IMG/VR virus record: IMGVR_UViG_3300036785_000256
Coordinates: 1-54,231 of that record
Source of the DNA: a virus
Direction: 5' to 3' (one strand)
Length of the DNA: 54,231 bases
Positions within the stretch are counted from its first letter, which is position 1. The number at the start of each line of letters is the position of its first letter. The position numbers and the translations under genes were made by a program. Of the stretch, positions 1 through 54,231 are shown piece after piece. The notes under the pieces are model-generated. The model did not search any database and was not told where the DNA came from. It saw nothing but the letters and a program-made list of their open reading frames with translations.

Positions 1-1
1 C

Positions 2-997
2 GCCAAGCCGGTCCCGGCACCGCTGATGGCGAGCAGCAGCACCCAGATGGCGATGCACGCGATCGCCACCGGCCCTGGCACCGACAAAGAGAAGGCCGAG
101 GCGCTGATGGATAACGCCCAGTTCCAAAGCCAGCTTCAGAAAAGCCCGACCGGCACCACGGCGCAGTATGCCAATCAGTTGCTGGAGACGCTGGGCTACC
201 CGACGATCCCCGGTGTGCCAAAGGCCGAACCTCTGCCGCCTCTGCCGCCACCAAAGCCCGAGGCGATGACGCTCGCGCAGAAAGCCGCAGCAGCGGCACC
301 GCCGACGGCCAAGCACGGCTCGCTGACCGCCAAGCCGCACGTCCAGGTCACCCAGGCGCGCAAGGGACCGCAACTGAGCTTCGCGCTGAAGGCGGAGTCC
401 GAGGCTCGACACCCGTCCAGCACCTCGTCGCCAGAGGCGCTCGAGATCGTGCCGTCAATGAACTCAAGTTTCTGGGCGGAAACGGCGAAGAAGGATCAGG
501 CCGCGTTTTCGTCCTACGGCGGCGGCGGCTATCATATCATCAACGGCGTGCTGCGCGGTCACGACAAGCCGACACCCGAATCGCTGCAAAAGATCGACGC
601 GATGCATGCGATCATGGAAGCGCCAGAGGTTCGCACGACCGGTGACAAGCCGCTGCTGATGGTCAGGGGCGAGGAAATGTCGGATGCCCAGCGCAAGGAT
701 ATCAAGGATTCACTAGAGAAGGGCGTAGGGACGCACCACTACATGCGCACCGGCTTCTCCTCCGGATCGCTTGGAGGCTCTGAGATATCGCCGGGGATCA
801 AAGCCTCACCGGGCTATAAGGCCGGTGCAAACACGTGGTGGGTATTCACCGTGATGCCCGGCGCCAAGGTGCTCGGGCTGGCTGGTAACGTCGGCCATCA
901 CGAGCGCGAGGTCGTGCTGCCACATGGCATCTCGACCGAGATTTATGAAATGTACCATGACGGTCATCGGCACATCATCAAAGCGATCGTGAGGTAA
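2..997 (+). CDS. ADP-ribosyltransferase-like protein, 5' partial
   Basis: The frame is open to the left edge. The first ATG (26) has no Shine-Dalgarno sequence, so the true start probably lies outside the window. Counting from that ATG, residues 60-110 are Pro/Ala-rich and low in complexity. Residues 160-310 carry the signature of R-S-E class ADP-ribosyltransferases: YHIINGVLRG, then Arg214 in LLMVRGEE, F-S-S at 244-246, and E-R-E at 293-295 followed by VVLPHG. Known family members move ADP-ribose from NAD+ to arginine on a protein. In phages such domains are often fused to or sit beside portal and minor head proteins and enter the host with the DNA. Its place before the gpF-like gene fits that. 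The substrate is unknown. It may be the C-terminal part of a longer head protein. Confidence 0.7.
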   Translation, partial: AKPVPAPLMASSSTQMAMHAIATGPGTDKEKAEALMDNAQFQSQLQKSPTGTTAQYANQLLETLGYPTIPGVPKAEPLPPLPPPKPEAMTLAQKAAAAAPPTAKHGSLTAKPHVQVTQARKGPQLSFALKAESEARHPSSTSSPEALEIVPSMNSSFWAETAKKDQAAFSSYGGGGYHIINGVLRGHDKPTPESLQKIDAMHAIMEAPEVRTTGDKPLLMVRGEEMSDAQRKDIKDSLEKGVGTHHYMRTGFSSGSLGGSEISPGIKASPGYKAGANTWWVFTVMPGAKVLGLAGNVGHHEREVVLPHGISTEIYEMYHDGHRHIIKAIVR

Positions 998-998
998 C

Positions 999-1232
999 AT
1001 GGCAGAAGATATCCCAAAGCCACCGTCGACGCCGGAAGAACGGCAGGCGTATGACGATATGCGCGCCACACCCAACGGCATCTTGTTCGACGAAGATGGC
1101 AACGTCGTATTCGACTCCTACGCGGATGCCACGGGCAAGCCCGGCTTCAAGACGCGGGCCGAATACGACGCGGCCCAGGCGAGGCTGGAGGCGGCGCTGG
1201 CTGAGTATCGAGCGAACAAGCCCAAGGGCTGA
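999..1232 (+). CDS. small acidic hypothetical protein
   Basis: A 77-residue protein starting one base after the stop of the ADP-ribosyltransferase-like gene, with a GAGG-like ribosome site at the end of that gene, so the two are probably co-translated. It is soluble and charged, with a central stretch ILFDEDGNVVFDSYADATGKP and a helical Ala/Glu-rich C-terminus. I do not recognise a family. Its position suggests a partner or immunity-like role for the upstream enzyme, but that is only inference. Confidence 0.6.
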   Translation: MAEDIPKPPSTPEERQAYDDMRATPNGILFDEDGNVVFDSYADATGKPGFKTRAEYDAAQARLEAALAEYRANKPKG

Positions 1233-1239
1233 GAGAGGT

Positions 1240-1348
1240 GCGACGAGGGGCGCTGATGGACTGGTGCTCTATGCGCGTATGGCCCCTCGTCGCGTGGGGC
1301 TGAACCACTCTGGTGGTCGCGCTAACCTTGGCCCCCCGTGATCTTTAC
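1240..1348 (-). ncRNA. double-hairpin element, copy A (30-nt loops)
   Basis: Read on the minus strand: GTAAAGAT (1341-1348), then stem 1 GGGGC (1331-1335) with GCCCC (1296-1300) around a 30-nt loop, then stem 2 GCGACGAGGGGC (1282-1293) perfectly paired with GCCCCTCGTCGC (1240-1251) around a second 30-nt loop. Both loops begin CA and have ACCA at loop positions 17-20. A TTGCGT box (1365-1370) lies 17 nt upstream of TAAAGA and could be a -35. The element fills the gap between two rightward genes and points the other way. Related copies are at 37446, 44126, 47196 and 48860. Whether it acts as RNA or as a DNA site is unknown. Confidence 0.6.
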
Positions 1349-1372
1349 AGCCCATAGCCGCTCGACGCAACC

Positions 1373-2218
1373 ATGAACGTCCTGCCTCCCGTCCACCCCA
1401 ACCCGGGCATCCGGGTGGGCTACCGCTCCAAGCTTGAGCGGGCGATCGATGCGATGAACAATTCGATCAGCTACTGGCTGGGTGCGCGGTTTAAGGAAAA
1501 TCCCGTCTCTTCCGCCCGCGTCAGGGACACCCTGCGTGAGCTTGGGCGGAGGTGGCAATCCAACTTCGACGAACTCGCCCCGGATCTGGCCCGCGAGTTC
1601 GGCCATACTGCGCTGAACCATACGACGCGCCGGATTCAGCGGATGCTATCGGACGCGGGGTGGACCGTCGAATTCAAACCGACGGTCCCGTTGCAGAACA
1701 TCATGCGGGCTGCGGTGGCGGAGAATGTGAACCTGATCACCAGTCTCCCCGCCCAGCACCTCCATTCGGTCAACGGCATCGTGTTTCGCGGCGTGATGGC
1801 CGGCGGCGACCTCGGGACCATGACGAAGCAGCTACAGCAGCGCGCGGACACAACCCGCGAGCGCGCCGCCTTCATCGCCCGCGACCAGAACTCCAAGCTG
1901 ACCGCCGTGATCACCCGCGAGCGGCAGCAGCAGGCCGGGATTCAGCAGGCGATCTGGATGCATTCGAGCGCCGGGGTGCATCCGCGACGAGAGCACGTGC
2001 TGTTCGCCGCCGGGCGCTGGACCGGCTCGGCCGGCAAGGGGCCGCTCTACGATCCGATCGCTGGCGTTGACTTCGAGAACGGCGAGGGCGTCGTGTGGCC
2101 CGGCACCGCCATCAATTGCCGCTGCACCAGCCGCATTCTGCTGCCCGGCTTCGAGACCCGTGCTAGCATGACCACGCCAACCGGGCTTTACGAGAAGTCG
2201 ATCGAGAGGGCGCGCTGA
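1373..2218 (+). CDS. Mu gpF-like minor head protein
   Basis: A 281-residue protein with the head-morphogenesis domain of the phage Mu F / SPP1 gp7 family (PF04233). The C-terminal half has the typical order: RDQNSKLTAVITRERQQQAGI, an aromatic W-M-H, an R-E-H segment near residue 205, a G-K-G-P-L-Y-D-P segment, and the terminal PGTAINCRC cysteine motif. Known members sit inside the procapsid near the portal and help assembly. Start at ATG 1373; the ribosome site is weak. The stop overlaps the next start (TGATG). It matches the order portal, gpF, protease, cement, capsid. Confidence 0.85.
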   Translation: MNVLPPVHPNPGIRVGYRSKLERAIDAMNNSISYWLGARFKENPVSSARVRDTLRELGRRWQSNFDELAPDLAREFGHTALNHTTRRIQRMLSDAGWTVEFKPTVPLQNIMRAAVAENVNLITSLPAQHLHSVNGIVFRGVMAGGDLGTMTKQLQQRADTTRERAAFIARDQNSKLTAVITRERQQQAGIQQAIWMHSSAGVHPRREHVLFAAGRWTGSAGKGPLYDPIAGVDFENGEGVVWPGTAINCRCTSRILLPGFETRASMTTPTGLYEKSIERAR

Positions 2219-2514
2219 TGGACCAGGATCGAGTGAGCGGCCGCATGCACGAGGAAACCGGTGAGGAAATCCAGTACGAGGAAGTGCTGGCGTCCGGCGA
2301 GCCTGTATTCACCACCATGATCACGGACACGAGCGTGCTGGCAACCATGACCATGCACCCGCTCCAGTGGCTCACCTTCGGGCCGTGCAACATCAGGATC
2401 AACTGCGCGACCGGCGAGGTGACGATTCCGCCCGACCTCGAGCTATCCGACGCGGCGCGCGCCTTCTGGAATGAAGTGGAACGGATCGGCGGACCGCCCG
2501 GCTTCGTGGCGTGA
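2218..2514 (+). CDS. conserved-looking hypothetical protein in head operon
   Basis: 98 residues, start overlapping the gpF-like stop by one base. It is acidic, without membrane segments. The segment LQWLTFGPCNIRINCATGEVTIPPD looks like a small beta-rich fold, followed by a helix (SDAARAFWNEVERI). I do not recognise the family. Tight coupling to the gpF-like gene suggests a head-assembly accessory role, but a cargo role is equally possible. The next reading frame begins at a GTG overlapping its stop (GTGA). Confidence 0.6.
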   Translation: MDQDRVSGRMHEETGEEIQYEEVLASGEPVFTTMITDTSVLATMTMHPLQWLTFGPCNIRINCATGEVTIPPDLELSDAARAFWNEVERIGGPPGFVA

Positions 2515-2803
2515 TCATCGCCATCCTGACATTCAGCGGCATCCTGGTCATGGCGCTCTGGGCCATCTGGGCCGCATAGCCATCTGGGCCGCTGTGGGGC
2601 TGCTGTGGGCCGTCCAGGTCAGCGCGGCGCCCTGTCTGTCACCGAAGGACGATCCAGGCTGTAGCGCCCACCGGGATGGCGGCGGCGGCATGGCGCCCAA
2701 CAGTCGGGGCTGGCCGCCGGTTGTGCAACCGCCTCCACCGCCGGCACGCGACTGCATGGACGACCATGACGGCAAGCCGAATTGCGTGTTCATGAAAAGG
2801 TAA
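2511..2803 (+). pseudogene. small exported protein broken by a 17-bp tandem duplication
   Basis: GTG 2511 opens a hydrophobic reading frame (MIIAILTFSGILVMALWAIW) that stops at TAG 2577. The 14-base unit GCCATCTGGGCCGC occurs at 2562-2575 and again at 2579-2592, a 17-base period. Removing one unit joins the frame to a downstream one, giving a 91-residue protein: an N-terminal hydrophobic signal or anchor (about residues 1-33), then a Cys-, Gly- and Pro-rich exported part (APCLSPKDDPGC, a run of five prolines, CMDDHDGKPNCVFMKR). As sequenced only a 22-residue membrane peptide is made from GTG. Alternatively the second part starts at ATA 2576 or at ATG 2471. Function unknown; a cell-envelope accessory is likely. 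Confidence 0.6.
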
Positions 2804-2838
2804 CGGCCAGGGATGATAAGATGCACGGGAGATGGCCC

Positions 2839-3015
2839 ATGAGTCCGCTCGCAATAATCCTGATCGTTATCCTGATCCTCGTCATGTTCGGCGGTTTCCA
2901 TGGTTATCGCTCTGGGTGGTACTCGGGGGGACCGGGTTATTATGGCTATGGGTTCTCTGGCCTTGGGTTGGTGGTGATCATCCTGCTGGTGCTGCTGCTC
3001 ACAGGCTATCTGTGA
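2839..3015 (+). CDS. DUF3309-like two-TM small membrane protein
   Basis: A 58-residue protein with a transmembrane segment at residues 3-18 (LAIILIVILILVMFGG), a Gly/Tyr/Trp-rich hydrophilic stretch, and a second segment near the C-terminus (GLGLVVIILLVLLLTGYL). This architecture matches DUF3309, small membrane proteins common in alpha- and betaproteobacteria and their phages; no function is established. ATG 2839 is preferred because GGGAG lies 7 nt upstream; ATG 2821 with AGGG upstream would add six residues. Confidence 0.6.
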   Translation: MSPLAIILIVILILVMFGGFHGYRSGWYSGGPGYYGYGFSGLGLVVIILLVLLLTGYL

Positions 3016-3043
3016 TCGAGCAACGGAGCACGGAACACTGGCA

Positions 3044-3271
3044 ATGAACGAAGCTGGCAGCCGGTATAACTGGACCGCCGAACGGATCGCGATCCTGCGC
3101 AAGCTCTATAAACAGGGCGCCAAAGATGCCGAGATTGCCGACCGGCTGGGCACCACCGAGCGGTCGGTCAACGGCAAGCGGCAACGACTGGGGCTGTACG
3201 AACCGAGATCACAGGGGGCGAAGGAATTACACCATGGCGAATTTCACGGCACAGGTGACGACCAGCGGTGA
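3044..3271 (+). CDS. GcrA-like DNA-binding protein
   Basis: 75 residues. Residues 8-52 follow the N-terminal helix-turn-helix pattern of GcrA, the alphaproteobacterial cell-cycle regulator: W-T-x-E-R-I-x-I-L-R-K-L ... G-x-x-x-x-x-I-A-D-R-L-G-T-T-x-x-x-V-x-G-K-x-x-R-L-G-L. Known GcrA binds DNA at GANTC sites methylated by CcrM and works with sigma-70. Only the DNA-binding part is present; the RNA-polymerase-binding tail is missing and the last 20 residues look unstructured. The end overlaps the next gene's start by 38 nt. Likely a phage regulator acting on phage or host cell-cycle promoters; that role is inference. Confidence 0.65.
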   Translation: MNEAGSRYNWTAERIAILRKLYKQGAKDAEIADRLGTTERSVNGKRQRLGLYEPRSQGAKELHHGEFHGTGDDQR

Positions 3272-4310
3272 TCCAGCGTCGGGCAACTTCGCGATGACGA
3301 TGACCCAGGTCGCGGACAGCAATCCTCCGGTTGATCCGCCGGGCAATCCTGATCCGCCCAATCCGATCGACCCACCCGAGGACAACTGGACCCAGCCAGC
3401 CCTGCCGCCGCAGCCCAGCGTGCAGCCGGGCAGCAGCGGGCGAATCCTGCGGGCCAAAGACTTCGGTGGGATCGCCGCTGCGATGAACGCGGCCAATGAC
3501 GGCGACACCATCGCCGTGGCCCAGAACGCGCCGCGTGAGCCGTTCGTCATCTCCAAGATCGTGGCGGTCCGCGCTGACCATGTAACGTGGGACTTCCATG
3601 ACCTTCCGTCTGACCAGCTTGCCTATGGCGGCAAGGGAGCGATTGTGCCGGTGTCGGCTGCCAGCATCATCTCCGGGTTCGACATCTCCGGTGTCGGCCT
3701 CGACGACAGCCGCGCCGAACTGCGTGCTGCCGTCCGGGTCGACGCCGACGGCTACTGCACCATCGAGGATTGCCATTTTCACCAGTGCCAGAATGGCGTC
3801 GCGGCGGGCAGCTTCAACGCGGTGGTTGAGATCAAGCAGACCCGGCTGATCGGCAACGGGCTCCCTGGCGCCGGCGGCCAGACCCACAATCTGTATATCG
3901 GTGATATCAACGAACTGACCCTGACCGATGTCGAAAGCACGGGTCCCGTCGACGCCCACGCCATCAAGTTCCGGGGCTATCGGCTGATCGTCGACGGCGG
4001 CTCCTACGAAAGCAAGGTCGGTCGCGCCTTCGACGTGCCCAACGGTGGCAAGTTCACCATCAAGCGCGCCACGCTGACCAAGCCGGCCGACGCCAACGAC
4101 GGCACCATGATCGGCTACATGTCCGAAGCCCGGACCAGCGGCGAAAGCAACGAGAACACCCTGGAAGGCTGCACCATCAATGCCGGCCGGCAGAGTGGTA
4201 ATCAGATAGTCACCCAAGGCGGCACCATCACCTTCGCGCCGGACTGCCAGTGGCAGGGCACGCTGACCGTGTCGGGCTCGGGAACGGTGGTCGGCCTGCC
4301 CGCGCGATGA
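3234..4310 (+). CDS. right-handed beta-helix surface protein
   Basis: 358 residues from ATG 3234, with AAGGA about 11 nt upstream. Residues 1-65 are low in complexity, with a Pro/Asn/Asp-rich linker (PPVDPPGNPDPPNP). The rest has the repeating short-strand pattern of parallel beta-helix proteins (pectate-lyase-like): VTWDFHDLP, CTIEDCHFHQCQNGV, LTLTDVESTGPVDAHAIKF, FTIKRATLTKPADAND, ENTLEGCTINAG. No lyase active site is obvious. The location between head genes suggests a capsid-attached decoration or fibre rather than a tail spike; a polysaccharide-binding role is possible. It overlaps the next gene by ATGA. Confidence 0.65.
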   Translation: MANFTAQVTTSGDPASGNFAMTMTQVADSNPPVDPPGNPDPPNPIDPPEDNWTQPALPPQPSVQPGSSGRILRAKDFGGIAAAMNAANDGDTIAVAQNAPREPFVISKIVAVRADHVTWDFHDLPSDQLAYGGKGAIVPVSAASIISGFDISGVGLDDSRAELRAAVRVDADGYCTIEDCHFHQCQNGVAAGSFNAVVEIKQTRLIGNGLPGAGGQTHNLYIGDINELTLTDVESTGPVDAHAIKFRGYRLIVDGGSYESKVGRAFDVPNGGKFTIKRATLTKPADANDGTMIGYMSEARTSGESNENTLEGCTINAGRQSGNQIVTQGGTITFAPDCQWQGTLTVSGSGTVVGLPAR

Positions 4311-4510
4311 CTGATCTGTGGGCGTTCGAGAAACCGATGAAAGAACCCGGCGAGGACGGTCAGCCGTGGGGGTTTATTGGCGAGGACGGCGTGTGGCATC
4401 GGCTGCCAAAAACGCCGATGTTGCTGAATCAATTAGGGCCGCCACCGTTCGACGTAAAACTGCCGTCGGGCGAGATCCGCCACATCGTGCACGAACCGTT
4501 GTTGCTGTAA
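4307..4510 (+). CDS. small hypothetical protein
   Basis: 67 residues, beginning at an ATG that overlaps the beta-helix stop (ATGA), so it is translationally coupled to it. It is soluble, with Gly-Glu-Asp-Gly turns (GEDGQPWGFIGEDGVWHRLP) and a beta-like C-terminus (FDVKLPSGEIRHIVHEPLLL). I do not recognise the family. It could be a chaperone or small partner of the beta-helix protein. Confidence 0.5.
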   Translation: MTDLWAFEKPMKEPGEDGQPWGFIGEDGVWHRLPKTPMLLNQLGPPPFDVKLPSGEIRHIVHEPLLL

Positions 4511-4515
4511 TCGCG

Positions 4516-4599
4516 GTGCTGATGCTCGCGATCATCATCGGCGTGACGTTCGGGATGATCGCCGGCTGGATACTCGGCAAGTACGGACCGACCCCCTGA
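4516..4599 (+). CDS. tiny single-TM peptide
   Basis: A 27-residue reading frame from GTG 4516 (or ATG 4522), six bases after the previous stop. It is nearly all one transmembrane helix (LMLAIIIGVTFGMIAGWILG) with a short KYGPTP tail. No clear ribosome site; coupling to the upstream gene would be needed. Tiny hydrophobic proteins recur in this genome (2511, 45994-46261), which raises the chance it is real. Confidence 0.35.
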   Translation: MLMLAIIIGVTFGMIAGWILGKYGPTP

Positions 4600-4679
4600 C
4601 GAGATCATGCAGGGTTCAAATCTGTAGCTACATCTGACGCGCCAAGAACTCATTCGACGGGAGTGAGGCGCGGCAGGCG

Positions 4680-4722
4680 AGCCGGCGGGGCTCTGCGGTG
4701 CGTCGTGTGGCCCCCGCCGGCT
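4680..4722. repeat. 11-bp perfect hairpin at 3' end of antisense gene
   Basis: AGCCGGCGGGG (4680-4690) pairs perfectly with CCCCGCCGGCT (4712-4722) around a 21-nt loop. It overlaps the stop codon of the leftward gene at 4721. It has no T-run on either strand, so it is not a classic intrinsic terminator; it may protect or end the antisense transcript. The rest of 4600-4720 shows no gene or other signal that I can recognise. Confidence 0.5.
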
Positions 4723-4942
4723 ATGCCCGCACGATCGTCGCTTTCCACCCCAGCCGCTTGAAGCTCTGCCGCAGCTTGTCCTGGTGCTGATTGACGCACC
4801 AGCGCAGGATCGGCGCGGCGAAGAAGCATATCCCAGTATCCGGGTCGATCAGGATCGCGGCGCAGAACGCGTGCGGCGCGGGCGCGACCACGCGCACCAG
4901 CTTCGCCGCACAGTAAGCCTCTCCAGGAGACATGGATGCCAT
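4721..4942 (-). CDS. antisense small cargo protein
   Basis: 73 residues on the minus strand inside an otherwise rightward head operon. The protein looks globular and natural (HAFCAAILIDPDTGICFF, APILRWCVNQHQDKLRQSF, a KRLGWKATIV end), unlike the Arg/Ala-rich antisense shadows nearby, and nothing better lies on the plus strand from 4600 to 4935. ATG 4942 has GGAG 8 nt upstream; ATG 4933 is an alternative. Its 5' end overlaps the start of the rightward protease gene head to head. Function unknown; probably an inserted accessory gene. Confidence 0.45.
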   Translation of the reverse strand: MASMSPGEAYCAAKLVRVVAPAPHAFCAAILIDPDTGICFFAAPILRWCVNQHQDKLRQSFKRLGWKATIVRA

Positions 4943-6417
4943 TCGATGCGCTCCGGCTGGCGCTGGACAAGTCCATGCGCCGCTACGACGAAGATGGCCG
5001 GCTGCATGTGGAAGTCAGCCACCTGACCAAGGCGGCGGTCAACCCGTATCGCGGCAACGAGATCCCCGGCTGGCAGGAACTCCGACTTGATCCGGACCGG
5101 GTCTACAATCTGTTCCGTCATCCGGCCGAACTGGAAAAAGCGGTCCCCACCTTCAACAACATCCAGTTGCTCGATCAGCACATCCCGATCACCGCCGCCG
5201 ATGCGCAGCAGCCGCGCGTGGTCGGCTCGACCGGCACCGACGCGACGTGGAATGCACCGTATATCGACAATTCGCTGGTGTTCTGGACCGACGCCGCCAA
5301 GGCGATGATCGAAAGCGGCGAGCAACGCGAACTGAGCGCGGCCTATCGCTATGACCCGGTGATGAAGCCCGGTGTCTACATGGGACGTAAATACGACGGC
5401 GTGATGACCAACATCCGGGCGAATCACGTTGCACTGGTCGACGCCGGGCGAGCCGGCAGCGACGTCGTGGTTATGGACAGCAAACTGAAGGAGATTGAAA
5501 TGCCGATGACCGCGCTGGGTGCATACCTCGCCGGGTCTGCCACCGCCTATATCCGGCCGTTGCTGGCGCAGGACTCCAAGTTCCAGGTCACCAGGGAAAT
5601 CGCGCCTTTGTTCAAGGGCGTCACGGCCAAGAACTGGAAGTCCAAGCGTCCCGCCATCGAGGCCGCGATGGCACGGCTCACCAAGCCGCATCTGGCCGCT
5701 GATGCCGAGATCCACATCCACGAGCATATGGATGGTGCCGCCGGTGATCCGGGCGATCCGGATGATGGCGAGGTGATCAAGCCGCTGGACGAAGAGCCCG
5801 GCACTGGCGTCGCCGAGACCCCGGTCACCGCCAAGGACGACGATCTCGCGCAGACGGTGCAGCAACTGCTGACCGGCAAGATCGACGACGAAGACTTGGC
5901 CATGATCATGCACGCGTTGCAGAACATGGAGCCGCCGCCGCCCAAGCCGGAGCCGGAGGAAAACGGCAATGGTAACGGCAACGGCAATGGCAACGGCGAA
6001 GCCGAGGACAACGCCGAAGCCATCGAGAACCTTGGCCTGGAACCGAAACCGAAGGCAGGAGACAGGAAGCCCGCAATGGATCGCAAGATGCAGGTGGCGA
6101 TGGACGAGGCGGTACGCCGTGCCGTCGCAGCAACCACGGAACGGTTGAACGCGCGCGACGAGGCGCGTGACTTCGTTCGTCCCTGGGTGGGTCCCGTCGC
6201 GGTGGCGATGGACAGCGCCGAAGAGATCTACAAGTTCGCGCTGGAGACCCTGGGGCTCGACAGCAACGTCCATCCGTCCGCCTACAAGGCGATCCTGGCG
6301 ATGGCACCCAAGCCGGGCGACAGCCAGCCGCGCAAGACCATCGCGATGGATGCCGGCGGCAACAAGAAGTACCTCGAGCGATTCCCCAACGCCAACCGCC
6401 TGAGCACAAGGCACTGA
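4936..6417 (+). CDS. prohead protease/scaffold fusion (DUF2213)
   Basis: 493 residues from ATG 4936, with AGGAGA just upstream. Residues 10-185 match DUF2213 phage proteins: KSMRRYDEDGRLHVEVSHLT, NPYRGNEIPGW, PTFNNIQLLDQHIPIT (candidate catalytic His), STGTDATWNAPYIDNSLV, RELSAAYRYDP (candidate catalytic Ser) and IRANHVALVDAGRAGSDVVV. Residues 200-493 are acidic, Pro-rich and helical, with a (GN)5G linker near residue 350, which is typical of an internal scaffold domain. Known homologues mature the capsid and provide scaffold. It directly precedes the cement and capsid genes. The catalytic residues are assigned by analogy. Confidence 0.8.
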   Translation: MPFDALRLALDKSMRRYDEDGRLHVEVSHLTKAAVNPYRGNEIPGWQELRLDPDRVYNLFRHPAELEKAVPTFNNIQLLDQHIPITAADAQQPRVVGSTGTDATWNAPYIDNSLVFWTDAAKAMIESGEQRELSAAYRYDPVMKPGVYMGRKYDGVMTNIRANHVALVDAGRAGSDVVVMDSKLKEIEMPMTALGAYLAGSATAYIRPLLAQDSKFQVTREIAPLFKGVTAKNWKSKRPAIEAAMARLTKPHLAADAEIHIHEHMDGAAGDPGDPDDGEVIKPLDEEPGTGVAETPVTAKDDDLAQTVQQLLTGKIDDEDLAMIMHALQNMEPPPPKPEPEENGNGNGNGNGNGEAEDNAEAIENLGLEPKPKAGDRKPAMDRKMQVAMDEAVRRAVAATTERLNARDEARDFVRPWVGPVAVAMDSAEEIYKFALETLGLDSNVHPSAYKAILAMAPKPGDSQPRKTIAMDAGGNKKYLERFPNANRLSTRH

Positions 6418-6431
6418 AGGGAGCAACACAG

Positions 6432-6941
6432 ATGGCGTTTCAGACCACGATCAATGTCACTCAGGCGCCTGCCGTCGAGGGTGACTTCGCGTCGAGCAAC
6501 CCGCGTCACTCGGTGCCGTCCGTGGAGGGCGGGTTCCGGGCCGGCGCGGGTGGCGTCACCATCGCCCGCTTCGCCTGGGCGGACGTCGCCACCAACACGC
6601 TGCTGTTGAATGCCGGTTCGGGGCCGCCCACCGGGTTCATCCACCGCGACATGAACGGGCTCAACTTCAACTACTTCGCCAGCCCGGACTCCACCACCTT
6701 CATCATCCCGCCGGGCTTCGGGGTCGGCGAGTGTTTCTCCGGCGGCGACTTCTGGGTGCGCAACACCGGGGCCGGCGCGGTCGCGGTCGGCATGAAGGCG
6801 TTCGCCAGCCTCACCACCGGGCAGGTGCAGTTCGCTGCCGCCGGCGCCACGGTGGGTGGCTACGTCGAGACCAAGTGGTTCGCGGAGACGCCCTGTCTGG
6901 CGAATGAGCTTTGCAAAATGTCCAGCTTGGCGCTGGGTTAA
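6432..6941 (+). CDS. capsid cement/decoration protein
   Basis: 169 residues, between the protease/scaffold and the major capsid gene, the usual place for the structural cement protein in phages of this gene order. It starts MAFQTTINVTQAPAVEGDFA, as such proteins do, is Gly/Ala/Thr-rich and predicted all-beta (TGFIHRDMNGLNFNYF, IIPPGFGVGECFSGGDFWVR, VGGYVETKW). No membrane segment or enzyme motif. Known cement proteins trim the outside of the expanded capsid. Assignment rests on position and pattern. Confidence 0.7.
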   Translation: MAFQTTINVTQAPAVEGDFASSNPRHSVPSVEGGFRAGAGGVTIARFAWADVATNTLLLNAGSGPPTGFIHRDMNGLNFNYFASPDSTTFIIPPGFGVGECFSGGDFWVRNTGAGAVAVGMKAFASLTTGQVQFAAAGATVGGYVETKWFAETPCLANELCKMSSLALG

Positions 6942-6952
6942 GGAGAACCGCT

Positions 6953-7996
6953 ATGAACCGCAGTGCCGAGTTTGCCCGCGATGCCGCCCGCCTGGAGCGG
7001 GAATGGGGCATCGTCATGCCGTTCGCCATGGACTACATGCCGGACGATCTGTCGCTGGCGATGGACGCCCAGCCACCCCTGGTAACGACACCAAACGCCG
7101 GCATTCCGGCGTTCTTCACCCAGCTCATTGATCCCGAGGTGGTGCGTATCCTTCAGGCGCCCAACAAGGGATCGGAGATCCTCGGGGAGCAGAAGAAGGG
7201 CTCCTGGGTCGACCAGACCATCTTCATCCCGGTGGTCGAGAACACCGGCGAGGTGTCGACCTACGGTGACTTCAACACCATGGGCCGCGCCGACATCAAC
7301 GAGATGTGGGAACAGCGGCAGTCCTACCTGTTCCAGGTGATCACCGAATACGGCGATCTCGAGGTCGAGCGCGCGGGTGCGGCTCGCCTGCAACTGGTGT
7401 CCGAGAAGCAGCAGTCGGCAGCCAAGACGCTCGACAAGTTTCTGGACCTGACCTACCACTTCGGCATCTCGGGCCTGATGAACTACGGGCTGCTGAACGA
7501 CCCGTCGCTGCCGGCGGCGATGACGCCCACCACCAAGGCGGCGGGCGGCACCAAGTGGGTGGCGGCCGGGGTGGTGAACGCCACGGCGGCGGAGATCTAC
7601 GCCGACTTCCAGATGATGTTCACTCAACTGGCCACCGTGTCCAACGGCTACGTCACCGCCGACACCCCGATGATGCTGGTGTATCCGAACAACGTGGCGG
7701 GGGCGCTCACTGCGGTGAACAGCTTCGGCATCACCATCCGGGCGTTCATCAAGGAGAGCTTCCCGAACATCGAGTACATCACCGACCCGCGCTATGCGAC
7801 CGCCAGCGGCAATGTAGTGCAACTGATCGCCGGGGAGTTCGATGGCAACAAGACCGGCTACTGCGCGTTCAACGAGAAGAGCCGCGACCACGCCATTGTC
7901 CGGAGCCTGTCCAGCTATGCCCAAAAGCGAACGGGTGGAACTTGGGGGGCTATCATAAGGTACCCCTTGTCATTCAGCCAACTGATCGGCGTTTGA
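6953..7996 (+). CDS. major capsid protein (DUF2184 family)
   Basis: 347 residues from ATG 6953, with AAGGAG 6 nt upstream. It has DUF2184 capsid features: an N-arm near residue 40 containing AQPPLVTTPNAGIPAFFTQL, IDPEVVRILQAPNKGSEILGE, the central GDFNTMGRADINEMWEQRQS, the helix EKQQSAAKTLDKFLDLTYHFG, a PMMLVYPNNVAGAL segment and the terminal TGGTWGAIIRYPLSFSQLIGV. It should form the HK97-fold shell. The arm peptide QPPLVTTPNAG-I-PA recurs almost exactly in a small protein at 11725. An HNH gene follows directly. Confidence 0.9.
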   Translation: MNRSAEFARDAARLEREWGIVMPFAMDYMPDDLSLAMDAQPPLVTTPNAGIPAFFTQLIDPEVVRILQAPNKGSEILGEQKKGSWVDQTIFIPVVENTGEVSTYGDFNTMGRADINEMWEQRQSYLFQVITEYGDLEVERAGAARLQLVSEKQQSAAKTLDKFLDLTYHFGISGLMNYGLLNDPSLPAAMTPTTKAAGGTKWVAAGVVNATAAEIYADFQMMFTQLATVSNGYVTADTPMMLVYPNNVAGALTAVNSFGITIRAFIKESFPNIEYITDPRYATASGNVVQLIAGEFDGNKTGYCAFNEKSRDHAIVRSLSSYAQKRTGGTWGAIIRYPLSFSQLIGV

Positions 7997-8028
7997 CGAT
8001 ATGGCGGCCCTGACTAGCATGGGCCACC

Positions 8029-8441
8029 ATGACTTCATCACCGGAGAGAACTAGGGCTTGGAGACTAGCCAATCCGGAGCGCAAGAAGCTTAGCGACGCC
8101 CGTTGGTACGGAAGCGCCTTCAGCGCGTTGCTAAAGGCGACCACATCCGCGCCAGACGTCGGCAGCACTACGCCGACAACAAGGCGGCCTACATCGCGAA
8201 TGCCTGCAAGCGAGAGGCCGACAAGCTGCGCGCGACCCCGGCCTGGGCTGACTACAAACTGATGCTGGCATTCTACGAGCGCGCGGAAGAGATGACGCGT
8301 ACGACCGGCATCGAACACCACGTCGATCACATAGTCCCGCTCCGGAGTCGTCGAGTATGCGGCCTACACTCCCACCACAACCTGCAAGTCCTGACGGCGG
8401 AACAGAACCTCCGCAAAGGGAACAGGCTATCCGGAGATTGA
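8029..8441 (+). pseudogene. HNH homing-type endonuclease, frameshifted
   Basis: The N-terminal part (TSSPERTRAWRLANPERKKL) reads from ATG 8029 in one frame. The rest reads in the -1 frame and could start at TTG 8103: a helical Arg-rich linker, then H-H-V-D-H-I-V-P-L ... V-C-G-L-H-S-H-H-N-L-Q-V-L-T-A-E-Q-N-L-R-K-G-N-R, the HNH core with the catalytic His pair and Asn. One extra base near 8108-8112 (in ACGGAAG) would restore one protein of about 137 residues. Known free-standing HNH enzymes nick DNA and often lie beside capsid genes. It is either a pseudogene, a shortened but active protein from TTG, or a sequence error. Confidence 0.7.
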
Positions 8442-8446
8442 ATCTT

Positions 8447-8872
8447 ATGTCTGGGACGCTCACCGTCGCGTGCAAGGTGCCGAACGGCCTGATGCTTCAG
8501 GTGTTCGACTCCGAGGAATACCAGGAGCCCGTCATGACCGGCGGGTACAAGACGGTGAAGCGTGCCAAGCCGCGTGCGTGGCGGCAGAAGCTGAACGGCC
8601 CCGCGCGCGCGATCGGTAAGGACACGGCGCACCAGATCATCAATGGGGTCGGCCTGACGCATGGCGTCGACGCCGAGATGTTCGCGTTGTGGCTGGAGCA
8701 GAACCGGGACAACGAGTTCGTCACCCTCGGGCACGTGTTCGCGCAAGGTAGGGCGAGCGACGCGATTGCGGCGGCGGCGGAGCGGCGCAAGGACAAGACC
8801 GGCCTGGAGCCGATCGATCGTGATGATCTTCCGCCGGAGTTCAAACGCAAGGTCGAAACCGCCGTGGTGTGA
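8447..8872 (+). CDS. virion-associated paralogue A (no appended domain)
   Basis: 141 residues from ATG 8447. It is the first of three neighbouring genes that share a core: an N-terminal beta part (VACKVPNGLMLQVFDSEE), then I-N-G-V-G-L-T-H-G-V-D-A-E-M-F-A-L-W and a helical end. This copy has an additional charged loop (GGYKTVKRAKPRAWRQKLNG) and ends soon after the core. The place after the capsid gene suggests a head decoration or fibre-base subunit. Compare the copies at 8884 and 9464. Confidence 0.65.
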   Translation: MSGTLTVACKVPNGLMLQVFDSEEYQEPVMTGGYKTVKRAKPRAWRQKLNGPARAIGKDTAHQIINGVGLTHGVDAEMFALWLEQNRDNEFVTLGHVFAQGRASDAIAAAAERRKDKTGLEPIDRDDLPPEFKRKVETAVV

Positions 8873-8883
8873 AGGAGAGTCCG

Positions 8884-9447
8884 ATGGCGCTTATCAACGT
8901 GGCGTCCAACCTGCCGATGGCATTGCAGATGCAGGGCGATCCGCCGGACGTGCACACCGAGCCGGCGGTCGAGGTGATCGCGGGCGAGCGTGCCGTGGAG
9001 GTGGTCAGCGGTTTCGGCATCACCCGAGGGGTGGACGAAGCGGTGTTCGACCAGTTCATGGCCAAGCACCAGCAATTCTCCGACTCGGTCCGTAAGGTGA
9101 CCGACGAGGAAATCGAGAATCTGGGCAAGGTGGATGAAGCCTACGGCTACGAGAAGGGCCTCGAAGCGATCGAGGAAGCGCCGAGTCAGAACGCGCCGAC
9201 CAATGTTGACGTGCCGCACGTGTCGCAGAACGGCAATGTCCTCAACTGCACCATGGGCAACTGGCGCGGCGAGCCGGACAGCTATGACTACCAGTGGGAG
9301 GTCGACGGCGTGGACGTCGGGTCCAATGCCCCGGATTACCCGGTGGCGCCCGGGGACGTCGGCAAGTCCGCGACATGCACCGTGACCGCGACCAACGAGC
9401 ACGGATCGACCATCGCTCAACCGTCCGTCCCCATCACCGTCGACTAA
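8884..9447 (+). CDS. virion-associated paralogue B with Ig-like domain
   Basis: 187 residues from ATG 8884, AAGGAG 5 nt upstream. Residues 1-100 are the shared core (VVSGFGITRGVDEAVFDQFM, then EAYGYEKGLEAIEEA). Residues 105-187 form an Ig-like beta-sandwich of the kind often attached to phage structural proteins: NVLNCTMGNWRGEPDSYDYQ, W-E-V-D-G-V-D-V-G, VAPGDVGKSATCTVTATNEH. Two cysteines could form the cross-sheet bridge. Such domains on virions are thought to give weak binding to cell-surface or mucus glycans. Probably displayed on the head. Confidence 0.75.
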   Translation: MALINVASNLPMALQMQGDPPDVHTEPAVEVIAGERAVEVVSGFGITRGVDEAVFDQFMAKHQQFSDSVRKVTDEEIENLGKVDEAYGYEKGLEAIEEAPSQNAPTNVDVPHVSQNGNVLNCTMGNWRGEPDSYDYQWEVDGVDVGSNAPDYPVAPGDVGKSATCTVTATNEHGSTIAQPSVPITVD

Positions 9448-9463
9448 GCAAAGGAACAGGACA

Positions 9464-10252
9464 ATGGCAGGAGTAATCGTGGCATCGCAGCATCACACGG
9501 CGGTGCAGATCTTTGACGTAAACGCGCCGGAAGGCGTGGAGCCGGCCACCGCCGTGATCACTGGCAACCGCGCGCCGGGATCGGTGGAAGGCTATGGGCT
9601 GACCTACAACGTGGACGACGCGCTGTTCAACGGCTGGGCGGCGGCGTTTCCCGAGATCAGCAACGGGATGAAGATCACCGACGAGGCCGAGATCGACACG
9701 TGGCAGGATGCCGCCAACCACTACGGCTACGAACTGGGCCTCGATCAAGCCGAAGCGGCAAGTGGCGAGGAAGACCCACGGTTTACCGCGATCCAGGAAG
9801 CCACGGACGCCGTGAATGAGGCCCGGTCTAAGCTGGTGGAGGACCAACGGCAGGTGATGATAGCGGAAGCCAAACTGGTGCGAGTGAGCGCGCCGGCACC
9901 GACGCCGACGCCGGGACGGCCGCCGGCGCAGCCGCCGGAGCACTCGCCCACCGATCATCCGGAACAGCCTCCCGGTCAGCCCGGGCGCAATCCCGAGCAT
10001 CCCGATCCCCGCCCGCGTCCTCCCGAGGAAACGCCGGATCAGGCTCCACGGCGGACCCCGCCACGGCCCGGTCAGCCACCCGGCCAGCCCGGCCAGACCC
10101 CATCGTCGCCACAGCAGCGGCCCGCACAGGCCGGACAGCCTGGACAGCCTGGACAGTCTGGACAGGTTCCGCCGCCGCCCGCACAGCCCGGCCAGCCGCC
10201 CTTCCCAGGCCAGCCGGTCTCGCAGCAGCGGCAGGAAGATAGCCGGCCGTGA
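9464..10252 (+). CDS. virion-associated paralogue C with Pro/Gln/Gly-rich tail
   Basis: 262 residues. Residues 1-105 are the shared core (VEGYGLTYNVDDALFNGWA, ANHYGYELGLDQAEAAS). Residues 108-140 are a helix, possibly coiled coil. Residues 145-262 are a Pro-rich, collagen-like tail with repeated P-G-Q, Q-P-G-Q-P-G-Q and PP-E/PP-R units. The tail should be extended and unstructured or form a thin fibre. With genes at 8447 and 8884 it makes a tandem family with different C-terminal decorations. Its stop overlaps the next GTG start. Confidence 0.7.
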   Translation: MAGVIVASQHHTAVQIFDVNAPEGVEPATAVITGNRAPGSVEGYGLTYNVDDALFNGWAAAFPEISNGMKITDEAEIDTWQDAANHYGYELGLDQAEAASGEEDPRFTAIQEATDAVNEARSKLVEDQRQVMIAEAKLVRVSAPAPTPTPGRPPAQPPEHSPTDHPEQPPGQPGRNPEHPDPRPRPPEETPDQAPRRTPPRPGQPPGQPGQTPSSPQQRPAQAGQPGQPGQSGQVPPPPAQPGQPPFPGQPVSQQRQEDSRP

Positions 10253-10734
10253 GTGGCGCCACACCGCCTCCGGTTGGCGTCGTCGTCTTCGACTACGCCA
10301 CCTGGGTGCTGCGGTTCCCGGAGTTCGCGGCGGTCACCCCGGCGCTCGCCGCGCTCTACTTCGCCGAAGCCGAGCAGTTGCTCGACAACACGGCGTGCAG
10401 CCCGGTGAGCAACATGACGCAGCGCACCGTGCTGCTGAACCTGCTGACCGCGCACATTGCCAAGCTGAACGCCACGACCGCTGGCGGTCAGTCAGCCGGC
10501 GGCGGGCTGGTCGGACCGATCACCAGCGCCAGCGAGGGCAGCGTGTCGGTCAGCACCTCGATTCCGCTGTCGCCCGGCAGTTCGCAGGTCTGGTACGCCC
10601 AGACCCCGTACGGCATGACCTACTGGGCGATGACCGCGTCGTTCCGGCAGGCGCGCTACTACGTGCGGGCGTGGCAGCCGTTCCGTGAGGTGCCATGGCC
10701 TTACTCGGTAGCCCCATGGGCGCGGGGATATTGA
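10249..10734 (+). CDS. head-tail adaptor (DUF4054-like)
   Basis: 161 residues from GTG 10249 (GTGA overlap). The opening F-x-x-W-V-L-R-F-P-E-F-A-A-V-T-P-A-L-A-A-L-Y-F-A-E-A-E-x-L-L-D-N and the helical segment TQRTVLLNLLTAHIAKLN match DUF4054 head-completion proteins. The C-terminal part (SVSVSTSIPLSPGSSQVWYAQTPYG ... ARYYVRAW) is also typical. Known members form the connector ring below the portal. It sits first in the neck cluster, in the expected place. Confidence 0.8.
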   Translation: MSGATPPPVGVVVFDYATWVLRFPEFAAVTPALAALYFAEAEQLLDNTACSPVSNMTQRTVLLNLLTAHIAKLNATTAGGQSAGGGLVGPITSASEGSVSVSTSIPLSPGSSQVWYAQTPYGMTYWAMTASFRQARYYVRAWQPFREVPWPYSVAPWARGY

Positions 10735-10735
10735 G

Positions 10736-11188
10736 ATGGCGGCGGTCAACCGGGTGACACGGAAGAAGGCCGCCAAGCAGCCGCTGGACGAGGTGGCGAA
10801 GGCGCCCATGGCCATCGTCAAGGTCGGCTTCCTGGGCGGCGCCACCTATCCAGACGGCACCAGCGTGGCGATGGTCGCGGCGGTCAACGAGTTCGGTGCG
10901 CCGTCCCGGGGCCAGCCGCCGCGCCCGTTCTTCCGCAACATGATCGCTGATCAGTCGCCTACCTGGGGCGCCAAGGCGGCGGCGATCCTGAAGACCAACG
11001 GCGGCGACGTGAAGGCCACGCTGGACGTGCTGGGCCAGGAGATCCAGGGTCGGCTGATCCAGAGCATCAACACGCTGACCGAGCCGCCGCTGGCCGCGTC
11101 CACCATCGCGCGCAAGGGCTTCGACAAGCCGCTGATCGACACCTCGCTGATGGTGAAGTCGGTGAGCTACGAGGTGACCGAGCGGTGA
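10736..11188 (+). CDS. neck/tail completion protein (gp10/virion morphogenesis-like)
   Basis: 150 residues. It has the family pattern V-K-V-G-F-L-G-G-A-T-Y-P-D-G-T-S-V-A-M-V-A-A-V-N-E-F-G, then PPRPFFRNMI, and the C-terminal K-G-F-D-K-P-L-I-D-T-S-L-M-V-K-S-V-S-Y-E-V. Proteins of this kind join the head connector to the tail. The N-terminus is basic. It overlaps the next GTG start by GTGA. Confidence 0.75.
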   Translation: MAAVNRVTRKKAAKQPLDEVAKAPMAIVKVGFLGGATYPDGTSVAMVAAVNEFGAPSRGQPPRPFFRNMIADQSPTWGAKAAAILKTNGGDVKATLDVLGQEIQGRLIQSINTLTEPPLAASTIARKGFDKPLIDTSLMVKSVSYEVTER

Positions 11189-11622
11189 ATCTGCATCAGA
11201 TCGCCTCCGGCGCCATCGGCATCGTCAACCCGTTCGTCACCATCACCATGGCGCGCGCGTCGGGCACCTACACGACGCAGCCGGATGGCACGCGGGTGCC
11301 GGACTACGTGCTGCGCTCCGGGCCAGCCCAGGTGCAGGATCTGAGCACCGAGCAACTGAAGCTGTTCGAGGGGATGAACATCTCCGGACTGAAGAAGAAG
11401 ATCTACCTGAACGGCTCATGGGCCAGCACTGTGCGCGCGGATGCGCGCGGTGGGGACCTGTTCTATTTCGGGGGCGCGGAATGGCTGGCGGTCAATATCC
11501 TCGAGGGCTGGCCGGACTGGTCCTGCGTCCTCGTGACCATGCAGTCGCCCCGGCCACCGCCGCAGCCGGGCGATCCGATCATCATCGGCAGCGGCGCGAT
11601 CGGGGAACAGTCCGTCGGATGA
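11185..11622 (+). CDS. neck/collar protein
   Basis: 145 residues from GTG 11185. Beta-rich with the segments ASGAIGIVNPFVTITM, Q-P-D-G-T-R-V-P-D-Y-V, AQVQDLSTEQLKLFEGMNIS and WASTVRADARGGDLFYFG; these recur in proteins encoded in this slot of DUF2184-capsid myoviruses. Probable head-closure or collar role from context. The Pro-rich C-terminus ends with ATG of a possible small gene overlapping its stop. Confidence 0.65.
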   Translation: MNLHQIASGAIGIVNPFVTITMARASGTYTTQPDGTRVPDYVLRSGPAQVQDLSTEQLKLFEGMNISGLKKKIYLNGSWASTVRADARGGDLFYFGGAEWLAVNILEGWPDWSCVLVTMQSPRPPPQPGDPIIIGSGAIGEQSVG

Positions 11623-11843
11623 TGTGCGAGTTCGGGCACGTCACTCCGGTTCCCGGGGACTGTCCGATCTGCGCCCGCCGCCGCAAGCACGCCCGCCGCG
11701 CACTCGCCTGGATGGAGAAACAGCATGCCGCTCACGGACAAGGGCGTCGAGATCAAGAAGAACATGGAGGAGCAGTACGGCAAGGAGAAGGGCGAGAGGG
11801 TATTCTACGCCAGCAAGACCAAGGGGACGATCAGCGGGGTTGA
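11619..11843 (+). CDS. possible zinc-finger microprotein
   Basis: A 74-codon frame from an ATG that overlaps the previous stop (ATGA). The first 35 residues look real: C-E-F-G-H-V-T-P-V-P-G-D-C-P-I-C-A-R-R-R-K-H, a potential C/H-C-C-H metal site, then a helix (RRALAWMEKQHA). After about residue 37 it overlaps the next gene in another frame and becomes low-complexity Gln/Gly/Arg. Overlap and composition keep confidence low. Confidence 0.35.
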   Translation: MMCEFGHVTPVPGDCPICARRRKHARRALAWMEKQHAAHGQGRRDQEEHGGAVRQGEGREGILRQQDQGDDQRG

Positions 11844-11961
11844 TCGCGCGATCGTCTCCACGTATCGGGGCATGAGCGGCGACCAGCAACCTCCCCTGGT
11901 CACGACGCCGAACGCGGGCCTTCCCGCCGGTCTGACGCGCGAAGAAGACGACGAAGACTGA
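11725..11961 (+). CDS. small protein with capsid-arm-like C-terminus
   Basis: 78 residues. Residues 1-50 (LTDKGVEIKKNMEEQYGKEK, GERVFYASKTKGTISGVDRA) match a family of small phage proteins of unknown role. Residues 55-70 read QQPPLVTTPNAGLPAGL, almost the same as QPPLVTTPNAGIPA in the major capsid arm at 6953, with different codons. It ends with an acidic REEDDED. The shared peptide suggests that it contacts the same partner as the capsid arm, or mimics it; this is inference. Confidence 0.7.
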   Translation: MPLTDKGVEIKKNMEEQYGKEKGERVFYASKTKGTISGVDRAIVSTYRGMSGDQQPPLVTTPNAGLPAGLTREEDDED

Positions 11962-11969
11962 CCTGAGTC

Positions 11970-12722
11970 ATGGCCGCCCTGATCGACCTGACCGACACCG
12001 TTATCCTGACGGCGGTGCGGATGATGCTGCTTCAGGTGGTGCCGTCCGGGGTCGAGGTGTTGCGCGCCCAGGTCAACCGGGTCGCGGAGCCGAACGGCCT
12101 GGACTTCATCATGATGACGCCGCTGCGCCGGGAGCGACTGTCCACCAACATAGATCAGGACCAGGACATCATCATCGAGGCCGAGATCGATGGCACGCTG
12201 ATGATCGTGTCGACGCTCAATGTCGGCAGCCTGTCGCCCGGCCAGATGCTGTTCAGCCCCGATCTGGTCGCTGGCACGATCATCGTGGCGCAGACCGGCG
12301 GCTCGTTGGGCGGTGTCGGCACCTACACGGTCACACCGTCGCAGACCGTGGCCGCCGGCACGTCGCTCTATGCCGGGCTGCATCGGATGCAGCAGGGCAC
12401 CGAGATCACCTATCAACTGGACATCCACGGGCCTGCGTCTGCCGAGACCGCGCAGGCGGTGACCACGGTGGCGCGAGATAGCTGGGCCTGCTCGCTGCTG
12501 GCGCCCTACGGCATCCAGCCACTGTACGCCGACGAGCCCCGGCAGATGCCGTTCATCAATGCCGAAAGCCAGTTTGAGGACCGCTACGTGGTCGAGCTTT
12601 GCGTGCAGGCCAACCCGATCGTCGGCATGCCGCAGCAATTCGCCGACGATCTGGAGATCACCACCATCCCGGTGGAAAACAACCCGATGCCATGGCCGCC
12701 ATGGCTGATCCCCGAACCTTGA
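11970..12722 (+). CDS. tail terminator-like protein (LIC_12616-type) with inserted domain
   Basis: 250 residues. The N-terminal part (LTDTVILTAVRMMLLQVVPS) and C-terminal part (LAPYGIQPLYADEPRQMPFI, N-A-E-S-Q-F-E-D-R-Y-V-V, NPIVGMPQQFADDLEI) match phage neck/tail-terminator proteins that precede the sheath gene. Residues 66-136 are an inserted beta domain (IIVAQTGGSLGGVGTYTVTP, then SQTVAAGTSL) that also occurs in the sheath and in baseplate J. Known terminators cap the tail tube at the neck. Confidence 0.7.
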   Translation: MAALIDLTDTVILTAVRMMLLQVVPSGVEVLRAQVNRVAEPNGLDFIMMTPLRRERLSTNIDQDQDIIIEAEIDGTLMIVSTLNVGSLSPGQMLFSPDLVAGTIIVAQTGGSLGGVGTYTVTPSQTVAAGTSLYAGLHRMQQGTEITYQLDIHGPASAETAQAVTTVARDSWACSLLAPYGIQPLYADEPRQMPFINAESQFEDRYVVELCVQANPIVGMPQQFADDLEITTIPVENNPMPWPPWLIPEP

Positions 12723-12735
12723 ACAGGAGCCGCCG

Positions 12736-14481
12736 ATGTCTGGAACCAACTCGATTCCGGCCTCACAGATCGTCAGCATCACGCCGTCTGTCCTGTCGGC
12801 CGGCGGGGTCGGGCTGGATCTCGTGGGACTGGTGCTCACCAACGCCACCCAGGTCCCGGTTGGGGAGGTGTTGAGCTTCCCCGATCAGGCCAGCGTGGCG
12901 GCGTTCTTCGGCTCCAATTCCCAGGAAGCCGGATTGGCCCGCACCTACTTCCTGTCCTACGACACCTCGAGCATGAAGCCCGGCCAGATGCTGTTCACGC
13001 AGTACAACCAGCAGCCGGTTGGGGCATGGTCGCGCGGCGCCACGCTGGCCGGGATGACCATCTCGCAATTACAGGCGATCCCTGCCGGCACCTTCACGGT
13101 CATGATCGACGGGGTGTCCACGACCTCTGGCACGGTCTCCCTGGCATCGGCCACCTCATTCACCGTGGCCGGGCAACTGATGAGCAACGCGCTGGCCGGG
13201 CTGTATGGTCCCAACACCGCAAGCTTCACCGGCGTGCTGGCCACCGGCACCCTGACCGTGAGTGCGATCGCGGCCGGCGGCACCATCAAGATCGGTGATC
13301 AAGTCGAGGGCGCCGGCATCGCCACGCCCACCTACGTTGTGTCCCAGTCCGCCGGCAACACGGGCGGCAACGGCGTGTACCAGACTTCCGGCACCCTGAC
13401 GGTGGCATCCGAGCCGATGACCACGCAGACCCCGGTGGTGCACTACGATCCGGTATCCCAGGCGTTCGTCACGGTGTCCGCCACCACAGGGCAAGCCTCT
13501 TCGAGCATCGAGGCGCCCACCGGGCCGATCGCGGTGGCGCTGCACATGGACCAACCCTCCGGGGCGATCACAAGCCAGGGCGCGGACCCGGCGGTGCCGG
13601 CGGCCTTCATGGACGGCGTGGTGGCCTATACCGAGAACTGGGCATCGTTCATGACGGCGTTCGATCCGGACGGCGGCACCGGCAATGCCGTGAAGCAGGA
13701 ATTCGCCGCCTGGGTCAACGGCACGGTGGACAACTACCTTTACGTGGCCTGGGATGCCGACCCGGCGCCGACCCAGACGCAGAATGCATCGCAGAGTCTG
13801 GGTGCCATCCTGGCGGCCAGCAATTCCTCTGGCACCGCGCCGATCTGGTCCGCGCTGCAAGGCCCCACGCAGGCGGCGTTCATCATGGGCTGCGTGGCCA
13901 GTTTCGACTACACGATGTTCAACGGCCGCACCACGGTCGCGTTCCGCCAGCAGACCGGGCTCGGCGCGGATGTGACCAATGGGGTGGTGGCGAAGAACCT
14001 GGAAGCGAACGGTTATCTTTACTATGGCTCGTGGAAAACGGCCAATGATCAGTTCACCTTCGCCTATCCTGGCAACGTGTCCGGTCCGTTCGCCTGGATC
14101 GACAGCTACGTCAATTCGATCTGGCTGACCAACCAGTTCCAGTTGGCACTCATGGTGCTGCTGATGAACACCCGGTCGATCCCCTACAACGATGCCGGCT
14201 ACACGCTGATAAAAGCGGGATGCATGGATGTGATTATCCAGGCCGGCAACTTCGGGGTGTATCGCTCCGGTGTCACGCTGTCGCAGGCGCAGGCGGCGGA
14301 GGTGAACGGGCAGGCCGGCGCCAACATCGCGCCGATCCTGTTTGCCCAGGGCTGGTACTTGAAGGTCTGGGATGCCAACCCGCAGGTGCGCGCGGTGCGC
14401 GGCAGCCCGCCCATCACGTTCTGGTTCATGGATGGGCAGTCTGTGCAGCGCATCCACCTGAACAGCGTCAACATCCAGTAG
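12736..14481 (+). CDS. contractile tail sheath (DUF3383)
   Basis: 581 residues. The C-terminal half has DUF3383 sheath features: FNGRTTVAFRQQTGLGADVT, NLEANGYLYYGSWKTANDQF, WIDSYVNSIWLTNQFQLALM, TRSIPYNDAGYTLIKAGC and the closing SVQRIHLNSVNIQ. Residues 162-230 hold the inserted domain also seen at 11970 and 21063, here with NTGGNGVYQTSGTLTVASEP. Known sheath proteins contract to drive the tube through the envelope, so the phage is a myovirus. AGGAG lies upstream of ATG 12736. Confidence 0.88.
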   Translation: MSGTNSIPASQIVSITPSVLSAGGVGLDLVGLVLTNATQVPVGEVLSFPDQASVAAFFGSNSQEAGLARTYFLSYDTSSMKPGQMLFTQYNQQPVGAWSRGATLAGMTISQLQAIPAGTFTVMIDGVSTTSGTVSLASATSFTVAGQLMSNALAGLYGPNTASFTGVLATGTLTVSAIAAGGTIKIGDQVEGAGIATPTYVVSQSAGNTGGNGVYQTSGTLTVASEPMTTQTPVVHYDPVSQAFVTVSATTGQASSSIEAPTGPIAVALHMDQPSGAITSQGADPAVPAAFMDGVVAYTENWASFMTAFDPDGGTGNAVKQEFAAWVNGTVDNYLYVAWDADPAPTQTQNASQSLGAILAASNSSGTAPIWSALQGPTQAAFIMGCVASFDYTMFNGRTTVAFRQQTGLGADVTNGVVAKNLEANGYLYYGSWKTANDQFTFAYPGNVSGPFAWIDSYVNSIWLTNQFQLALMVLLMNTRSIPYNDAGYTLIKAGCMDVIIQAGNFGVYRSGVTLSQAQAAEVNGQAGANIAPILFAQGWYLKVWDANPQVRAVRGSPPITFWFMDGQSVQRIHLNSVNIQ

Positions 14482-14522
14482 CAGCGCGCTCGCCAGCACC
14501 CCTAGAACCGGAGGTAATCCTC

Positions 14523-14954
14523 ATGGCTACTTTGACCGCTGCGAATGCGGTGATCATGCTCGCCGTCTCGTCGCTGTTCGATGTGCCGCAACAGCTTCAG
14601 GGTTTTGCGGCCGATGACGTGTTCACCACCGAGATCACCACCCCGGTCGAGACCCTCATGGGCGTGGATGGGGTGCTGTCCGGCGGCTGGGTGGCCACGC
14701 CAAAAGTGCAGACGATCTCGCTGCAATCCGACAGCCTATCCAACTTGATCTTCGAGCAGTGGTACAACTCGCAGGAGCAGGCACGCGAGACCTTCATCGC
14801 CAACGCCAACGTCACCCTGATGGCGGTGAACCAGACCTACGTGCTGCTGCGCGGGTTCTTGACAGGATATCCGCCGATGCCAGACGCTCGCCGCATCCTG
14901 CAACCACGCCGCTACCGGATCACCTGGGGCAGCATCATCGGGACGCCTGTCTGA
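14523..14954 (+). CDS. tail tube protein
   Basis: 143 residues from ATG 14523, with GGAGG 9 nt upstream. It directly follows the sheath, the tube's normal place, and has tube-like traits: size, all-beta composition, ADDVFTTEITTPVETLMGVD, GGWVATPKVQTISLQSDSLS, TYVLLRGFLTGYPPMP and RRYRITWGSIIG. It should build the inner tube hexamer rings. Confidence 0.8.
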   Translation: MATLTAANAVIMLAVSSLFDVPQQLQGFAADDVFTTEITTPVETLMGVDGVLSGGWVATPKVQTISLQSDSLSNLIFEQWYNSQEQARETFIANANVTLMAVNQTYVLLRGFLTGYPPMPDARRILQPRRYRITWGSIIGTPV

Positions 14955-14958
14955 TCTC

Positions 14959-15438
14959 ATGGCACGCCAGACCCTGGTAGTGACGATCGCATCGGACGGC
15001 CGCGACCACGGCAAGATCTTCCACATCAAGGAGATGCCCGCCTCGCAAGCCGAGAACTGGGCGATGCGGCTGCTGATGGCACTGGCGCGCGGCAACGTGG
15101 ACGTGCCAGAGGGGTTCTTTGGCATGGGCTGGCAGGCCATTGCCCTGCTCGGCATTCGCGGCCTGGGTGGCGTGCCGTGGAACGACGCCAAGCCGCTGAT
15201 GGACGAGATGATGGCGTGCATCAGCTTCCAGCCGGGCAGCAATCCGTCGGTGCTGCGACCATTGATCGAGGACGATATCGAAGAGGTGCGGACCCGCCTG
15301 AAGCTGCGGGAGGATTGGATCAGCCTGCACCTGGGTTTTTCGTTGAGAGACAGGCTGTCGACCTCGATCGCGGAGTCATCGAGGACGGACCCACCTACGC
15401 CGAATATCGAAACATCCCCCGGACAATTGCCTCACTGA
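14959..15438 (+). CDS. tail assembly chaperone, short form (gpG-like)
   Basis: 159 residues, between tube and tape measure, the usual site of the G/GT chaperone pair. The protein is helical (QAENWAMRLLMALARGNVDV, NDAKPLMDEMMACISF, LIEDDIEEVRTRLKLREDWI). The last 33 residues after the slippery site are low-complexity, as is common for the unshifted form. A classic -1 slippery heptamer lies in frame at 15333-15339. It should bind the tape measure protein during tail assembly. Confidence 0.85.
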   Translation: MARQTLVVTIASDGRDHGKIFHIKEMPASQAENWAMRLLMALARGNVDVPEGFFGMGWQAIALLGIRGLGGVPWNDAKPLMDEMMACISFQPGSNPSVLRPLIEDDIEEVRTRLKLREDWISLHLGFSLRDRLSTSIAESSRTDPPTPNIETSPGQLPH

Positions 15439-15584
15439 TCTCGCCCAATGTGCGGCTGGCCACGCTGCACGAGTTGGACACGGTGTATGGCGTGCGCGAC
15501 CTCTACATGATGCTCGAGGTGGTGCAGGTCGATCGCCACAACGACTGGCTGGCCACCGAGTGGGCCAAACAGCAGCACGAATAG
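14959..15584 (+). CDS. tail assembly chaperone, -1 frameshift fusion (gpGT-like)
   Basis: Ribosomes that slip -1 on G-GGT-TTT (15333-15339, correctly phased as X-XXY-YYZ) continue to TAG 15582, giving about 208 residues. The added 81 residues form a credible domain: GPTYAEYRNIPRTIASLISP, NVRLATLHELDTVYGVRDLY and a terminal EWAKQQHE. This second frame has no good start of its own. A stem CCTCGAT (15362-15368) with ATCGAGG (15378-15384) lies 22 nt beyond the heptamer and may stimulate slipping. The long form is known in lambda-like systems to be needed in a small fixed ratio to the short form. Confidence 0.85.
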
Positions 15585-15593
15585 GAGGTCGTC

Positions 15594-17882
15594 ATCCCTA
15601 CGGTCATTGACGAACTCCTGGTAACGGTTGGGATCGACGCCACCGCTGTCACTACAGGCAGCCAGCAGACATCCGCCGCAACGGCTCGGATAGAAAGGGA
15701 CTTTGAGTCCCTTGCCACTGCGGTGGCGCGGCGTACCAAGGCGATGAACGATGCGGTCGCGGCCAGCATCGAGGACTTAGGCCGCCGCACCGAAGAAGGC
15801 ACCAAGCGCACCGGTCGCTCGATCGAAGGAGCGTTCAAACCCGCCACCGAGACCATCCGTGGGCTGCGCAACGAGTTCCTGGCACTGATCGGGCTGTCGA
15901 GCCTGTCGGTCGCCGGGCTCGAGCGCATGTTCACCTCGATCTCGTCCACCACGGCGGAGTTGGGCCGCAACGCGGCGGCGGTCGGGGCGTCGGCGCAGAG
16001 CCTGTATGGCTGGCAGGGTGTGGCGCGCGCCTTTGGCGGCAGCGCGCAGGACGCCACGTCCAGTATCGGCTCACTGACCTCCGCGTTCGCGCGGCTGCGT
16101 CAGTTCGGCGAGATCGACCCGGTGATCGGCGCCTACCAGAGCTTCCTTCACCGGGCGATCGGCGCCAACGAAGACCCGCAACGGCTGATGCAAGAGGCGC
16201 TGCACCGCCTCGACACCTCCGGGATGTCCATGCCGGAGCGGCTGGCCTGGGGCCAGAAGCTCAATATCGCCGCGCCGCTGATCCAGGCCACGCCACAACA
16301 GCGGGATTACATCCGCACCAAGGAACAAAGCTGGGCACCGAGCGACGAAGAGATCAAGCGCTTTAACGACTTCAACATCGCGGCCGAACTGGCGCACAGC
16401 GTCATCACCTCGACCTGGGAGAAGATCGCCGGCCAGTTGGCACCAGCGGTCACCGATCTGGTCAACCGATTCGCCCAATGGGTGGAGAAGAACCAGGGCT
16501 GGATCGCGCAGAAGATCCCGGAGGTGATCGAGGCGATCTGGAACGGCATGAAGACGCTGGCCGGATGGATACAAAAGGCCGTCGACTACATGGGCGGCTG
16601 GGAGAACCTGATCACCGCCGTCGGCGCGGCGTTCATCGCCTGGAAGACCGTCGGCGTGATCCAGGTGATAGCGAGCTTGGCGGCATCGCTGCTCGGCATC
16701 GTCGGCACGCTGGGTTCGATCCCGGCGCTCGCGGTCGCGGCGGCAGCCGCGCTGGCGTACGTGTTCGAGGGCAACAAGGCGCAGCAGGGCGAGATCGTGG
16801 CCGCCGCCAAGGCCAAGGGCCTGACTGCGCATACCGATATGATCGAGGGCCTGCAACGGGAACTGCACGGCAAGAAAGCTTTCTACTTCACCAACGACGC
16901 GACCGGCGCAGAGGTGCCTTGGGAGGAAGGGCTCAAGACCATCGGGGTCGACCCGAAGACCGGCATGGGCTTTGCCGGGCCACGCGACTTCCTGGGCACC
17001 GGACTGGCTGGCGCCACCTCCGGACGTGACGCCGCGATAGCCGCTGCCACGGGCGGCGGTGGAGGCGGTGGCGGCGGTGGCGGTGCGGAAACCAGCACCG
17101 CGCAACCATCCGACTCCATGCGGATTGCGCACGACTACTACCGCAGCAAGGGATGGACCGAGGATCAGACCGCCGGCATCCTGGGTTATCTGCGCGGCGA
17201 AAGCGGCGCCAACCTCAACATCAACGCATTCAACCCGGCTGGCGGTGGTCAGGGCGCGCAGGGCATCGCGCAATGGCGTGGCGCACGCATCGATGCGTTC
17301 CGGCGTATCTACGGCCATGACCCACGTGGCGCGCCGCTGCAAGAGCAACTGGAATTCGTCCAGCATGAGTTCGAGACCAGCGAGGCCGGCGCGGCTGCGC
17401 GGCTGCGTGGTTCGACCTCGGCATACGATGCCGGCGGCAACGTGGTGCAATACTTCGGCCGCCCGTTGCCACAGGACGTGGCGTCGGAACGCGCACGGCG
17501 GGGTGGCTTCGCGCAGGGCTTGGCGGGGAGATTCGGCCCCGGCGGCGCTGGCGCTCCGGCTAGTTCGACGGCGGCCCCGCGCGGCCTCGGTCCGCTGCCG
17601 CCGTCCACCCTCCCGGCGGATTTCTTCAACCTGCCCGGACCGGTCCCGGTCGGTCACCTCGGGCTGGTGCGCAACCCTGATGGTTCGATCGGCACCCCCG
17701 GCGGCGGGTTCGGACGGCACGCCAGCAACGTCGACAACAGCCGGTCATCGTCGAACAACGTGCACATCGCCTCGATCACGGTGAACACCCAGGCCACCGA
17801 CGCCCACGGGATCGCGCGCGACCTCGGGGCCAAGCTGAGGAAGATGCAGTTCGTGAACGACGCCAACTACGGCTTGGCGTAG
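15594..17882 (+). CDS. tape measure protein with tail lysozyme domain, ATC start
   Basis: 762 residues if translation begins at ATC 15594, five bases after AGGAGG (15583-15588). That start gives PTVIDELLVTVGIDATAV, a typical tape measure N-terminus; the first GTG (15723) would remove 43 such residues and has no ribosome site. The protein is helical, with hydrophobic segments near residues 340-395 (VIQVIASLAASLLGIVGTLG). A glycine run near residue 490 leads to a phage tail lysozyme domain at about 506-650, with Glu536 in LRGESGANLNINAFNP and QGIAQWRGARIDAFRRIYGH. It sets tail length and probably opens peptidoglycan at DNA entry. It is short for a tape measure, so the tail should be short. Confidence 0.85.
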   Translation: MPTVIDELLVTVGIDATAVTTGSQQTSAATARIERDFESLATAVARRTKAMNDAVAASIEDLGRRTEEGTKRTGRSIEGAFKPATETIRGLRNEFLALIGLSSLSVAGLERMFTSISSTTAELGRNAAAVGASAQSLYGWQGVARAFGGSAQDATSSIGSLTSAFARLRQFGEIDPVIGAYQSFLHRAIGANEDPQRLMQEALHRLDTSGMSMPERLAWGQKLNIAAPLIQATPQQRDYIRTKEQSWAPSDEEIKRFNDFNIAAELAHSVITSTWEKIAGQLAPAVTDLVNRFAQWVEKNQGWIAQKIPEVIEAIWNGMKTLAGWIQKAVDYMGGWENLITAVGAAFIAWKTVGVIQVIASLAASLLGIVGTLGSIPALAVAAAAALAYVFEGNKAQQGEIVAAAKAKGLTAHTDMIEGLQRELHGKKAFYFTNDATGAEVPWEEGLKTIGVDPKTGMGFAGPRDFLGTGLAGATSGRDAAIAAATGGGGGGGGGGGAETSTAQPSDSMRIAHDYYRSKGWTEDQTAGILGYLRGESGANLNINAFNPAGGGQGAQGIAQWRGARIDAFRRIYGHDPRGAPLQEQLEFVQHEFETSEAGAAARLRGSTSAYDAGGNVVQYFGRPLPQDVASERARRGGFAQGLAGRFGPGGAGAPASSTAAPRGLGPLPPSTLPADFFNLPGPVPVGHLGLVRNPDGSIGTPGGGFGRHASNVDNSRSSSNNVHIASITVNTQATDAHGIARDLGAKLRKMQFVNDANYGLA

Positions 17883-17885
17883 CCG

Positions 17886-18941
17886 ATGCCGATCACGCCT
17901 GTCCCGGTGCCGCCGTTTCCCTCGGTGCCACCGCAACCCGGTGTGCCGCCGCTGGCGGGCAATGGCTATCAGGCATTCACCCGGACCGTGACCACGGTTG
18001 CGGCGCTGGCCTCGGATGTCGGGGTACTGGTCAACCTGTTCAGCGACGCCGCCAAGCAGTGGGGCGTGTTCGATAAGGACTTCAATCCGGTCGCGGTCTG
18101 GGACAGCGTGCATTCGGTGGACTACCGGCACGAATACACCATCGCCGATTATCCGATCGAGAAGGGCGGCTTTGAATCCTACAACAAGGTCGCGCATCCC
18201 TACGACGCGCGGGTGCGGTTCATCATCAGCGACGGCTCGCAGGGCGGCCTGCTCGGTGGCGCGCTGGGTGGTATCGAGACCACCATAGCGAGCTTCACCG
18301 GCGGCAAGTCACCCGGCATGGCGGCGCGCACCGCGCTGCTGTCCGCGCTGGAGGACGCGATCTACTCGCTCGACCTCTACTATGTCATCACGCCGGAGTA
18401 CACCTACCCGAGCGCCAACCTGACGCACATGGAATACCGCCGGGAGATGCGCGGCGGAGTCAGCCTGATCGCGGTGGATGTGTCGCTCCAGGAGGTGCGG
18501 ATCGCCACCACCGCGCAGAGCGCCGATGCGATCCAGGACCCGCAGAACTCGACCTCAGAGCCGGCCGCCAATGACGGCTCACCACAGTCCCCGACGGTTT
18601 CCAACGCTCCATCCGAGGGGTCCGGGCAGGACAGCCTGCACAGCCCGGCCGCGCCTGACAGCGCCCCGAACGCACCGGCCGCCCCAAACGAGCCCACGGT
18701 GCCAATCACGCCGCCAGTGCCGCCAGTGCCCACTGCGCCGCCGCCAGCAGAACTGCCGTCGTTCACCCAGTTCGATGAATACGGGCGCCCGGTGCCGCAG
18801 CTAGACACCACGCCCACGGCCGCCGTCTCGCCAGCCCAGACGCCAGCGGCCATGCCGCCGGCCGCAACGACGGCGCCGTATCCACCGGGCATTCAGACCA
18901 TTTACGTCACCCCCTCCGGTGCCCCGAGCGGGGTGCTGTGA
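17886..18941 (+). CDS. baseplate/tail tip protein with Pro-rich tail
   Basis: 351 residues. The core (about 30-210) has the pattern W-G-V-F-D-K-D-F-N-P-V-A-V-W-D-S-V-H-S-V-D-Y-R-H-E-Y, DYPIEKGGFESYNKVAHPYD, LEDAIYSLDLYYVITPEYTY, then HMEYRREMRGGVSLIAVDVS, seen in proteins encoded just after the tape measure in related myoviruses. Residues 215-351 are a Pro/Ala/Ser-rich disordered tail. Likely a distal tail or baseplate hub component; the exact T4 or P2 equivalent is unclear. Confidence 0.65.
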   Translation: MPITPVPVPPFPSVPPQPGVPPLAGNGYQAFTRTVTTVAALASDVGVLVNLFSDAAKQWGVFDKDFNPVAVWDSVHSVDYRHEYTIADYPIEKGGFESYNKVAHPYDARVRFIISDGSQGGLLGGALGGIETTIASFTGGKSPGMAARTALLSALEDAIYSLDLYYVITPEYTYPSANLTHMEYRREMRGGVSLIAVDVSLQEVRIATTAQSADAIQDPQNSTSEPAANDGSPQSPTVSNAPSEGSGQDSLHSPAAPDSAPNAPAAPNEPTVPITPPVPPVPTAPPPAELPSFTQFDEYGRPVPQLDTTPTAAVSPAQTPAAMPPAATTAPYPPGIQTIYVTPSGAPSGVL

Positions 18942-19268
18942 ATGAGCGGCACGACCTACTCGACCGGCGCGCTGCGTCAGATCGTGCCGTTGCAGACGGT
19001 GCCGGCGCAGGTGCTGAACACCACGCTGAACGGTCAGTACTGCCAGATCAATGTCTACCAGCGGACCACCGGGCTGTTCGTCGACGTCGGGTTGAACGGC
19101 CTGCTGGTGGTCGGTGGTATCCTGGCACTCGACCGCAACTGGATCATCCGGGACTTCTATCGCGGCTTCCTGGGTGACATCACGTTCTGGGACAGCCAGG
19201 GCACCGAGGACCCTGACTGGACCGGGATCGGCCAGCGCTTCTTCCTGGGCTACTGGCCGCCGGTATGA
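18942..19268 (+). CDS. baseplate plug-like protein (DUF6983-like)
   Basis: 108 residues, start touching the previous stop. It matches the small baseplate plug pattern: IVPLQTVPAQVLNTTLNGQY, I-N-V-Y-Q-R-T-T-G-L-F-V-D-V, NGLLVVGGILALDRNWIIRD, GFLGDITFWDSQGTEDPDWT and a C-terminal L-G-Y-W. Proteins of this family are encoded between tail-tip and hub genes and are thought to sit between hub and tube. The next gene overlaps by ATGA. Confidence 0.75.
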   Translation: MSGTTYSTGALRQIVPLQTVPAQVLNTTLNGQYCQINVYQRTTGLFVDVGLNGLLVVGGILALDRNWIIRDFYRGFLGDITFWDSQGTEDPDWTGIGQRFFLGYWPPV

Positions 19269-20293
19269 GCGATCATCCTCGCTCCAACCGGGCAGTCCCA
19301 CCAGACACGCCCGGGGCGCCGGATTTCTCGATTACCAACCAGCCGACCCCAAAGGTCACACTACCGCCGCCTACGCCATCGCCGGTCCCGGCGCCCGCCG
19401 CCCAGCCGCAGCCGATCTTCGCCCGCCGCAAGATCGACGTCACCTTCACGCTCGGCACCGGCAAGTTCACCGAGACCAATTCCTCCACCATCAAGGTCAC
19501 CGGACTGCGCTGCTCGGTGTCGATCGCCGAAGCCGGCATGACCGGCGCCAAGGCCCACGTCATGGTGTGGGGCCTTACCTTCGATCAGATGAACAAGCTG
19601 TCCACCCTCGGGCTGCAATATGCCGGCCCGCTGTTCAACATGATCGCGGTGGATGCCGGCGACGATGACAGCGGCATGACCCGTGTGTTCGAGGGCCAGA
19701 TGACCGACGGCTACCTGGACGGCGCAGCGCAGCCGGCGGTGGCGTTCCAGCTTACCGCCACGTCCTCCAAGCCCAATGACATGAAGCCGGTGCCGCCGAC
19801 CTCCGCGAAAGGCCCGGTGGATGTGGCCGGGCAGATGAAGATCTTCGCGCAACAGGCCGGGCTGAAGTTCGAGAACGCCGGGGTCACCGGGGTGCATCCG
19901 ACGATCTACCTGCCGGGCACGCTGGGCGAGCAGATGAAGAGCTTCGCCCGGCACGCCAACATCGCCATGACCATCCGCAACGGCACCCTGCGCATCACCC
20001 CAAAGACGGGGCCGCCAGTGCCTACCGGGGGCATCCCGCTGGTGTCGCCCGGCACCGGCATGGTCGGCTACCCGGCCTTCGCCTCCAACGCCATCAAGGG
20101 GGTCAGTGTGTTCAACCCGCTGATCCGCTGCCAGGACTGGATCAAGATCGACAGCAGCCTGAAGGCCGCGTGCGGGCAGTGGCGGATCATCGAGCTTGGC
20201 ATCGAGTTGGAATCGCAGCGGCCCAACGGCTCGTGGTTTTCCAGCTTCACCGCCACCCGCGAAGTACTGCGACCTGGGACAGGGACATCATGA
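19265..20293 (+). CDS. baseplate hub protein
   Basis: 342 residues. A Pro-rich N-terminus (1-50) is followed by a beta-domain protein: RKIDVTFTLGTGKFTETNSS, KAHVMVWGLTFDQMNKLSTL, ARHANIAMTIRNGTLRITPK and VSVFNPLIRCQDWIKIDSSL. The pattern and the position before the spike gene fit hub proteins related to P2 gpD or T4 gp27, which hold the spike and link it to the tube. It overlaps the spike gene by ATGA. Confidence 0.75.
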   Translation: MSDHPRSNRAVPPDTPGAPDFSITNQPTPKVTLPPPTPSPVPAPAAQPQPIFARRKIDVTFTLGTGKFTETNSSTIKVTGLRCSVSIAEAGMTGAKAHVMVWGLTFDQMNKLSTLGLQYAGPLFNMIAVDAGDDDSGMTRVFEGQMTDGYLDGAAQPAVAFQLTATSSKPNDMKPVPPTSAKGPVDVAGQMKIFAQQAGLKFENAGVTGVHPTIYLPGTLGEQMKSFARHANIAMTIRNGTLRITPKTGPPVPTGGIPLVSPGTGMVGYPAFASNAIKGVSVFNPLIRCQDWIKIDSSLKAACGQWRIIELGIELESQRPNGSWFSSFTATREVLRPGTGTS

Positions 20294-20955
20294 GCGGCCA
20301 GCAAGGCTATCGCGACGATTACACCACGAACGACGAACACAATGCGCTCGAGTTCATGATCCAAAAGTATATCGGCAAGATGGCGACCAACACCGTGGTC
20401 AAGGTGGTCGGGGTCACCAACAACGGGGAAGTGTCCCCGGTCGGCCGGATCGACGTGATGCCGATGGTCCATCAGATCGACCCGGACGGCAACGCCACGC
20501 CGCACGGCACCATCTACAGCGTGCCCTACCATCGCCACGGCGGGGGCAGCAACGGCATCATCATGGACCCGAAGGTCGGCGACGTCGGCATCCTGGCCCA
20601 TGCCAGCCGGGACATCACCGGCGTGCTGGCCACCCGCGACTTCGCGGTGCCGCAGTCGCGGCGCCACTGCGACTGGCAGGACGCGATCTACGTCGGCCAG
20701 ACGCTCAACCTGCAACCGACCAACTACATCCGGTTCCACGACGGCGGGGTCGATATCGTCAGCCCCGGCACCATCCACATCCAGGCGCCGACCATCACGA
20801 TCCAGACCGGCAACTGCACGATGGACGCCAGCGGCAACCTGACGGTCCAGGGCGAAGTCACCTCGCAGGTCGGGCCGGTCACGCTCGGCACCCATCACCA
20901 CCAGGGAGTGCAACCGGGGGCCGGGCAATCAGGACCGCCCGTGCCGGGCACCTGA
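20290..20955 (+). CDS. baseplate spike (gp138-like)
   Basis: 221 residues from ATG 20290. The N-terminal OB-like domain (TVVKVVGVTNNGEVSPVGRI, VPYHRHGGGSNGIIMDPKVG, VGILAHASRDITG) matches the gp138 N-terminal family. The middle is a beta-helix shaft (GGVDIVSPGTIHIQAPTITI, QTGNCTMDASGNLTVQGEVT). The tip T-H-H-H-Q-G-V-Q-P-G-A-G-Q-S-G-P-P carries the histidines that bind an iron atom at the apex of such spikes. It should form the trimeric membrane-piercing needle. Confidence 0.85.
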   Translation: MSGQQGYRDDYTTNDEHNALEFMIQKYIGKMATNTVVKVVGVTNNGEVSPVGRIDVMPMVHQIDPDGNATPHGTIYSVPYHRHGGGSNGIIMDPKVGDVGILAHASRDITGVLATRDFAVPQSRRHCDWQDAIYVGQTLNLQPTNYIRFHDGGVDIVSPGTIHIQAPTITIQTGNCTMDASGNLTVQGEVTSQVGPVTLGTHHHQGVQPGAGQSGPPVPGT

Positions 20956-21022
20956 CGCCCCGCTGGGCGGCTTCTGGCGCTTCCCTCTAAACCACTAGCC
21001 GCTGGACGCTGGCGGGCGCCCT

Positions 21023-21059
21023 GCGCCTCCCCAGGGGCATCCAACCGTATGGGAGGCGC
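21023..21059 (+). promoter_or_regulatory. hairpin sequestering the ribosome site of baseplate J
   Basis: GCGCCTCCC (21023-21031) pairs perfectly with GGGAGGCGC (21051-21059) around a 19-nt loop. The right arm contains GGGAGG, the Shine-Dalgarno of the ATG at 21063, so the folded RNA should hide it. The gap 20956-21062 has no gene; this 9-bp stem is the only strong structure I see in it. Confidence 0.6.
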
Positions 21060-21062
21060 CTA

Positions 21063-22496
21063 ATGTCTGGCACTACCTCAGTTCCGAGCCCGACCTGGAC
21101 TGCGGAAGGACTGCTGCTGCCGACCGAGGCGCAGATCCTCGCCGGGGTGCAGGCTGACATCAACGCGGCGCTGGGCGGCGGGGTCAATCCGGCGCTGGAG
21201 ACGCCACAAGGGCAGTTGGCGAGTTCCGAGACCGCGATCCTGGCCGACACCAACGACCAGTTCCTGTTCCTGGTGCAGCAGTTCGACCCGGCTTATTCAT
21301 CCGGCCGCTACCAGGACGCGCTGGGTCGCATCTACTTCCTGTCCCGCAACCCCGCACTCCCCACCACCGTCACCGCACTGTGCACCGGACTGGTCGGCGC
21401 GATCATCCCGGCGGGCTCGCTGGCGCGCGCGATCGACGGCAACATGTACCAGAGCCTCGCCGCTGGCACGTTCGGGGTCGGCGGCACGGTCAGCATCGAG
21501 TTCCAGTGCACCGTCAACGGACCGATCACCTGTCCGGCCGGGGCGCTGTCGCAGATCTATCAATCGGTGTCGGGCTGGGACAGCATCACCAATCCGGCGG
21601 ACGGCGTGGTGGGCAACAACGTTGAGACCCGCACCGCGTTCGAGCACCGCCGCCAACAGACCATCGCCGCCAACAGCGTCAGCCTCGTGGCCTCCGTGCA
21701 GGGCGCGGTGCTTGAGGTCGACAACGTGCTGGACGCCTATACCACCGAGAACTTCACCGGCAATCCGGTGGTACTGGATGGCGTCACACTGCCGGCGCAT
21801 TCGCTCTACGTGTGCGCGGCCGGCGGCGCGCCGCAGGATATCGGCGAGGCGATCTGGTCGAAGAAGTCGCTGGGCTGCGCGATGGCCGGCAACACCACGG
21901 TGACGGTTACCGACAGCAACAGCGGCTACACCCCGCCCGCGCCCACCTACCAGATCACCTACCAAACCGCCGTGCCCCAGACCTTCGTGATGCAGGTCAA
22001 CCTCGTCAAAAGCCCCCTGGTCCCGGCCAATGCCGGCACGCTGATCGCCAACGCGGTGCTGGCCGCCTGGGCGGGACTGGACGGCGGCCCCCGCATGCGG
22101 ATCGGCGCCACGGTCTATGCCAGCCGGTTCTACGCGCCGGTCGCGCTGCTCGGCCCGTGGGCGCAGATCATCGAGATCCAGGTCGGATCATCGGCGCACC
22201 CAACCGCCAGCTTCACCGCCTCGATCGCCACCAACCAATTGACCGTGTCAGCCATTGCCTCGGGCGTCATCGCGGTGGGCACCGTGGTGCAGGGGGTCAG
22301 CGTGCCGGACGGCACCGTCGTCACCGCTCTGGGCACCGGCACGGGCGGCACTGGAACCTACACCCTGTCCGTCACGGCTCTTACGGTGGCATCTGAGGCG
22401 ATGTATGGCGTGACCCCGTCCGGCGACTTCGAGACCGTGGGGATTGCCCATGTGCCGGTGATCAGCGCCGCCAACGTGCTGCTGGTGCTGACCTGA
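21063..22496 (+). CDS. baseplate J-like protein with C-terminal inserted domain
   Basis: 477 residues, family PF04865. Features: [60 protein letters not shown], a P-A-G-A-L-S-Q-I-Y segment, and [20 protein letters not shown]. Residues 382-449 are the same type of inserted domain as in the terminator and sheath ([15 protein letters not shown], then [10 protein letters not shown]), placed just before the last 28 residues. Known J proteins form the baseplate wedge. The ribosome site lies in a hairpin. The stop overlaps the next start. Confidence 0.85.
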
Positions 22497-23065
22497 TGCG
22501 GAACTACCTGCAAACCATCATTAGCGAATACGGCACCTCGCCGTCGATCAATGCGCTGGTCTACTGCATGAACCAGTGGAAGGACCCCACCGCCAACATC
22601 AACAACTTTTATGACATGGTGTTCAACATCGCCACCGCCCAAGGCTATGGGCTGGACGTGTGGGGCCGCATCCTGTGCGTGGGGCGGGTGTTGCAGGTCA
22701 CCCTGTCGGACCCGTGGTTCGGCTTCGAGGAAGCCACGACCCTGAGTGCGTGGCCGTGGAACCAGGGCATCTTCTATAACGGCGAGCCGCTGCTCGGGAA
22801 TTTTGCCTTGTCCGATGATGGGTTCCGCACGCTGCTGATGGCGAAGGCGGCATTCAACATCTGTCCCGGCAACGCAGAGTCGATCAACCAAATCCTGCTG
22901 ACTTTGTTCCCCGGCCGTGGCAACGCCTACGTGGTGGACAACCGGGACATGTCGATGACCTACGTGTTCGACTTCACACCCACGCCGGTCGAGATCGCCA
23001 TCATCCAACAATCCGGGGTGCTGCCGCGTCCGGCCGGCGTCTCGGTGTCCTACACCATTCCGTAA
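22496..23065 (+). CDS. baseplate/tail protein (DUF2612, P2 gpI-like)
   Basis: 189 residues, start overlapping the J stop. It has DUF2612 features: W-K-D-P-T-A-N-I-N-N-F-Y, NIATAQGYGLDVWGRILCVG, a W-F-G-F-E-E-A region, LSDDGFRTLLMAKAAFNICP and an N-Q-I-L-L-T-L-F-P-G-R segment. It sits between J and the first fibre, where the fibre-attachment protein is expected. Likely it connects fibres to the baseplate wedge. Confidence 0.8.
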   Translation: MRNYLQTIISEYGTSPSINALVYCMNQWKDPTANINNFYDMVFNIATAQGYGLDVWGRILCVGRVLQVTLSDPWFGFEEATTLSAWPWNQGIFYNGEPLLGNFALSDDGFRTLLMAKAAFNICPGNAESINQILLTLFPGRGNAYVVDNRDMSMTYVFDFTPTPVEIAIIQQSGVLPRPAGVSVSYTIP

Positions 23066-23080
23066 CGGCGAGGACCGCGC

Positions 23081-24445
23081 ATGCTGGCTTCCCAGATTCC
23101 GCTCAAGGTAAATCAGCCATGGGCGCACAGTGCCGGCGTCAACTACATCCGCCAGCCGCCGCAAGCGTCGCAGATCGGCATCACCGATGGCGCGGCCAGT
23201 TTCGCCGACGGCTTTCCGCCGTTGAACTTCCAGCCGATATCCTCCGGCGGTATCCCGCCGTTCGGGCAGGACATGAACGGCCTGCAAAACCAGATCACCG
23301 CATGGCTGCGCTGGCAGGCCGCAGGCGGCCCGGTGTGGTATGACAGCGCCTTCCAGAGCGCGATCGGCGGCTACCCAACCGGTGCCAAGGTCATGTCGGG
23401 CACCACCGCCAACCTGCTGTGGGTATCCCAGACGGACAACAACCTGACCAACCCGGACGCCAGCGGCGCGGGCTGGACGGTGCCGACGTTTGCCGATCCA
23501 GGTCTCGCCGGAATTATCGTCACCGGACCTGGAGGCAGCGGCGCCAACCTCAGACTGACCGGCAACGGAACGACTACGCCGATCAAAACCATCCGCGCGG
23601 CGAACGGCAACTTCTCGGTGGTCAACAACGCTTATTCAGCCGAGATCCTGAGCCTCACCGACGCCGGCACCCTGACGGTCCCGGGCAACTTCACCGCCAC
23701 CAACGTCACCGCCAACGCCACGCTGACCGGCGCCACGGTGAATTCCAACGGCAACCTCAACGCCAATGGCAACGGCAGCGTGGGCGGGCAATTGGTGGTC
23801 GGCACCGGCCTTTATGCCGGCACCTATTTCAGCCCGAACATCTTCAACGGCCGGGAGTGGAACTTCAGCGTCGACACTAACACCGGCACCAAGTACCAGA
23901 CCTACCGCGCCGGCGGCTGGTATGATGCCTGGAACGGCCAGGGCGGGGGGCGCTCTTGGAACACGCCGGGCGGCGCGATGACGCTCGACGGCAGTGGCAA
24001 CCTCAATACGTATGGCAACGTCACCGGGCTCACGCTCGCCTCCAACAATGGCAACGTCACCGCCAACAACGGCCGGCTGCGCGCCGCCTATGGCGCCACC
24101 GGCAGCGGTGACAGCAATGCCGCGACCCTGCTCATGGACTTCGTGTTCGCCAACGGCAATCCGCAAGGCTGGCTAAAGCTGCCCAACGGGCTGCTGCTCC
24201 AATGGGGACAGGGCTCCACCGTTAACTGGACCCTGATGGCATTCAACATCGCGTTCCCCAACGCATGCATGGCGATCTGGTGCACCGAGGGCGCGGCGCC
24301 CGGCACGTGGCAAGGCCCCACGCCAACGGTTCACGCCGGCAGTCAGGCAGGCCCTGCCAACTTCATCCACTGGACCTACAACTGGAATGGCAGTTCCTGG
24401 ATCAATTCCAACAACACCTGCTACTGGCTGGCGATAGGATGGTGA
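23081..24445 (+). CDS. tail fibre 1 (gp53-like C-terminus)
   Basis: 454 residues. The N-terminus (MLASQIPLKVNQPWAHSAGV, FADGFPPLNFQPISSGGIPP, FGQDMNGLQNQITAWLRWQA) is a baseplate-binding fibre base. The middle is Asn/Gly/Thr-rich beta-repeat. The C-terminus (WLKLPNGLLLQWGQGSTVNW and a terminal C-Y-W-L-A-I-G-W) resembles the receptor-binding knob of gp53-type fibres. It is not related to the later fibres over its N-terminus, so this phage may carry two fibre types. Confidence 0.8.
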   Translation: MLASQIPLKVNQPWAHSAGVNYIRQPPQASQIGITDGAASFADGFPPLNFQPISSGGIPPFGQDMNGLQNQITAWLRWQAAGGPVWYDSAFQSAIGGYPTGAKVMSGTTANLLWVSQTDNNLTNPDASGAGWTVPTFADPGLAGIIVTGPGGSGANLRLTGNGTTTPIKTIRAANGNFSVVNNAYSAEILSLTDAGTLTVPGNFTATNVTANATLTGATVNSNGNLNANGNGSVGGQLVVGTGLYAGTYFSPNIFNGREWNFSVDTNTGTKYQTYRAGGWYDAWNGQGGGRSWNTPGGAMTLDGSGNLNTYGNVTGLTLASNNGNVTANNGRLRAAYGATGSGDSNAATLLMDFVFANGNPQGWLKLPNGLLLQWGQGSTVNWTLMAFNIAFPNACMAIWCTEGAAPGTWQGPTPTVHAGSQAGPANFIHWTYNWNGSSWINSNNTCYWLAIGW

Positions 24446-24449
24446 GCAG

Positions 24450-24995
24450 ATGCCGCAATACGCACAGATCAATCCGTCGGACCCTGACCGCCACGTGATC
24501 GGCTGGTACGACACCGACCTGCTTGACTACCCAACCCTGCCGCCGTCGGAAGCCATGTTCCAGGTCACCGAAGCCGAGTGGGAAGGCCGCATGGCGAACA
24601 CCGCCGGCTGGGCGGTGGATGCCTCCGGCCGCCTGATCGAGCACGCCGCGCAGCCGCTCGAGCCGCCAACCCTCGCCGACCATGCGTATATGGCGCTGAA
24701 CCAGCCGGCGACGATCGAGTGTGCCTCGATGCCGGAACTCAACGCCAACTACAGCGTGACCGACGAGGCGCGCACCCGCATGAGCAGCGTGGTGGGCCTC
24801 TACAACGCCACCGGACGGCTGTCCCGCGCCGGCGACAGCATCGAGTGGGTCGACGTCGCTGGCAGTGTCTATACGTGGCCGGCGGCACAGTTCCTGAACT
24901 TCGTGGAGGCGGTCACGACTTACACCCACGAACTGACTCTGATCATGTCGACCAACACCGGCACCCTGCCGTCCAACGTGCTGGCGATCCCGTGA
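24450..24995 (+). CDS. fibre-associated protein (DUF4376-like)
   Basis: 181 residues. The N-terminal third (P-D-R-H-V-I-G-W-Y-D-T-D ... PPSEAMFQVTEAEWEGRM) resembles tail fibre assembly proteins. The C-terminal half (CASMPELNANYSVTDEARTR, M-S-S-V-V-G-L-Y-N, G-D-S-I-E-W-V-D-V-A-G-S-V-Y-T-W, QFLNFVEAVTTYTHEL) matches DUF4376. Probably a chaperone or attachment partner for fibre 1. Its stop overlaps the next GTG start. Confidence 0.7.
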   Translation: MPQYAQINPSDPDRHVIGWYDTDLLDYPTLPPSEAMFQVTEAEWEGRMANTAGWAVDASGRLIEHAAQPLEPPTLADHAYMALNQPATIECASMPELNANYSVTDEARTRMSSVVGLYNATGRLSRAGDSIEWVDVAGSVYTWPAAQFLNFVEAVTTYTHELTLIMSTNTGTLPSNVLAIP

Positions 24996-25402
24996 AGACG
25001 CTGCTGCTCGATCCGGTGACGTGGGATCTCTGCCTCGATGCCAACGGCAACCTCGCGGTGGCGTCCGATCCCTACAGCGTGGCGCAGGACGTGGCCTCGG
25101 CGTGCCGGCTGTTCATCGGGGAGCTTTGGTTCAACACCACCAAGGGCATCCGGTATTTCGAGGACATCCTGGGCAAACGGCCGCCGCTAAGCCTGATCAA
25201 GGCGGCGCTCAACAACGCGGCGCTGACGGTGCCCACGGTGGCCACCGCGCAGAGCTTCATCCAGGCCAACAACGACCGTGAGGTGACCGGGCAGGTGCAG
25301 GTCACCACCACCACGGGCGGCACGGTGCTGGTGACGTTCCCGCTGGTCGGACAGGGGCGCTTCATCATCGGCGTGAGCGGAATCGGCCAGGGAGCAGTGT
25401 GA
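24992..25402 (+). CDS. gp25-like baseplate wedge protein
   Basis: 136 residues from GTG 24992. It has the pattern L-L-L-D-P-V-T-W-D-L-C-L-D-A-N-G-N-L-A-V-A, YSVAQDVASACRLFIGELWF, NTTKGIRYFEDILGKRPPLS, LIKAALNNAALTVPTVATAQ, DREVTGQVQVTTTTGGTVLV, typical of phage gp25/Mu gp46-like wedge proteins. The position after fibre 1 is odd; this gene normally lies before J, which hints that fibre 1 and its partner were inserted or the block was rearranged. Confidence 0.75.
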   Translation: MKTLLLDPVTWDLCLDANGNLAVASDPYSVAQDVASACRLFIGELWFNTTKGIRYFEDILGKRPPLSLIKAALNNAALTVPTVATAQSFIQANNDREVTGQVQVTTTTGGTVLVTFPLVGQGRFIIGVSGIGQGAV

Positions 25403-27228
25403 TGCCCGACAACAGTTCGCCCGGCTGGTATTTCTCCCAGGTTCCGAGCACGAACCAGTGGAACGCGAGCTACGCGGTCAAGGTGGACGCCACCAACGGC
25501 TATGCAGCCAATCTGCTGGTGGATGGCCTGCTGCTCGACCACGATCCGCTGGGGCCGATGGAAGCCGTCACCCGCCAGTATGTCGACAGCCATGGCGGCG
25601 GCGGCGCTGGCGGCGCTGGCGTCACGATTGGCGACTTGCCGCCGGTCTCGCCTTCCATTGGGCAACTCTGGTTCGACGGGGTCGGGTCTCAGTTATATCT
25701 TTATTACGACGATCCCGACTCGTCGCAATGGATACCGGTGGTCAACCAAAGTTCCAATCTGGCGAGCGGCGGGTACTTACAACTGGCCGGTGGTAGCATG
25801 ACCGGCGCTTTGGTGCTGGCGGCTGATCCGACCACCGCATTAGAAGCGGCGACCAAGCACTACGTCGATACTAGTGCCAGCGCCGGTATTCCTGAGGCGC
25901 CGACCGATGGCCAGAACTATACGCGGCGTGGTTCTGATGCGTCATGGCAGGTAGCTGGAACGGGCGTCACTTCGTGGAACAACCGCACCGGTGCGGTAAC
26001 CTTGCTGTTGACTGATGTGACCGGGGTGGGCGGGGCGCCGATCACCTCGCCCAACTTCGCCGGAACGCCATCGGCGCCTACGCCGACTGCGGGCGATAGT
26101 ACGACCAAGCTCGCGACCACGGCCTTTGTCGCCACGGCGATAGGGTCCATGGCGCCCGTGGTGACGCAGTGGAACGGTCGGACGGGCGCGGTCACGTTGC
26201 AGCTTACCGATGTGACCTCGGTGGGAGGGGCGCCGCTCGCATCGCCCACGTTCACCGGCACGCCAGCGGGGCCGACACCTACGGCGGGCGATTCCAGCAC
26301 GCGGCTGGCGACCACTTCGTTTGTCACGGGAGCGATCACGGCAATTCCGGCGCCGCCGGCCGCGTCAAGCACGGTGCCGCTGATGAACGGCGCGGCAGCG
26401 GTAGGCGTGGGGACCGCATGGGCGCGGGGCGATCATGTGCATCCGACCGACACGACGCGGGCGCCGCTGGCCTCGCCAGCTTTCACGGGAAGCCCGACTG
26501 CGCAGACACTCACTTTGTCTGCGGCCAGTGGCAACACTAATTTGTACCTCTACAACGCTGGACGTAATTGGGCCGTGATCGCCGCCACTGACGGCACGTT
26601 CTATCCCGCTTTTGACGTAACCGGCGGGGCTGCACGTCTGTATATCACCCCGGCCGGTGCTGGCGTATTTACGGGCGCTCTGTCGTGCGCCGGATTTACC
26701 GCCACTGGCTCAATCGTACTGAACGGTTTCACCGAGGTTAATAATAATGTGCAAATCGACGGTCAGGGCGTACGTTACAACCAATGGGGAGCGAACCTCC
26801 ATGCGCAGTATTGGAACGGGAGCACCCTTACCGCCGTTGTGGATGGAACGTACGTTGGTAATTATCAGTTTACCTCGTGCGACGTTCGGTTGAAGGAGAA
26901 CGTCACGCCGGCACTGGACGGCGCCCTGGCCTCGCTTATGCAGATGCCGATTTACGCCTATGACCGCATCAACCCGGTCAACGGGGACGCCACGCCGATC
27001 GACTACGGCATGATCGCCGATGAACTTATCGGGCTGGCAGACGATTGCGTGACCGTGCCCGATGATCCCGCCATGTGGAAGGGGATCGACCTGTTGTCGC
27101 TCACGGCGCGGACGGTCAAAGGGGTGCAGGAACTCACCACGGCCAACGCCACCTTGCGGGAGCGGACCGAGGCGCTCGAGGCTCGGCTGGCCGCATGGGA
27201 CGCGTGGCTACGGCAGCAAACAGGGTGA
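25402..27228 (+). CDS. tail fibre 2 with S74-type chaperone domain (Ser replaced by Cys)
   Basis: 608 residues from ATG 25402 (GGGAG 7 nt upstream; GTG 25399 is an alternative). The N-terminal anchor (SPGWYFSQVPSTNQWNASYA, VKVDATNGYAANLLVDG, A-V-T-R-Q-Y-V-D) is shared with genes at 31166 and 34027. The shaft has two copies of a TGAVTLxLTDVTxVGGAP unit at 25978-26330. The C-terminal 116 residues are a peptidase S74 intramolecular chaperone: x-D-V-R-L-K-E-N-V, IDYGMIADELIGL, LTARTVKGVQEL. The family's catalytic Ser before D-x-R-x-K is Cys493 here, codon TGC 26878-26880. Self-cleavage may be altered or lost. Confidence 0.85.
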   Translation: MPDNSSPGWYFSQVPSTNQWNASYAVKVDATNGYAANLLVDGLLLDHDPLGPMEAVTRQYVDSHGGGGAGGAGVTIGDLPPVSPSIGQLWFDGVGSQLYLYYDDPDSSQWIPVVNQSSNLASGGYLQLAGGSMTGALVLAADPTTALEAATKHYVDTSASAGIPEAPTDGQNYTRRGSDASWQVAGTGVTSWNNRTGAVTLLLTDVTGVGGAPITSPNFAGTPSAPTPTAGDSTTKLATTAFVATAIGSMAPVVTQWNGRTGAVTLQLTDVTSVGGAPLASPTFTGTPAGPTPTAGDSSTRLATTSFVTGAITAIPAPPAASSTVPLMNGAAAVGVGTAWARGDHVHPTDTTRAPLASPAFTGSPTAQTLTLSAASGNTNLYLYNAGRNWAVIAATDGTFYPAFDVTGGAARLYITPAGAGVFTGALSCAGFTATGSIVLNGFTEVNNNVQIDGQGVRYNQWGANLHAQYWNGSTLTAVVDGTYVGNYQFTSCDVRLKENVTPALDGALASLMQMPIYAYDRINPVNGDATPIDYGMIADELIGLADDCVTVPDDPAMWKGIDLLSLTARTVKGVQELTTANATLRERTEALEARLAAWDAWLRQQTG

Positions 27229-27248
27229 GCAGAGAGGTGGCCTGAATC

Positions 27249-29915
27249 ATGCCGTTTGATTTTCCCTCCTCGCCCAGTGTCGGCGACATCGCCAACGGTG
27301 CCGGTGGCATCCAGTGGCGCTGGGACGGCACAAAGTGGGTGGCGATCGCGACGGGAGGACCGTTCGTCGCGTTGGCCGGCGACACCATGACCGGGCCGCT
27401 GACGCTCGCAGCGGACCCCGCCACGGCGTTGCAGGCGGCGACCAAGAACTACGTCGACACGCACGTGCCCACGGGTGGGCCGTTCCTGCCGCTTAGCGGT
27501 GGGGCGCTCACGAACACCCTGACGATCAGTGCGCCGGCTAATTGGACCCAATACAACTACGCGAACGACTTGGTCCTCACCTCGCAAGGCACCACCTCCG
27601 GTCAGGGCACTCTGACGTTCGCCAGCAATTCGGCCAATTCAACCTATCGCAATACCAACTTCTCGTTCATCCGTTATGGCAACGCGCTTTATGCGTCGAC
27701 GATCGACGCTACGTCGCTCACAGAAACCGATCTGATGTATTGGACCACGACCGGCACTGTTTTTATGGCGAACGTTGCTTTAACCACCAGTGCCACTCTC
27801 ACTCTGGCTGTTGATCCGACTACTAACATGCAGGCCGCCACCAAGCAGTACGTGGACGCCCATGCGGGCGGTGGTGGCAGCCCTGGTCCTGCTGGCTCGC
27901 AGCTTGAGCAGTTTGTAGACCTTTCCGGCTTAGCGACTGCCGACATTCAGGTTCCGACCTGGGCCATGGCCGCCGAGATCAGCGGCTTTGCTTACTTCGC
28001 CGCCTTTACCTGGATGTCACTGCGAGTCTCGTTCGACGGCACGACGTTCAACGCAGGTGCGAGTGACTACCAGAATGTTGGTGCGGAGCACGCTACCGGC
28101 ACCGATGGCTGGACGACGCTCGCCCTTTCGGCAACCGATGGCATGTATCTTACGATCAGTGGCGACGATCCGACCCTGCCGCAGAGTTTCAACGCAGAGT
28201 TTAATGTGACGCGACCGGCCGCGACACAACTCTTCCACCTCAAGACCTATGCCCGGCAGTACACGGCAAGCAATCCGGCGCGTCTGTATCGCGGCGCGTG
28301 GTTGACCTGCTATCCGAATGCCAACCTTTCGACCGCACTTGCCATCAAGGCACTGCGCCTTCTCGCCCCCAGCGCAACCTTTGCTGCGGGATCGTGGATT
28401 CGGGTGCGCTGGCTCGGCGACATTTCAAAGATGCCGGCCGGCATTCCCGAGGCGCCGACCGATGGGCAGAGTTATACGCGGCGTGGTTCTGATGCGTCAT
28501 GGCAGGTAGCTGGAACGGGCGGCGCATCCGGCGTCTCGTCGTTCAACACGCGGACCGGCGCGGTGACGCTGACGCTGGCCGATGTCACCGGCGTGGGCGG
28601 CGCGCCGCTGGCCTCGCCTGCGTTCACCGGCACGCCGTCGCTGCCAACCGGCACCACCGGGATCACCCAGACCGCCGGCAACAGCACCACCGCGCTGGCC
28701 ACCACTGCGTTCGTGACGACGGCGCTTGGCGGTGCCACCGGCGGTGCCACCGTCGGCGATGTCGCGCCCGCTTCGCCGTCGCAGGGCGCGCTGTGGTGGG
28801 ACAGCATCGGTGGCCAGATGTATGTGCGCTACGTCGACGCCAATTCCAGCCAGTGGGTGATCGCCAATTCCCAGGCGCCCGGGGTGCCCGACGCGCCCAA
28901 CGATGCCAACACCTATGCCAGACACGCGGCGGCGTGGGTCGCCTCGCCCACCAATGCCTCCGTCGCGGCGGCCGTGGCGCCGGCACTCAACGCGGTCGGA
29001 CGCAACCTGCTGCACAATGGGCTGATGAACGTAACGCAGCGCGGGGCTGGGCCGTGGACTACTGTGGGAACGCCAGTATATACAGCGGACAGATGGGGTG
29101 TCTTCGCCTCAGCGGGTTCCACGCAATCTACATCAGTTAGTGTGACTACTACTGGCAATCAGACTGATATTGGCGATGAAGCGGCGGCTAAGACACTTGT
29201 CTTGCAATTCACTGGAACGGCCACGGCAGGTTCAATCGTAGAGTATTTCCAACGCATCGAAGGCGTGCGTAGGCTTTCGAATAAGACAGTTACCGTGAGC
29301 CTATGGGGGTGGACGGCAAGCGGCACACTTAATATGGGCATCTCACTCGACCAGTCATTTGGCACAGGCGGTTCGCCCTCGGCGAATGTGACTGGCACAC
29401 CGCAGATAGTAACATTATCAACGACGGCGCAGCGTCGGTCAGCAACATTTACGCTGCCTTCCGTAGCAGGCAAAACGCTGGGAACGAATGGTGACGACTA
29501 TGTTCAACTGTGTCTCTACGTGTCTGGCGCAACGGGTGGTGTGGCATCGCCGGTAGGCGTGCAGAGCGGCACGATCGGTATCTGGGGCGTGCAACTCGAA
29601 CTCGGCCCCACCGCGACGCCGCTGGAGAAGCTGGACCCGCGCATCGATCTTGCGAATGCGCAACGGTTTTATCAGACCGTTGTTGGGTATCTGCTCTCTT
29701 ACGCCACTGCTGGCCAACAGGTTGGAACGTCGGTGGTTCTGCCGGTCGTGATGCGAGGAACACCTACTGTTACTCCGTCAGGGAGTAATAGTGGAGGTAA
29801 CACGGGAGCGATAACGTATTTTCCGACGAGTTCCCAACTCTTTACCTCAGCCATTGTCACCGTGACTGGGGGCGCCAGTTGGAATGTGCCGCTTACGCTC
29901 TCAGCGGACCTCTGA
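27249..29915 (+). CDS. tail fibre 3, large
   Basis: 888 residues. The N-terminus (PFDFPSSPSVGDIANGAGGI, Q-W-R-W-D-G-T-K-W) is a fibre-attachment module also found at 29918. ATKxYVD repeats follow, then a long beta region, a GAVTLTLADVTGVGGAP unit, and a C-terminal receptor-binding part with a jelly-roll-like domain (GRNLLHNGLMNVTQRGAGPW, SIVEYFQRIEGVRRLSNKTV, TLGTNGDDYVQLCLYVSGAT, TPLEKLDPRIDLANAQRFYQ) and a unique tip. DNA at 25918-25966 recurs at 28473-28521. The distal part (29.0-29.9 kb) is visibly more AT-rich than its neighbours, which suggests an acquired tip. Confidence 0.8.
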   Translation: MPFDFPSSPSVGDIANGAGGIQWRWDGTKWVAIATGGPFVALAGDTMTGPLTLAADPATALQAATKNYVDTHVPTGGPFLPLSGGALTNTLTISAPANWTQYNYANDLVLTSQGTTSGQGTLTFASNSANSTYRNTNFSFIRYGNALYASTIDATSLTETDLMYWTTTGTVFMANVALTTSATLTLAVDPTTNMQAATKQYVDAHAGGGGSPGPAGSQLEQFVDLSGLATADIQVPTWAMAAEISGFAYFAAFTWMSLRVSFDGTTFNAGASDYQNVGAEHATGTDGWTTLALSATDGMYLTISGDDPTLPQSFNAEFNVTRPAATQLFHLKTYARQYTASNPARLYRGAWLTCYPNANLSTALAIKALRLLAPSATFAAGSWIRVRWLGDISKMPAGIPEAPTDGQSYTRRGSDASWQVAGTGGASGVSSFNTRTGAVTLTLADVTGVGGAPLASPAFTGTPSLPTGTTGITQTAGNSTTALATTAFVTTALGGATGGATVGDVAPASPSQGALWWDSIGGQMYVRYVDANSSQWVIANSQAPGVPDAPNDANTYARHAAAWVASPTNASVAAAVAPALNAVGRNLLHNGLMNVTQRGAGPWTTVGTPVYTADRWGVFASAGSTQSTSVSVTTTGNQTDIGDEAAAKTLVLQFTGTATAGSIVEYFQRIEGVRRLSNKTVTVSLWGWTASGTLNMGISLDQSFGTGGSPSANVTGTPQIVTLSTTAQRRSATFTLPSVAGKTLGTNGDDYVQLCLYVSGATGGVASPVGVQSGTIGIWGVQLELGPTATPLEKLDPRIDLANAQRFYQTVVGYLLSYATAGQQVGTSVVLPVVMRGTPTVTPSGSNSGGNTGAITYFPTSSQLFTSAIVTVTGGASWNVPLTLSADL

Positions 29916-29917
29916 CC

Positions 29918-31153
29918 ATGGCGCTCGATTTCCCCGCCAGCCCGACCAACGGCCAGACCTTCGCCGGTCCCGGCGGTGTTGTGTATCAGTGGGATGGGTC
30001 GAAATGGATCGTGCTGCCCGGCAGCGGCGGCGGCGCGATGCTGCCGATCACCGGCGGCACCCTCCAAGGCCCGCTGATCCTGGCCGCCGATCCGCTGCCG
30101 ACCGCGCCGCTCGGCGCCGCCACCAAGCAATACGCCGATGCGGGCGTTGCGTCAGCGGAACATAACGTCGGGCGGTCGTATATACACAACGGGCTGTTCA
30201 ATGTACAGCAGCGTGGCACGGGTGCATGGACCACCAACGGGATTTATACGGCGGACCGATGGATCACGACATTTGGCGCAGGCGACGCAAACAGCGTGGC
30301 CATTGTAGCGGTTGCCGATAGTAATCGCGCCCAGATCGGCGACGAAGCGGCACAGTCTATGCTGTTAAACCAGTTCACTGGTGCATCGGGCGCGGCAAAT
30401 TATGTGTTATTAATTCAATCGATCGAGAACGTGCGGCGGCTGGCCAATAAGACCGTAACGGTATCGTTCTTTGCTGTGGCCAGCGCCGCCGGCATGAAAA
30501 TTGGTGTTTCGCTGGATCAGAGTTTCGGGACAGGTGGATCACCGTCGGCAGCGGTGCTGGGCAACGGTCAGGCGGTTACGCTCACCACTGCGTTCGCCCG
30601 CTACAGCCTTACCTTCACGCTACCATCTATTGCCGGCAAGACGTTGGGAACCAACGGCAACGATGCGACAGGGCTTGATTTGTGGCTGTCTTCCGGCAGC
30701 AACTTCGCAGCGCGTTCCGGCAACGTCGGGGTGCAGTCCGGCAACATCTGGCTTTGGGGCATCCAACTCGAACTCGGTGCCGCCGCGACGCCGCTGGAGA
30801 AGTTGGACCCGCGTGTCGACCTTGCGAATGCGCAACGGTTTTATCAGAGTTATTCAGCGCCTCCGCTGCGTGGATCAGCCTCTCCATCCGTAGCTACGGT
30901 CAGCCGGATGGGTATGCTGCTGCCGGTGCCTATGCGAGCCATCCCCTCCGTTGCGATTACCGCACCAATAGGCGTGTATAACGGCAGCCAGGCAAACACG
31001 ATAACGTCCATAGCCGCCAATTATAGCACTAACTTTGCGATAGAAATTGACGGTGTCACTTCTGCCGCCTGGGGCGCTCAAGTGGGGGCTATATATCCAG
31101 CGATGGCTTACCAAGGTGGCGGCGGCACACTGACCGCCTCGGCGGACCTCTGA
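29918..31153 (+). CDS. tail fibre 4, paralogue of fibre 3
   Basis: 411 residues from ATG 29918, two bases after the previous stop. It is a compact version of fibre 3: same N-terminal module (A-L-D-F-P-A-S-P-T-N-G-Q-T-F, VVYQWDGSKWIVLPGSGGG), one ATKQYAD unit, then the same jelly-roll domain (GRSYIHNGLFNVQQRGTGAW, SIENVRRLANKTVTVSFFAV, TPLEKLDPRVDLANAQRFYQ) and a different tip. A 28-nt block (30821-30848) is identical to 29649-29676 exactly where similarity ends. No chaperone domain is present. Confidence 0.8.
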   Translation: MALDFPASPTNGQTFAGPGGVVYQWDGSKWIVLPGSGGGAMLPITGGTLQGPLILAADPLPTAPLGAATKQYADAGVASAEHNVGRSYIHNGLFNVQQRGTGAWTTNGIYTADRWITTFGAGDANSVAIVAVADSNRAQIGDEAAQSMLLNQFTGASGAANYVLLIQSIENVRRLANKTVTVSFFAVASAAGMKIGVSLDQSFGTGGSPSAAVLGNGQAVTLTTAFARYSLTFTLPSIAGKTLGTNGNDATGLDLWLSSGSNFAARSGNVGVQSGNIWLWGIQLELGAAATPLEKLDPRVDLANAQRFYQSYSAPPLRGSASPSVATVSRMGMLLPVPMRAIPSVAITAPIGVYNGSQANTITSIAANYSTNFAIEIDGVTSAAWGAQVGAIYPAMAYQGGGGTLTASADL

Positions 31154-31165
31154 GATGGCACAATC

Positions 31166-33745
31166 ATGAGCAGCAACAGCACACCGGGATGGTATGACCA
31201 GAAGGTCCCGACCACGGCGGAGTGGAACGCCAGCTATGCCGTGAAGGTGGACGCCACCAACGGCTACGCGGCTAACCTGTTCGTCGACGGGCTTCTACTC
31301 GACCACATGCCGATCGGTCCCGACGAAGCCGCCACCAAAGCCTATGTCGATCAGCAGACCGGCAGCGGCAGCGGGTTCATCCCGGAAGCCCCGATCGACA
31401 CGAGCACCTACGGGCGGCTGAACCAAACCTGGAATGCGGTGCTGCCGATTACCGGCGGATCTCTGACCGGCTCGCTGACCCTGGCCGGCGATCCCACCGC
31501 TGCGCTCATGGCGGCGACCAAGGGCTACGCCGACCTGAAGCTCGCCCTGACCGGTGGCACCTTGACCGGGCCGCTGCTCTTGGCGGCTGATCCCGTCGCC
31601 GCGATGCAGCCCGCAACCAAGCAGTACGTGGACACCAAGGCGCCGCTCGGTGGCCCTTACATGCCACTAAGCGGCGGCACCGCAACCGGTCTGATCAATG
31701 CACCCTATCTCGCCGCGACCGCCAGCCTGGGCGGAACACAGTGGGGCGCCCAGGGCGCCTACATCGGCTGGAATTACAACACCGGCACCGGATTCAACGG
31801 TGGCACCGACTTCATCAATTCGCACGGCTTAGGTTCCGGTGGCTTTGCTTGGTATGACACCGTATCAGGCAGTGGCGCGACGCCGGTCCTGCTGATGTTC
31901 ATCCGCGCCTCCACGGGCGTGCTCACGGTGAATGCGGGGGCGAATTTCGGCGGCCCGGTAGGACTTCCCGCCGATCCCTCGACCGCGCTCCAGGCCGTCA
32001 CCAAGCAGTACGTCGATAATCACGCGCCGCTCGGTGGCCCTTACCTCGCGTTGACCGGCGGGACGCTTGCCGGCGCCCTGACCCTGGCTGCTGATCCTGC
32101 CGGGGCGCTCCAGCCGGTCACCCTGCAATACTACAACGCGCACCTCCCGACAGTGCCGGTTGGGTCCAGCACGCCGCCAATCATGGACGGCGCGGCTGCG
32201 GTGGGCGTAGGCCCGACCTGGGCGCGCGCTGATCACGTTCATCCGTCCGATACCTCGCGGCTGGCCTTGACCGGTGGCACCCTGACCGGGCCGCTGATCC
32301 AGGCCGCCGATCCGGTCGCCGCGCTCGGCACCGCCACCAAGCAATACGTTGACCTCAAGGCCCCGCTGGCGTCGCCCGCCCTGACGGGCACTCCGACCGC
32401 GCCAACCGCCGTTGCGGGCACCTCCAACACGCAGATCGCCACCACCGCGTTCGTGCTGGGCTCGGTCGCCGCCAGCGGCATCACCTATGATGCCCGGGGC
32501 AATGTCGGGTTCCACTTCACCCCGCCGGCCGATGCCGCGACCTACGGGACCGCCGGCAGTTGGCTGTTCTTCTGGGGCATGACCACCGCCAACTTCGCCT
32601 CGAACCTCTACTACGACGGCACCGGGTGGCGGTATCTCACGGCAGCGGAAGGCTGGATCACGCAACAGTTGCCGGGGAGTGTGATATGGGAGCACGCACC
32701 ATCCGGTGCGGCCGGTGCAGCCGCCACCGTGACCAGCCTGATGTCGCTGAACAGCGCCGGCAACCTGAGCGCGACGGGAACCATCACCGCCGCCAGCACC
32801 GTCTCCGGCTCCAACATCCATACCGGCGGCACCTCCGACGCCGGCTACATCCATTCCACCGGCAACATCCAGGCTGACGGCGCGTTTACTGGCGGTTCGG
32901 TCTCCGTCACCGGTAATGTCGTCTCGACCCAGAACTCCCTGATCGGCGCCTGGATACACTCCACCGGGAGCATCCAGATCGACACCAGCGCGACCATCAA
33001 CAACGACTGCTCCGTCGGCGGCCGGGTCTATTGCGGCAGCATCATGAACCAAGGCGGCGTGATGTATGTCGCCGGCAACTATGCCTACTACTTCAATCGC
33101 AACAGCGGCAACGGTGTCTGGCAGATCGTCGACAACAATAACCTGATTCTCTCGGTTGATCCCGGCGGCAACACCAATGTTTCCGGCACCATTCAGGCCA
33201 CCGGGTTTTATATGCGGCAGGACAATTCCTTTTGGTTCGGCTACGGCGGCAACGGCAAGCTGTTCCAGTTCCAGGGCGGCTGGTATTGGGAATGGTTTTC
33301 TGCCAACGGCTTTCTCCGTTGGATCGCAGGGAGCAGCGAATTTCTCTACATGATGCCGGGCTCATGGGTCATCAGCAATTCAAACGGCCCGATGGGCGGC
33401 CATGGCCCCTACCAGGATTATTCCGATGAACGGATCAAGGAGGACGTCCAGCCCGCCGGGGTGGGCCTGCCCGAGATCCTCGCGATCGAACCGATCCGCT
33501 ACATACGCCTGAACGGCGCCAACAAGGAAGCCCGACGGTATGAGATCGGCTTCTCCGCGCAGCAGTTGCGGACCGTGATCCCGGAGGCGGTGTCGGTGTT
33601 CGGCATCACCATGCCGGACGGACGGGACAGCACGGAGCACGAAGACCCGCCGCTGGGCGTCGCCACCACGCCGGTCGTCGCGGCACTGGTGAACGCGATG
33701 CAGACAATTGCCGCGCGGCTGGACGCTCTTGAGAGCAAACACTGA
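31166..33745 (+). CDS. tail fibre 5 with canonical S74 chaperone domain
   Basis: 859 residues. The N-terminal anchor (TPGWYDQKVPTTAEWNASYA, VKVDATNGYAANLFVDGLLL) is closely related to fibre 2. Six or so LAADPxxALxAATKxYVD units follow, then a long Gly/Asn/Thr-rich region. The C-terminus is an S74 domain with canonical Ser753 in Y-S-D-E-R-I-K-E-D-V, then YEIGFSAQQLRTVIPEAVSV and a C-terminal helix. Known S74 domains fold the trimer and then cut themselves off. This looks like the intact long side fibre. Confidence 0.85.
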   Translation: MSSNSTPGWYDQKVPTTAEWNASYAVKVDATNGYAANLFVDGLLLDHMPIGPDEAATKAYVDQQTGSGSGFIPEAPIDTSTYGRLNQTWNAVLPITGGSLTGSLTLAGDPTAALMAATKGYADLKLALTGGTLTGPLLLAADPVAAMQPATKQYVDTKAPLGGPYMPLSGGTATGLINAPYLAATASLGGTQWGAQGAYIGWNYNTGTGFNGGTDFINSHGLGSGGFAWYDTVSGSGATPVLLMFIRASTGVLTVNAGANFGGPVGLPADPSTALQAVTKQYVDNHAPLGGPYLALTGGTLAGALTLAADPAGALQPVTLQYYNAHLPTVPVGSSTPPIMDGAAAVGVGPTWARADHVHPSDTSRLALTGGTLTGPLIQAADPVAALGTATKQYVDLKAPLASPALTGTPTAPTAVAGTSNTQIATTAFVLGSVAASGITYDARGNVGFHFTPPADAATYGTAGSWLFFWGMTTANFASNLYYDGTGWRYLTAAEGWITQQLPGSVIWEHAPSGAAGAAATVTSLMSLNSAGNLSATGTITAASTVSGSNIHTGGTSDAGYIHSTGNIQADGAFTGGSVSVTGNVVSTQNSLIGAWIHSTGSIQIDTSATINNDCSVGGRVYCGSIMNQGGVMYVAGNYAYYFNRNSGNGVWQIVDNNNLILSVDPGGNTNVSGTIQATGFYMRQDNSFWFGYGGNGKLFQFQGGWYWEWFSANGFLRWIAGSSEFLYMMPGSWVISNSNGPMGGHGPYQDYSDERIKEDVQPAGVGLPEILAIEPIRYIRLNGANKEARRYEIGFSAQQLRTVIPEAVSVFGITMPDGRDSTEHEDPPLGVATTPVVAALVNAMQTIAARLDALESKH

Positions 33746-33757
33746 AAAGGAACCAAC

Positions 33758-34027
33758 ATGTCACAGTCAATCGATCCCAACCTCCAGGTCACCATCACCC
33801 TCGCGGCCGGGGAGTGGAACGTGGTGCTCGCGGCTCTGGACGAGGCACCGATGCCGAAGCGGATCTCGGCGCCGCTGGCCGGCAAGATCATCGGCGTGGT
33901 GACCCAGACCGCCCAGCATATCGGCCCGGAGGAAGCCGAACTCATGCGTCCGCCCGGGCGTCGGCCGCTGCCGGAAGGTCTGCGCGGCAACAACGGCGCT
34001 GACGGCGACGGCCGCGCGGCACGCTGA
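33758..34027 (+). CDS. small hypothetical protein of fibre region
   Basis: 89 residues, AAGGAA upstream. Residues 1-60 (LQVTITLAAGEWNVVLAALD, KRISAPLAGKIIGVVTQTAQ) look globular; residues 63-89 are Pro/Arg/Gly-rich and probably disordered. I do not recognise a family. It may assist the fibres. Its last base is shared with the next ATG. Confidence 0.6.
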   Translation: MSQSIDPNLQVTITLAAGEWNVVLAALDEAPMPKRISAPLAGKIIGVVTQTAQHIGPEEAELMRPPGRRPLPEGLRGNNGADGDGRAAR

Positions 34028-34293
34028 TGTCCGGCGCCAATACCAGCCCTGGCTGGGTGCAGGGCGACATCCCCGACAATGCCGAGTGGAACCTCGAGTT
34101 CGCCAACAAGGTGGATGCTGCCAACGGCTACGCGGTTGGCCTGACGCTCGACACCCCGACCATCAGCGGCCCGGTCGTCCTGACTGACACGCTGACCTTG
34201 GCCGGCGACCCCACCGATGACCTGATGGCAGCCACCAAGCAATACGTGGACGCCGCCATTGCTGCTGCGATTGCGGCGCTAATGACGGCGTGA
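34027..34293 (+). CDS. mini-fibre: isolated anchor module
   Basis: 88 residues that match only the first part of fibres 2 and 5: SPGWVQGDIPDNAEWNLEFA, NKVDAANGYAVGLTLDTPTI, a D-T-L-T-L-A-G-D-P segment, DLMAATKQYVDAAIAAAIAA. It has no shaft or tip. It is either a remnant of a lost sixth fibre or a functional plug that fills fibre sites on the baseplate. Confidence 0.7.
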   Translation: MSGANTSPGWVQGDIPDNAEWNLEFANKVDAANGYAVGLTLDTPTISGPVVLTDTLTLAGDPTDDLMAATKQYVDAAIAAAIAALMTA

Positions 34294-34297
34294 CGAT

Positions 34298-34540
34298 GTG
34301 CGCTTTCCCCGCGATATCGACATCCGGAGCGGCGCGTTCTGCCTGTTCGCCTTCGTGGTGGTCACCACCTTCGGCCTGCTGGGGGTGATCGGCATCTCCT
34401 GCCGGGTGATGGGCAACCAGGGGTCCTGCTTCTCGCCCGAGGCGATCAGCACGATCCGGGCCTGGGTGGAGAACATGATCGCGGTGCTGCTGGCACTTAT
34501 GGCAGGCTCACGGTCGCCACCACCGGGACCACCGCCATGA
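34298..34540 (+). CDS. putative holin-like two-TM protein
   Basis: 80 residues from GTG 34298. Two hydrophobic helices at about 13-35 (AFCLFAFVVVTTFGLLGVIG) and 56-70 (MIAVLLALMAG), a short loop with two cysteines (CRVMGNQGSC), and a Pro-rich end. Size, topology and the place directly before the probable lysis enzyme, with ATGA overlap, suggest a holin. No family signature is evident, so this rests on context. Confidence 0.5.
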   Translation: MRFPRDIDIRSGAFCLFAFVVVTTFGLLGVIGISCRVMGNQGSCFSPEAISTIRAWVENMIAVLLALMAGSRSPPPGPPP

Positions 34541-34920
34541 GCTTCATCATCCACGAGCCCGAGCAGTATGTCGGCCGGGTGATCGCCAACGGGCATTGCG
34601 TGCGCTTCCTCCAGGAAGCCGGGCGGCTGCCCCACACCAGCCAGTGGCGGCGCGGCGCGCGGGTCAAGAACCTCTCGCTCGCCCGAGGGACCTGCATCGC
34701 CACCTTCGACGCGGACGGGCTGTACGCCAACGACACGGCCGGCGCGAGCCATGCGGCGGTGTTCCTCGACCAAGTGAGCGACGGGCTGGTGGTGTATGAT
34801 TGCTGGGTGGACCAGCCGGTGGCGCAGCGCACGATCCGGTTCAAGGGCGGCAGGGATAAGCCGGTGAACGACGGCGACCAGTATCACGTGATTGAAGTGG
34901 CTGCGCCCGAGCGGTTCTGA
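34537..34920 (+). CDS. CHAP/NlpC-like lysis protein (BPSL0067 family)
   Basis: 127 residues. Pattern of the BPSL0067 family: YVGRVIANGHCVRFLQEAG with candidate catalytic Cys21, QWRRGARVKNLSLARGTCIA, TFDADGLY, S-H-A-A-V-F-L-D with candidate His72, then RTIRFKGGRDKPVNDGDQYH. These resemble Cys-His amidases and peptidases of the CHAP/NlpC fold. No signal peptide. As the last gene before the terminator and behind a holin-like gene it is the best endolysin candidate. Confidence 0.7.
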   Translation: MSFIIHEPEQYVGRVIANGHCVRFLQEAGRLPHTSQWRRGARVKNLSLARGTCIATFDADGLYANDTAGASHAAVFLDQVSDGLVVYDCWVDQPVAQRTIRFKGGRDKPVNDGDQYHVIEVAAPERF

Positions 34921-34982
34921 TAGACTGGTCGTCCGGCTGCGGCCACCTCATCCTGGCCGTTCAGCCACCCCGAGATTACCTA

Positions 34983-35015
34983 GCGCCGCCCCTCCCAACG
35001 GGGCGGCGCTTTTTT
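34983..35015 (+). terminator. strong intrinsic terminator of the late operon
   Basis: GCGCCGCCCC (34983-34992), 7-nt loop, GGGGCGGCGC (35000-35009), then six T (35010-35015). It ends the rightward structural operon just before the converging leftward block. The T-run exists only for the plus strand. The stretch 34921-34982 shows nothing else. Confidence 0.9.
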
Positions 35016-35018
35016 GAT

Positions 35019-35447
35019 TCAGAGCGCGTGCGGGCGCAACGGGACCTGCCAATCGGCCAGGGCGTGCAGCACCTCGGTCACGGAGTAGCAGATGGCGATC
35101 TGCATCCCGGCATCCATCAGCTTGATGAACATCTCGCGCTGACCCTCGATGTGTCGAAGCTGGCCGCGCCGGTTCCGGATGGTGCGGGAGATCGACAGGG
35201 TCTCGCCGCGCTTCTTGAGTTCGATCCCGTAGGCCGTCCGGTGCCACACCAGGATGTCCGGGATGCCGCGTTTGAGGCCCATCCGATACAGCTTGACGGC
35301 GAACTGAGGCGGCAGGGGCACCGAGCCGGCCGGGAAGGTCGTCCAGACGGCTGGCGGGAGTAGCAGGTGGTCGAGGGCCTTCGCCACGGCCTCGTGCAGC
35401 GCGGTCTCCGGTGCGATCGGCTCGGTGAGGCGGAAGCGGGCGGGCAT
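35019..35447 (-). CDS. VRR-NUC family nuclease
   Basis: 142 residues, minus strand, last gene of the leftward block. It carries the VRR-NUC (PF08774) pattern: basic YRMGLKRGIPDILVWH with Asp of the PD motif, then A-Y-G-I-E-L-K-K with the E-x-K residues, and a helical GQREMFIKLMDAGMQIAICY. Known members are PD-(D/E)XK nucleases acting on branched DNA. Phage homologues may resolve replication or packaging junctions. Confidence 0.8.
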   Translation of the reverse strand: MPARFRLTEPIAPETALHEAVAKALDHLLLPPAVWTTFPAGSVPLPPQFAVKLYRMGLKRGIPDILVWHRTAYGIELKKRGETLSISRTIRNRRGQLRHIEGQREMFIKLMDAGMQIAICYSVTEVLHALADWQVPLRPHAL

Positions 35448-35450
35448 CCG

Positions 35451-36119
35451 CTAATGATGCGGCGTCAGCTTCTGCCGGGCCACCATCGCGCGCAGGGCCA
35501 CGTCCGCGTCCCGTTGGGCTTGTGGCTGCGGCTGCACCGCCAGCGCCGCGTACGGCGCTGTGGTGGCTGTGGCGGCTGGCTGGGCGACCTCTGGCTTCGG
35601 TGCCAGGACCTCGGTCCGGGCCGGCTGCGGCGGGTTCATGGAGGGGTCATACCGAACCGAGAAAACGGCGACGCCAAAGAGCACGATCACGATCGCCACC
35701 GTGACGCCGAGACCGATGGCGATCCGGGACATCCAGTCGGTCCAGTCGAGTGCCGCCGCCGCTGGCGCGGACGGTGACGGTGACGGTGGGACGAATTCGA
35801 TTCCGAACATCTTGGTCAGATCGGTGTCCGGCGCCAGACGCTTGGCTGGCGCTGCCCACGCGCCAGCCATCGCCTTCGCTATTAACTCAGCATGAAGGTC
35901 GGCCTGGGCCTGGGCCTGTTTCCTGACGGCGGCCCGAAGCAGAAACGGCTTGGCCAGCATGAAGACGAAGAACAGGCCGAAGCCGAATATCAGCGCTTGC
36001 GGCGCGTAGGGGCCGAACATCCAGGCAGCGCCGAGCACCAGGAGCACGGGAACGAACAGCGCGCGCGCCAGAACGATGACGCATACGGCCAGGATAATGC
36101 CACCAGCGATGATGATCAT
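35451..36119 (-). CDS. three-TM membrane protein
   Basis: 222 residues from ATG 36119, which overlaps the previous stop (ATGA). Hydrophobic segments lie at about 2-25 and 26-58 (IIIAGGIILAVCVIVLARAL, LVLGAAWMFGPYAPQALIFG), and a third near 135-158 (RIAIGLGVTVAIVIVLFGVA). Between and after them are Ala/Gln- and Pro-rich soluble stretches. Not recognised. A superinfection-exclusion or envelope role is plausible for a membrane protein in this block, without direct evidence. Confidence 0.7.
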   Translation of the reverse strand: MIIIAGGIILAVCVIVLARALFVPVLLVLGAAWMFGPYAPQALIFGFGLFFVFMLAKPFLLRAAVRKQAQAQADLHAELIAKAMAGAWAAPAKRLAPDTDLTKMFGIEFVPPSPSPSAPAAAALDWTDWMSRIAIGLGVTVAIVIVLFGVAVFSVRYDPSMNPPQPARTEVLAPKPEVAQPAATATTAPYAALAVQPQPQAQRDADVALRAMVARQKLTPHH

Positions 36120-36571
36120 GGGATTGCCACGCAGTAATCGCCACCGGTCCAACTACCGATGTTGGCGATGCATGCAAACACGTGCCCCTGCGGATCGATG
36201 AAAGAGGTGTTAACGGTGCCACCGAGCACATCAGGGGAGCCGATCATTCTCCAGCCCGGCTGCATCGCATACGGGTAGATGGTCTTTGACCCATACTTGA
36301 ATGATCCCGCTGGCGCGACAGGCTTAGCGGCCGGAGGGCACATCGCACCGGTATCGCCGCAGGGCGTCCAGCCAGCCCGCTGCATGGCCTGTGTGCAGGC
36401 GGCCACCGTGGTTGTAGTAGGCCCGACCGGGCAGGCGGTGGTGAGCGGCGCGGTGACCGGGCCGGTATAGGTCCGGTCGCTGACCTGGGCGTGCGCGCCG
36501 CCGGCAAGCAGCGTGGCTGCGACCAGGGCGTGGGCGGCGAGCGAGACGAGCAGCTTGGCGGAGAAGGTCAT
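36116..36571 (-). CDS. exported protein with signal peptide
   Basis: 151 residues from ATG 36571, with GAGG about 9 nt upstream. Residues 1-28 are a signal peptide (M-T-F-S-A-K-L-L-V-S-L ... LLAGGAHAQ). The mature part has six cysteines (for example GWTPCGDTGAMCPPAA, HVFACIANIGSWTGGDYC), compatible with disulfides in the periplasm. No family recognised. Transcribed from the operator-bearing promoter at 36606-36634, probably with the downstream membrane protein and nuclease genes. Confidence 0.7.
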   Translation of the reverse strand: MTFSAKLLVSLAAHALVAATLLAGGAHAQVSDRTYTGPVTAPLTTACPVGPTTTTVAACTQAMQRAGWTPCGDTGAMCPPAAKPVAPAGSFKYGSKTIYPYAMQPGWRMIGSPDVLGGTVNTSFIDPQGHVFACIANIGSWTGGDYCVAIP

Positions 36572-36605
36572 CGGGGGTGTCCTCGTGTGGGTTTCTCTAC
36601 GCCCA

Positions 36606-36634
36606 CATATAGGACACGTTGTCCTATTACGCAA
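36606..36634 (-). promoter_or_regulatory. promoter P1 with operator in spacer
   Basis: Minus strand: -35 TTGCGT (36629-36634), 17-bp spacer, -10 TATATG (36606-36611). Inside the spacer and edge is a perfect dyad ATAGGACA-CGT-TGTCCTAT (plus-strand 36609-36627). A second dyad TGTGGG...CCCACA (36586-36607) overlaps the -10 and start site. It drives the gene at 36571. Confidence 0.75.
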
Positions 36635-36658
36635 GGGAATTCGTGTAGGCCAGACAGC

Positions 36659-36686
36659 AAAAAGGGCACCACTCGCCGTGGTGCCC
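36659..36686 (-). terminator. intrinsic terminator, leftward
   Basis: Read on the minus strand, GGGCACCAC and GTGGTGCCC (36664-36672 and 36678-36686) form a perfect 9-bp stem with a 5-nt loop, followed by five T (36659-36663). It ends the transcript of the lipoprotein gene before promoter P1. Confidence 0.85.
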
Positions 36687-36704
36687 TGTCAGCTTCGTTC
36701 CAGG

Positions 36705-37106
36705 TTAGCGGGCGGCGGCCGGTGCCAGGACCATCGGCGCCCCGCTGGCCACCAACGGCTGCTGGGTGCAGCGCTGCGCTGACAGTGCCGCAAGGTACTG
36801 GTCGCGCGACTCCAGGGCGTGCCGGTCCTTCCCGGCGCCATCTTGGAAGTCCATGAGGAACAGCGCCGGCCAGAACAGCACCGCGCCGACCACGCCAGCC
36901 GCGACGTTCTGCCCGCGCTTGCCGTCTTCCTCTTTCGAGAGGTCGGCTTCGCGGGTCGAGTTGCCGGCGATCTCGGCAGTTAGTGCGGCGCAGTCCTTGG
37001 CCGCGTCCATCGGCTGGACCACGGCGATCTGCTGCGGCGGTCGTCCGGCGCAGGCGGAGATGGTGAGTGTAGCCGCCAACAGGGCGGGCAAGATTCTGTG
37101 GGTCAT
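36705..37106 (-). CDS. putative lipoprotein
   Basis: 133 residues from ATG 37106, AAGGACA upstream. The N-terminus is a lipoprotein signal (THRILPALLAATLTISAC, lipobox T-I-S-A-C with Cys19). The middle is charged (STREADLSKEEDGKRGQNVA) and precedes a hydrophobic stretch (VGAVLFWPALFLMDF). It would be anchored in the inner or outer membrane. Prophage lipoproteins often block superinfection; that role is only suggested. It has its own promoter P2 and terminator. Confidence 0.7.
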   Translation of the reverse strand: MTHRILPALLAATLTISACAGRPPQQIAVVQPMDAAKDCAALTAEIAGNSTREADLSKEEDGKRGQNVAAGVVGAVLFWPALFLMDFQDGAGKDRHALESRDQYLAALSAQRCTQQPLVASGAPMVLAPAAAR

Positions 37107-37139
37107 CGGTGTGTCCTTGGTGTGGGTTTCAACAACCCA

Positions 37140-37168
37140 CATATAGGACACGGTGTCCTATTTCGCAA
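37140..37168 (-). promoter_or_regulatory. promoter P2 with operator in spacer
   Basis: -35 TTGCGA (37163-37168), 17-bp spacer, -10 TATATG (37140-37145). The operator ATAGGACA-CGG-TGTCCTAT lies at 37143-37161, perfect 8-bp arms. The stop codon of the upstream gene (37158) lies inside it. A second dyad TGTGGGTT-5-AACCCACA (37121-37141) covers the start site. Confidence 0.75.
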
Positions 37169-37385
37169 GAGAATTCGTGAAGGCCAGCACCGGTTTCATG
37201 TCCCCGTCGTCCCAGTAGAGCGCGCCGGTCTCGCCCACCCGACAGGTCGGGCCGACCATGAAGACCGACTCCTTGTAGGGTGCCTTGACGATCTCTGGCA
37301 GCTTGGCGAGTGCCGCCTCGCGGGCTTCATGGATGTTCTCGCCTTCGCCCCAGGCGAGCGGGAGGATGCAGATGTAACGGTTCAT
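37158..37385 (-). CDS. small hypothetical protein
   Basis: 75 residues, start ATG 37385 with AAGGAC upstream. Soluble alpha/beta-looking: N-R-Y-I-C-I-L-P-L-A-W-G-E, NIHEAREAALAKLPEIVKAP, VFMVGPTCRVGETGALYWDD. Not recognised. Its end runs into promoter P2. Confidence 0.65.
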   Translation of the reverse strand: MNRYICILPLAWGEGENIHEAREAALAKLPEIVKAPYKESVFMVGPTCRVGETGALYWDDGDMKPVLAFTNSLAK

Positions 37386-37416
37386 GGTGTGGTCCTTGTG
37401 GTTGAAATGCAGTCAT

Positions 37417-37495
37417 CCCCGCCAGATCGCTCTGGCGGGGACTTCGGGGCTGGTTCGTCATGGCTTTCGCTGGAATTTTGGCCCCTAACTTTTAC
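37417..37495 (-). ncRNA. hairpin element, copy B (30-nt loop plus tight hairpin)
   Basis: On the minus strand, GTAAAAGT (37488-37495) overlaps the DUF932 stop codon. Then comes GGGGC (37481-37485) pairing with GCCCC (37446-37450) around exactly 30 nt, a loop starting CA with GCCA at 17-20. A tight 10-bp hairpin CCCCGCCAGA/TCTGGCGGGG (37417-37440) follows. It lies between two leftward genes, filling the 37386-37491 gap. Confidence 0.55.
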
Positions 37496-38601
37496 GCCGC
37501 GATGGCGAGCACCTCGCCCTTCCCTGACGCCGTGGCGATCTCCCGCCACTGGGACTGAGGGAGATCGATGATGGTGCCGCCTAGCCGCTCGAACGCGCTC
37601 GCACGGTCATAGTCGGCGATGTCCTCCGCCGTGCGGGTCACGGCATTGAACAGCCCCATGCGGGTCAGGTCACCGCCCTTGATCAGATTCGCGAGCACCG
37701 AGCCCCGCTCACCATCGTTGAGGGTGAACTTCCGCGCGGCGAATTCCACCACCTTGACCGGATCTGCCTCGATCGGCTGCTCTGCCGTCACCGCGATCCT
37801 GGCAAGCTGCGCCTCAAACTTGGCTTCGTCGAAGGCACCGCGCACCACGTCGCCGACCTGGGCGAAGATGGCGTCGTTGGTCAGTCGGCGGGTCTCGTCC
37901 GACAGAAGGTGCATAATATCGTCACCCATGAGCTTCGTCCCGGTGTGGCGGCGCTTCATGCTCGCCTGGGAGAATACCGCGAGATTGGTGCAGGCACGGG
38001 TCCACACGCCTGTCTCCACAGAAAGCTGACCGAAGCCGACCTCGGAGTTCGACAGCACCAGCGCAGGCACACACGTGTCGAAAATCGTATGCGAGCCGTC
38101 GCCCATCTTGCGGCCGGTGGGGATGTCGCGGTTGATCGAGTGGTCAACGCACTTGATGTAGAGCCGACGCTCGGTCAGTTCGCAGCTAATGATCTCGAGC
38201 TTCAGGTCCATCAGCACCGGCAGCGCCGCTTCGGCGAGGTCGATATTCTCGAGCGGGCGAAAGCTGTCAGAGAGGAACGCGCGGGCGGTGCCGTCCATGG
38301 TGCGGACGAGGCGCTTGGCGTTGGCGGCCTGCATCCACGTGTTGACGTTCATGGCCAGCAGGCCCGGCTGGTCGCTGCGCATCCGGTCGTAATAGGCCGC
38401 CGGGATGCCGGCGAACGCGCCGATCTGGTTGTGGGCGATCTCGTTGACGCTAAAGCCGTCATTGCCGACCCGCAGACGGGGCGCGCGGTCTTCGGCCTGA
38501 TACATGCTGATCGCGTTGGTGGGCGCGACCATGTCGCGTTTGGCGTTAGCCTGCCGCTCGATCTCGGCCGCAAGCTCGGTGAGGGTCTTACCGGTTTTCA
38601 T
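37492..38601 (-). CDS. DUF932 phage/plasmid protein
   Basis: 369 residues from ATG 38601 (ATGA overlap with the small gene upstream). It matches DUF932 (PF06067): FSVNEIAHNQIGAFAGIPAA, Y-Y-D-R-M, RTMDGTARAFLSDSFRPLEN, RLYIKCVDHSI, CVPALVLSNSEVGFGQLSVE, W-T-R-A-C-T-N-L, R-R-H-T-G. Widespread on phages and plasmids with no firm biochemical role. The largest gene of the leftward block. Confidence 0.85.
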   Translation of the reverse strand: MKTGKTLTELAAEIERQANAKRDMVAPTNAISMYQAEDRAPRLRVGNDGFSVNEIAHNQIGAFAGIPAAYYDRMRSDQPGLLAMNVNTWMQAANAKRLVRTMDGTARAFLSDSFRPLENIDLAEAALPVLMDLKLEIISCELTERRLYIKCVDHSINRDIPTGRKMGDGSHTIFDTCVPALVLSNSEVGFGQLSVETGVWTRACTNLAVFSQASMKRRHTGTKLMGDDIMHLLSDETRRLTNDAIFAQVGDVVRGAFDEAKFEAQLARIAVTAEQPIEADPVKVVEFAARKFTLNDGERGSVLANLIKGGDLTRMGLFNAVTRTAEDIADYDRASAFERLGGTIIDLPQSQWREIATASGKGEVLAIAA

Positions 38602-38750
38602 GTGTGTGTTTCCTTGGGTGCGGGTTGTGTGGTCTGCTTCGTGTTGATCCAGCCCATCTTCCAGCAATGCGGCTTGGCGAGGTTAAATGCCTCGCCTTTC
38701 TTGTAGGCTGCCGCGCCCTGCCGGTAATCGATGTAATCCTGCTTGGTCAT
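38598..38750 (-). CDS. short protein upstream of DUF932
   Basis: 50 residues from ATG 38750: TKQDYIDYRQGAAAYKKGEA, FNLAKPHCWKMGWINTKQ, ending ATGA-coupled to DUF932. The predicted start of transcription from P3 is only about 3 nt upstream of the ATG, so the message has almost no leader. The composition is plausible and there is no competing frame. Function unknown. Confidence 0.6.
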   Translation of the reverse strand: MTKQDYIDYRQGAAAYKKGEAFNLAKPHCWKMGWINTKQTTQPAPKETHT

Positions 38751-38759
38751 CACCCGACC

Positions 38760-38788
38760 TACATAGGACAACGTGTCCTGTCCGTCAA
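38760..38788 (-). promoter_or_regulatory. promoter P3 with operator in spacer
   Basis: -35 TTGACG (38783-38788), 17-bp spacer, -10 TATGTA (38760-38765). The operator ATAGGACA-ACG-TGTCCTGT lies at 38763-38781 (7 of 8 arm positions). The -35 overlaps the end of the HicA-like gene. It drives the 50-residue gene and DUF932. Confidence 0.72.
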
Positions 38789-38994
38789 GATGTTTTTCTC
38801 CCCTTGCCGGCTTTAATCGAGCGGCGCATTGTGGCTCGCACGTTCTTCATCACGCGGTGTTCGTCGGAAGGCGTGGCGCCGGAATATACCGGATAGGCGG
38901 CATCAGGGTGGCGGAACACCACGTGCCCGCCGGGTCCGACCGCGCCGGTCCAGCCATCTTTACTCAACTCGCGGATCATCTTGTTGGTGGACAT
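38785..38994 (-). CDS. HicA-like small protein (orphan)
   Basis: 69 residues, AAGGAG 8 nt upstream. It resembles the HicA/YcfA double-stranded RNA-binding-like fold: N-K-M-I-R-E-L-S-K-D-G-W, then G-P-G-G-H-V-V-F-R-H-P with candidate catalytic His24, and a basic C-terminus (VRATMRRSIKAGKGRK). Known HicA toxins are mRNA interferases paired with HicB. No HicB-like gene is adjacent, so it may be a domesticated RNA-binding protein. Confidence 0.55.
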   Translation of the reverse strand: MSTNKMIRELSKDGWTGAVGPGGHVVFRHPDAAYPVYSGATPSDEHRVMKNVRATMRRSIKAGKGRKTS

Positions 38995-39358
38995 CCTCGG
39001 TCTCCTTGGAGATCAGCCGGTAGCCGGCGCGGTATGACGCGCGCGCGAAGGCGAGGGTGCAGTCCGGATTGCAGAACGGTTTCGAGGCGGTCCAGTAGGT
39101 CTCGCCGTCCCATTCGCTGAACCGCCAGACGTGCCGATCCGGGCGGTTGGTGTAGCCAACCGATACCACCTGCTGATTGCTGTGGCGGCGACAGTCGGCG
39201 ATCGAGCGCAGCGGCGCCTCGGGCGCCACCTCGCGGCTGTAAGTGCTGTGCTCGAGTTGGCGATGCCTGCGGTCGAGCCACCCTCGGTCGATCACCCACA
39301 CGGTGCGGGTGAGCTTCGCCAGCGGCTTGCCGCAGGTCGGGCAGCACGGGCGGGTCAT
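38960..39358 (-). CDS. zinc-ribbon protein
   Basis: 132 residues from ATG 39358 (ATGA overlap). N-terminal R-P-C-C-P-T-C-G-K-P-L metal site, a middle with RTVWVIDRGWLDRRHRQLEH and SVGYTNRPDRHVWRFSEWDG, and C-terminal FCNPDCTLAFARASYRAGYR with a second Cys pair. Probably binds zinc. Not recognised beyond that. Overlaps the HicA-like gene by 35 nt. Confidence 0.65.
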   Translation of the reverse strand: MTRPCCPTCGKPLAKLTRTVWVIDRGWLDRRHRQLEHSTYSREVAPEAPLRSIADCRRHSNQQVVSVGYTNRPDRHVWRFSEWDGETYWTASKPFCNPDCTLAFARASYRAGYRLISKETEDVHQQDDPRVE

Positions 39359-39810
39359 CGCCCGTCCCTCCGGTAGTCGGCGATGATCGCCTCGGCCTCG
39401 TCCTCGGTGCAGAGCGGCCCAGGCCCCGAGGTGGCGGTGCGCGCATCCGGCCACAGCGTCGGCTCCGGCTGGTCGTCCGCCCACCGCGCCGGGCGCCGGA
39501 TCAGCCCTTTGCCCCAGCGCATCATCGTGCCCCAGACCTCGAGGTACGCGTCGTGGCGATCGTCCTCGGTGACGCTGTCCTTGAAGTTGGTGTAGTCGAT
39601 CCGGTCGACCTCGTCGGCCAGCGCGGCCTTCACCCGCTTGGTCAGCACGATGGCGCGGAAGGCATAGTCCCTGCCGGGCGTGGGGTGCGCCCTGGCGCCG
39701 GGGAACACTTTCTCGATGTCACCGTCGCGACGGGCGCGCACCAGCCGCACACGGGGCCTCCCGGGCACCGCGACGATCGACAGAAAACTGTCGTTCAGCA
39801 TGATCCACAT
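39355..39810 (-). CDS. hypothetical protein with MW-NDSFLSIV start
   Basis: 151 residues from ATG 39810, AAGGAC 8 nt upstream; an in-frame ATG at 39831 is less well placed. Features: NDSFLSIVAVPGRPRVRLVR, ARRDGDIEKVFPGARAHPTP, DRIDYTNFKDSVTEDDRHDA, Y-L-E-V-W-G-T-M-M. The first 100 residues look like a conserved compact domain found in other phage accessory blocks. Function unknown. Confidence 0.7.
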   Translation of the reverse strand: MWIMLNDSFLSIVAVPGRPRVRLVRARRDGDIEKVFPGARAHPTPGRDYAFRAIVLTKRVKAALADEVDRIDYTNFKDSVTEDDRHDAYLEVWGTMMRWGKGLIRRPARWADDQPEPTLWPDARTATSGPGPLCTEDEAEAIIADYRRDGR

Positions 39811-39812
39811 GG

Positions 39813-39989
39813 CTAGCGTCCTTGCATCCATTCGTCGTTGATTCGGTCGAGCACGTCATTCAGTGGTGGGGTGTACCAGTGCGAGGCGTTGGCTAGCATT
39901 TCGACCGACAACGCCAGCACCCCAGGGCTATCCTTCCCGGCGCGGACGCGCTGGGCGAGGATCAGCAGCATGTTTTCAAGGCAGTGCAT
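39813..39989 (-). CDS. short helical protein
   Basis: 58 residues, AAAGGA 6 nt upstream, start coupled to the previous stop (TGATG). Sequence segments: C-L-E-N-M-L-L-I-L-A-Q-R-V, SPGVLALSVEMLANASHWYT, DVLDRINDEWMQGR. Helical and soluble. The frame fits exactly between its neighbours. Function unknown. Confidence 0.6.
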   Translation of the reverse strand: MHCLENMLLILAQRVRAGKDSPGVLALSVEMLANASHWYTPPLNDVLDRINDEWMQGR

Positions 39990-40318
39990 CAGAGTCCTTT
40001 CGTTGGTATCTCGCGGCGCAACAGGCGCAGCACCTTGTCGCGCTGCTTGCGCAGCGCCTGCCGCTCGGCCAGGGTCACCGCAGCTTTCGGATCAGCGACC
40101 AGACGCCGGCAATACCTGAGCACCGCGTTGCCGAGTTCCGCTTCGGCCCACGCACGCAGATCCCGAGCGGGCGGCGCGGGGCTGGCGGGGCTGGTGGGGC
40201 TGGGACGGGTGCGGGCAACGACTGCGGACAGCATCCGGCAGTCGTCACAGATCCGACTGGGTCGTCCGGCTTGCTGGCCGCACCGCTCGCACACGCCGGA
40301 CGTGTGCAGGTCCCACAT
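39989..40318 (-). CDS. small zinc-ribbon protein
   Basis: 109 residues. N-terminal Cys4 ribbon C-E-R-C-G-Q-Q ... S-R-I-C-D-D-C, a Pro/Ser-rich linker, then helices (DLRAWAEAELGNAVLRYCRR, ERQALRKQRDKVLRLLRREI). Likely a nucleic-acid or protein adaptor. Starts coupled to the gene upstream (TGATG). Confidence 0.65.
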   Translation of the reverse strand: MWDLHTSGVCERCGQQAGRPSRICDDCRMLSAVVARTRPSPTSPASPAPPARDLRAWAEAELGNAVLRYCRRLVADPKAAVTLAERQALRKQRDKVLRLLRREIPTKGL

Positions 40319-40467
40319 CAGCGCGGCTCCTCGGTGTCTTCTGGTTCAGGGTCGTCTATGTGCTCCCACCGCTCGTCGCGGCAGTTGGGACAGGCATAGA
40401 AGGCGTAGCGCCCGTCCTCATGGCACTCGGGTTGCGCCGACAGCCCGCTCCCGCAGGTGCAGCGCAT
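40318..40467 (-). CDS. tiny zinc-ribbon protein
   Basis: 49 residues: M-R-C-T-C-G-S-G-L ... P-E-C-H-E-D-G-R-Y-A-F-Y-A-C-P-N-C-R-D-E-R-W-E, with an acidic tail. Three Cys groups form a plausible zinc site. It fits between its neighbours with TGATG coupling at the end. Function unknown. Confidence 0.6.
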   Translation of the reverse strand: MRCTCGSGLSAQPECHEDGRYAFYACPNCRDERWEHIDDPEPEDTEEPR

Positions 40468-40470
40468 CGG

Positions 40471-40662
40471 TCAGCGCTCCTGCACGAGGTAGAAGAACCG
40501 CACCGGCTTGTTGGGGTGGTTCCTCTCGCGGGTGAGACGGAGCGCCTCGCTGGTGGCTTCGTCTCGATCGGTCCAGAGCGCGATGGTGCCGTCACGCTTC
40601 AGCCAAGCCTCGCGAGGGCCGGTGCGGCCCCCGCTCACTTCACACCAGATCCCGTAGATCAT
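40471..40662 (-). CDS. small hypothetical protein
   Basis: 63 residues from ATG 40662, coupled to the DUF6011-like stop (TGATG). Beta-strand-like: I-Y-G-I-W-C-E-V-S-G-G, REAWLKRDGTIALWTDRDEA, NKPVRFFYLVQER. It resembles short phage proteins that display an annotation-like strand-helix-strand fold. Function unknown. Confidence 0.6.
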   Translation of the reverse strand: MIYGIWCEVSGGRTGPREAWLKRDGTIALWTDRDEATSEALRLTRERNHPNKPVRFFYLVQER

Positions 40663-41309
40663 CACACCACCTCGCAGGCCAGGGCCTTGGTGGCCTTGGC
40701 GCCCCAGGGCAGGCCCCAGTTCGCGGCGCAGTCCGGGCCGTAGCCGACCGCCTTGCTGTCCGGATGCGTCAGCGTCTTGGCGCAGAAGCAGCACTGGCCG
40801 GTGGTCAGGCCGTAGGCAGCGGCGACGCCGACCGGATCGGCGGCGAAGGCGACCAGGGTCTTGGTGATTATCGCCACCTTCTCGGTGGTCAGCCGCTTGC
40901 CGCCGGGCTGGTACACGCCGTTGACGGTGATGCGGCCGAACCACTCGTTGCGGCCGTCGGCCTGCTTCACGGTGCCGGTCACGTTGATGGAGCCGGGCAC
41001 CTTGGCCTGCGCGCCAGCAACCGAGATCCGCAGCTTCTCGCCCGTCTCGGTGGCGAGCAGCAGCGCCGGGAACTTGCCCTTGGCGCTGGTGACCAGGGCG
41101 ACGATCGGGGCGATGTCGCCCACGATCACGTTGGCCGGGATGGCCTCGGTGCCGGTGGCGCGGGCGGCGAGCTTGCCGACCCAATACATCTGCTTCTCGG
41201 ACAGGCTGCCCTTGTTGGCGAACTGCGCGACCAAGGAAGCAGCGAACGACTGGTCCTTGGCGGGGAGTTTAGCGAGGTTGTCGGCGAGGGTGGCGATCTG
41301 GGCTTGCAT
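40662..41309 (-). CDS. DUF6011-like zinc domain protein
   Basis: 215 residues from ATG 41309, AGGAGA 8 nt upstream. The N-terminal part is helical (QIATLADNLAKLPAKDQSFA, LSEKQMYWVGKLAARATGTE), the middle a beta domain (LRISVAGAQAKVPGSINVTG, EWFGRITVNGVYQPGG), and the C-terminus Q-C-C-F-C-A-K-T-L-T-H-P-D-S-K-A-V-G-Y-G-P-D-C-A matches DUF6011. The layout suggests a single-strand or nucleic-acid binding protein. It is the first gene after P4. Confidence 0.7.
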   Translation of the reverse strand: MQAQIATLADNLAKLPAKDQSFAASLVAQFANKGSLSEKQMYWVGKLAARATGTEAIPANVIVGDIAPIVALVTSAKGKFPALLLATETGEKLRISVAGAQAKVPGSINVTGTVKQADGRNEWFGRITVNGVYQPGGKRLTTEKVAIITKTLVAFAADPVGVAAAYGLTTGQCCFCAKTLTHPDSKAVGYGPDCAANWGLPWGAKATKALACEVV

Positions 41310-41340
41310 TGCGGTGTCTCCTGGTTTCTCTCTGCGCTCA

Positions 41341-41369
41341 GATATAGGACAAGATGTCCCACTAGGCAA
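41341..41369 (-). promoter_or_regulatory. promoter P4 with operator in spacer
   Basis: -35 TTGCCT (41364-41369), 17-bp spacer, -10 TATATC (41341-41346). The operator ATAGGACA-AGA-TGTCCCAC is at 41344-41362; the core GGACA-N3-TGTCC is perfect while the outer positions differ. It drives the gene at 41309 and probably the run of coupled small genes after it. Confidence 0.7.
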
Positions 41370-41389
41370 GAGAAATCGTAAAGACGCCG

Positions 41390-41596
41390 CTAGTTAAATT
41401 CGGGCCAGTTCAGCACGTGCGGATGGTTCTGGATCAGCCGGATCAGCAGCCCAGCGAACGGCGGCACCTCGGCACCCGGCCGCTCCCATCGGCGCCATGT
41501 TCGCATGTCGACGCCCAGCAGCTTGCCGGCATCGGCCTGGGTCAGTTCGCGTTCGAGGCGGAACGCCTTGATCTGCGCTGGTGTCATCGGTCGCAT
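41390..41596 (-). CDS. Xre-type regulator, probably leaderless
   Basis: 68 residues from ATG 41596, or 65 from ATG 41587. Helix-turn-helix: TPAQIKAFRLERELTQADAG, K-L-L-G-V-D-M-R-T-W-R-R-W-E, then a short C-terminal part. The -10 of its promoter ends 7 nt before the ATG and there is no Shine-Dalgarno, so translation is probably leaderless, as with lambda cI from PRM. It has the operator in its own promoter, which makes it the best candidate regulator for P1-P5. Confidence 0.75.
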   Translation of the reverse strand: MRPMTPAQIKAFRLERELTQADAGKLLGVDMRTWRRWERPGAEVPPFAGLLIRLIQNHPHVLNWPEFN

Positions 41597-41603
41597 GGTG
41601 GCA

Positions 41604-41632
41604 CATATGGGACATCGTGTCCCGTATGTCTA
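41604..41632 (-). promoter_or_regulatory. promoter P5 with operator in spacer (regulator gene)
   Basis: -35 TAGACA (41627-41632), 17-bp spacer, -10 CATATG (41604-41609). The operator is the longest copy: ATATGGGACA-TCG-TGTCCCGTAT at 41605-41627, 9 of 10 arm positions paired. The -35 overlaps the stop codon of the upstream gene. Transcription should start within a base or two of the ATG at 41596. Confidence 0.7.
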
Positions 41633-42004
41633 GTGGCCGGACCGATATGGGTTGCGGCAGCCCTGGCACATCCAGTTGTTCCGCCGGTCGACGCACTGGA
41701 ACGGCCGGCGGCAACACAGGCACAGCCGCTCGAACGCGGCTGGCCGGTCGGCCGGCTCGAGCTTCGGCACGGTCTGCGGCTTCGGCGCTGGCGGCGGGCG
41801 TGGTGGTGCCGGGTTCAGCAGATGCCGGGAGCGCGCCTCGCAGCCACCGGGGGTCCGGCCGGGCACCAGCTTGCTGATCGCGAGCCAATCGGGTGTGCGG
41901 GCGGCGATGCGATACGGCGCCATGGCATCAAACAGCGCGGCATCCTCGGTGGGCGTCCATGGTCCGGTCGGCCGGCGCAGCACCTTGAGCGTCTGAACCT
42001 TCAC
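41630..42004 (-). CDS. Myb/SANT-like protein with zinc ribbon
   Basis: 124 residues from GTG 42004 (GTGA overlap). N-terminal helix-turn-helix-like G-P-W-T-P-T-E-D-A-A-L-F-D-A-M ... WLAISKLVPGRTPGGCEARS, a Pro-rich linker, and a C-terminal zinc ribbon C-L-C-C-R-R-P-F-Q ... M-C-Q-G-C-R. The first part resembles Myb/GcrA-type DNA-binding modules. Probably a transcription regulator. Confidence 0.65.
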   Translation of the reverse strand: MKVQTLKVLRRPTGPWTPTEDAALFDAMAPYRIAARTPDWLAISKLVPGRTPGGCEARSRHLLNPAPPRPPPAPKPQTVPKLEPADRPAAFERLCLCCRRPFQCVDRRNNWMCQGCRNPYRSGH

Positions 42005-42285
42005 GGTTCGTCGAACGTCGGGCCACCATGCTCGACCTCGTACGGCTCCTCCTCGTCCCGCTCGCCCAGGGGAAGCTCGGCTTCCGGAGGTGCGGCGGCC
42101 TTGGTGCGCGGCTTCCGCCGTCCACTGGTCACGATCTCATAATCAGCGTCGATCTTGCCGTTGTAGCCGGCCAGCGAGGCGAGATAGCGGTTCCAGCCGC
42201 CAAGCAGATCGGTGACCGCTTTGGTCTGTTCCGTGGGATCGTCCGGCAGCGGCGCGGTCAGTGAAGAACGGAAAACCTTCGGCAA
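42001..42285 (-). CDS. small acidic hypothetical protein, TTG start
   Basis: 94 residues from TTG 42285, with GGGAG a few bases upstream. N-terminal helix (QTKAVTDLLGGWNRYLASLA), a basic patch (GRRKPRTKAAAP) and an acidic end (GERDEEEPYEVEHGGPTFDE). First gene of the leftward block, divergent from the Cro-like gene. Function unknown. Confidence 0.55.
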   Translation of the reverse strand: MPKVFRSSLTAPLPDDPTEQTKAVTDLLGGWNRYLASLAGYNGKIDADYEIVTSGRRKPRTKAAAPPEAELPLGERDEEEPYEVEHGGPTFDEP

Positions 42286-42402
42286 CTCCGACTCCCTTCG
42301 TTAAGGCGCTGGGCCGGCTTGCGGTCATCCGCCGGTCCTCGGGGAGGGCTTTTGCAAACCCAAGACCCAAGGGGTAAGGCGATCGAGCGACGGCCGACCC
42401 AG

Positions 42403-42492
42403 CGCGCACAACTTGCGCTAACTCACTGTGCGCGTCAACGGCTATCTTTACGAAAACGCTTGCGCCCGGCGGAAACTTGGAATAAGTTAGCG
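42403..42492. promoter_or_regulatory. divergent control region with two nested dyads
   Basis: Between the leftward gene at 42285 and the rightward Cro-like gene at 42495. CGCGCACA (42403-42410) pairs with TGTGCGCG (42427-42434); CGCTAACT (42416-42423) pairs with AGTTAGCG (42485-42492), the latter arm lying just before the Cro-like ATG. GTAAAGAT occurs on the minus strand (42444-42451) without the GGGGC hairpin. The remainder of 42286-42494 shows no gene. Confidence 0.5.
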
Positions 42493-42494
42493 GC

Positions 42495-42695
42495 ATGATC
42501 AATCTGAAACAACGCGCTTTGTGGGTTCGCGTCTATCGCAACCGGAAGCAGAAAGACATGGCGGTGGCGCTCAACGTCACGGAGCCGGAGGTGTCGGTAT
42601 GGATACATCGGAAACGCCCGGTGCCGCGCCGCTATGTGAAGGCATTCGCCGAGCTTCTCGAAATTCCCCAGAAGGAACTGCCGCCGCCATGCTGA
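42495..42695 (+). CDS. Cro-like helix-turn-helix protein
   Basis: 66 residues from ATG 42495. Helix-turn-helix: L-W-V-R-V-Y-R-N-R-K-Q-K-D-M-A-V-A-L, N-V-T-E-P-E-V-S-V-W-I-H-R-K-R, then YVKAFAELLEIPQKELPPPC. First gene of the rightward early operon, facing the leftward block, as cro does in lambdoid phages. It may bind the dyads just upstream. The stop overlaps the next gene. Confidence 0.7.
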   Translation: MINLKQRALWVRVYRNRKQKDMAVALNVTEPEVSVWIHRKRPVPRRYVKAFAELLEIPQKELPPPC

Positions 42696-43012
42696 CGCAG
42701 ATACCCCCGGCGGACGAACTGGCGGACGTGCGCGCCCGGATCAAGATGCTCGAGGAGCGCGAGGTCGAACTGCGCAATCTGCTGATCGGCGACCCGTCCG
42801 CGCGCACCGGCAACCACTACCTCGTCGAGGTGCGCGAGGTCGAGACCAAGCGGACCGATCTGAAGGAGCTTCGTGCGATGTATCCGGATCTGGTCGAGGA
42901 ATACACTTATCCCGTCAAGACCACGCGCGTCGATCTGAAGGGCATCACCGAGGACGGTGAGATCGTGTCGCTGCGATCCAAGGCGACCAAGGTTGAAGGG
43001 ACACCACAATGA
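42689..43012 (+). CDS. coiled-coil protein next to ERF
   Basis: 107 residues from ATG 42689. Helical N-terminus (ELADVRARIKMLEEREVELR) then ARTGNHYLVEVREVETKRTD and LVEEYTYPVKTTRVDLKGIT. Proteins like this often precede recombination genes in phages. A helper in recombination is likely from context only. It overlaps the ERF gene by ATGA. Confidence 0.65.
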   Translation: MLTQIPPADELADVRARIKMLEEREVELRNLLIGDPSARTGNHYLVEVREVETKRTDLKELRAMYPDLVEEYTYPVKTTRVDLKGITEDGEIVSLRSKATKVEGTPQ

Positions 43013-44118
43013 GCACCACCAACAACGGCAGCGGCGGCCCGATCGTGCCGTCCGATAAAGCCTTTATGAATTTCATCGAGCGCGCGGCGCTTGATCCGAA
43101 CTTCGACGCCGAAAAGTTCAAGATGCTCGTGGACCTGCAAGAGCGGGTAGAGGACCGACAGGACAAGCGCGAGTTCAACGACGCGATGAACCGGGCGCAG
43201 GCGGAGATCGCGCCGATCCTGAAGGACGCGACGAACAGCTTCCTCCAGGCGCGCTACGCCACGCTCGCGGCGATCGACGCCGTCGCACGGCCGATCTACA
43301 CCGCCCATGGCTTCTCCATGCGCTTCAACTCGGGCGTGCCGTCTGCGCCCGGGCTGATCCGGCTCGTGTGCACCGTCGCGCACAGCAGCGGGCATTCCGA
43401 GGATTACTGGCTGGAAATCCCGCCCGACAGCGCGGGCAGCAGCGGCACCAAGAACAAGACCGGGATTCAGGCGGTCGGATCGTCGGTGACCTATCTGCGG
43501 CGCTACCTGACCTGCCAGATCTGGAATATTCAAACCGGCGATGACGATGACGGCGAGGGCTCGCGCGATCGGCCGCCACCACGCACCGGAACGGCCGGCA
43601 AGGGCACCACCACCCAGACCAAACGCGGCCCCGATCCGCTGGACGAGCAGAATGGCACGCTCTGGCTGAAGAACCTCATGGCCGGGCTGGCGCAGGCGCA
43701 GACCGTCGCGGGGATCGACCTGATGCGCAACCACTGGAGCGTCGCGACGGCACTGGAGAAGGCGCCGACGCTGATCCGGAGCCAGATCGAGTCCGCCTTC
43801 GAGGCGGCTTACAAACGGCTCAAAGGCAACGGCGCGGCCTCCACCACCCCAGCCACGGGCGGACCGTCACTGCCGGACGATCGGGCGTATCAGGGCGTGG
43901 CCGGTGCCGACGTCGAGGGCGGCGAGACCGACGAATTCACCGAGTATGACGCGATGCTCAACGAGGTTGAGGGGTTCGACCTGATCACGCTGGGCACCCT
44001 GCCCACCAACGCGGCGTGGCGTGGCCGGCTGCGGGCGCTGCTGCCGGATCAGATCGACTCGATCAACGACGCGATCGCCCGCCGCACCGGCACGCTGCGC
44101 GCGCGCCAGCAGGGCTGA
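43009..44118 (+). CDS. ERF family single-strand annealing protein
   Basis: 369 residues. The ERF (PF04404) core spans about 20-185: REFNDAMNRAQAEIAPILKD, ARYATLAAIDAVARPIYTAH, G-F-S-M-R-F, CTVAHSSGHSEDYWLEIP, a K-T-G-I-Q-A-V-G-S-S-V-T-Y-L-R-R-Y segment and GDDDDGEGSRD. Known ERF proteins form rings that anneal complementary strands in phage recombination. The C-terminal 180 residues are linker plus a helical tail. An element copy starts 8 nt past its stop. Confidence 0.88.
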   Translation: MSTTNNGSGGPIVPSDKAFMNFIERAALDPNFDAEKFKMLVDLQERVEDRQDKREFNDAMNRAQAEIAPILKDATNSFLQARYATLAAIDAVARPIYTAHGFSMRFNSGVPSAPGLIRLVCTVAHSSGHSEDYWLEIPPDSAGSSGTKNKTGIQAVGSSVTYLRRYLTCQIWNIQTGDDDDGEGSRDRPPPRTGTAGKGTTTQTKRGPDPLDEQNGTLWLKNLMAGLAQAQTVAGIDLMRNHWSVATALEKAPTLIRSQIESAFEAAYKRLKGNGAASTTPATGGPSLPDDRAYQGVAGADVEGGETDEFTEYDAMLNEVEGFDLITLGTLPTNAAWRGRLRALLPDQIDSINDAIARRTGTLRARQQG

Positions 44119-44125
44119 ACCAGAT

Positions 44126-44229
44126 CGGGGCCAGTGCATGGTCGAACACCACAGAAGCATAGCCCCGTAGGGGCGGCCGAAGGCCATAGGGATGCCGATC
44201 GCCACAGAGCGAGTGCCAGACGCCGCCCC
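44126..44229 (+). ncRNA. hairpin element, copy C
   Basis: CGGGGC (44126-44131) pairs with GCCCCG (44162-44167) around exactly 30 nt; the loop begins CA and has ACCA at positions 17-20. A second stem GGGGCGGC/GCCGCCCC (44170-44177, 44222-44229) encloses 44 nt, so this copy departs from the double 30-nt plan. It fills most of the 44119-44250 gap after the ERF gene. GTAAAGAT is reduced to AGAT (44122-44125). Confidence 0.5.
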
Positions 44230-44250
44230 ACCCTTTTCACCGAGGACACC

Positions 44251-44784
44251 ATGGACGCTAAATTCCAGATCGCCTTCCAGATCGATCGCGACTTCGCCGA
44301 GACCTGCATCAAGCGGGCCGGCGAACTGGCGCCGATGTTCGTGGTGCACAGCCGCGACGGCTCCATCGTGCCGATGATCGTGGCCGGCTTCGGCGATAAT
44401 CGTGACGGCGCCTACCAGATGGCCACCGTGGCCTGCATTGCTTACGACGCCGTCGCGGTCAGCATGATCGCCGAATCCTGGATGGCGCGCGAGGACAAAC
44501 ACGACCCCTCCGGCCTGTCACCCGGGCAGCGCGAGAATAAGCGCGAGGTGGTCGCGGTCAGCTTCGCCGCGCGTGACACCAAGTTGATGTCGATCCGCGA
44601 GATCCTGCGCGCCGCCGATGGCACCATCAGCGGCCTGGGCGACGAACTGGTCACCGCAGCCGCCCACACCGAGGGGCGGCTCTACAGCGTGCTGCCGACG
44701 ATACGCCCGACCAAGGCGCAGATCCGCACCGCCCGCGCCATGCTCGATGCGTGCGGCGAACGTGTCGCGATGGGGCGCGTCTGA
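44251..44784 (+). CDS. hypothetical protein after ERF
   Basis: 177 residues from ATG 44251. Alpha/beta: KFQIAFQIDRDFAETCIKRA, GSIVPMIVAGFGDNRDGAYQ, AVSMIAESWMAREDKHDPSG, EVVAVSFAARDTKLMSIREI. No membrane segment. Not recognised. TGATG coupling with the next gene suggests joint function in the early operon. Confidence 0.65.
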   Translation: MDAKFQIAFQIDRDFAETCIKRAGELAPMFVVHSRDGSIVPMIVAGFGDNRDGAYQMATVACIAYDAVAVSMIAESWMAREDKHDPSGLSPGQRENKREVVAVSFAARDTKLMSIREILRAADGTISGLGDELVTAAAHTEGRLYSVLPTIRPTKAQIRTARAMLDACGERVAMGRV

Positions 44785-45767
44785 TGCCGTCCCAACTCCA
44801 CATGCGCCTGGAAGACTTGGTGGCGCTCGACGATGACGCCAGCGAGGCGATGCTGCGCACCATGGCCGACTGGCCGAAGCCCACGGTGCAGCAGGTACGC
44901 CACGCCATCCTGGACAGCCGGATGATCGTGCCGTCGGAGCAGGGTGACGAGCACCGGCCGTTTTTCACCTCGCTGCCCGAGGCGTTCGAGCGGGCGGTGA
45001 AGGAAGGCAAGCTGTTCGACCTTGGCCACCTTCCGAATGCGGTAATCAAGAGCGAGGCGAAGCGTGGCGGCGAACTGCTGGCCGCCGGCCATATCGGCCA
45101 CCCCTACCAGTCGCCCTACTGCCTGTACCATACCTGGGAAGGTGGCGGTTCGCTGTATCTGGTCGACGCGTCGGACTGGCACGCGATGTCGAAGGGCCGG
45201 ATGAAGCCCAACACCTTCCTGGTGTGTGAGGCGCAGGGCCTGACGGTGGCCGGCCAGGGCCAGTTGCTGCTGGGCGATTCCGCGATGATCGAGATCAGCC
45301 CCGACTACGCCGGCTGGAGCGGCAAGCTGGTCAAGTCAGCCGCGCACCGCGCGCTCGAGGTCAGCGGCCTGCCTAAACCCACGGAGCGGGAATCGATCTG
45401 CAACCTCGTCGACCCGGTGGCGGCGATGCTGCTGCTGCTCGCCACCGACGGTGTCGCGGTGGACAAGATCGAGATGCCATTCAAGCTCAACCGCACACGG
45501 GCGAAGAACGGCAAGCCACACATTCCGCCGTACTGGGCGGTGCGCGCCGAGCACTACGTGACGGCACTGGGCCAGCGCGGCAAGCCTGGGCTTGCCCTGG
45601 GTGGCCACCACGCCTCGCCACGGCCGCATCTGCGCCGGGGCCACATCCGCCACCTCCAGAGCGGCAGCACCGTGTGGATCAAAGATGCTTTGGTGATGCT
45701 CAAAGAGGGCCAGGAGATCGACGCCGATCTGGGCCGCAACTTTTATCAGCAAAGGGACCGCAAATGA
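44784..45767 (+). CDS. large hypothetical early protein with RGHIRHL motif
   Basis: 327 residues from ATG 44784. Central VIKSEAKRGGELLAAGHIGH and PYQSPYCLYHTWEGGGSLYL, helical SICNLVDPVAAMLLLLATDG, and a C-terminal H-H-A-S-P-R-P-H-L-R-R-G-H-I-R-H-L ... T-V-W-I-K-D-A-L-V. The basic RGHxRxL...VW motif recurs in unclassified phage early proteins. Likely nucleic-acid related; function unknown. Confidence 0.65.
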   Translation: MPSQLHMRLEDLVALDDDASEAMLRTMADWPKPTVQQVRHAILDSRMIVPSEQGDEHRPFFTSLPEAFERAVKEGKLFDLGHLPNAVIKSEAKRGGELLAAGHIGHPYQSPYCLYHTWEGGGSLYLVDASDWHAMSKGRMKPNTFLVCEAQGLTVAGQGQLLLGDSAMIEISPDYAGWSGKLVKSAAHRALEVSGLPKPTERESICNLVDPVAAMLLLLATDGVAVDKIEMPFKLNRTRAKNGKPHIPPYWAVRAEHYVTALGQRGKPGLALGGHHASPRPHLRRGHIRHLQSGSTVWIKDALVMLKEGQEIDADLGRNFYQQRDRK

Positions 45768-45997
45768 CTGACGAGCCCACCGGCTGGCACGACAGCGTGC
45801 GCAACGACGGCACCAGGATCGAGGCGGCCGGCATCGGCCAGTACATGGTGATCGGACCCAAGGCGGCCTGGACGCTGCGTGCATGTCCCTGTTGCGACAA
45901 ACCGTTCGCCACCCCGCGCAACGCCATGCTGGTCGCCGACGCGGTGTTCCCGCTGCAACCGCCGGGCGTCGACGCTGGCCGGGTGTTCCCGGCATGA
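45764..45997 (+). CDS. small protein with Cys-rich motif
   Basis: 77 residues, ATGA overlap. Beta N-terminus (G-T-R-I-E-A-A-G-I-G-Q-Y-M-V) and R-A-C-P-C-C-D-K-P-F-A-T-P-R-N-A metal-binding-like motif. Not recognised; one of several small Cys-rich proteins here. Confidence 0.6.
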   Translation: MTDEPTGWHDSVRNDGTRIEAAGIGQYMVIGPKAAWTLRACPCCDKPFATPRNAMLVADAVFPLQPPGVDAGRVFPA

Positions 45998-46086
45998 CCT
46001 GGGTGATCGTGGTGGTGGTGTGGACTCTGGTAGCGCTCGGGCTGGCGTTGCTGGCCGGCGCGTTTATCCGGTGGGGCGCGCAATGA
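45994..46086 (+). CDS. 30-residue single-TM protein 1
   Basis: ATG 45994 overlaps the previous stop (ATGA). T-W-V-I-V-V-V-V-W-T-L-V-A-L-G-L-A-L-L-A forms one transmembrane helix, followed by G-A-F-I-R-W-G-A-Q. First of three tiny membrane proteins in a row. Its end W-x-x-V-x-x-GLA...FI[R/K]WG is shared with the third. Confidence 0.55.
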   Translation: MTWVIVVVVWTLVALGLALLAGAFIRWGAQ

Positions 46087-46175
46087 CCTACTGGTCGATC
46101 TACGGCACGCTGGCCGCCGTGTGGATCGGTATGGCGGCGGCGCTGATCACTATCATCATCCGTTCGGAGGACTGA
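46083..46175 (+). CDS. 30-residue single-TM protein 2
   Basis: ATG 46083, ATGA overlap. T-Y-W-S-I-Y-G-T-L-A-A-V-W-I-G-M-A-A-A-L, then ITIIIRSED. One transmembrane helix with a charged C-terminus. No family known to me. Confidence 0.55.
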   Translation: MTYWSIYGTLAAVWIGMAAALITIIIRSED

Positions 46176-46177
46176 GC

Positions 46178-46261
46178 ATGTGGTTTTTCATGGTTCTCCT
46201 GATCGCCTGGATCGGCGTGTTGGTCGGGCTGGCCAAATTCATCAAATGGGGAGAGGGGTAA
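46178..46261 (+). CDS. 27-residue single-TM protein 3
   Basis: ATG 46178, two bases after the previous stop, GGAGGAC upstream. W-F-F-M-V-L-L-I-A-W-I-G-V-L-V-G-L-A, then K-F-I-K-W-G-E-G. It resembles protein 1 in the order W, V, GLA, FI[R/K]WG, so the two probably arose by duplication. Confidence 0.55.
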   Translation: MWFFMVLLIAWIGVLVGLAKFIKWGEG

Positions 46262-46264
46262 GTA

Positions 46265-46702
46265 ATGAACGTGCATGTGCAATTCGCCTTGGCGCATCCG
46301 GTGTTCGACCCGGAGACCCAGATCCTCACCGGGCATTACTGGAAGGCCATGCGGGATGTGTCCGCATGTTTGACTTGCAACATCGGAATGGAATGACACC
46401 GCTACGCGGCCGGTCGCCCGCTCTGGCACCTCTCCCTTGCGGTGCACGATATGGAGCGCAAACGACCGGTTCCGGTGCTCAGTTTGAGCCCATCGCGGAT
46501 GCGGAGACTGGAAGCCTTGCGCGATCAGGTCATGTTCCACACCGGCACCGACGAGCCGTGGGTCACCGATCCGGCGGAAGAGGTGGAGGCCGAGACCGGC
46601 CGCCCGCTGGTGGCGATGCACTGGCGCAAGCCATTGAGCATCGAGGAGATCACGCAGATGGCGCCGACGCCTGAGGTGCGCGAGCGGAAGGGACGACCGT
46701 GA
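46265..46702 (+). pseudogene. early gene interrupted by an in-frame TGA
   Basis: ATG 46265 gives 43 residues (VHVQFALAHPVFDPETQILT, ACLTCNIGME) to TGA 46394-46396. The same frame stays open beyond it without break (HRYAAGRPLWHLSLAVHD) into ERKRPVPVLSLSPSRMRRLE, LVAMHWRKPLSIEEITQMAP, to the stop at 46700-46702. The joined protein would have about 145 residues and reads naturally across the stop. CGA to TGA is one transition. As it stands, a 43-residue peptide and a part from ATG 46451 could be made. Confidence 0.6.
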
Positions 46703-46890
46703 CCAGGGCCGAACTTATTGCCGATCTACAAGCGGCCGTCAGAGCCCTGGAACCGCCGTTTCTGGAGCCGCCGTTCCTGGCGCTGCCGGAGCATGGTTTT
46801 ACAACGGAGAACTTAGCTTATCGTCGCGGCGCCAGAGACGCCTACACCAAGGTCTTGGTGGTGCTCATGGAACCGGAAGGGACGCCATGA
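46699..46890 (+). CDS. small hypothetical protein
   Basis: 63 residues from GTG 46699 (GTGA overlap). R-A-E-L-I-A-D-L-Q-A-A-V-R-A-L-E-P, a duplicated P-P-F-L-E/A-L-P unit, and NLAYRRGARDAYTKVLVVLM. Small helical protein of a type common in phage early operons. Function unknown. Confidence 0.6.
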   Translation: MTRAELIADLQAAVRALEPPFLEPPFLALPEHGFTTENLAYRRGARDAYTKVLVVLMEPEGTP

Positions 46891-47186
46891 CGGACGGCGT
46901 GTATCGCGAGCGCAGTTGGATGTGCACCCATTGCGGCCACGTGCTGGACGCGTGCGGCACCGACAGCGTCGGCAAACCGCGTCCGCCACGCGACGGCGAT
47001 ATGTCGCTGTGCGTCAACTGCGCCTCGCCTTACACCCGACATGGCGATCACTGGGAGGCAACCACGGCGGAGGAATGGGCGAAGCTGTCGAAGCGGCAGC
47101 AGCGCGCGGTGGCCGAGACGGCGGTGGCGTGCCTGATCGCACGTCAGGTGTTCCCGTCGAAGCCACAAACAAGTGGACGCGCTTAG
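46887..47186 (+). CDS. zinc-ribbon early protein
   Basis: 99 residues, ATGA overlap. W-M-C-T-H-C-G-H-V-L-D-A-C and L-C-V-N-C-A-S-P form a four-Cys zinc ribbon; the rest is helical (TTAEEWAKLSKRQQRAVAET, VACLIARQVFP). Possibly an adaptor to RNA polymerase or replication proteins. It is followed by element copy D. Confidence 0.65.
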   Translation: MTDGVYRERSWMCTHCGHVLDACGTDSVGKPRPPRDGDMSLCVNCASPYTRHGDHWEATTAEEWAKLSKRQQRAVAETAVACLIARQVFPSKPQTSGRA

Positions 47187-47195
47187 TTTGTCGCT

Positions 47196-47311
47196 GTAAA
47201 GATGACGCGGGGCCATGGAGCAGCCGCTCACCAAGAGAAGATCGCCCCGCACTACGCGACCGAGGGGCCAGAGGTACTCCGAATACCAGCGGGCTACAGC
47301 CCCTCGGTCGC
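47196..47311 (+). ncRNA. double-hairpin element, copy D (30-nt loops)
   Basis: GTAAAGAT (47196-47203), stem 1 GCGGGGC/GCCCCGC (47207-47213, 47244-47250) with a 30-nt loop, stem 2 GCGACCGAGGGGC/GCCCCTCGGTCGC (47256-47268, 47299-47311), 13 perfect bp, with a second 30-nt loop. Both loops begin CA and have ACCA at 17-20. It fills most of the gap between the zinc-ribbon and helicase genes and is the best-formed copy. Confidence 0.65.
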
Positions 47312-47344
47312 ACCCATGAACACTGACCCAACGGACGGGCAACT

Positions 47345-48847
47345 GTGTATACCTTACGCGATTACCAAGCCGAACTGATCGAGGAAGTGCGCGGCGCCTA
47401 CAAGCGTGTCCGTCGCGTGTTGATGGTGCTGCCGACGGGCGGCGGTAAGACCGTCATATTCGCATACATAACGGAAGGCGCCGCGCAGAAGGGCAACCGA
47501 ATCTGCATCGTCGCGCATCGTGAAGAGATCGTCGACCAGATCAGCGCCGCCTTGGACGAGATGGGTGTGAGACACGGTCGGATTCAGGCGGGCCACACCA
47601 TGACGGACGATCCGGTGCAGGTGGCAATGATCCAGACATTGGCACGGCGGCATAACCGGTTCCAACCGCCGGATCTCATTGTCATTGACGAGTGCCACCA
47701 CGCCGTCGCCAACAGCTATGCGAACGTCACCGCCCTATGCCGGGAGGCACGTATCCTGGGCGTCACGGCGACGCCCGAACGGCTCGACGGCAAGGGGCTG
47801 TGGCCGCAGTTCGATGAACTGGTCATTGGCGCCACACCGGGCGAACTCATGGCCGCCGGGTTCCTCGCCGGCTACGAATATCTGGCACCACCATCACGGG
47901 TGAATCTCGCCGGGATCAGGACGATTGCCGGCGACTTCGATCAGGCGGCCCTGGCCGAAGCAGTCGACCGGGTGATCATCACGGGCGATGCGGTGGAGCA
48001 CTACCGCCGCCACCTCCACCCGCGCACCGCGCTCGTGTTCGCGATTCGCGTCGACCATGCCGAGCACATCGCCGCGCAGTTCCGCGAGGCCGGGTTCCGG
48101 GCCGCCTCGGTTGACGGCGGGATGGACAAGGCGGAGCGGAAGCGGCGGGTTCGTGGAATCGGGAACGGCGAGTTGGACGTGCTGGTGTCGTGCATGCTGC
48201 TGGGCGAGGGGCTCGACGTGCCCAGCGTCGGCGGGGTGATCCTGCTGCGGCCGACCCAGTCGCTGGCGATGCACTTGCAACAGATCGGTCGCGCACTGCG
48301 GCCGAAGGTGGATGGGGCGAAGGCGATCATTCTCGATCACGTCGGGAACGTGCGCCGGCACGGCTTGCCGGACGCCGCGCGCGACTGGTCGCTTGCGGAC
48401 CGGAAACGGAACGGGCCGGCGGACGTGCTGGTGTGTAGCGAGTGTGACCGCGTGTTCTCGCGGGAGTCCTCGACGTGGCGGAAGGACGCGATCGAGGCAG
48501 GCGCCCAGGAAGCCTGCCAGGACCTCGCTGGTGGCGCTCTGCCGGAGCGGTGTGTCCTCGCCCAGCGGGTGCCCGAGCCGGCCGCCTGGGTGCCTCCGGA
48601 GGCCGCGCAGGGCCGGCTGATCCAGTACGTCACGAGCGATGGCAACGGCGCGATCGATATGCGGCCGGAGTGGGCCGGCGGCTTCCATTTGGTGGACAGC
48701 AAAGGCTGGGCGTACTTCCGGCTGCTGGAGCGTGCGGACACACGGGAGAAACTCGAAGCGATCAGCAACGCGCGCGGCTACAAGCGCGGCTGGGTGGGAC
48801 ACATCATCGCGGAACGGGAGGCGAAGCAGGCGAAGCTTGAAGTATAG
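47345..48847 (+). CDS. SF2 DEAD/DEAH-type helicase
   Basis: 500 residues from GTG 47345. Motifs: Q-like LRDYQAELIEEV, I P-T-G-G-G-K-T (30-36), II D-E-C-H (115-118), III GVTATPERLDG, then the second RecA domain with ALVFAIRVDHAEHIA, LVSCMLLGEGLDVPSVGGVI and VI Q-Q-I-G-R-A-L-R-P. The C-terminus has a two-Cys segment (CSECDRVF) and a basic tail. The architecture is that of RadD/type III restriction-like phage helicases. Probably acts in replication or recombination. Confidence 0.88.
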   Translation: MYTLRDYQAELIEEVRGAYKRVRRVLMVLPTGGGKTVIFAYITEGAAQKGNRICIVAHREEIVDQISAALDEMGVRHGRIQAGHTMTDDPVQVAMIQTLARRHNRFQPPDLIVIDECHHAVANSYANVTALCREARILGVTATPERLDGKGLWPQFDELVIGATPGELMAAGFLAGYEYLAPPSRVNLAGIRTIAGDFDQAALAEAVDRVIITGDAVEHYRRHLHPRTALVFAIRVDHAEHIAAQFREAGFRAASVDGGMDKAERKRRVRGIGNGELDVLVSCMLLGEGLDVPSVGGVILLRPTQSLAMHLQQIGRALRPKVDGAKAIILDHVGNVRRHGLPDAARDWSLADRKRNGPADVLVCSECDRVFSRESSTWRKDAIEAGAQEACQDLAGGALPERCVLAQRVPEPAAWVPPEAAQGRLIQYVTSDGNGAIDMRPEWAGGFHLVDSKGWAYFRLLERADTREKLEAISNARGYKRGWVGHIIAEREAKQAKLEV

Positions 48848-48859
48848 CACGCGCGTGGC

Positions 48860-48969
48860 GTAAAGATGCGGCGGGCCAGTTCTCCAGTGATCACCATGCG
48901 AGGGTTGCCCATCGGCCGACAGGGGCCATTCCGCTGTTGAATACCACCGCGTCAACGCCCCTGTCGGCC
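48860..48969 (+). ncRNA. double-hairpin element, copy E (30-nt loops)
   Basis: GTAAAGAT (48860-48867), stem 1 GGGC/GCCC (48873-48876, 48907-48910) with a 30-nt loop, stem 2 GGCCGACAGGGGC/GCCCCTGTCGGCC (48914-48926, 48957-48969), 13 perfect bp, with a 30-nt loop. Both loops begin CA and have ACCA at 17-20. Stem 2 differs from copies A and D in sequence yet stays fully paired, which means compensatory change. Confidence 0.65.
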
Positions 48970-49073
48970 ACCTCTCTATCATTCCCGCTGAACTCATAGA
49001 CGCCGTCGATATTGCGATTTTGCGTCTGGCAGCATCCGCTGTGTGCGGTTATGGTCCCAAGCTTGTGAACGAC

Positions 49074-49110
49074 AAAGCCCGGTCCTGCGAAGACCGGGCT
49101 TTGTGGATAA
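49074..49110 (+). promoter_or_regulatory. hairpin plus consensus DnaA box
   Basis: AAAGCCCGGTC (49074-49084) pairs with GACCGGGCTTT (49092-49102), 11 bp, loop 7 nt; it ends in only TTT, so termination may be partial. It abuts TGTGGATAA (49102-49110), the exact complement of the DnaA box TTATCCACA. The rest of the 48970-49218 stretch holds no convincing gene. Confidence 0.5.
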
Positions 49111-49218
49111 CTCTGTGGGTAGCTGCTTAGCCCACCGTGACCGAAAAATTGTGACCCGTCAAGCACGGAGGCCCAAGCTTTGCCCTTTTACCAACCGCCG
49201 CCCCTTCCGGAGGCGGCA

Positions 49219-49629
49219 ATGCCGAACTTCTCGGCGCATTTCGGCGAACACGTCATGCCCGCGCTGGCGGCCCTGGCAGCGTCGCTGGGGCCGTTGGTCG
49301 CCCTGGGGGTATGTGAGTGGGGCCAAGCCTTCGCACGCCTCACACGCTTAGCCTGGGACCGGGGCGCGGCCTGTCTGCCGGACGGGACGTGGTTCGACTT
49401 GCTGGACTGGCTGGCGACCCGGCTGGCGAAGGCGGTCGAGGCGGCCGACCTCGTGGTCGAGCAGCAGACCGCACGGCTGGTCGCGATCGAGGCATCCGAT
49501 CCGGTTCGGTATTACGATCGCCTCGCGGCCGACGATCCCCGGCTGGCCTGGGCTTTCGCGTCCATTTCGCCGCCCTACCGGGAAGCGCTGAACCAGCGCG
49601 CCCGGGAGGGCCAACGCCATGGCGGTTGA
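49219..49629 (+). CDS. hypothetical protein before helicase-primase
   Basis: 136 residues from ATG 49219, GGAGG 6 nt upstream; TTG 49180 with ACGGAGG would add 13 residues. Hydrophobic N-terminal half (HVMPALAALAASLGPLVALG), then FDLLDWLATRLAKAVEAADL, and RYYDRLAADDPRLAWAFASI. Mostly helical. It overlaps the helicase-primase gene by 11 nt, so it may be a loader or partner; no family recognised. Confidence 0.6.
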   Translation: MPNFSAHFGEHVMPALAALAASLGPLVALGVCEWGQAFARLTRLAWDRGAACLPDGTWFDLLDWLATRLAKAVEAADLVVEQQTARLVAIEASDPVRYYDRLAADDPRLAWAFASISPPYREALNQRAREGQRHGG

Positions 49630-51451
49630 CCCCCAACCCGATCCCTCACCAGACGCTGAACCAGCATCCGGTATTCCGGACGACGCGCCGGCCAGTCTCG
49701 GCGGCAAGCCCAACGGCGTGGACCACGACCCGCCGGCCGGGCCGGAAGAAGGCGTTACGCCACTGGGCCATAATAACGGGTTGTTCTTCTATCTGAGCCG
49801 AAAAGGCGGCCAAATCGTCGAATTAAGCGCCGAAGGGCACACCAAGCGGGCGTTGCTCGGCTTGGCGTCGCTTCCCCACCACTGGCAGCGCACCCGGTTC
49901 CACGGCCCGCGCGGCGTGAACTGGGACGACGCGGCGGACGATCTCATGACCACCTGCCGGCGGATCGGCATCTTCAATCCATCCGGCGTACGCGGGCGCG
50001 GTGCATGGTACGACCAAAAACGCGCCGTGCTGCACCTCGGGGACCGTCTGATCGTCGACGGCACCCCCGCCGCCCTGGCACTGCCCAAGAGCGTCTCGAT
50101 CTACCCCAAAGCCTACCGGCTGCGGATCGACACTGAGGTGGCGCCGCTCACGATCCCCGAAGCCTCCAAGCTGCTCCAGATCAGCAGCGCCTTGCAGTGG
50201 GAAAAACACATCCATGGCCGACTGTTCGCCGGCTGGTGCGTGTGCGCGCTGGTGTGCGGCGCACTGCCGTGGCGGCCGGCGATCTGGCTGACCGGAGGGT
50301 CCGGGTCCGGGAAGAGTTGGGTGATGGAAAACATCCTGGTCCGCATCGTCGGCCCGATCGCACTGCGGGTGCAGTCCAAGACCACCGAAGCCGGCATCCG
50401 CCAGACGCTGCGGACCGATGCCCTGCCGGTGCTGTTTGAAGAGTTCGAGCGTGAGGACCGCGAGGCCGGCACCAGGGTGCAGGGCGTGCTGGATCTGGTG
50501 CGCCAGTCCAGCAGCGAGGGCGTCGGTTTCATCGTGAAGGGCTCGGCCAACCAGCGCGCCGCGCTGATCTACCGGATCAGGTCGTGCTTCGCGTTCGCCA
50601 GCATCAACGTCGCCCTGGCCCACGGCGCCGACGAATCCCGCGTGACCATCCTGGGCCTGACCATGAGGGAGGCCGACGAGGCCACCAGGAAGGCGTTCCA
50701 GGCGCTCCAGGCCCGCGCCACGACCACCTTCACCCGCGAATACGCCAGCGCCCTGCTGATGCGCTGCATGGCGATGCTGGGCACGATTATCGCCAATGCG
50801 CACACGTTTTCCGACGCGGTCGCGCTCGAGCTTGGGACGAAGCGCCAGGGCGACCAATTAGGCGCGCTCCTCGCCGGCGCCTTCGCGCTCGAGGACGACC
50901 GGACGATCGACCTCGACTTTGCCCGCGCCTACGTCGTCGGCCAGGATTGGGGCGAAGCATCGAGCGAAACGGTGCCCAGCCACCAGAAGTTGCTGAACCG
51001 GCTGATGACCCACCCGATCCGCACTAACCTGGGGCACGGACCACTCAAGGACGTGCCGGTTGGGCGGATGCTCAACCACTCCGTCGCTGATCGCCACCGC
51101 GTCCCGGACGAACACGGCGAATACCCAACGCCAACCAACGCCGAAAACGACCTGCTCGATATCGGGCTTAAGCCCGACTTCAACGGTCCCGACCTGATCG
51201 GGCTCTACGTCTCCACCAACCACCCAGCGCTCGCCAAGGCCCTGGATGGCACCGAGTGGGCTGCTAAGTGGGCGCTGAGCCTCGCACGCCTCCCAGACGC
51301 CCTGGGAGGCCGGGAACAGGGCATGATCCGCTTCGGCCCAGGTCACCGGGCACGCGCGGTCTGGCTGCCCGCCGCAATCCTCGACCTGACCGTCCCGAGC
51401 GAATCGGCCGGTGCGCCGGAGCCAGTGGACGGACCGGCATGGGAGTGCTAA
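49619..51451 (+). CDS. DUF927/D5-like replicative helicase-primase
   Basis: 610 residues. After a disordered Pro-rich N-terminus, RALLGLASLPHHWQRTRFHG and RGAWYDQKRAVLHLGDRLIV resemble DUF927/D5-type proteins. The ATPase has Walker A G-G-S-G-S-G-K-S (226-233), Walker B-like A-L-P-V-L-F-E-E-F-E near 270, and SSEGVGFIVKGSANQRAALI with a sensor-like INVALAHGADESRV. The C-terminal 200 residues likely hold accessory domains. It should open the DNA at the origin; the iteron region begins 37 nt downstream. Confidence 0.75.
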   Translation: MAVDPQPDPSPDAEPASGIPDDAPASLGGKPNGVDHDPPAGPEEGVTPLGHNNGLFFYLSRKGGQIVELSAEGHTKRALLGLASLPHHWQRTRFHGPRGVNWDDAADDLMTTCRRIGIFNPSGVRGRGAWYDQKRAVLHLGDRLIVDGTPAALALPKSVSIYPKAYRLRIDTEVAPLTIPEASKLLQISSALQWEKHIHGRLFAGWCVCALVCGALPWRPAIWLTGGSGSGKSWVMENILVRIVGPIALRVQSKTTEAGIRQTLRTDALPVLFEEFEREDREAGTRVQGVLDLVRQSSSEGVGFIVKGSANQRAALIYRIRSCFAFASINVALAHGADESRVTILGLTMREADEATRKAFQALQARATTTFTREYASALLMRCMAMLGTIIANAHTFSDAVALELGTKRQGDQLGALLAGAFALEDDRTIDLDFARAYVVGQDWGEASSETVPSHQKLLNRLMTHPIRTNLGHGPLKDVPVGRMLNHSVADRHRVPDEHGEYPTPTNAENDLLDIGLKPDFNGPDLIGLYVSTNHPALAKALDGTEWAAKWALSLARLPDALGGREQGMIRFGPGHRARAVWLPAAILDLTVPSESAGAPEPVDGPAWEC

Positions 51452-51487
51452 GTCGTTGAAACCAGACGGCAAATCCACAGGGCCAGA

Positions 51488-51804
51488 GTCTCACATCCGT
51501 CGCACCGAAAAATGTGCGACTCCCGGTGAGACGTTTGTGCGACTCCCTTTTCTCCCACAATCTCAGTCGGCTATTGGTGTGCTCCTGAGAGGGTGTCGCA
51601 CAAAAACGGCGTTTTGGGAAAACCATATATCTACGAGCGCGCGCGAAGAGGCTTATATATATCGGAAAAATGTGAGACTCGTGCGACTCTCTCTCTATAT
51701 ATATATCTAAGTAACTGAATATATTATATAGAGAGAGCGAAAACCACGTCGCACAAACGTCTCACCGGCCGGATCACCACCAAAACAGAATGAAAATGTG
51801 CGAC
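51488..51804. other. candidate replication origin: AT-rich core with 11 heptamer repeats
   Basis: No gene fits in 51452-51857. Heptamers GTGCGAC or GTGAGAC occur at 51514, 51526, 51537, 51672, 51681, 51798, and inverted (GTCGCAC/GTCTCAC) at 51488, 51499, 51595, 51748, 51759. Several lie 9-12 bp apart, near one helical turn. Between 51688 and 51739 is an AT-rich, TA-alternating stretch flanked by CTCTCTC and GAGAGAG, so the block reads GTGAGAC-GTGCGAC-AT-core-GTCGCAC-GTCTCAC as one large palindrome. This is the layout of an iteron origin. Confidence 0.6.
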
Positions 51805-51857
51805 TCCTAGCTCACAGGTTCGTGACAATCGCTGGGAGTTTCCTGTAAAGATCACCG

Positions 51858-53051
51858 ATGGCCGAGCTACTGATCCCCTGGGCGAGACACTCTTCCGGCC
51901 GCATGGTCGAGCCGCTCGATGTGCCGAATGGCGCCGACTGTGACTGCACCTGCGACAAATGCCATCGCCGCGTCATCGCGAGGCACGGCCAACGCATCGA
52001 GGACTACTCACCGCAACCGCATTTCGCGCACGAAGCAGATGCCGACTGCCAAGGCGGTGGTGAGACGGCTGCACACTCGATGGCCAAGCAGATCGTCGCC
52101 GAAGCAGGGTATATACACCTACCACCATTGATAGGCGTTGCACATCATCTGCACCCGATGGCGAAGGATATTGTCGCAGAGGCGGCTACTCGTGCGACCA
52201 TCACCAACATAAGGATCGAGCCGTGGATCGACGGTATACGTCCGGATGTTATTGCTGAGCACGACGGCAAAGATGTAGCGATCGAGTTCGCTGTCGCTCA
52301 TAGGTGCGGACCAGAAAAGATCGCGGTATTTAATCAACGCCGGTATAGGGCGATCGAGATCAGTCTGTCTCAATGGCGCAAGCAGCCGCCAACGCTCGAT
52401 CAATTTAAACACGTGGTACTGCATCAGGCGCCGCGCGTTTGGCTCTTTCATCCTAGGAAGATCGACGCTGACGCGCTCGCCGTTCGTCGCTGGAAAGAAC
52501 TAGAAGCTAGGCGTCTCGCCTTATACCACCGTCGTCAACTCCTGATGCAACGCGCAAGGAAGGTGGGTGGGGATGTAATATACCGGGTCGTTGTGATGAG
52601 CGACGACACCTCGCACGAACTTGACCTCATAGAAGCCATTATAGCGAAGGCAGAAAAGGATCTAGCAGATCGTATGACTGCCAACCAACGACAAGCGGAG
52701 GCGACGGCACAACGACACGCCGCCGAAGTCGCAGCGTTCGCAGCAGCAGCGCCGGAGCGCGCGCGACGAGCAGAGGAAGAGCGACTGGCGAAACTGGAAG
52801 CTGATCGAGTCCAGCGAGAAGCCGAAATAGTCCGACGCGAGGCCGAGATCGCGACAACCCGAGCGGTCCGTGCCAAGACGCCGCAAGGTGCACTGATAGC
52901 TGAAGTCGAGGCTCGCCGCTGCGAGATCTGTGGCGGGCATAACGCATGGTTCGGCTTCGGCCCACCGCTGACCCGCAAGACCGTGTGGGCGTGTGGCGCG
53001 CACCGGAAGGAACTGGACCAGCGACTGATCAGCGGTAAGGAACGTCGATAA
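51858..53051 (+). CDS. CoiA-like nuclease
   Basis: 397 residues. N-terminal zinc site C-D-C-T-C-D-K-C-H-R-R-V, then P-H-F-A-H-E-A-D-A-D-C and a PD-(D/E)XK core G-I-R-P-D-V-I-A-E-H-D-G-K-D-V-A-I-E-F-A with IEISLSQWRK, as in competence protein CoiA relatives (PF06054). Residues 230-340 are a long charged coiled coil, and a last Cys pair (CEICGGHNAW) ends it. Codons are less GC-biased than in neighbours, so it may be a recent acquisition. GTAAAGAT ends only 6 nt before its ATG. Confidence 0.75.
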   Translation: MAELLIPWARHSSGRMVEPLDVPNGADCDCTCDKCHRRVIARHGQRIEDYSPQPHFAHEADADCQGGGETAAHSMAKQIVAEAGYIHLPPLIGVAHHLHPMAKDIVAEAATRATITNIRIEPWIDGIRPDVIAEHDGKDVAIEFAVAHRCGPEKIAVFNQRRYRAIEISLSQWRKQPPTLDQFKHVVLHQAPRVWLFHPRKIDADALAVRRWKELEARRLALYHRRQLLMQRARKVGGDVIYRVVVMSDDTSHELDLIEAIIAKAEKDLADRMTANQRQAEATAQRHAAEVAAFAAAAPERARRAEEERLAKLEADRVQREAEIVRREAEIATTRAVRAKTPQGALIAEVEARRCEICGGHNAWFGFGPPLTRKTVWACGAHRKELDQRLISGKERR

Positions 53052-53934
53052 ATCCATGCTTGCGAAAGGCGTCGCGGAACTTCGCGACCCGACGGCCAAA
53101 ATAGAAGAAAGCCTGCCCTTGTGTCGGCCGCGCCGGGTCGCCGTCGGCATCAGTGAACTTGATACGGCTGAGCGTGAAACAGATAGCGCTCGCGCTTGCA
53201 TGCGCGGCATGGAACCACGCGGTGTCGGTATAGCTGTGCGTGAGCATGATCGCTTGCGTGGTGCGACCTGCGGCCACCTCGGTCACAAGTTTCTCGACGA
53301 ACCGATCGACCAGCCCGCGAGCATAAGGTGGATTGAGCCAAACCCGGCCGTGCCAGTCGTGCGCCAGTCCATCATCTTCTGCTGTATAGAATGTGTCGGC
53401 GATCTCTGGCGCCTCGGGATGAGTAGCCGGGTCTAGGTCGATGCCGCCCATCACATTGCGCGCAGCCTCTATGTAGACCGGCGGCGTGAACCAATCGTTG
53501 AGGCCGGTGCCCTGGGCACGGTGGTTGTCGCGAGCAGCAAGATAGGCTGCCAACTTGGCGGCTGACACGATCCGCTCGTGATAGGCATCCTGATCTTGTA
53601 GACTGATACGCCAGCGTGACACTTGTACCTTGGTCATACCGGTGCGCTGTTTGGCAATTGTGACGGTCAGCGATGTTTCAGAGCCAGCAACATCGGTATA
53701 TCCGCCATCGCCGCCCTTACGCCGCACCGTCCGGTCCCACCAGCCGACGAACAGTCGTTGTTCCTCGATCTTGGCGTCCACCGCCCGATCCAGATCGTCC
53801 CACCGCTCCATCTGGGCGCAGGCGGCAATCAGGCTGTCCACGGCCGCCTGATGGGTCCGCGTCTTCTGTGGATCGAAGACGACAATTTCTCCCGGACCGG
53901 AGACGATCGACACATCGAACGAGAGATTGTTCAT
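53029..53934 (-). CDS. Dam-type phage DNA N6-adenine methyltransferase
   Basis: 301 residues, leftward. It has the phage N6-adenine methyltransferase pattern (PF05869): DWFTPPVYIEAARNVMGG (147-), D-L-D-P-A-T, TFYTAEDDGL, W-H-G-R-V-W-L-N-P-P-Y with catalytic N-P-P-Y at 201-204. The N-terminal 110 residues look like a ParB-like helix-turn-helix (AKQRTGMTKVQVSRWRISLQ). It would methylate phage DNA to evade restriction or to mark origins. The target is not visible. It converges on the CoiA-like gene with a 23-nt overlap. Confidence 0.85.
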   Translation of the reverse strand: MNNLSFDVSIVSGPGEIVVFDPQKTRTHQAAVDSLIAACAQMERWDDLDRAVDAKIEEQRLFVGWWDRTVRRKGGDGGYTDVAGSETSLTVTIAKQRTGMTKVQVSRWRISLQDQDAYHERIVSAAKLAAYLAARDNHRAQGTGLNDWFTPPVYIEAARNVMGGIDLDPATHPEAPEIADTFYTAEDDGLAHDWHGRVWLNPPYARGLVDRFVEKLVTEVAAGRTTQAIMLTHSYTDTAWFHAAHASASAICFTLSRIKFTDADGDPARPTQGQAFFYFGRRVAKFRDAFRKHGFIDVPYR

Positions 53935-54046
53935 CGGGAACCAAGCTTTCCTGAACTTATGACCTTGACTCGCCGACTTATCTCATGATTGGTCGCGGTC
54001 CGGCAAGGATTGTCCTCGCTGGAGTGCGAAAAAAGGAGGTCGCACG
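53935..54046. promoter_or_regulatory. divergent promoter region with iteron-like dyad
   Basis: Lies between divergent methyltransferase and ParB-like genes. GTGCGA (54024-54029) and TCGCAC (54040-54045) are inverted around a 10-nt segment that holds the AAGGAGG ribosome site. GTCGCAC at 54039-54045 equals the origin heptamer. TTGACT occurs near 53967, but I cannot fix a -10 with confidence. Confidence 0.5.
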
Positions 54047-54231
54047 ATGGTTATTCACGACTACACGGTCCACCACATCCCGTTGGACCGGATCGACAAG
54101 AATCCGCTCAACCCGCAAAGCCGGGGCGAAGCGGGTGACGTGAAGGGCCTGCTTGAGTCGATTACCGAGAACGGCCTCTACTACCCCATCCTGCTGAACA
54201 AGAAGCCGGATGGCCGCTACATGATCATCGA
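54047..54231 (+). CDS. ParB-like N-terminal domain protein, 3' partial
   Basis: 61 codons to the right edge. The ATG has AAGGAGGT 6 nt upstream. Pattern of ParB/Srx-like domains: H-H-I-P-L-D-R-I-D-K-N-P-L-N-P-Q-S-R, GEAGDVKGLLESITENGLYY, P-I-L-L-N-K-K-P-D-G-R-Y-M-I-I, where the G-L-x-x-P-I/V and Y-x-I-I-D stretches are typical. Could be a partition protein or a regulator; the DNA-binding part is beyond the window. Confidence 0.75.
   Translation, partial: MVIHDYTVHHIPLDRIDKNPLNPQSRGEAGDVKGLLESITENGLYYPILLNKKPDGRYMII

Follow-up and report, generated by a model that had tools for sequence, protein, structure and literature searches.

What is encoded by the hairpins that recur at five sites of this phage DNA, and which protein would read them? 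The window analysed here is the whole 54,231-nucleotide record IMGVR_UViG_3300036785_000256 of IMG/VR, and the host of the phage is probably an alphaproteobacterium. The first-pass annotation had placed eight hairpins of one common plan at these five sites, and all of them were found again at the same positions (Table 1). Every hairpin has a perfect stem of 4–13 bp and a loop of exactly 30 nt, with CA at loop positions 1–2 (8/8) and ACCA at positions 17–20 in seven cases and GCCA in the remaining one; in one hairpin the apical stem ends in GGGC rather than GGGGC. At 1240, 47256 and 48914 the second hairpin of each pair has a stem of 12, 13 and 13 bp, respectively, and, as had been described, the sequences of these stems are unlike one another. 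Two conserved parts had not been mentioned, namely a YG at loop positions 12–13 and a direct repeat with a period of 18 nt. Three of the sites are doublets and two are singles, and together they span 47 kb and both strands.

It had been proposed that equal numbers of such hairpins in shuffled sequence, or a lack of further copies with compensatory changes, would speak against the motif. Both checks support a real motif: the strict pattern occurs six times in the window, whereas 100 dinucleotide shuffles contained it 0.01 times on average and never more than once, and copies with compensated stems are present in many phages. When the loop length was varied from 22 to 40 nt, a length of 30 gave eight such hairpins in the window and every other length 0–3; likewise 20 Markov-3 simulations contained 0–3 such hairpins.

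Table 1. Hairpin units and accompanying features, in window coordinates
Feature	Position	Strand	Stem (bp)	Spacer A	Spacer B	Remarks
tigRNA-like unit 1b	1240..1293	-	12	TACGCGCAT	GTCCATCAG	30-nt loop; one box D deviation (AG); RNA fold z -5.2
tigRNA-like unit 1a	1296..1335	-	5	AGGTTAGCG	GAGTGGTTC	
GTAAAGAT element	1341..1348	-				5 nt upstream of unit 1a
tigRNA-like unit 2	37446..37485	-	5	AAATTCCAG	TGACGAACC	single
GTAAAAGT element	37488..37495	-				2 nt upstream of unit 2
tigRNA-like unit 3	44126..44167	+	6	GTGCATGGT	CAGAAGCAT	single, without GTAAAGAT; RNA fold z -3.0
GTAAAGAT element	47196..47203	+				3 nt upstream of unit 4a
tigRNA-like unit 4a	47207..47250	+	7	TGGAGCAGC	AGAGAAGAT	
tigRNA-like unit 4b	47256..47311	+	13	GAGGTACTC	GCGGGCTAC	RNA fold z -5.1
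GTAAAGAT element	48860..48867	+				5 nt upstream of unit 5a
tigRNA-like unit 5a	48873..48910	+	4	GTTCTCCAG	TGCGAGGGT	
tigRNA-like unit 5b	48914..48969	+	13	TTCCGCTGT	CCGCGTCAA	RNA fold z -6.5
ParB_N-domain gene	54047..54231	+				cut by record end; Pfam PF02195 27.5 bits, cut-off 26.3

By pooling the relatives the internal order of the loop becomes apparent: the 30 nt form a direct repeat, C|CA-N9-YG-N4-CCA-N9-Y|G, and over 92 distinct loops the consensus is C-CA-N9-YG-N4-CCA-N9-Y-G with all remaining positions near-random. The loop is thus made of two modules, in each of which a box C and a box D enclose 9 nt of freely variable sequence, and is closed by a variable perfect stem. Such a plan is known. 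In TIGR-Tas systems, guide RNAs with two spacers are encoded by TIGR arrays (Faure et al. 2025, Science, PMC12045711), and the stem–loop version of these arrays has CCA as box C, UG as box D, spacers of 8–12 nt and variable palindromic stems (PMC12045711). The units of the window carry two variable 9-nt spacers (8/8), each between a box C and a UG-like box D, although box D of the second module reads AG rather than YG in four units and that of the first module does so in one; in place of an edge repeat they have a variable palindrome of 4–13 bp that differs in sequence from unit to unit. The window hairpins are very probably guide-RNA units of the phage TIGR-Tas kind, with two 9-nt guides each, and the statement that no described family has this plan does not hold, whereas the idea of a structured, protein-bound RNA with conserved pairing was right. 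Searches with Rfam release 15 at the gathering score gave no match in the window and only tRNAs in the array loci. A CRISPR array was rejected, as the arms vary from unit to unit and a constant repeat is absent.

The tie to Tas was established in other phages. In 63 Tas loci we counted 230 units with the spacing 9-4-9, distributed over 46 of the loci; this geometry is unique among 252 tested spacings, the other 251 having a median of zero. The units follow the strand of tas in 227 of 230 cases, 220 of them lie inside tas or at most 1 kb away, and they occur in arrays of up to 11 and also within the tas coding sequence. When only the boxes were searched and no stem was required, at least 4 further base pairs were present in 134 of 198 matches near tas vs 7 of 32 elsewhere. 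The neighbouring proteins match NCBIfam NF052498 TIGR_Tas_endo (11/11) and the TasR structure PDB 9mty (E 9.5e-28), and in a fold comparison TasR and TasH rank first; Pfam gave zero matches on the Tas set. Thus, in other phages the plan occurs together with Nop-domain Tas genes.

The nesting of guide hairpins in the tas coding sequence deserves a separate remark. We found 110 distinct in-frame units in many phages, 26 of which lie within the Tas core or between it and the stop codon, and the reading phase which would expose a UGA at box D is used by none. Gordonia phage Spooky, with hairpins nested in the tas gene gp50, is an example.

Two earlier suggestions can be judged against these data. 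A put/nut-like antitermination signal or another cis-acting leader RNA would fit the three sites at which doubled hairpins stand just behind a promoter-like element. Such a leader should, however, lie on the strand of the downstream gene, and the site 1240–1348 runs opposite to its flanking genes, units 1240–1335 being antisense to both; nor does a leader call for two freely variable 9-nt blocks per loop or for the same units in arrays at, and even inside, Tas genes. We regard this explanation as highly improbable. The same applies to double-stranded DNA sites (operator, parS or packaging) with inverted arms three helical turns apart that are bound by a phage protein. The fixed spacing, the occurrence in both orientations and the ParB-like gene at the record end are in line with such a role, but a protein reading double-stranded DNA does not need arms that vary between sites and yet stay perfectly complementary, and the preference for the tas strand in the other phages is likewise at odds with it.

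A short element had been noted just ahead of four sites, and this is correct: GTAAAGAT precedes three of the five sites and GTAAAAGT one, at a distance of 2–5 nt. GTAAAGAT is present seven times in the window, with ∼0.24 copies expected, and is therefore a phage-wide element that is not specific to the hairpins. The copy at 1341..1348 is possibly the −10 element of a promoter (TTGCGT-N17-TAAAGAT).

If the hairpins are guides, where is the Tas protein? In the 54-kb record, which is truncated at both ends, no Tas was detected by PF01798, alignment A1, NF052498 or hhalign, although controls were detected; for a divergent Tas among the window ORFs the best hhalign probability was 4.8% (controls 98.7–100%). 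The record start cuts a gene whose G001 relative is 1800 aa long, and the record end lies inside the ParB-like gene. Since TasA genes sometimes share operons with ParB-like genes (PMC12045711), tas may sit just beyond this end; that the ParB_N-domain gene itself belongs to the TIGR system is speculative. The truncated ParB used as query returned one distant ParB without a link to Tas, and no relatives were found with the ERF recombinase as query.

Alternatively, the phage might have no Tas of its own, and the dispersed units would be orphan guides which load the Tas of the host, of a prophage or of a co-infecting phage, either redirecting this foreign Tas or occupying it as decoys. In addition to the negative result of the four methods, Tas is absent from all but one of 40 relatives that share the capsid family, and several of the 39 without it are records of 60–110 kb. 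Against this, the genes cut at the two record ends leave room for a tas, and convincing hairpins of the window type were not seen in the Tas-less relatives, which argues that hairpins and Tas go together. In the one relative with a Tas, the gene is surrounded by units with this plan, in line with the guide reading. We consider orphan guides unlikely, though clearly less so than a leader RNA or a DNA site. The layout has a precedent as well: the window contains, between its truncated ends, dispersed doublets and singles only and no long array, and a 122-kb phage contig with a single tas has stemmed units scattered on both strands far from tas, besides clusters. The window thus appears to be a dispersed variant of TIGR guides. 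Taken as a whole, the best explanation is that the eight hairpins are dispersed genes for dual-spacer stem–loop TIGR guide RNAs (tigRNAs), to which we assign a probability of about 0.9.

How such guides would work can be outlined by analogy, as transcription, processing and the targeting of two strands are carried over from the related systems of Faure et al. (PMC12045711). A unit would be transcribed either within a larger transcript or from a promoter whose last part is GTAAAGAT, and the perfect stem, variable between units, would drive its folding. Tas, a Nop-domain protein, would then bind as a dimer, each protomer gripping one of the two identical box modules (CCA ... YG), and would present the two 9-nt spacers. 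These could pair with an 18-bp DNA target of the form 5′-A-(0–2 nt)-rc(B)-3′, spacer A on one strand and spacer B on the other. If the protein is of the TasA type, which is devoid of a nuclease domain, it would block or bend this target instead of cutting it. The targets are likely foreign DNA, for example competing mobile elements, because the spacer pairs match neither this phage nor its relatives. In 1.1 Mb of loci, the phage itself and 13 mycobacteriophage genomes no targets of spacer pairs were found above control level; in the mycobacteriophages 46 matches at ≤3 mismatches compare with 33–67 for shuffled letters, and the best match there (Rubeus unit 1 against TM4 12210, 16/18) is not significant. 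A BLAST search of two 18-mers against all phage records was without match, which says little because sensitivity is marginal at 18 nt.

According to Faure et al., tigRNAs are found in regular clustered arrays, unlike the dispersed snoRNAs, and the authors list natural targets and spacer origin among the questions still to be answered, since metagenomes are the source of most loci (PMC12045711). We think it rather probable that TIGR guides are not bound to arrays and that in some phages dispersed, individually placed guide genes act in trans with one Tas in a snoRNA-like manner, that in many phages guides also reside within the tas coding sequence, and that guides change much faster than stems and flanking genes. 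Dispersed guide genes would narrow the contrast between tigRNAs and snoRNAs. Moreover, the simple text rule CCA-N9-YG-N4-CCA-N9-YG within a hairpin makes guides detectable before a Tas is known. In Fromanvirus mycobacteriophages the spacers are hypervariable, differing between close relatives, and the stems are conserved; their Tas is annotated as ‘transposase’ or ‘hypothetical protein’. About 73 arrays are known from Fromanvirus, and phage Pinto, which can be studied in Mycobacterium smegmatis mc2 155, has a Tas gene and five hairpins. As the Fromanvirus phages are cultured, target searches and genetics on the same system are feasible in laboratory strains.

Among the known systems, the IS110 bridge RNA likewise combines a Nop-like RNA-binding protein family with split guides in hairpin loops. 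It was rejected, as the window has many separate units, its annotated genes include no IS110 transposase with DEDD domain, and the proteins next to the units in other loci are much closer to Tas than to IS110. In box C/D snoRNAs and archaeal sRNAs, too, a dimer of Nop-domain proteins reads two guides per RNA, and their genes are dispersed as in the window; the window units, however, have neither a K-turn nor canonical C/D boxes, their system has no fibrillarin, and the targets proposed for them are DNA. The dual-repeat TIGR arrays of TasR and TasH have the same box C/box D modules, 9-nt spacers and Nop protein family; in the window, however, constant edge and loop repeats are missing and variable long stems close the units. 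Closest are the stem–loop TIGR arrays, for example the 13-unit TasA locus from Peromyscus gut (PMC12045711). The window differs from them in its singles and doublets dispersed over 47 kb on both strands without an array beside tas, in the fixed 4-nt linker, in the GTAAAGAT-type element before four of five sites and in a tas that presumably lies outside the sequenced part, but both have two 9-nt spacers between CCA and YG and variable palindromic stems, both are phage-borne, and a nuclease-less TasA-type protein is encoded in related loci.

All eight hairpins that the first-pass annotation had described in the window were found there as described (see table). The strict form GGGGCCA-N14-ACCA-N10-GCCCC occurs six times, compared with a mean of 0.01 in 100 dinucleotide shuffles. 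With a relaxed pattern, eight loops of 30 nt are present against zero to three at any of the other lengths between 22 and 40; 20 Markov-3 simulations gave zero to three occurrences. On RNA folding the longer units are far better than shuffles (z −5.1 to −6.5); the short-stem units are not conspicuous by folding energy alone. An Rfam search of the window gave no match.

Scanning viral contigs with the hairpin pattern yielded 26 stretches, several of which contain entire hairpin arrays. Among the 92 distinct loops, positions C1 A2, Y12 G13, C18 C19 A20 and Y30 and the closing pair C0–G31 are conserved, the remaining loop positions being near-random; the loop consists of a module directly repeated at an 18-nt interval, CCA-N9-YG, N4, CCA-N9-YG. 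A folded aptamer was rejected, as the loop of fixed length holds two free 9-nt blocks, which is how a dual-spacer guide is laid out. Stem–loop TIGR arrays have exactly the same plan according to Faure et al. (2025; PMC12045711, main text), so that the motif does belong to a described family, contrary to what had been supposed. In this type two spacers of 8–12 nt, each flanked by box C (CCA) and box D (UG), sit in variable palindromic stems; the guides are used by Nop-domain Tas proteins, and both DNA strands are read. We conclude that the hairpins are real and, with a probability of about 0.9, that their parts are of a known kind, the stem–loop TIGR guide RNA.

One protein is common to the array loci. 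A profile of eleven of these proteins matched in the PDB the TasR chain 9mty (9.5e-28), TasH (3.3e-15) and IS621 (2.4e-5); all eleven match NCBIfam NF052498 (TIGR_Tas_endo), and PHROGs labels the family 'transposase'. TasR and TasH are also the structures nearest to a model of the protein from locus L017 (pLDDT 83). As this model has a long helical part at its start and no nuclease domain is seen in it, the protein is predicted to be of the TasA-like type. Searching viral contigs with the profile gave 52 loci picked by Tas alone, a few of them already present in the first set. Counted across 63 Tas loci, the spacer–linker–spacer geometry 9-4-9 is found in 230 units at 46 loci, against a median of zero for 251 other spacings; the runner-up (36 matches), equal to 9-4-9 in total length, probably reflects those same loops where a second YG occurs by chance. 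Relative to tas, 227 units lie on the same strand and three on the opposite one, and 220 are inside its open reading frame or at most 1 kb from it. When only the boxes were searched, with no stem required, at least four further base pairs were present in 134 of 198 matches near tas versus 7 of 32 elsewhere.

Within the tas open frame we counted 110 distinct units, 84 before the conserved core, 16 within it and 10 after it but ahead of the stop codon. All are in codon phase 0 or 2 and none is in phase 1; phases 0 and 2 are mixed in 22 of 38 loci. Single-unit openness predicts 23% for phase 1 (P about 3e-13 assuming independent units, which related loci are not); in this phase box D with an A after it would read UGA. 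Thus, the coding region of tas itself contains guides for the protein that it encodes. Faure et al. (PMC12045711) do not use the term 'open reading frame' in their main text, where 'coding sequence' appears only for a construct.

Fromanvirus mycobacteriophages carry Tas and about five guide hairpins (loci L042 and L098–L105; alignment A2). Between phages the array is 74–80% identical, compared with 95.6–99.5% for both flanking genes, and the changes are concentrated in the hypervariable spacers, with the stems and boxes mostly conserved. Existing annotations call the Tas genes transposase, DNA-binding or hypothetical protein; gp71 of Mycobacterium phage Rubeus, annotated over the guide array, is probably a spurious gene call. 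Unit 1 is common to Rubeus and BigPaolini (L105 and L101, A2 columns 20–70) and unit 5 to Burton and BigPaolini, and these different combinations suggest that single units are exchanged between phages.

Reported cleavage leaves an 8-nt 3′ overhang, the cut falling on the 5′ side of the base that pairs with spacer base 5 (PMC12045711), from which we derived the target rule 5′-A-(0–2 nt)-rc(B)-3′, A and B being the two spacers. Under this rule the window guides gave no matches beyond chance in their own genome and relatives, and no excess was seen for 209 guides against 1.1 Mb or for about 30 mycobacteriophage guides against 13 phage genomes. The natural targets are presumably foreign DNA.

The element GTAAAGAT or GTAAAAGT lies 2–5 nt upstream of four of the five hairpin sites. 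GTAAAGAT occurs seven times in the window (0.24 expected); one copy distant from hairpins precedes a likely start codon by 5 nt, and at two sites TTG-like −35 boxes lie 17–18 nt upstream of the element. It may be a promoter −10, perhaps of a phage promoter.

Positions of hairpins and associated features
Feature	Record	Position	Strand
Hairpin	window	1240-1293	-
Hairpin	window	1296-1335	-
Hairpin	window	37446-37485	-
Hairpin	window	44126-44167	+
Hairpin	window	47207-47250	+
Hairpin	window	47256-47311	+
Hairpin	window	48873-48910	+
Hairpin	window	48914-48969	+
GTAAAGAT away from hairpins	window	51845-51852	+
GTAAAGAT away from hairpins	window	42444-42451	-
GTAAAGAT away from hairpins	window	38956-38963	-
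GTAAAGAT away from hairpins	window	14015-14022	-
End of very large protein	window	26-997	+
Guide hairpin inside tas (example)	L010	4552-4595
Guide hairpin inside tas (example)	L049	7456-7505
Guide hairpins inside tas (example)	L054	7357-7475
Guide hairpins inside tas (example)	L058	7422-7536
Guide hairpin inside tas (example)	L106	1907-1946
Fromanvirus Tas and guide hairpins	L042	3150-3470
Rubeus gp71	L101	433-723
tas	G052	83217-83990
28 strict guide matches	G052	4772-111537

No Tas was detectable in the window, but the window is incomplete at both ends. It opens with the last 331 codons of a gene for a very large protein, the relative of which in contig G001 has 1800 aa; for the window part, Pfam gives a weak hit to an ADP-ribosyltransferase domain (E 0.003, short of the threshold). 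At the other end, the final gene breaks off within a ParB_N domain. Judging from synteny with G001, about 8–9 kb of the genome seem to be absent. As TasA operons with ParB-like genes have been reported (PMC12045711), we regard the cut gene as a lead to Tas, not as proof. The capsid relatives indicate hosts among the alphaproteobacteria, for example, Bosea and Methylobacterium. Tas was found in one of 40 related viral records (G029), surrounded there by units of the window plan; in the remaining relatives tested, neither it nor convincing units were seen, four of these records giving matches by sequence pattern alone. A complete TIGR-Tas system in the window phage is likely, if unproven.

The window units occupy five intergenic places over a 47 kb span and lie on both strands. 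In G052, the 122-kb contig of locus L020, clusters near tas stand alongside dispersed units (4.8, 54.5, 55.5, 76–86, 95.6, 100.1 and 111.5 kb; stems of 4–15 bp), and outlying units are also found in contigs G053 and G054. Several guide matches in G052 overlap, one arm being shared by two adjacent loops in alternating orientation with a period of about 37–38 nt. The dispersed arrangement is a variant that Faure et al. (PMC12045711) do not describe in their main text, where clustered tigRNAs are set against dispersed snoRNAs; the phages considered here blur this contrast.
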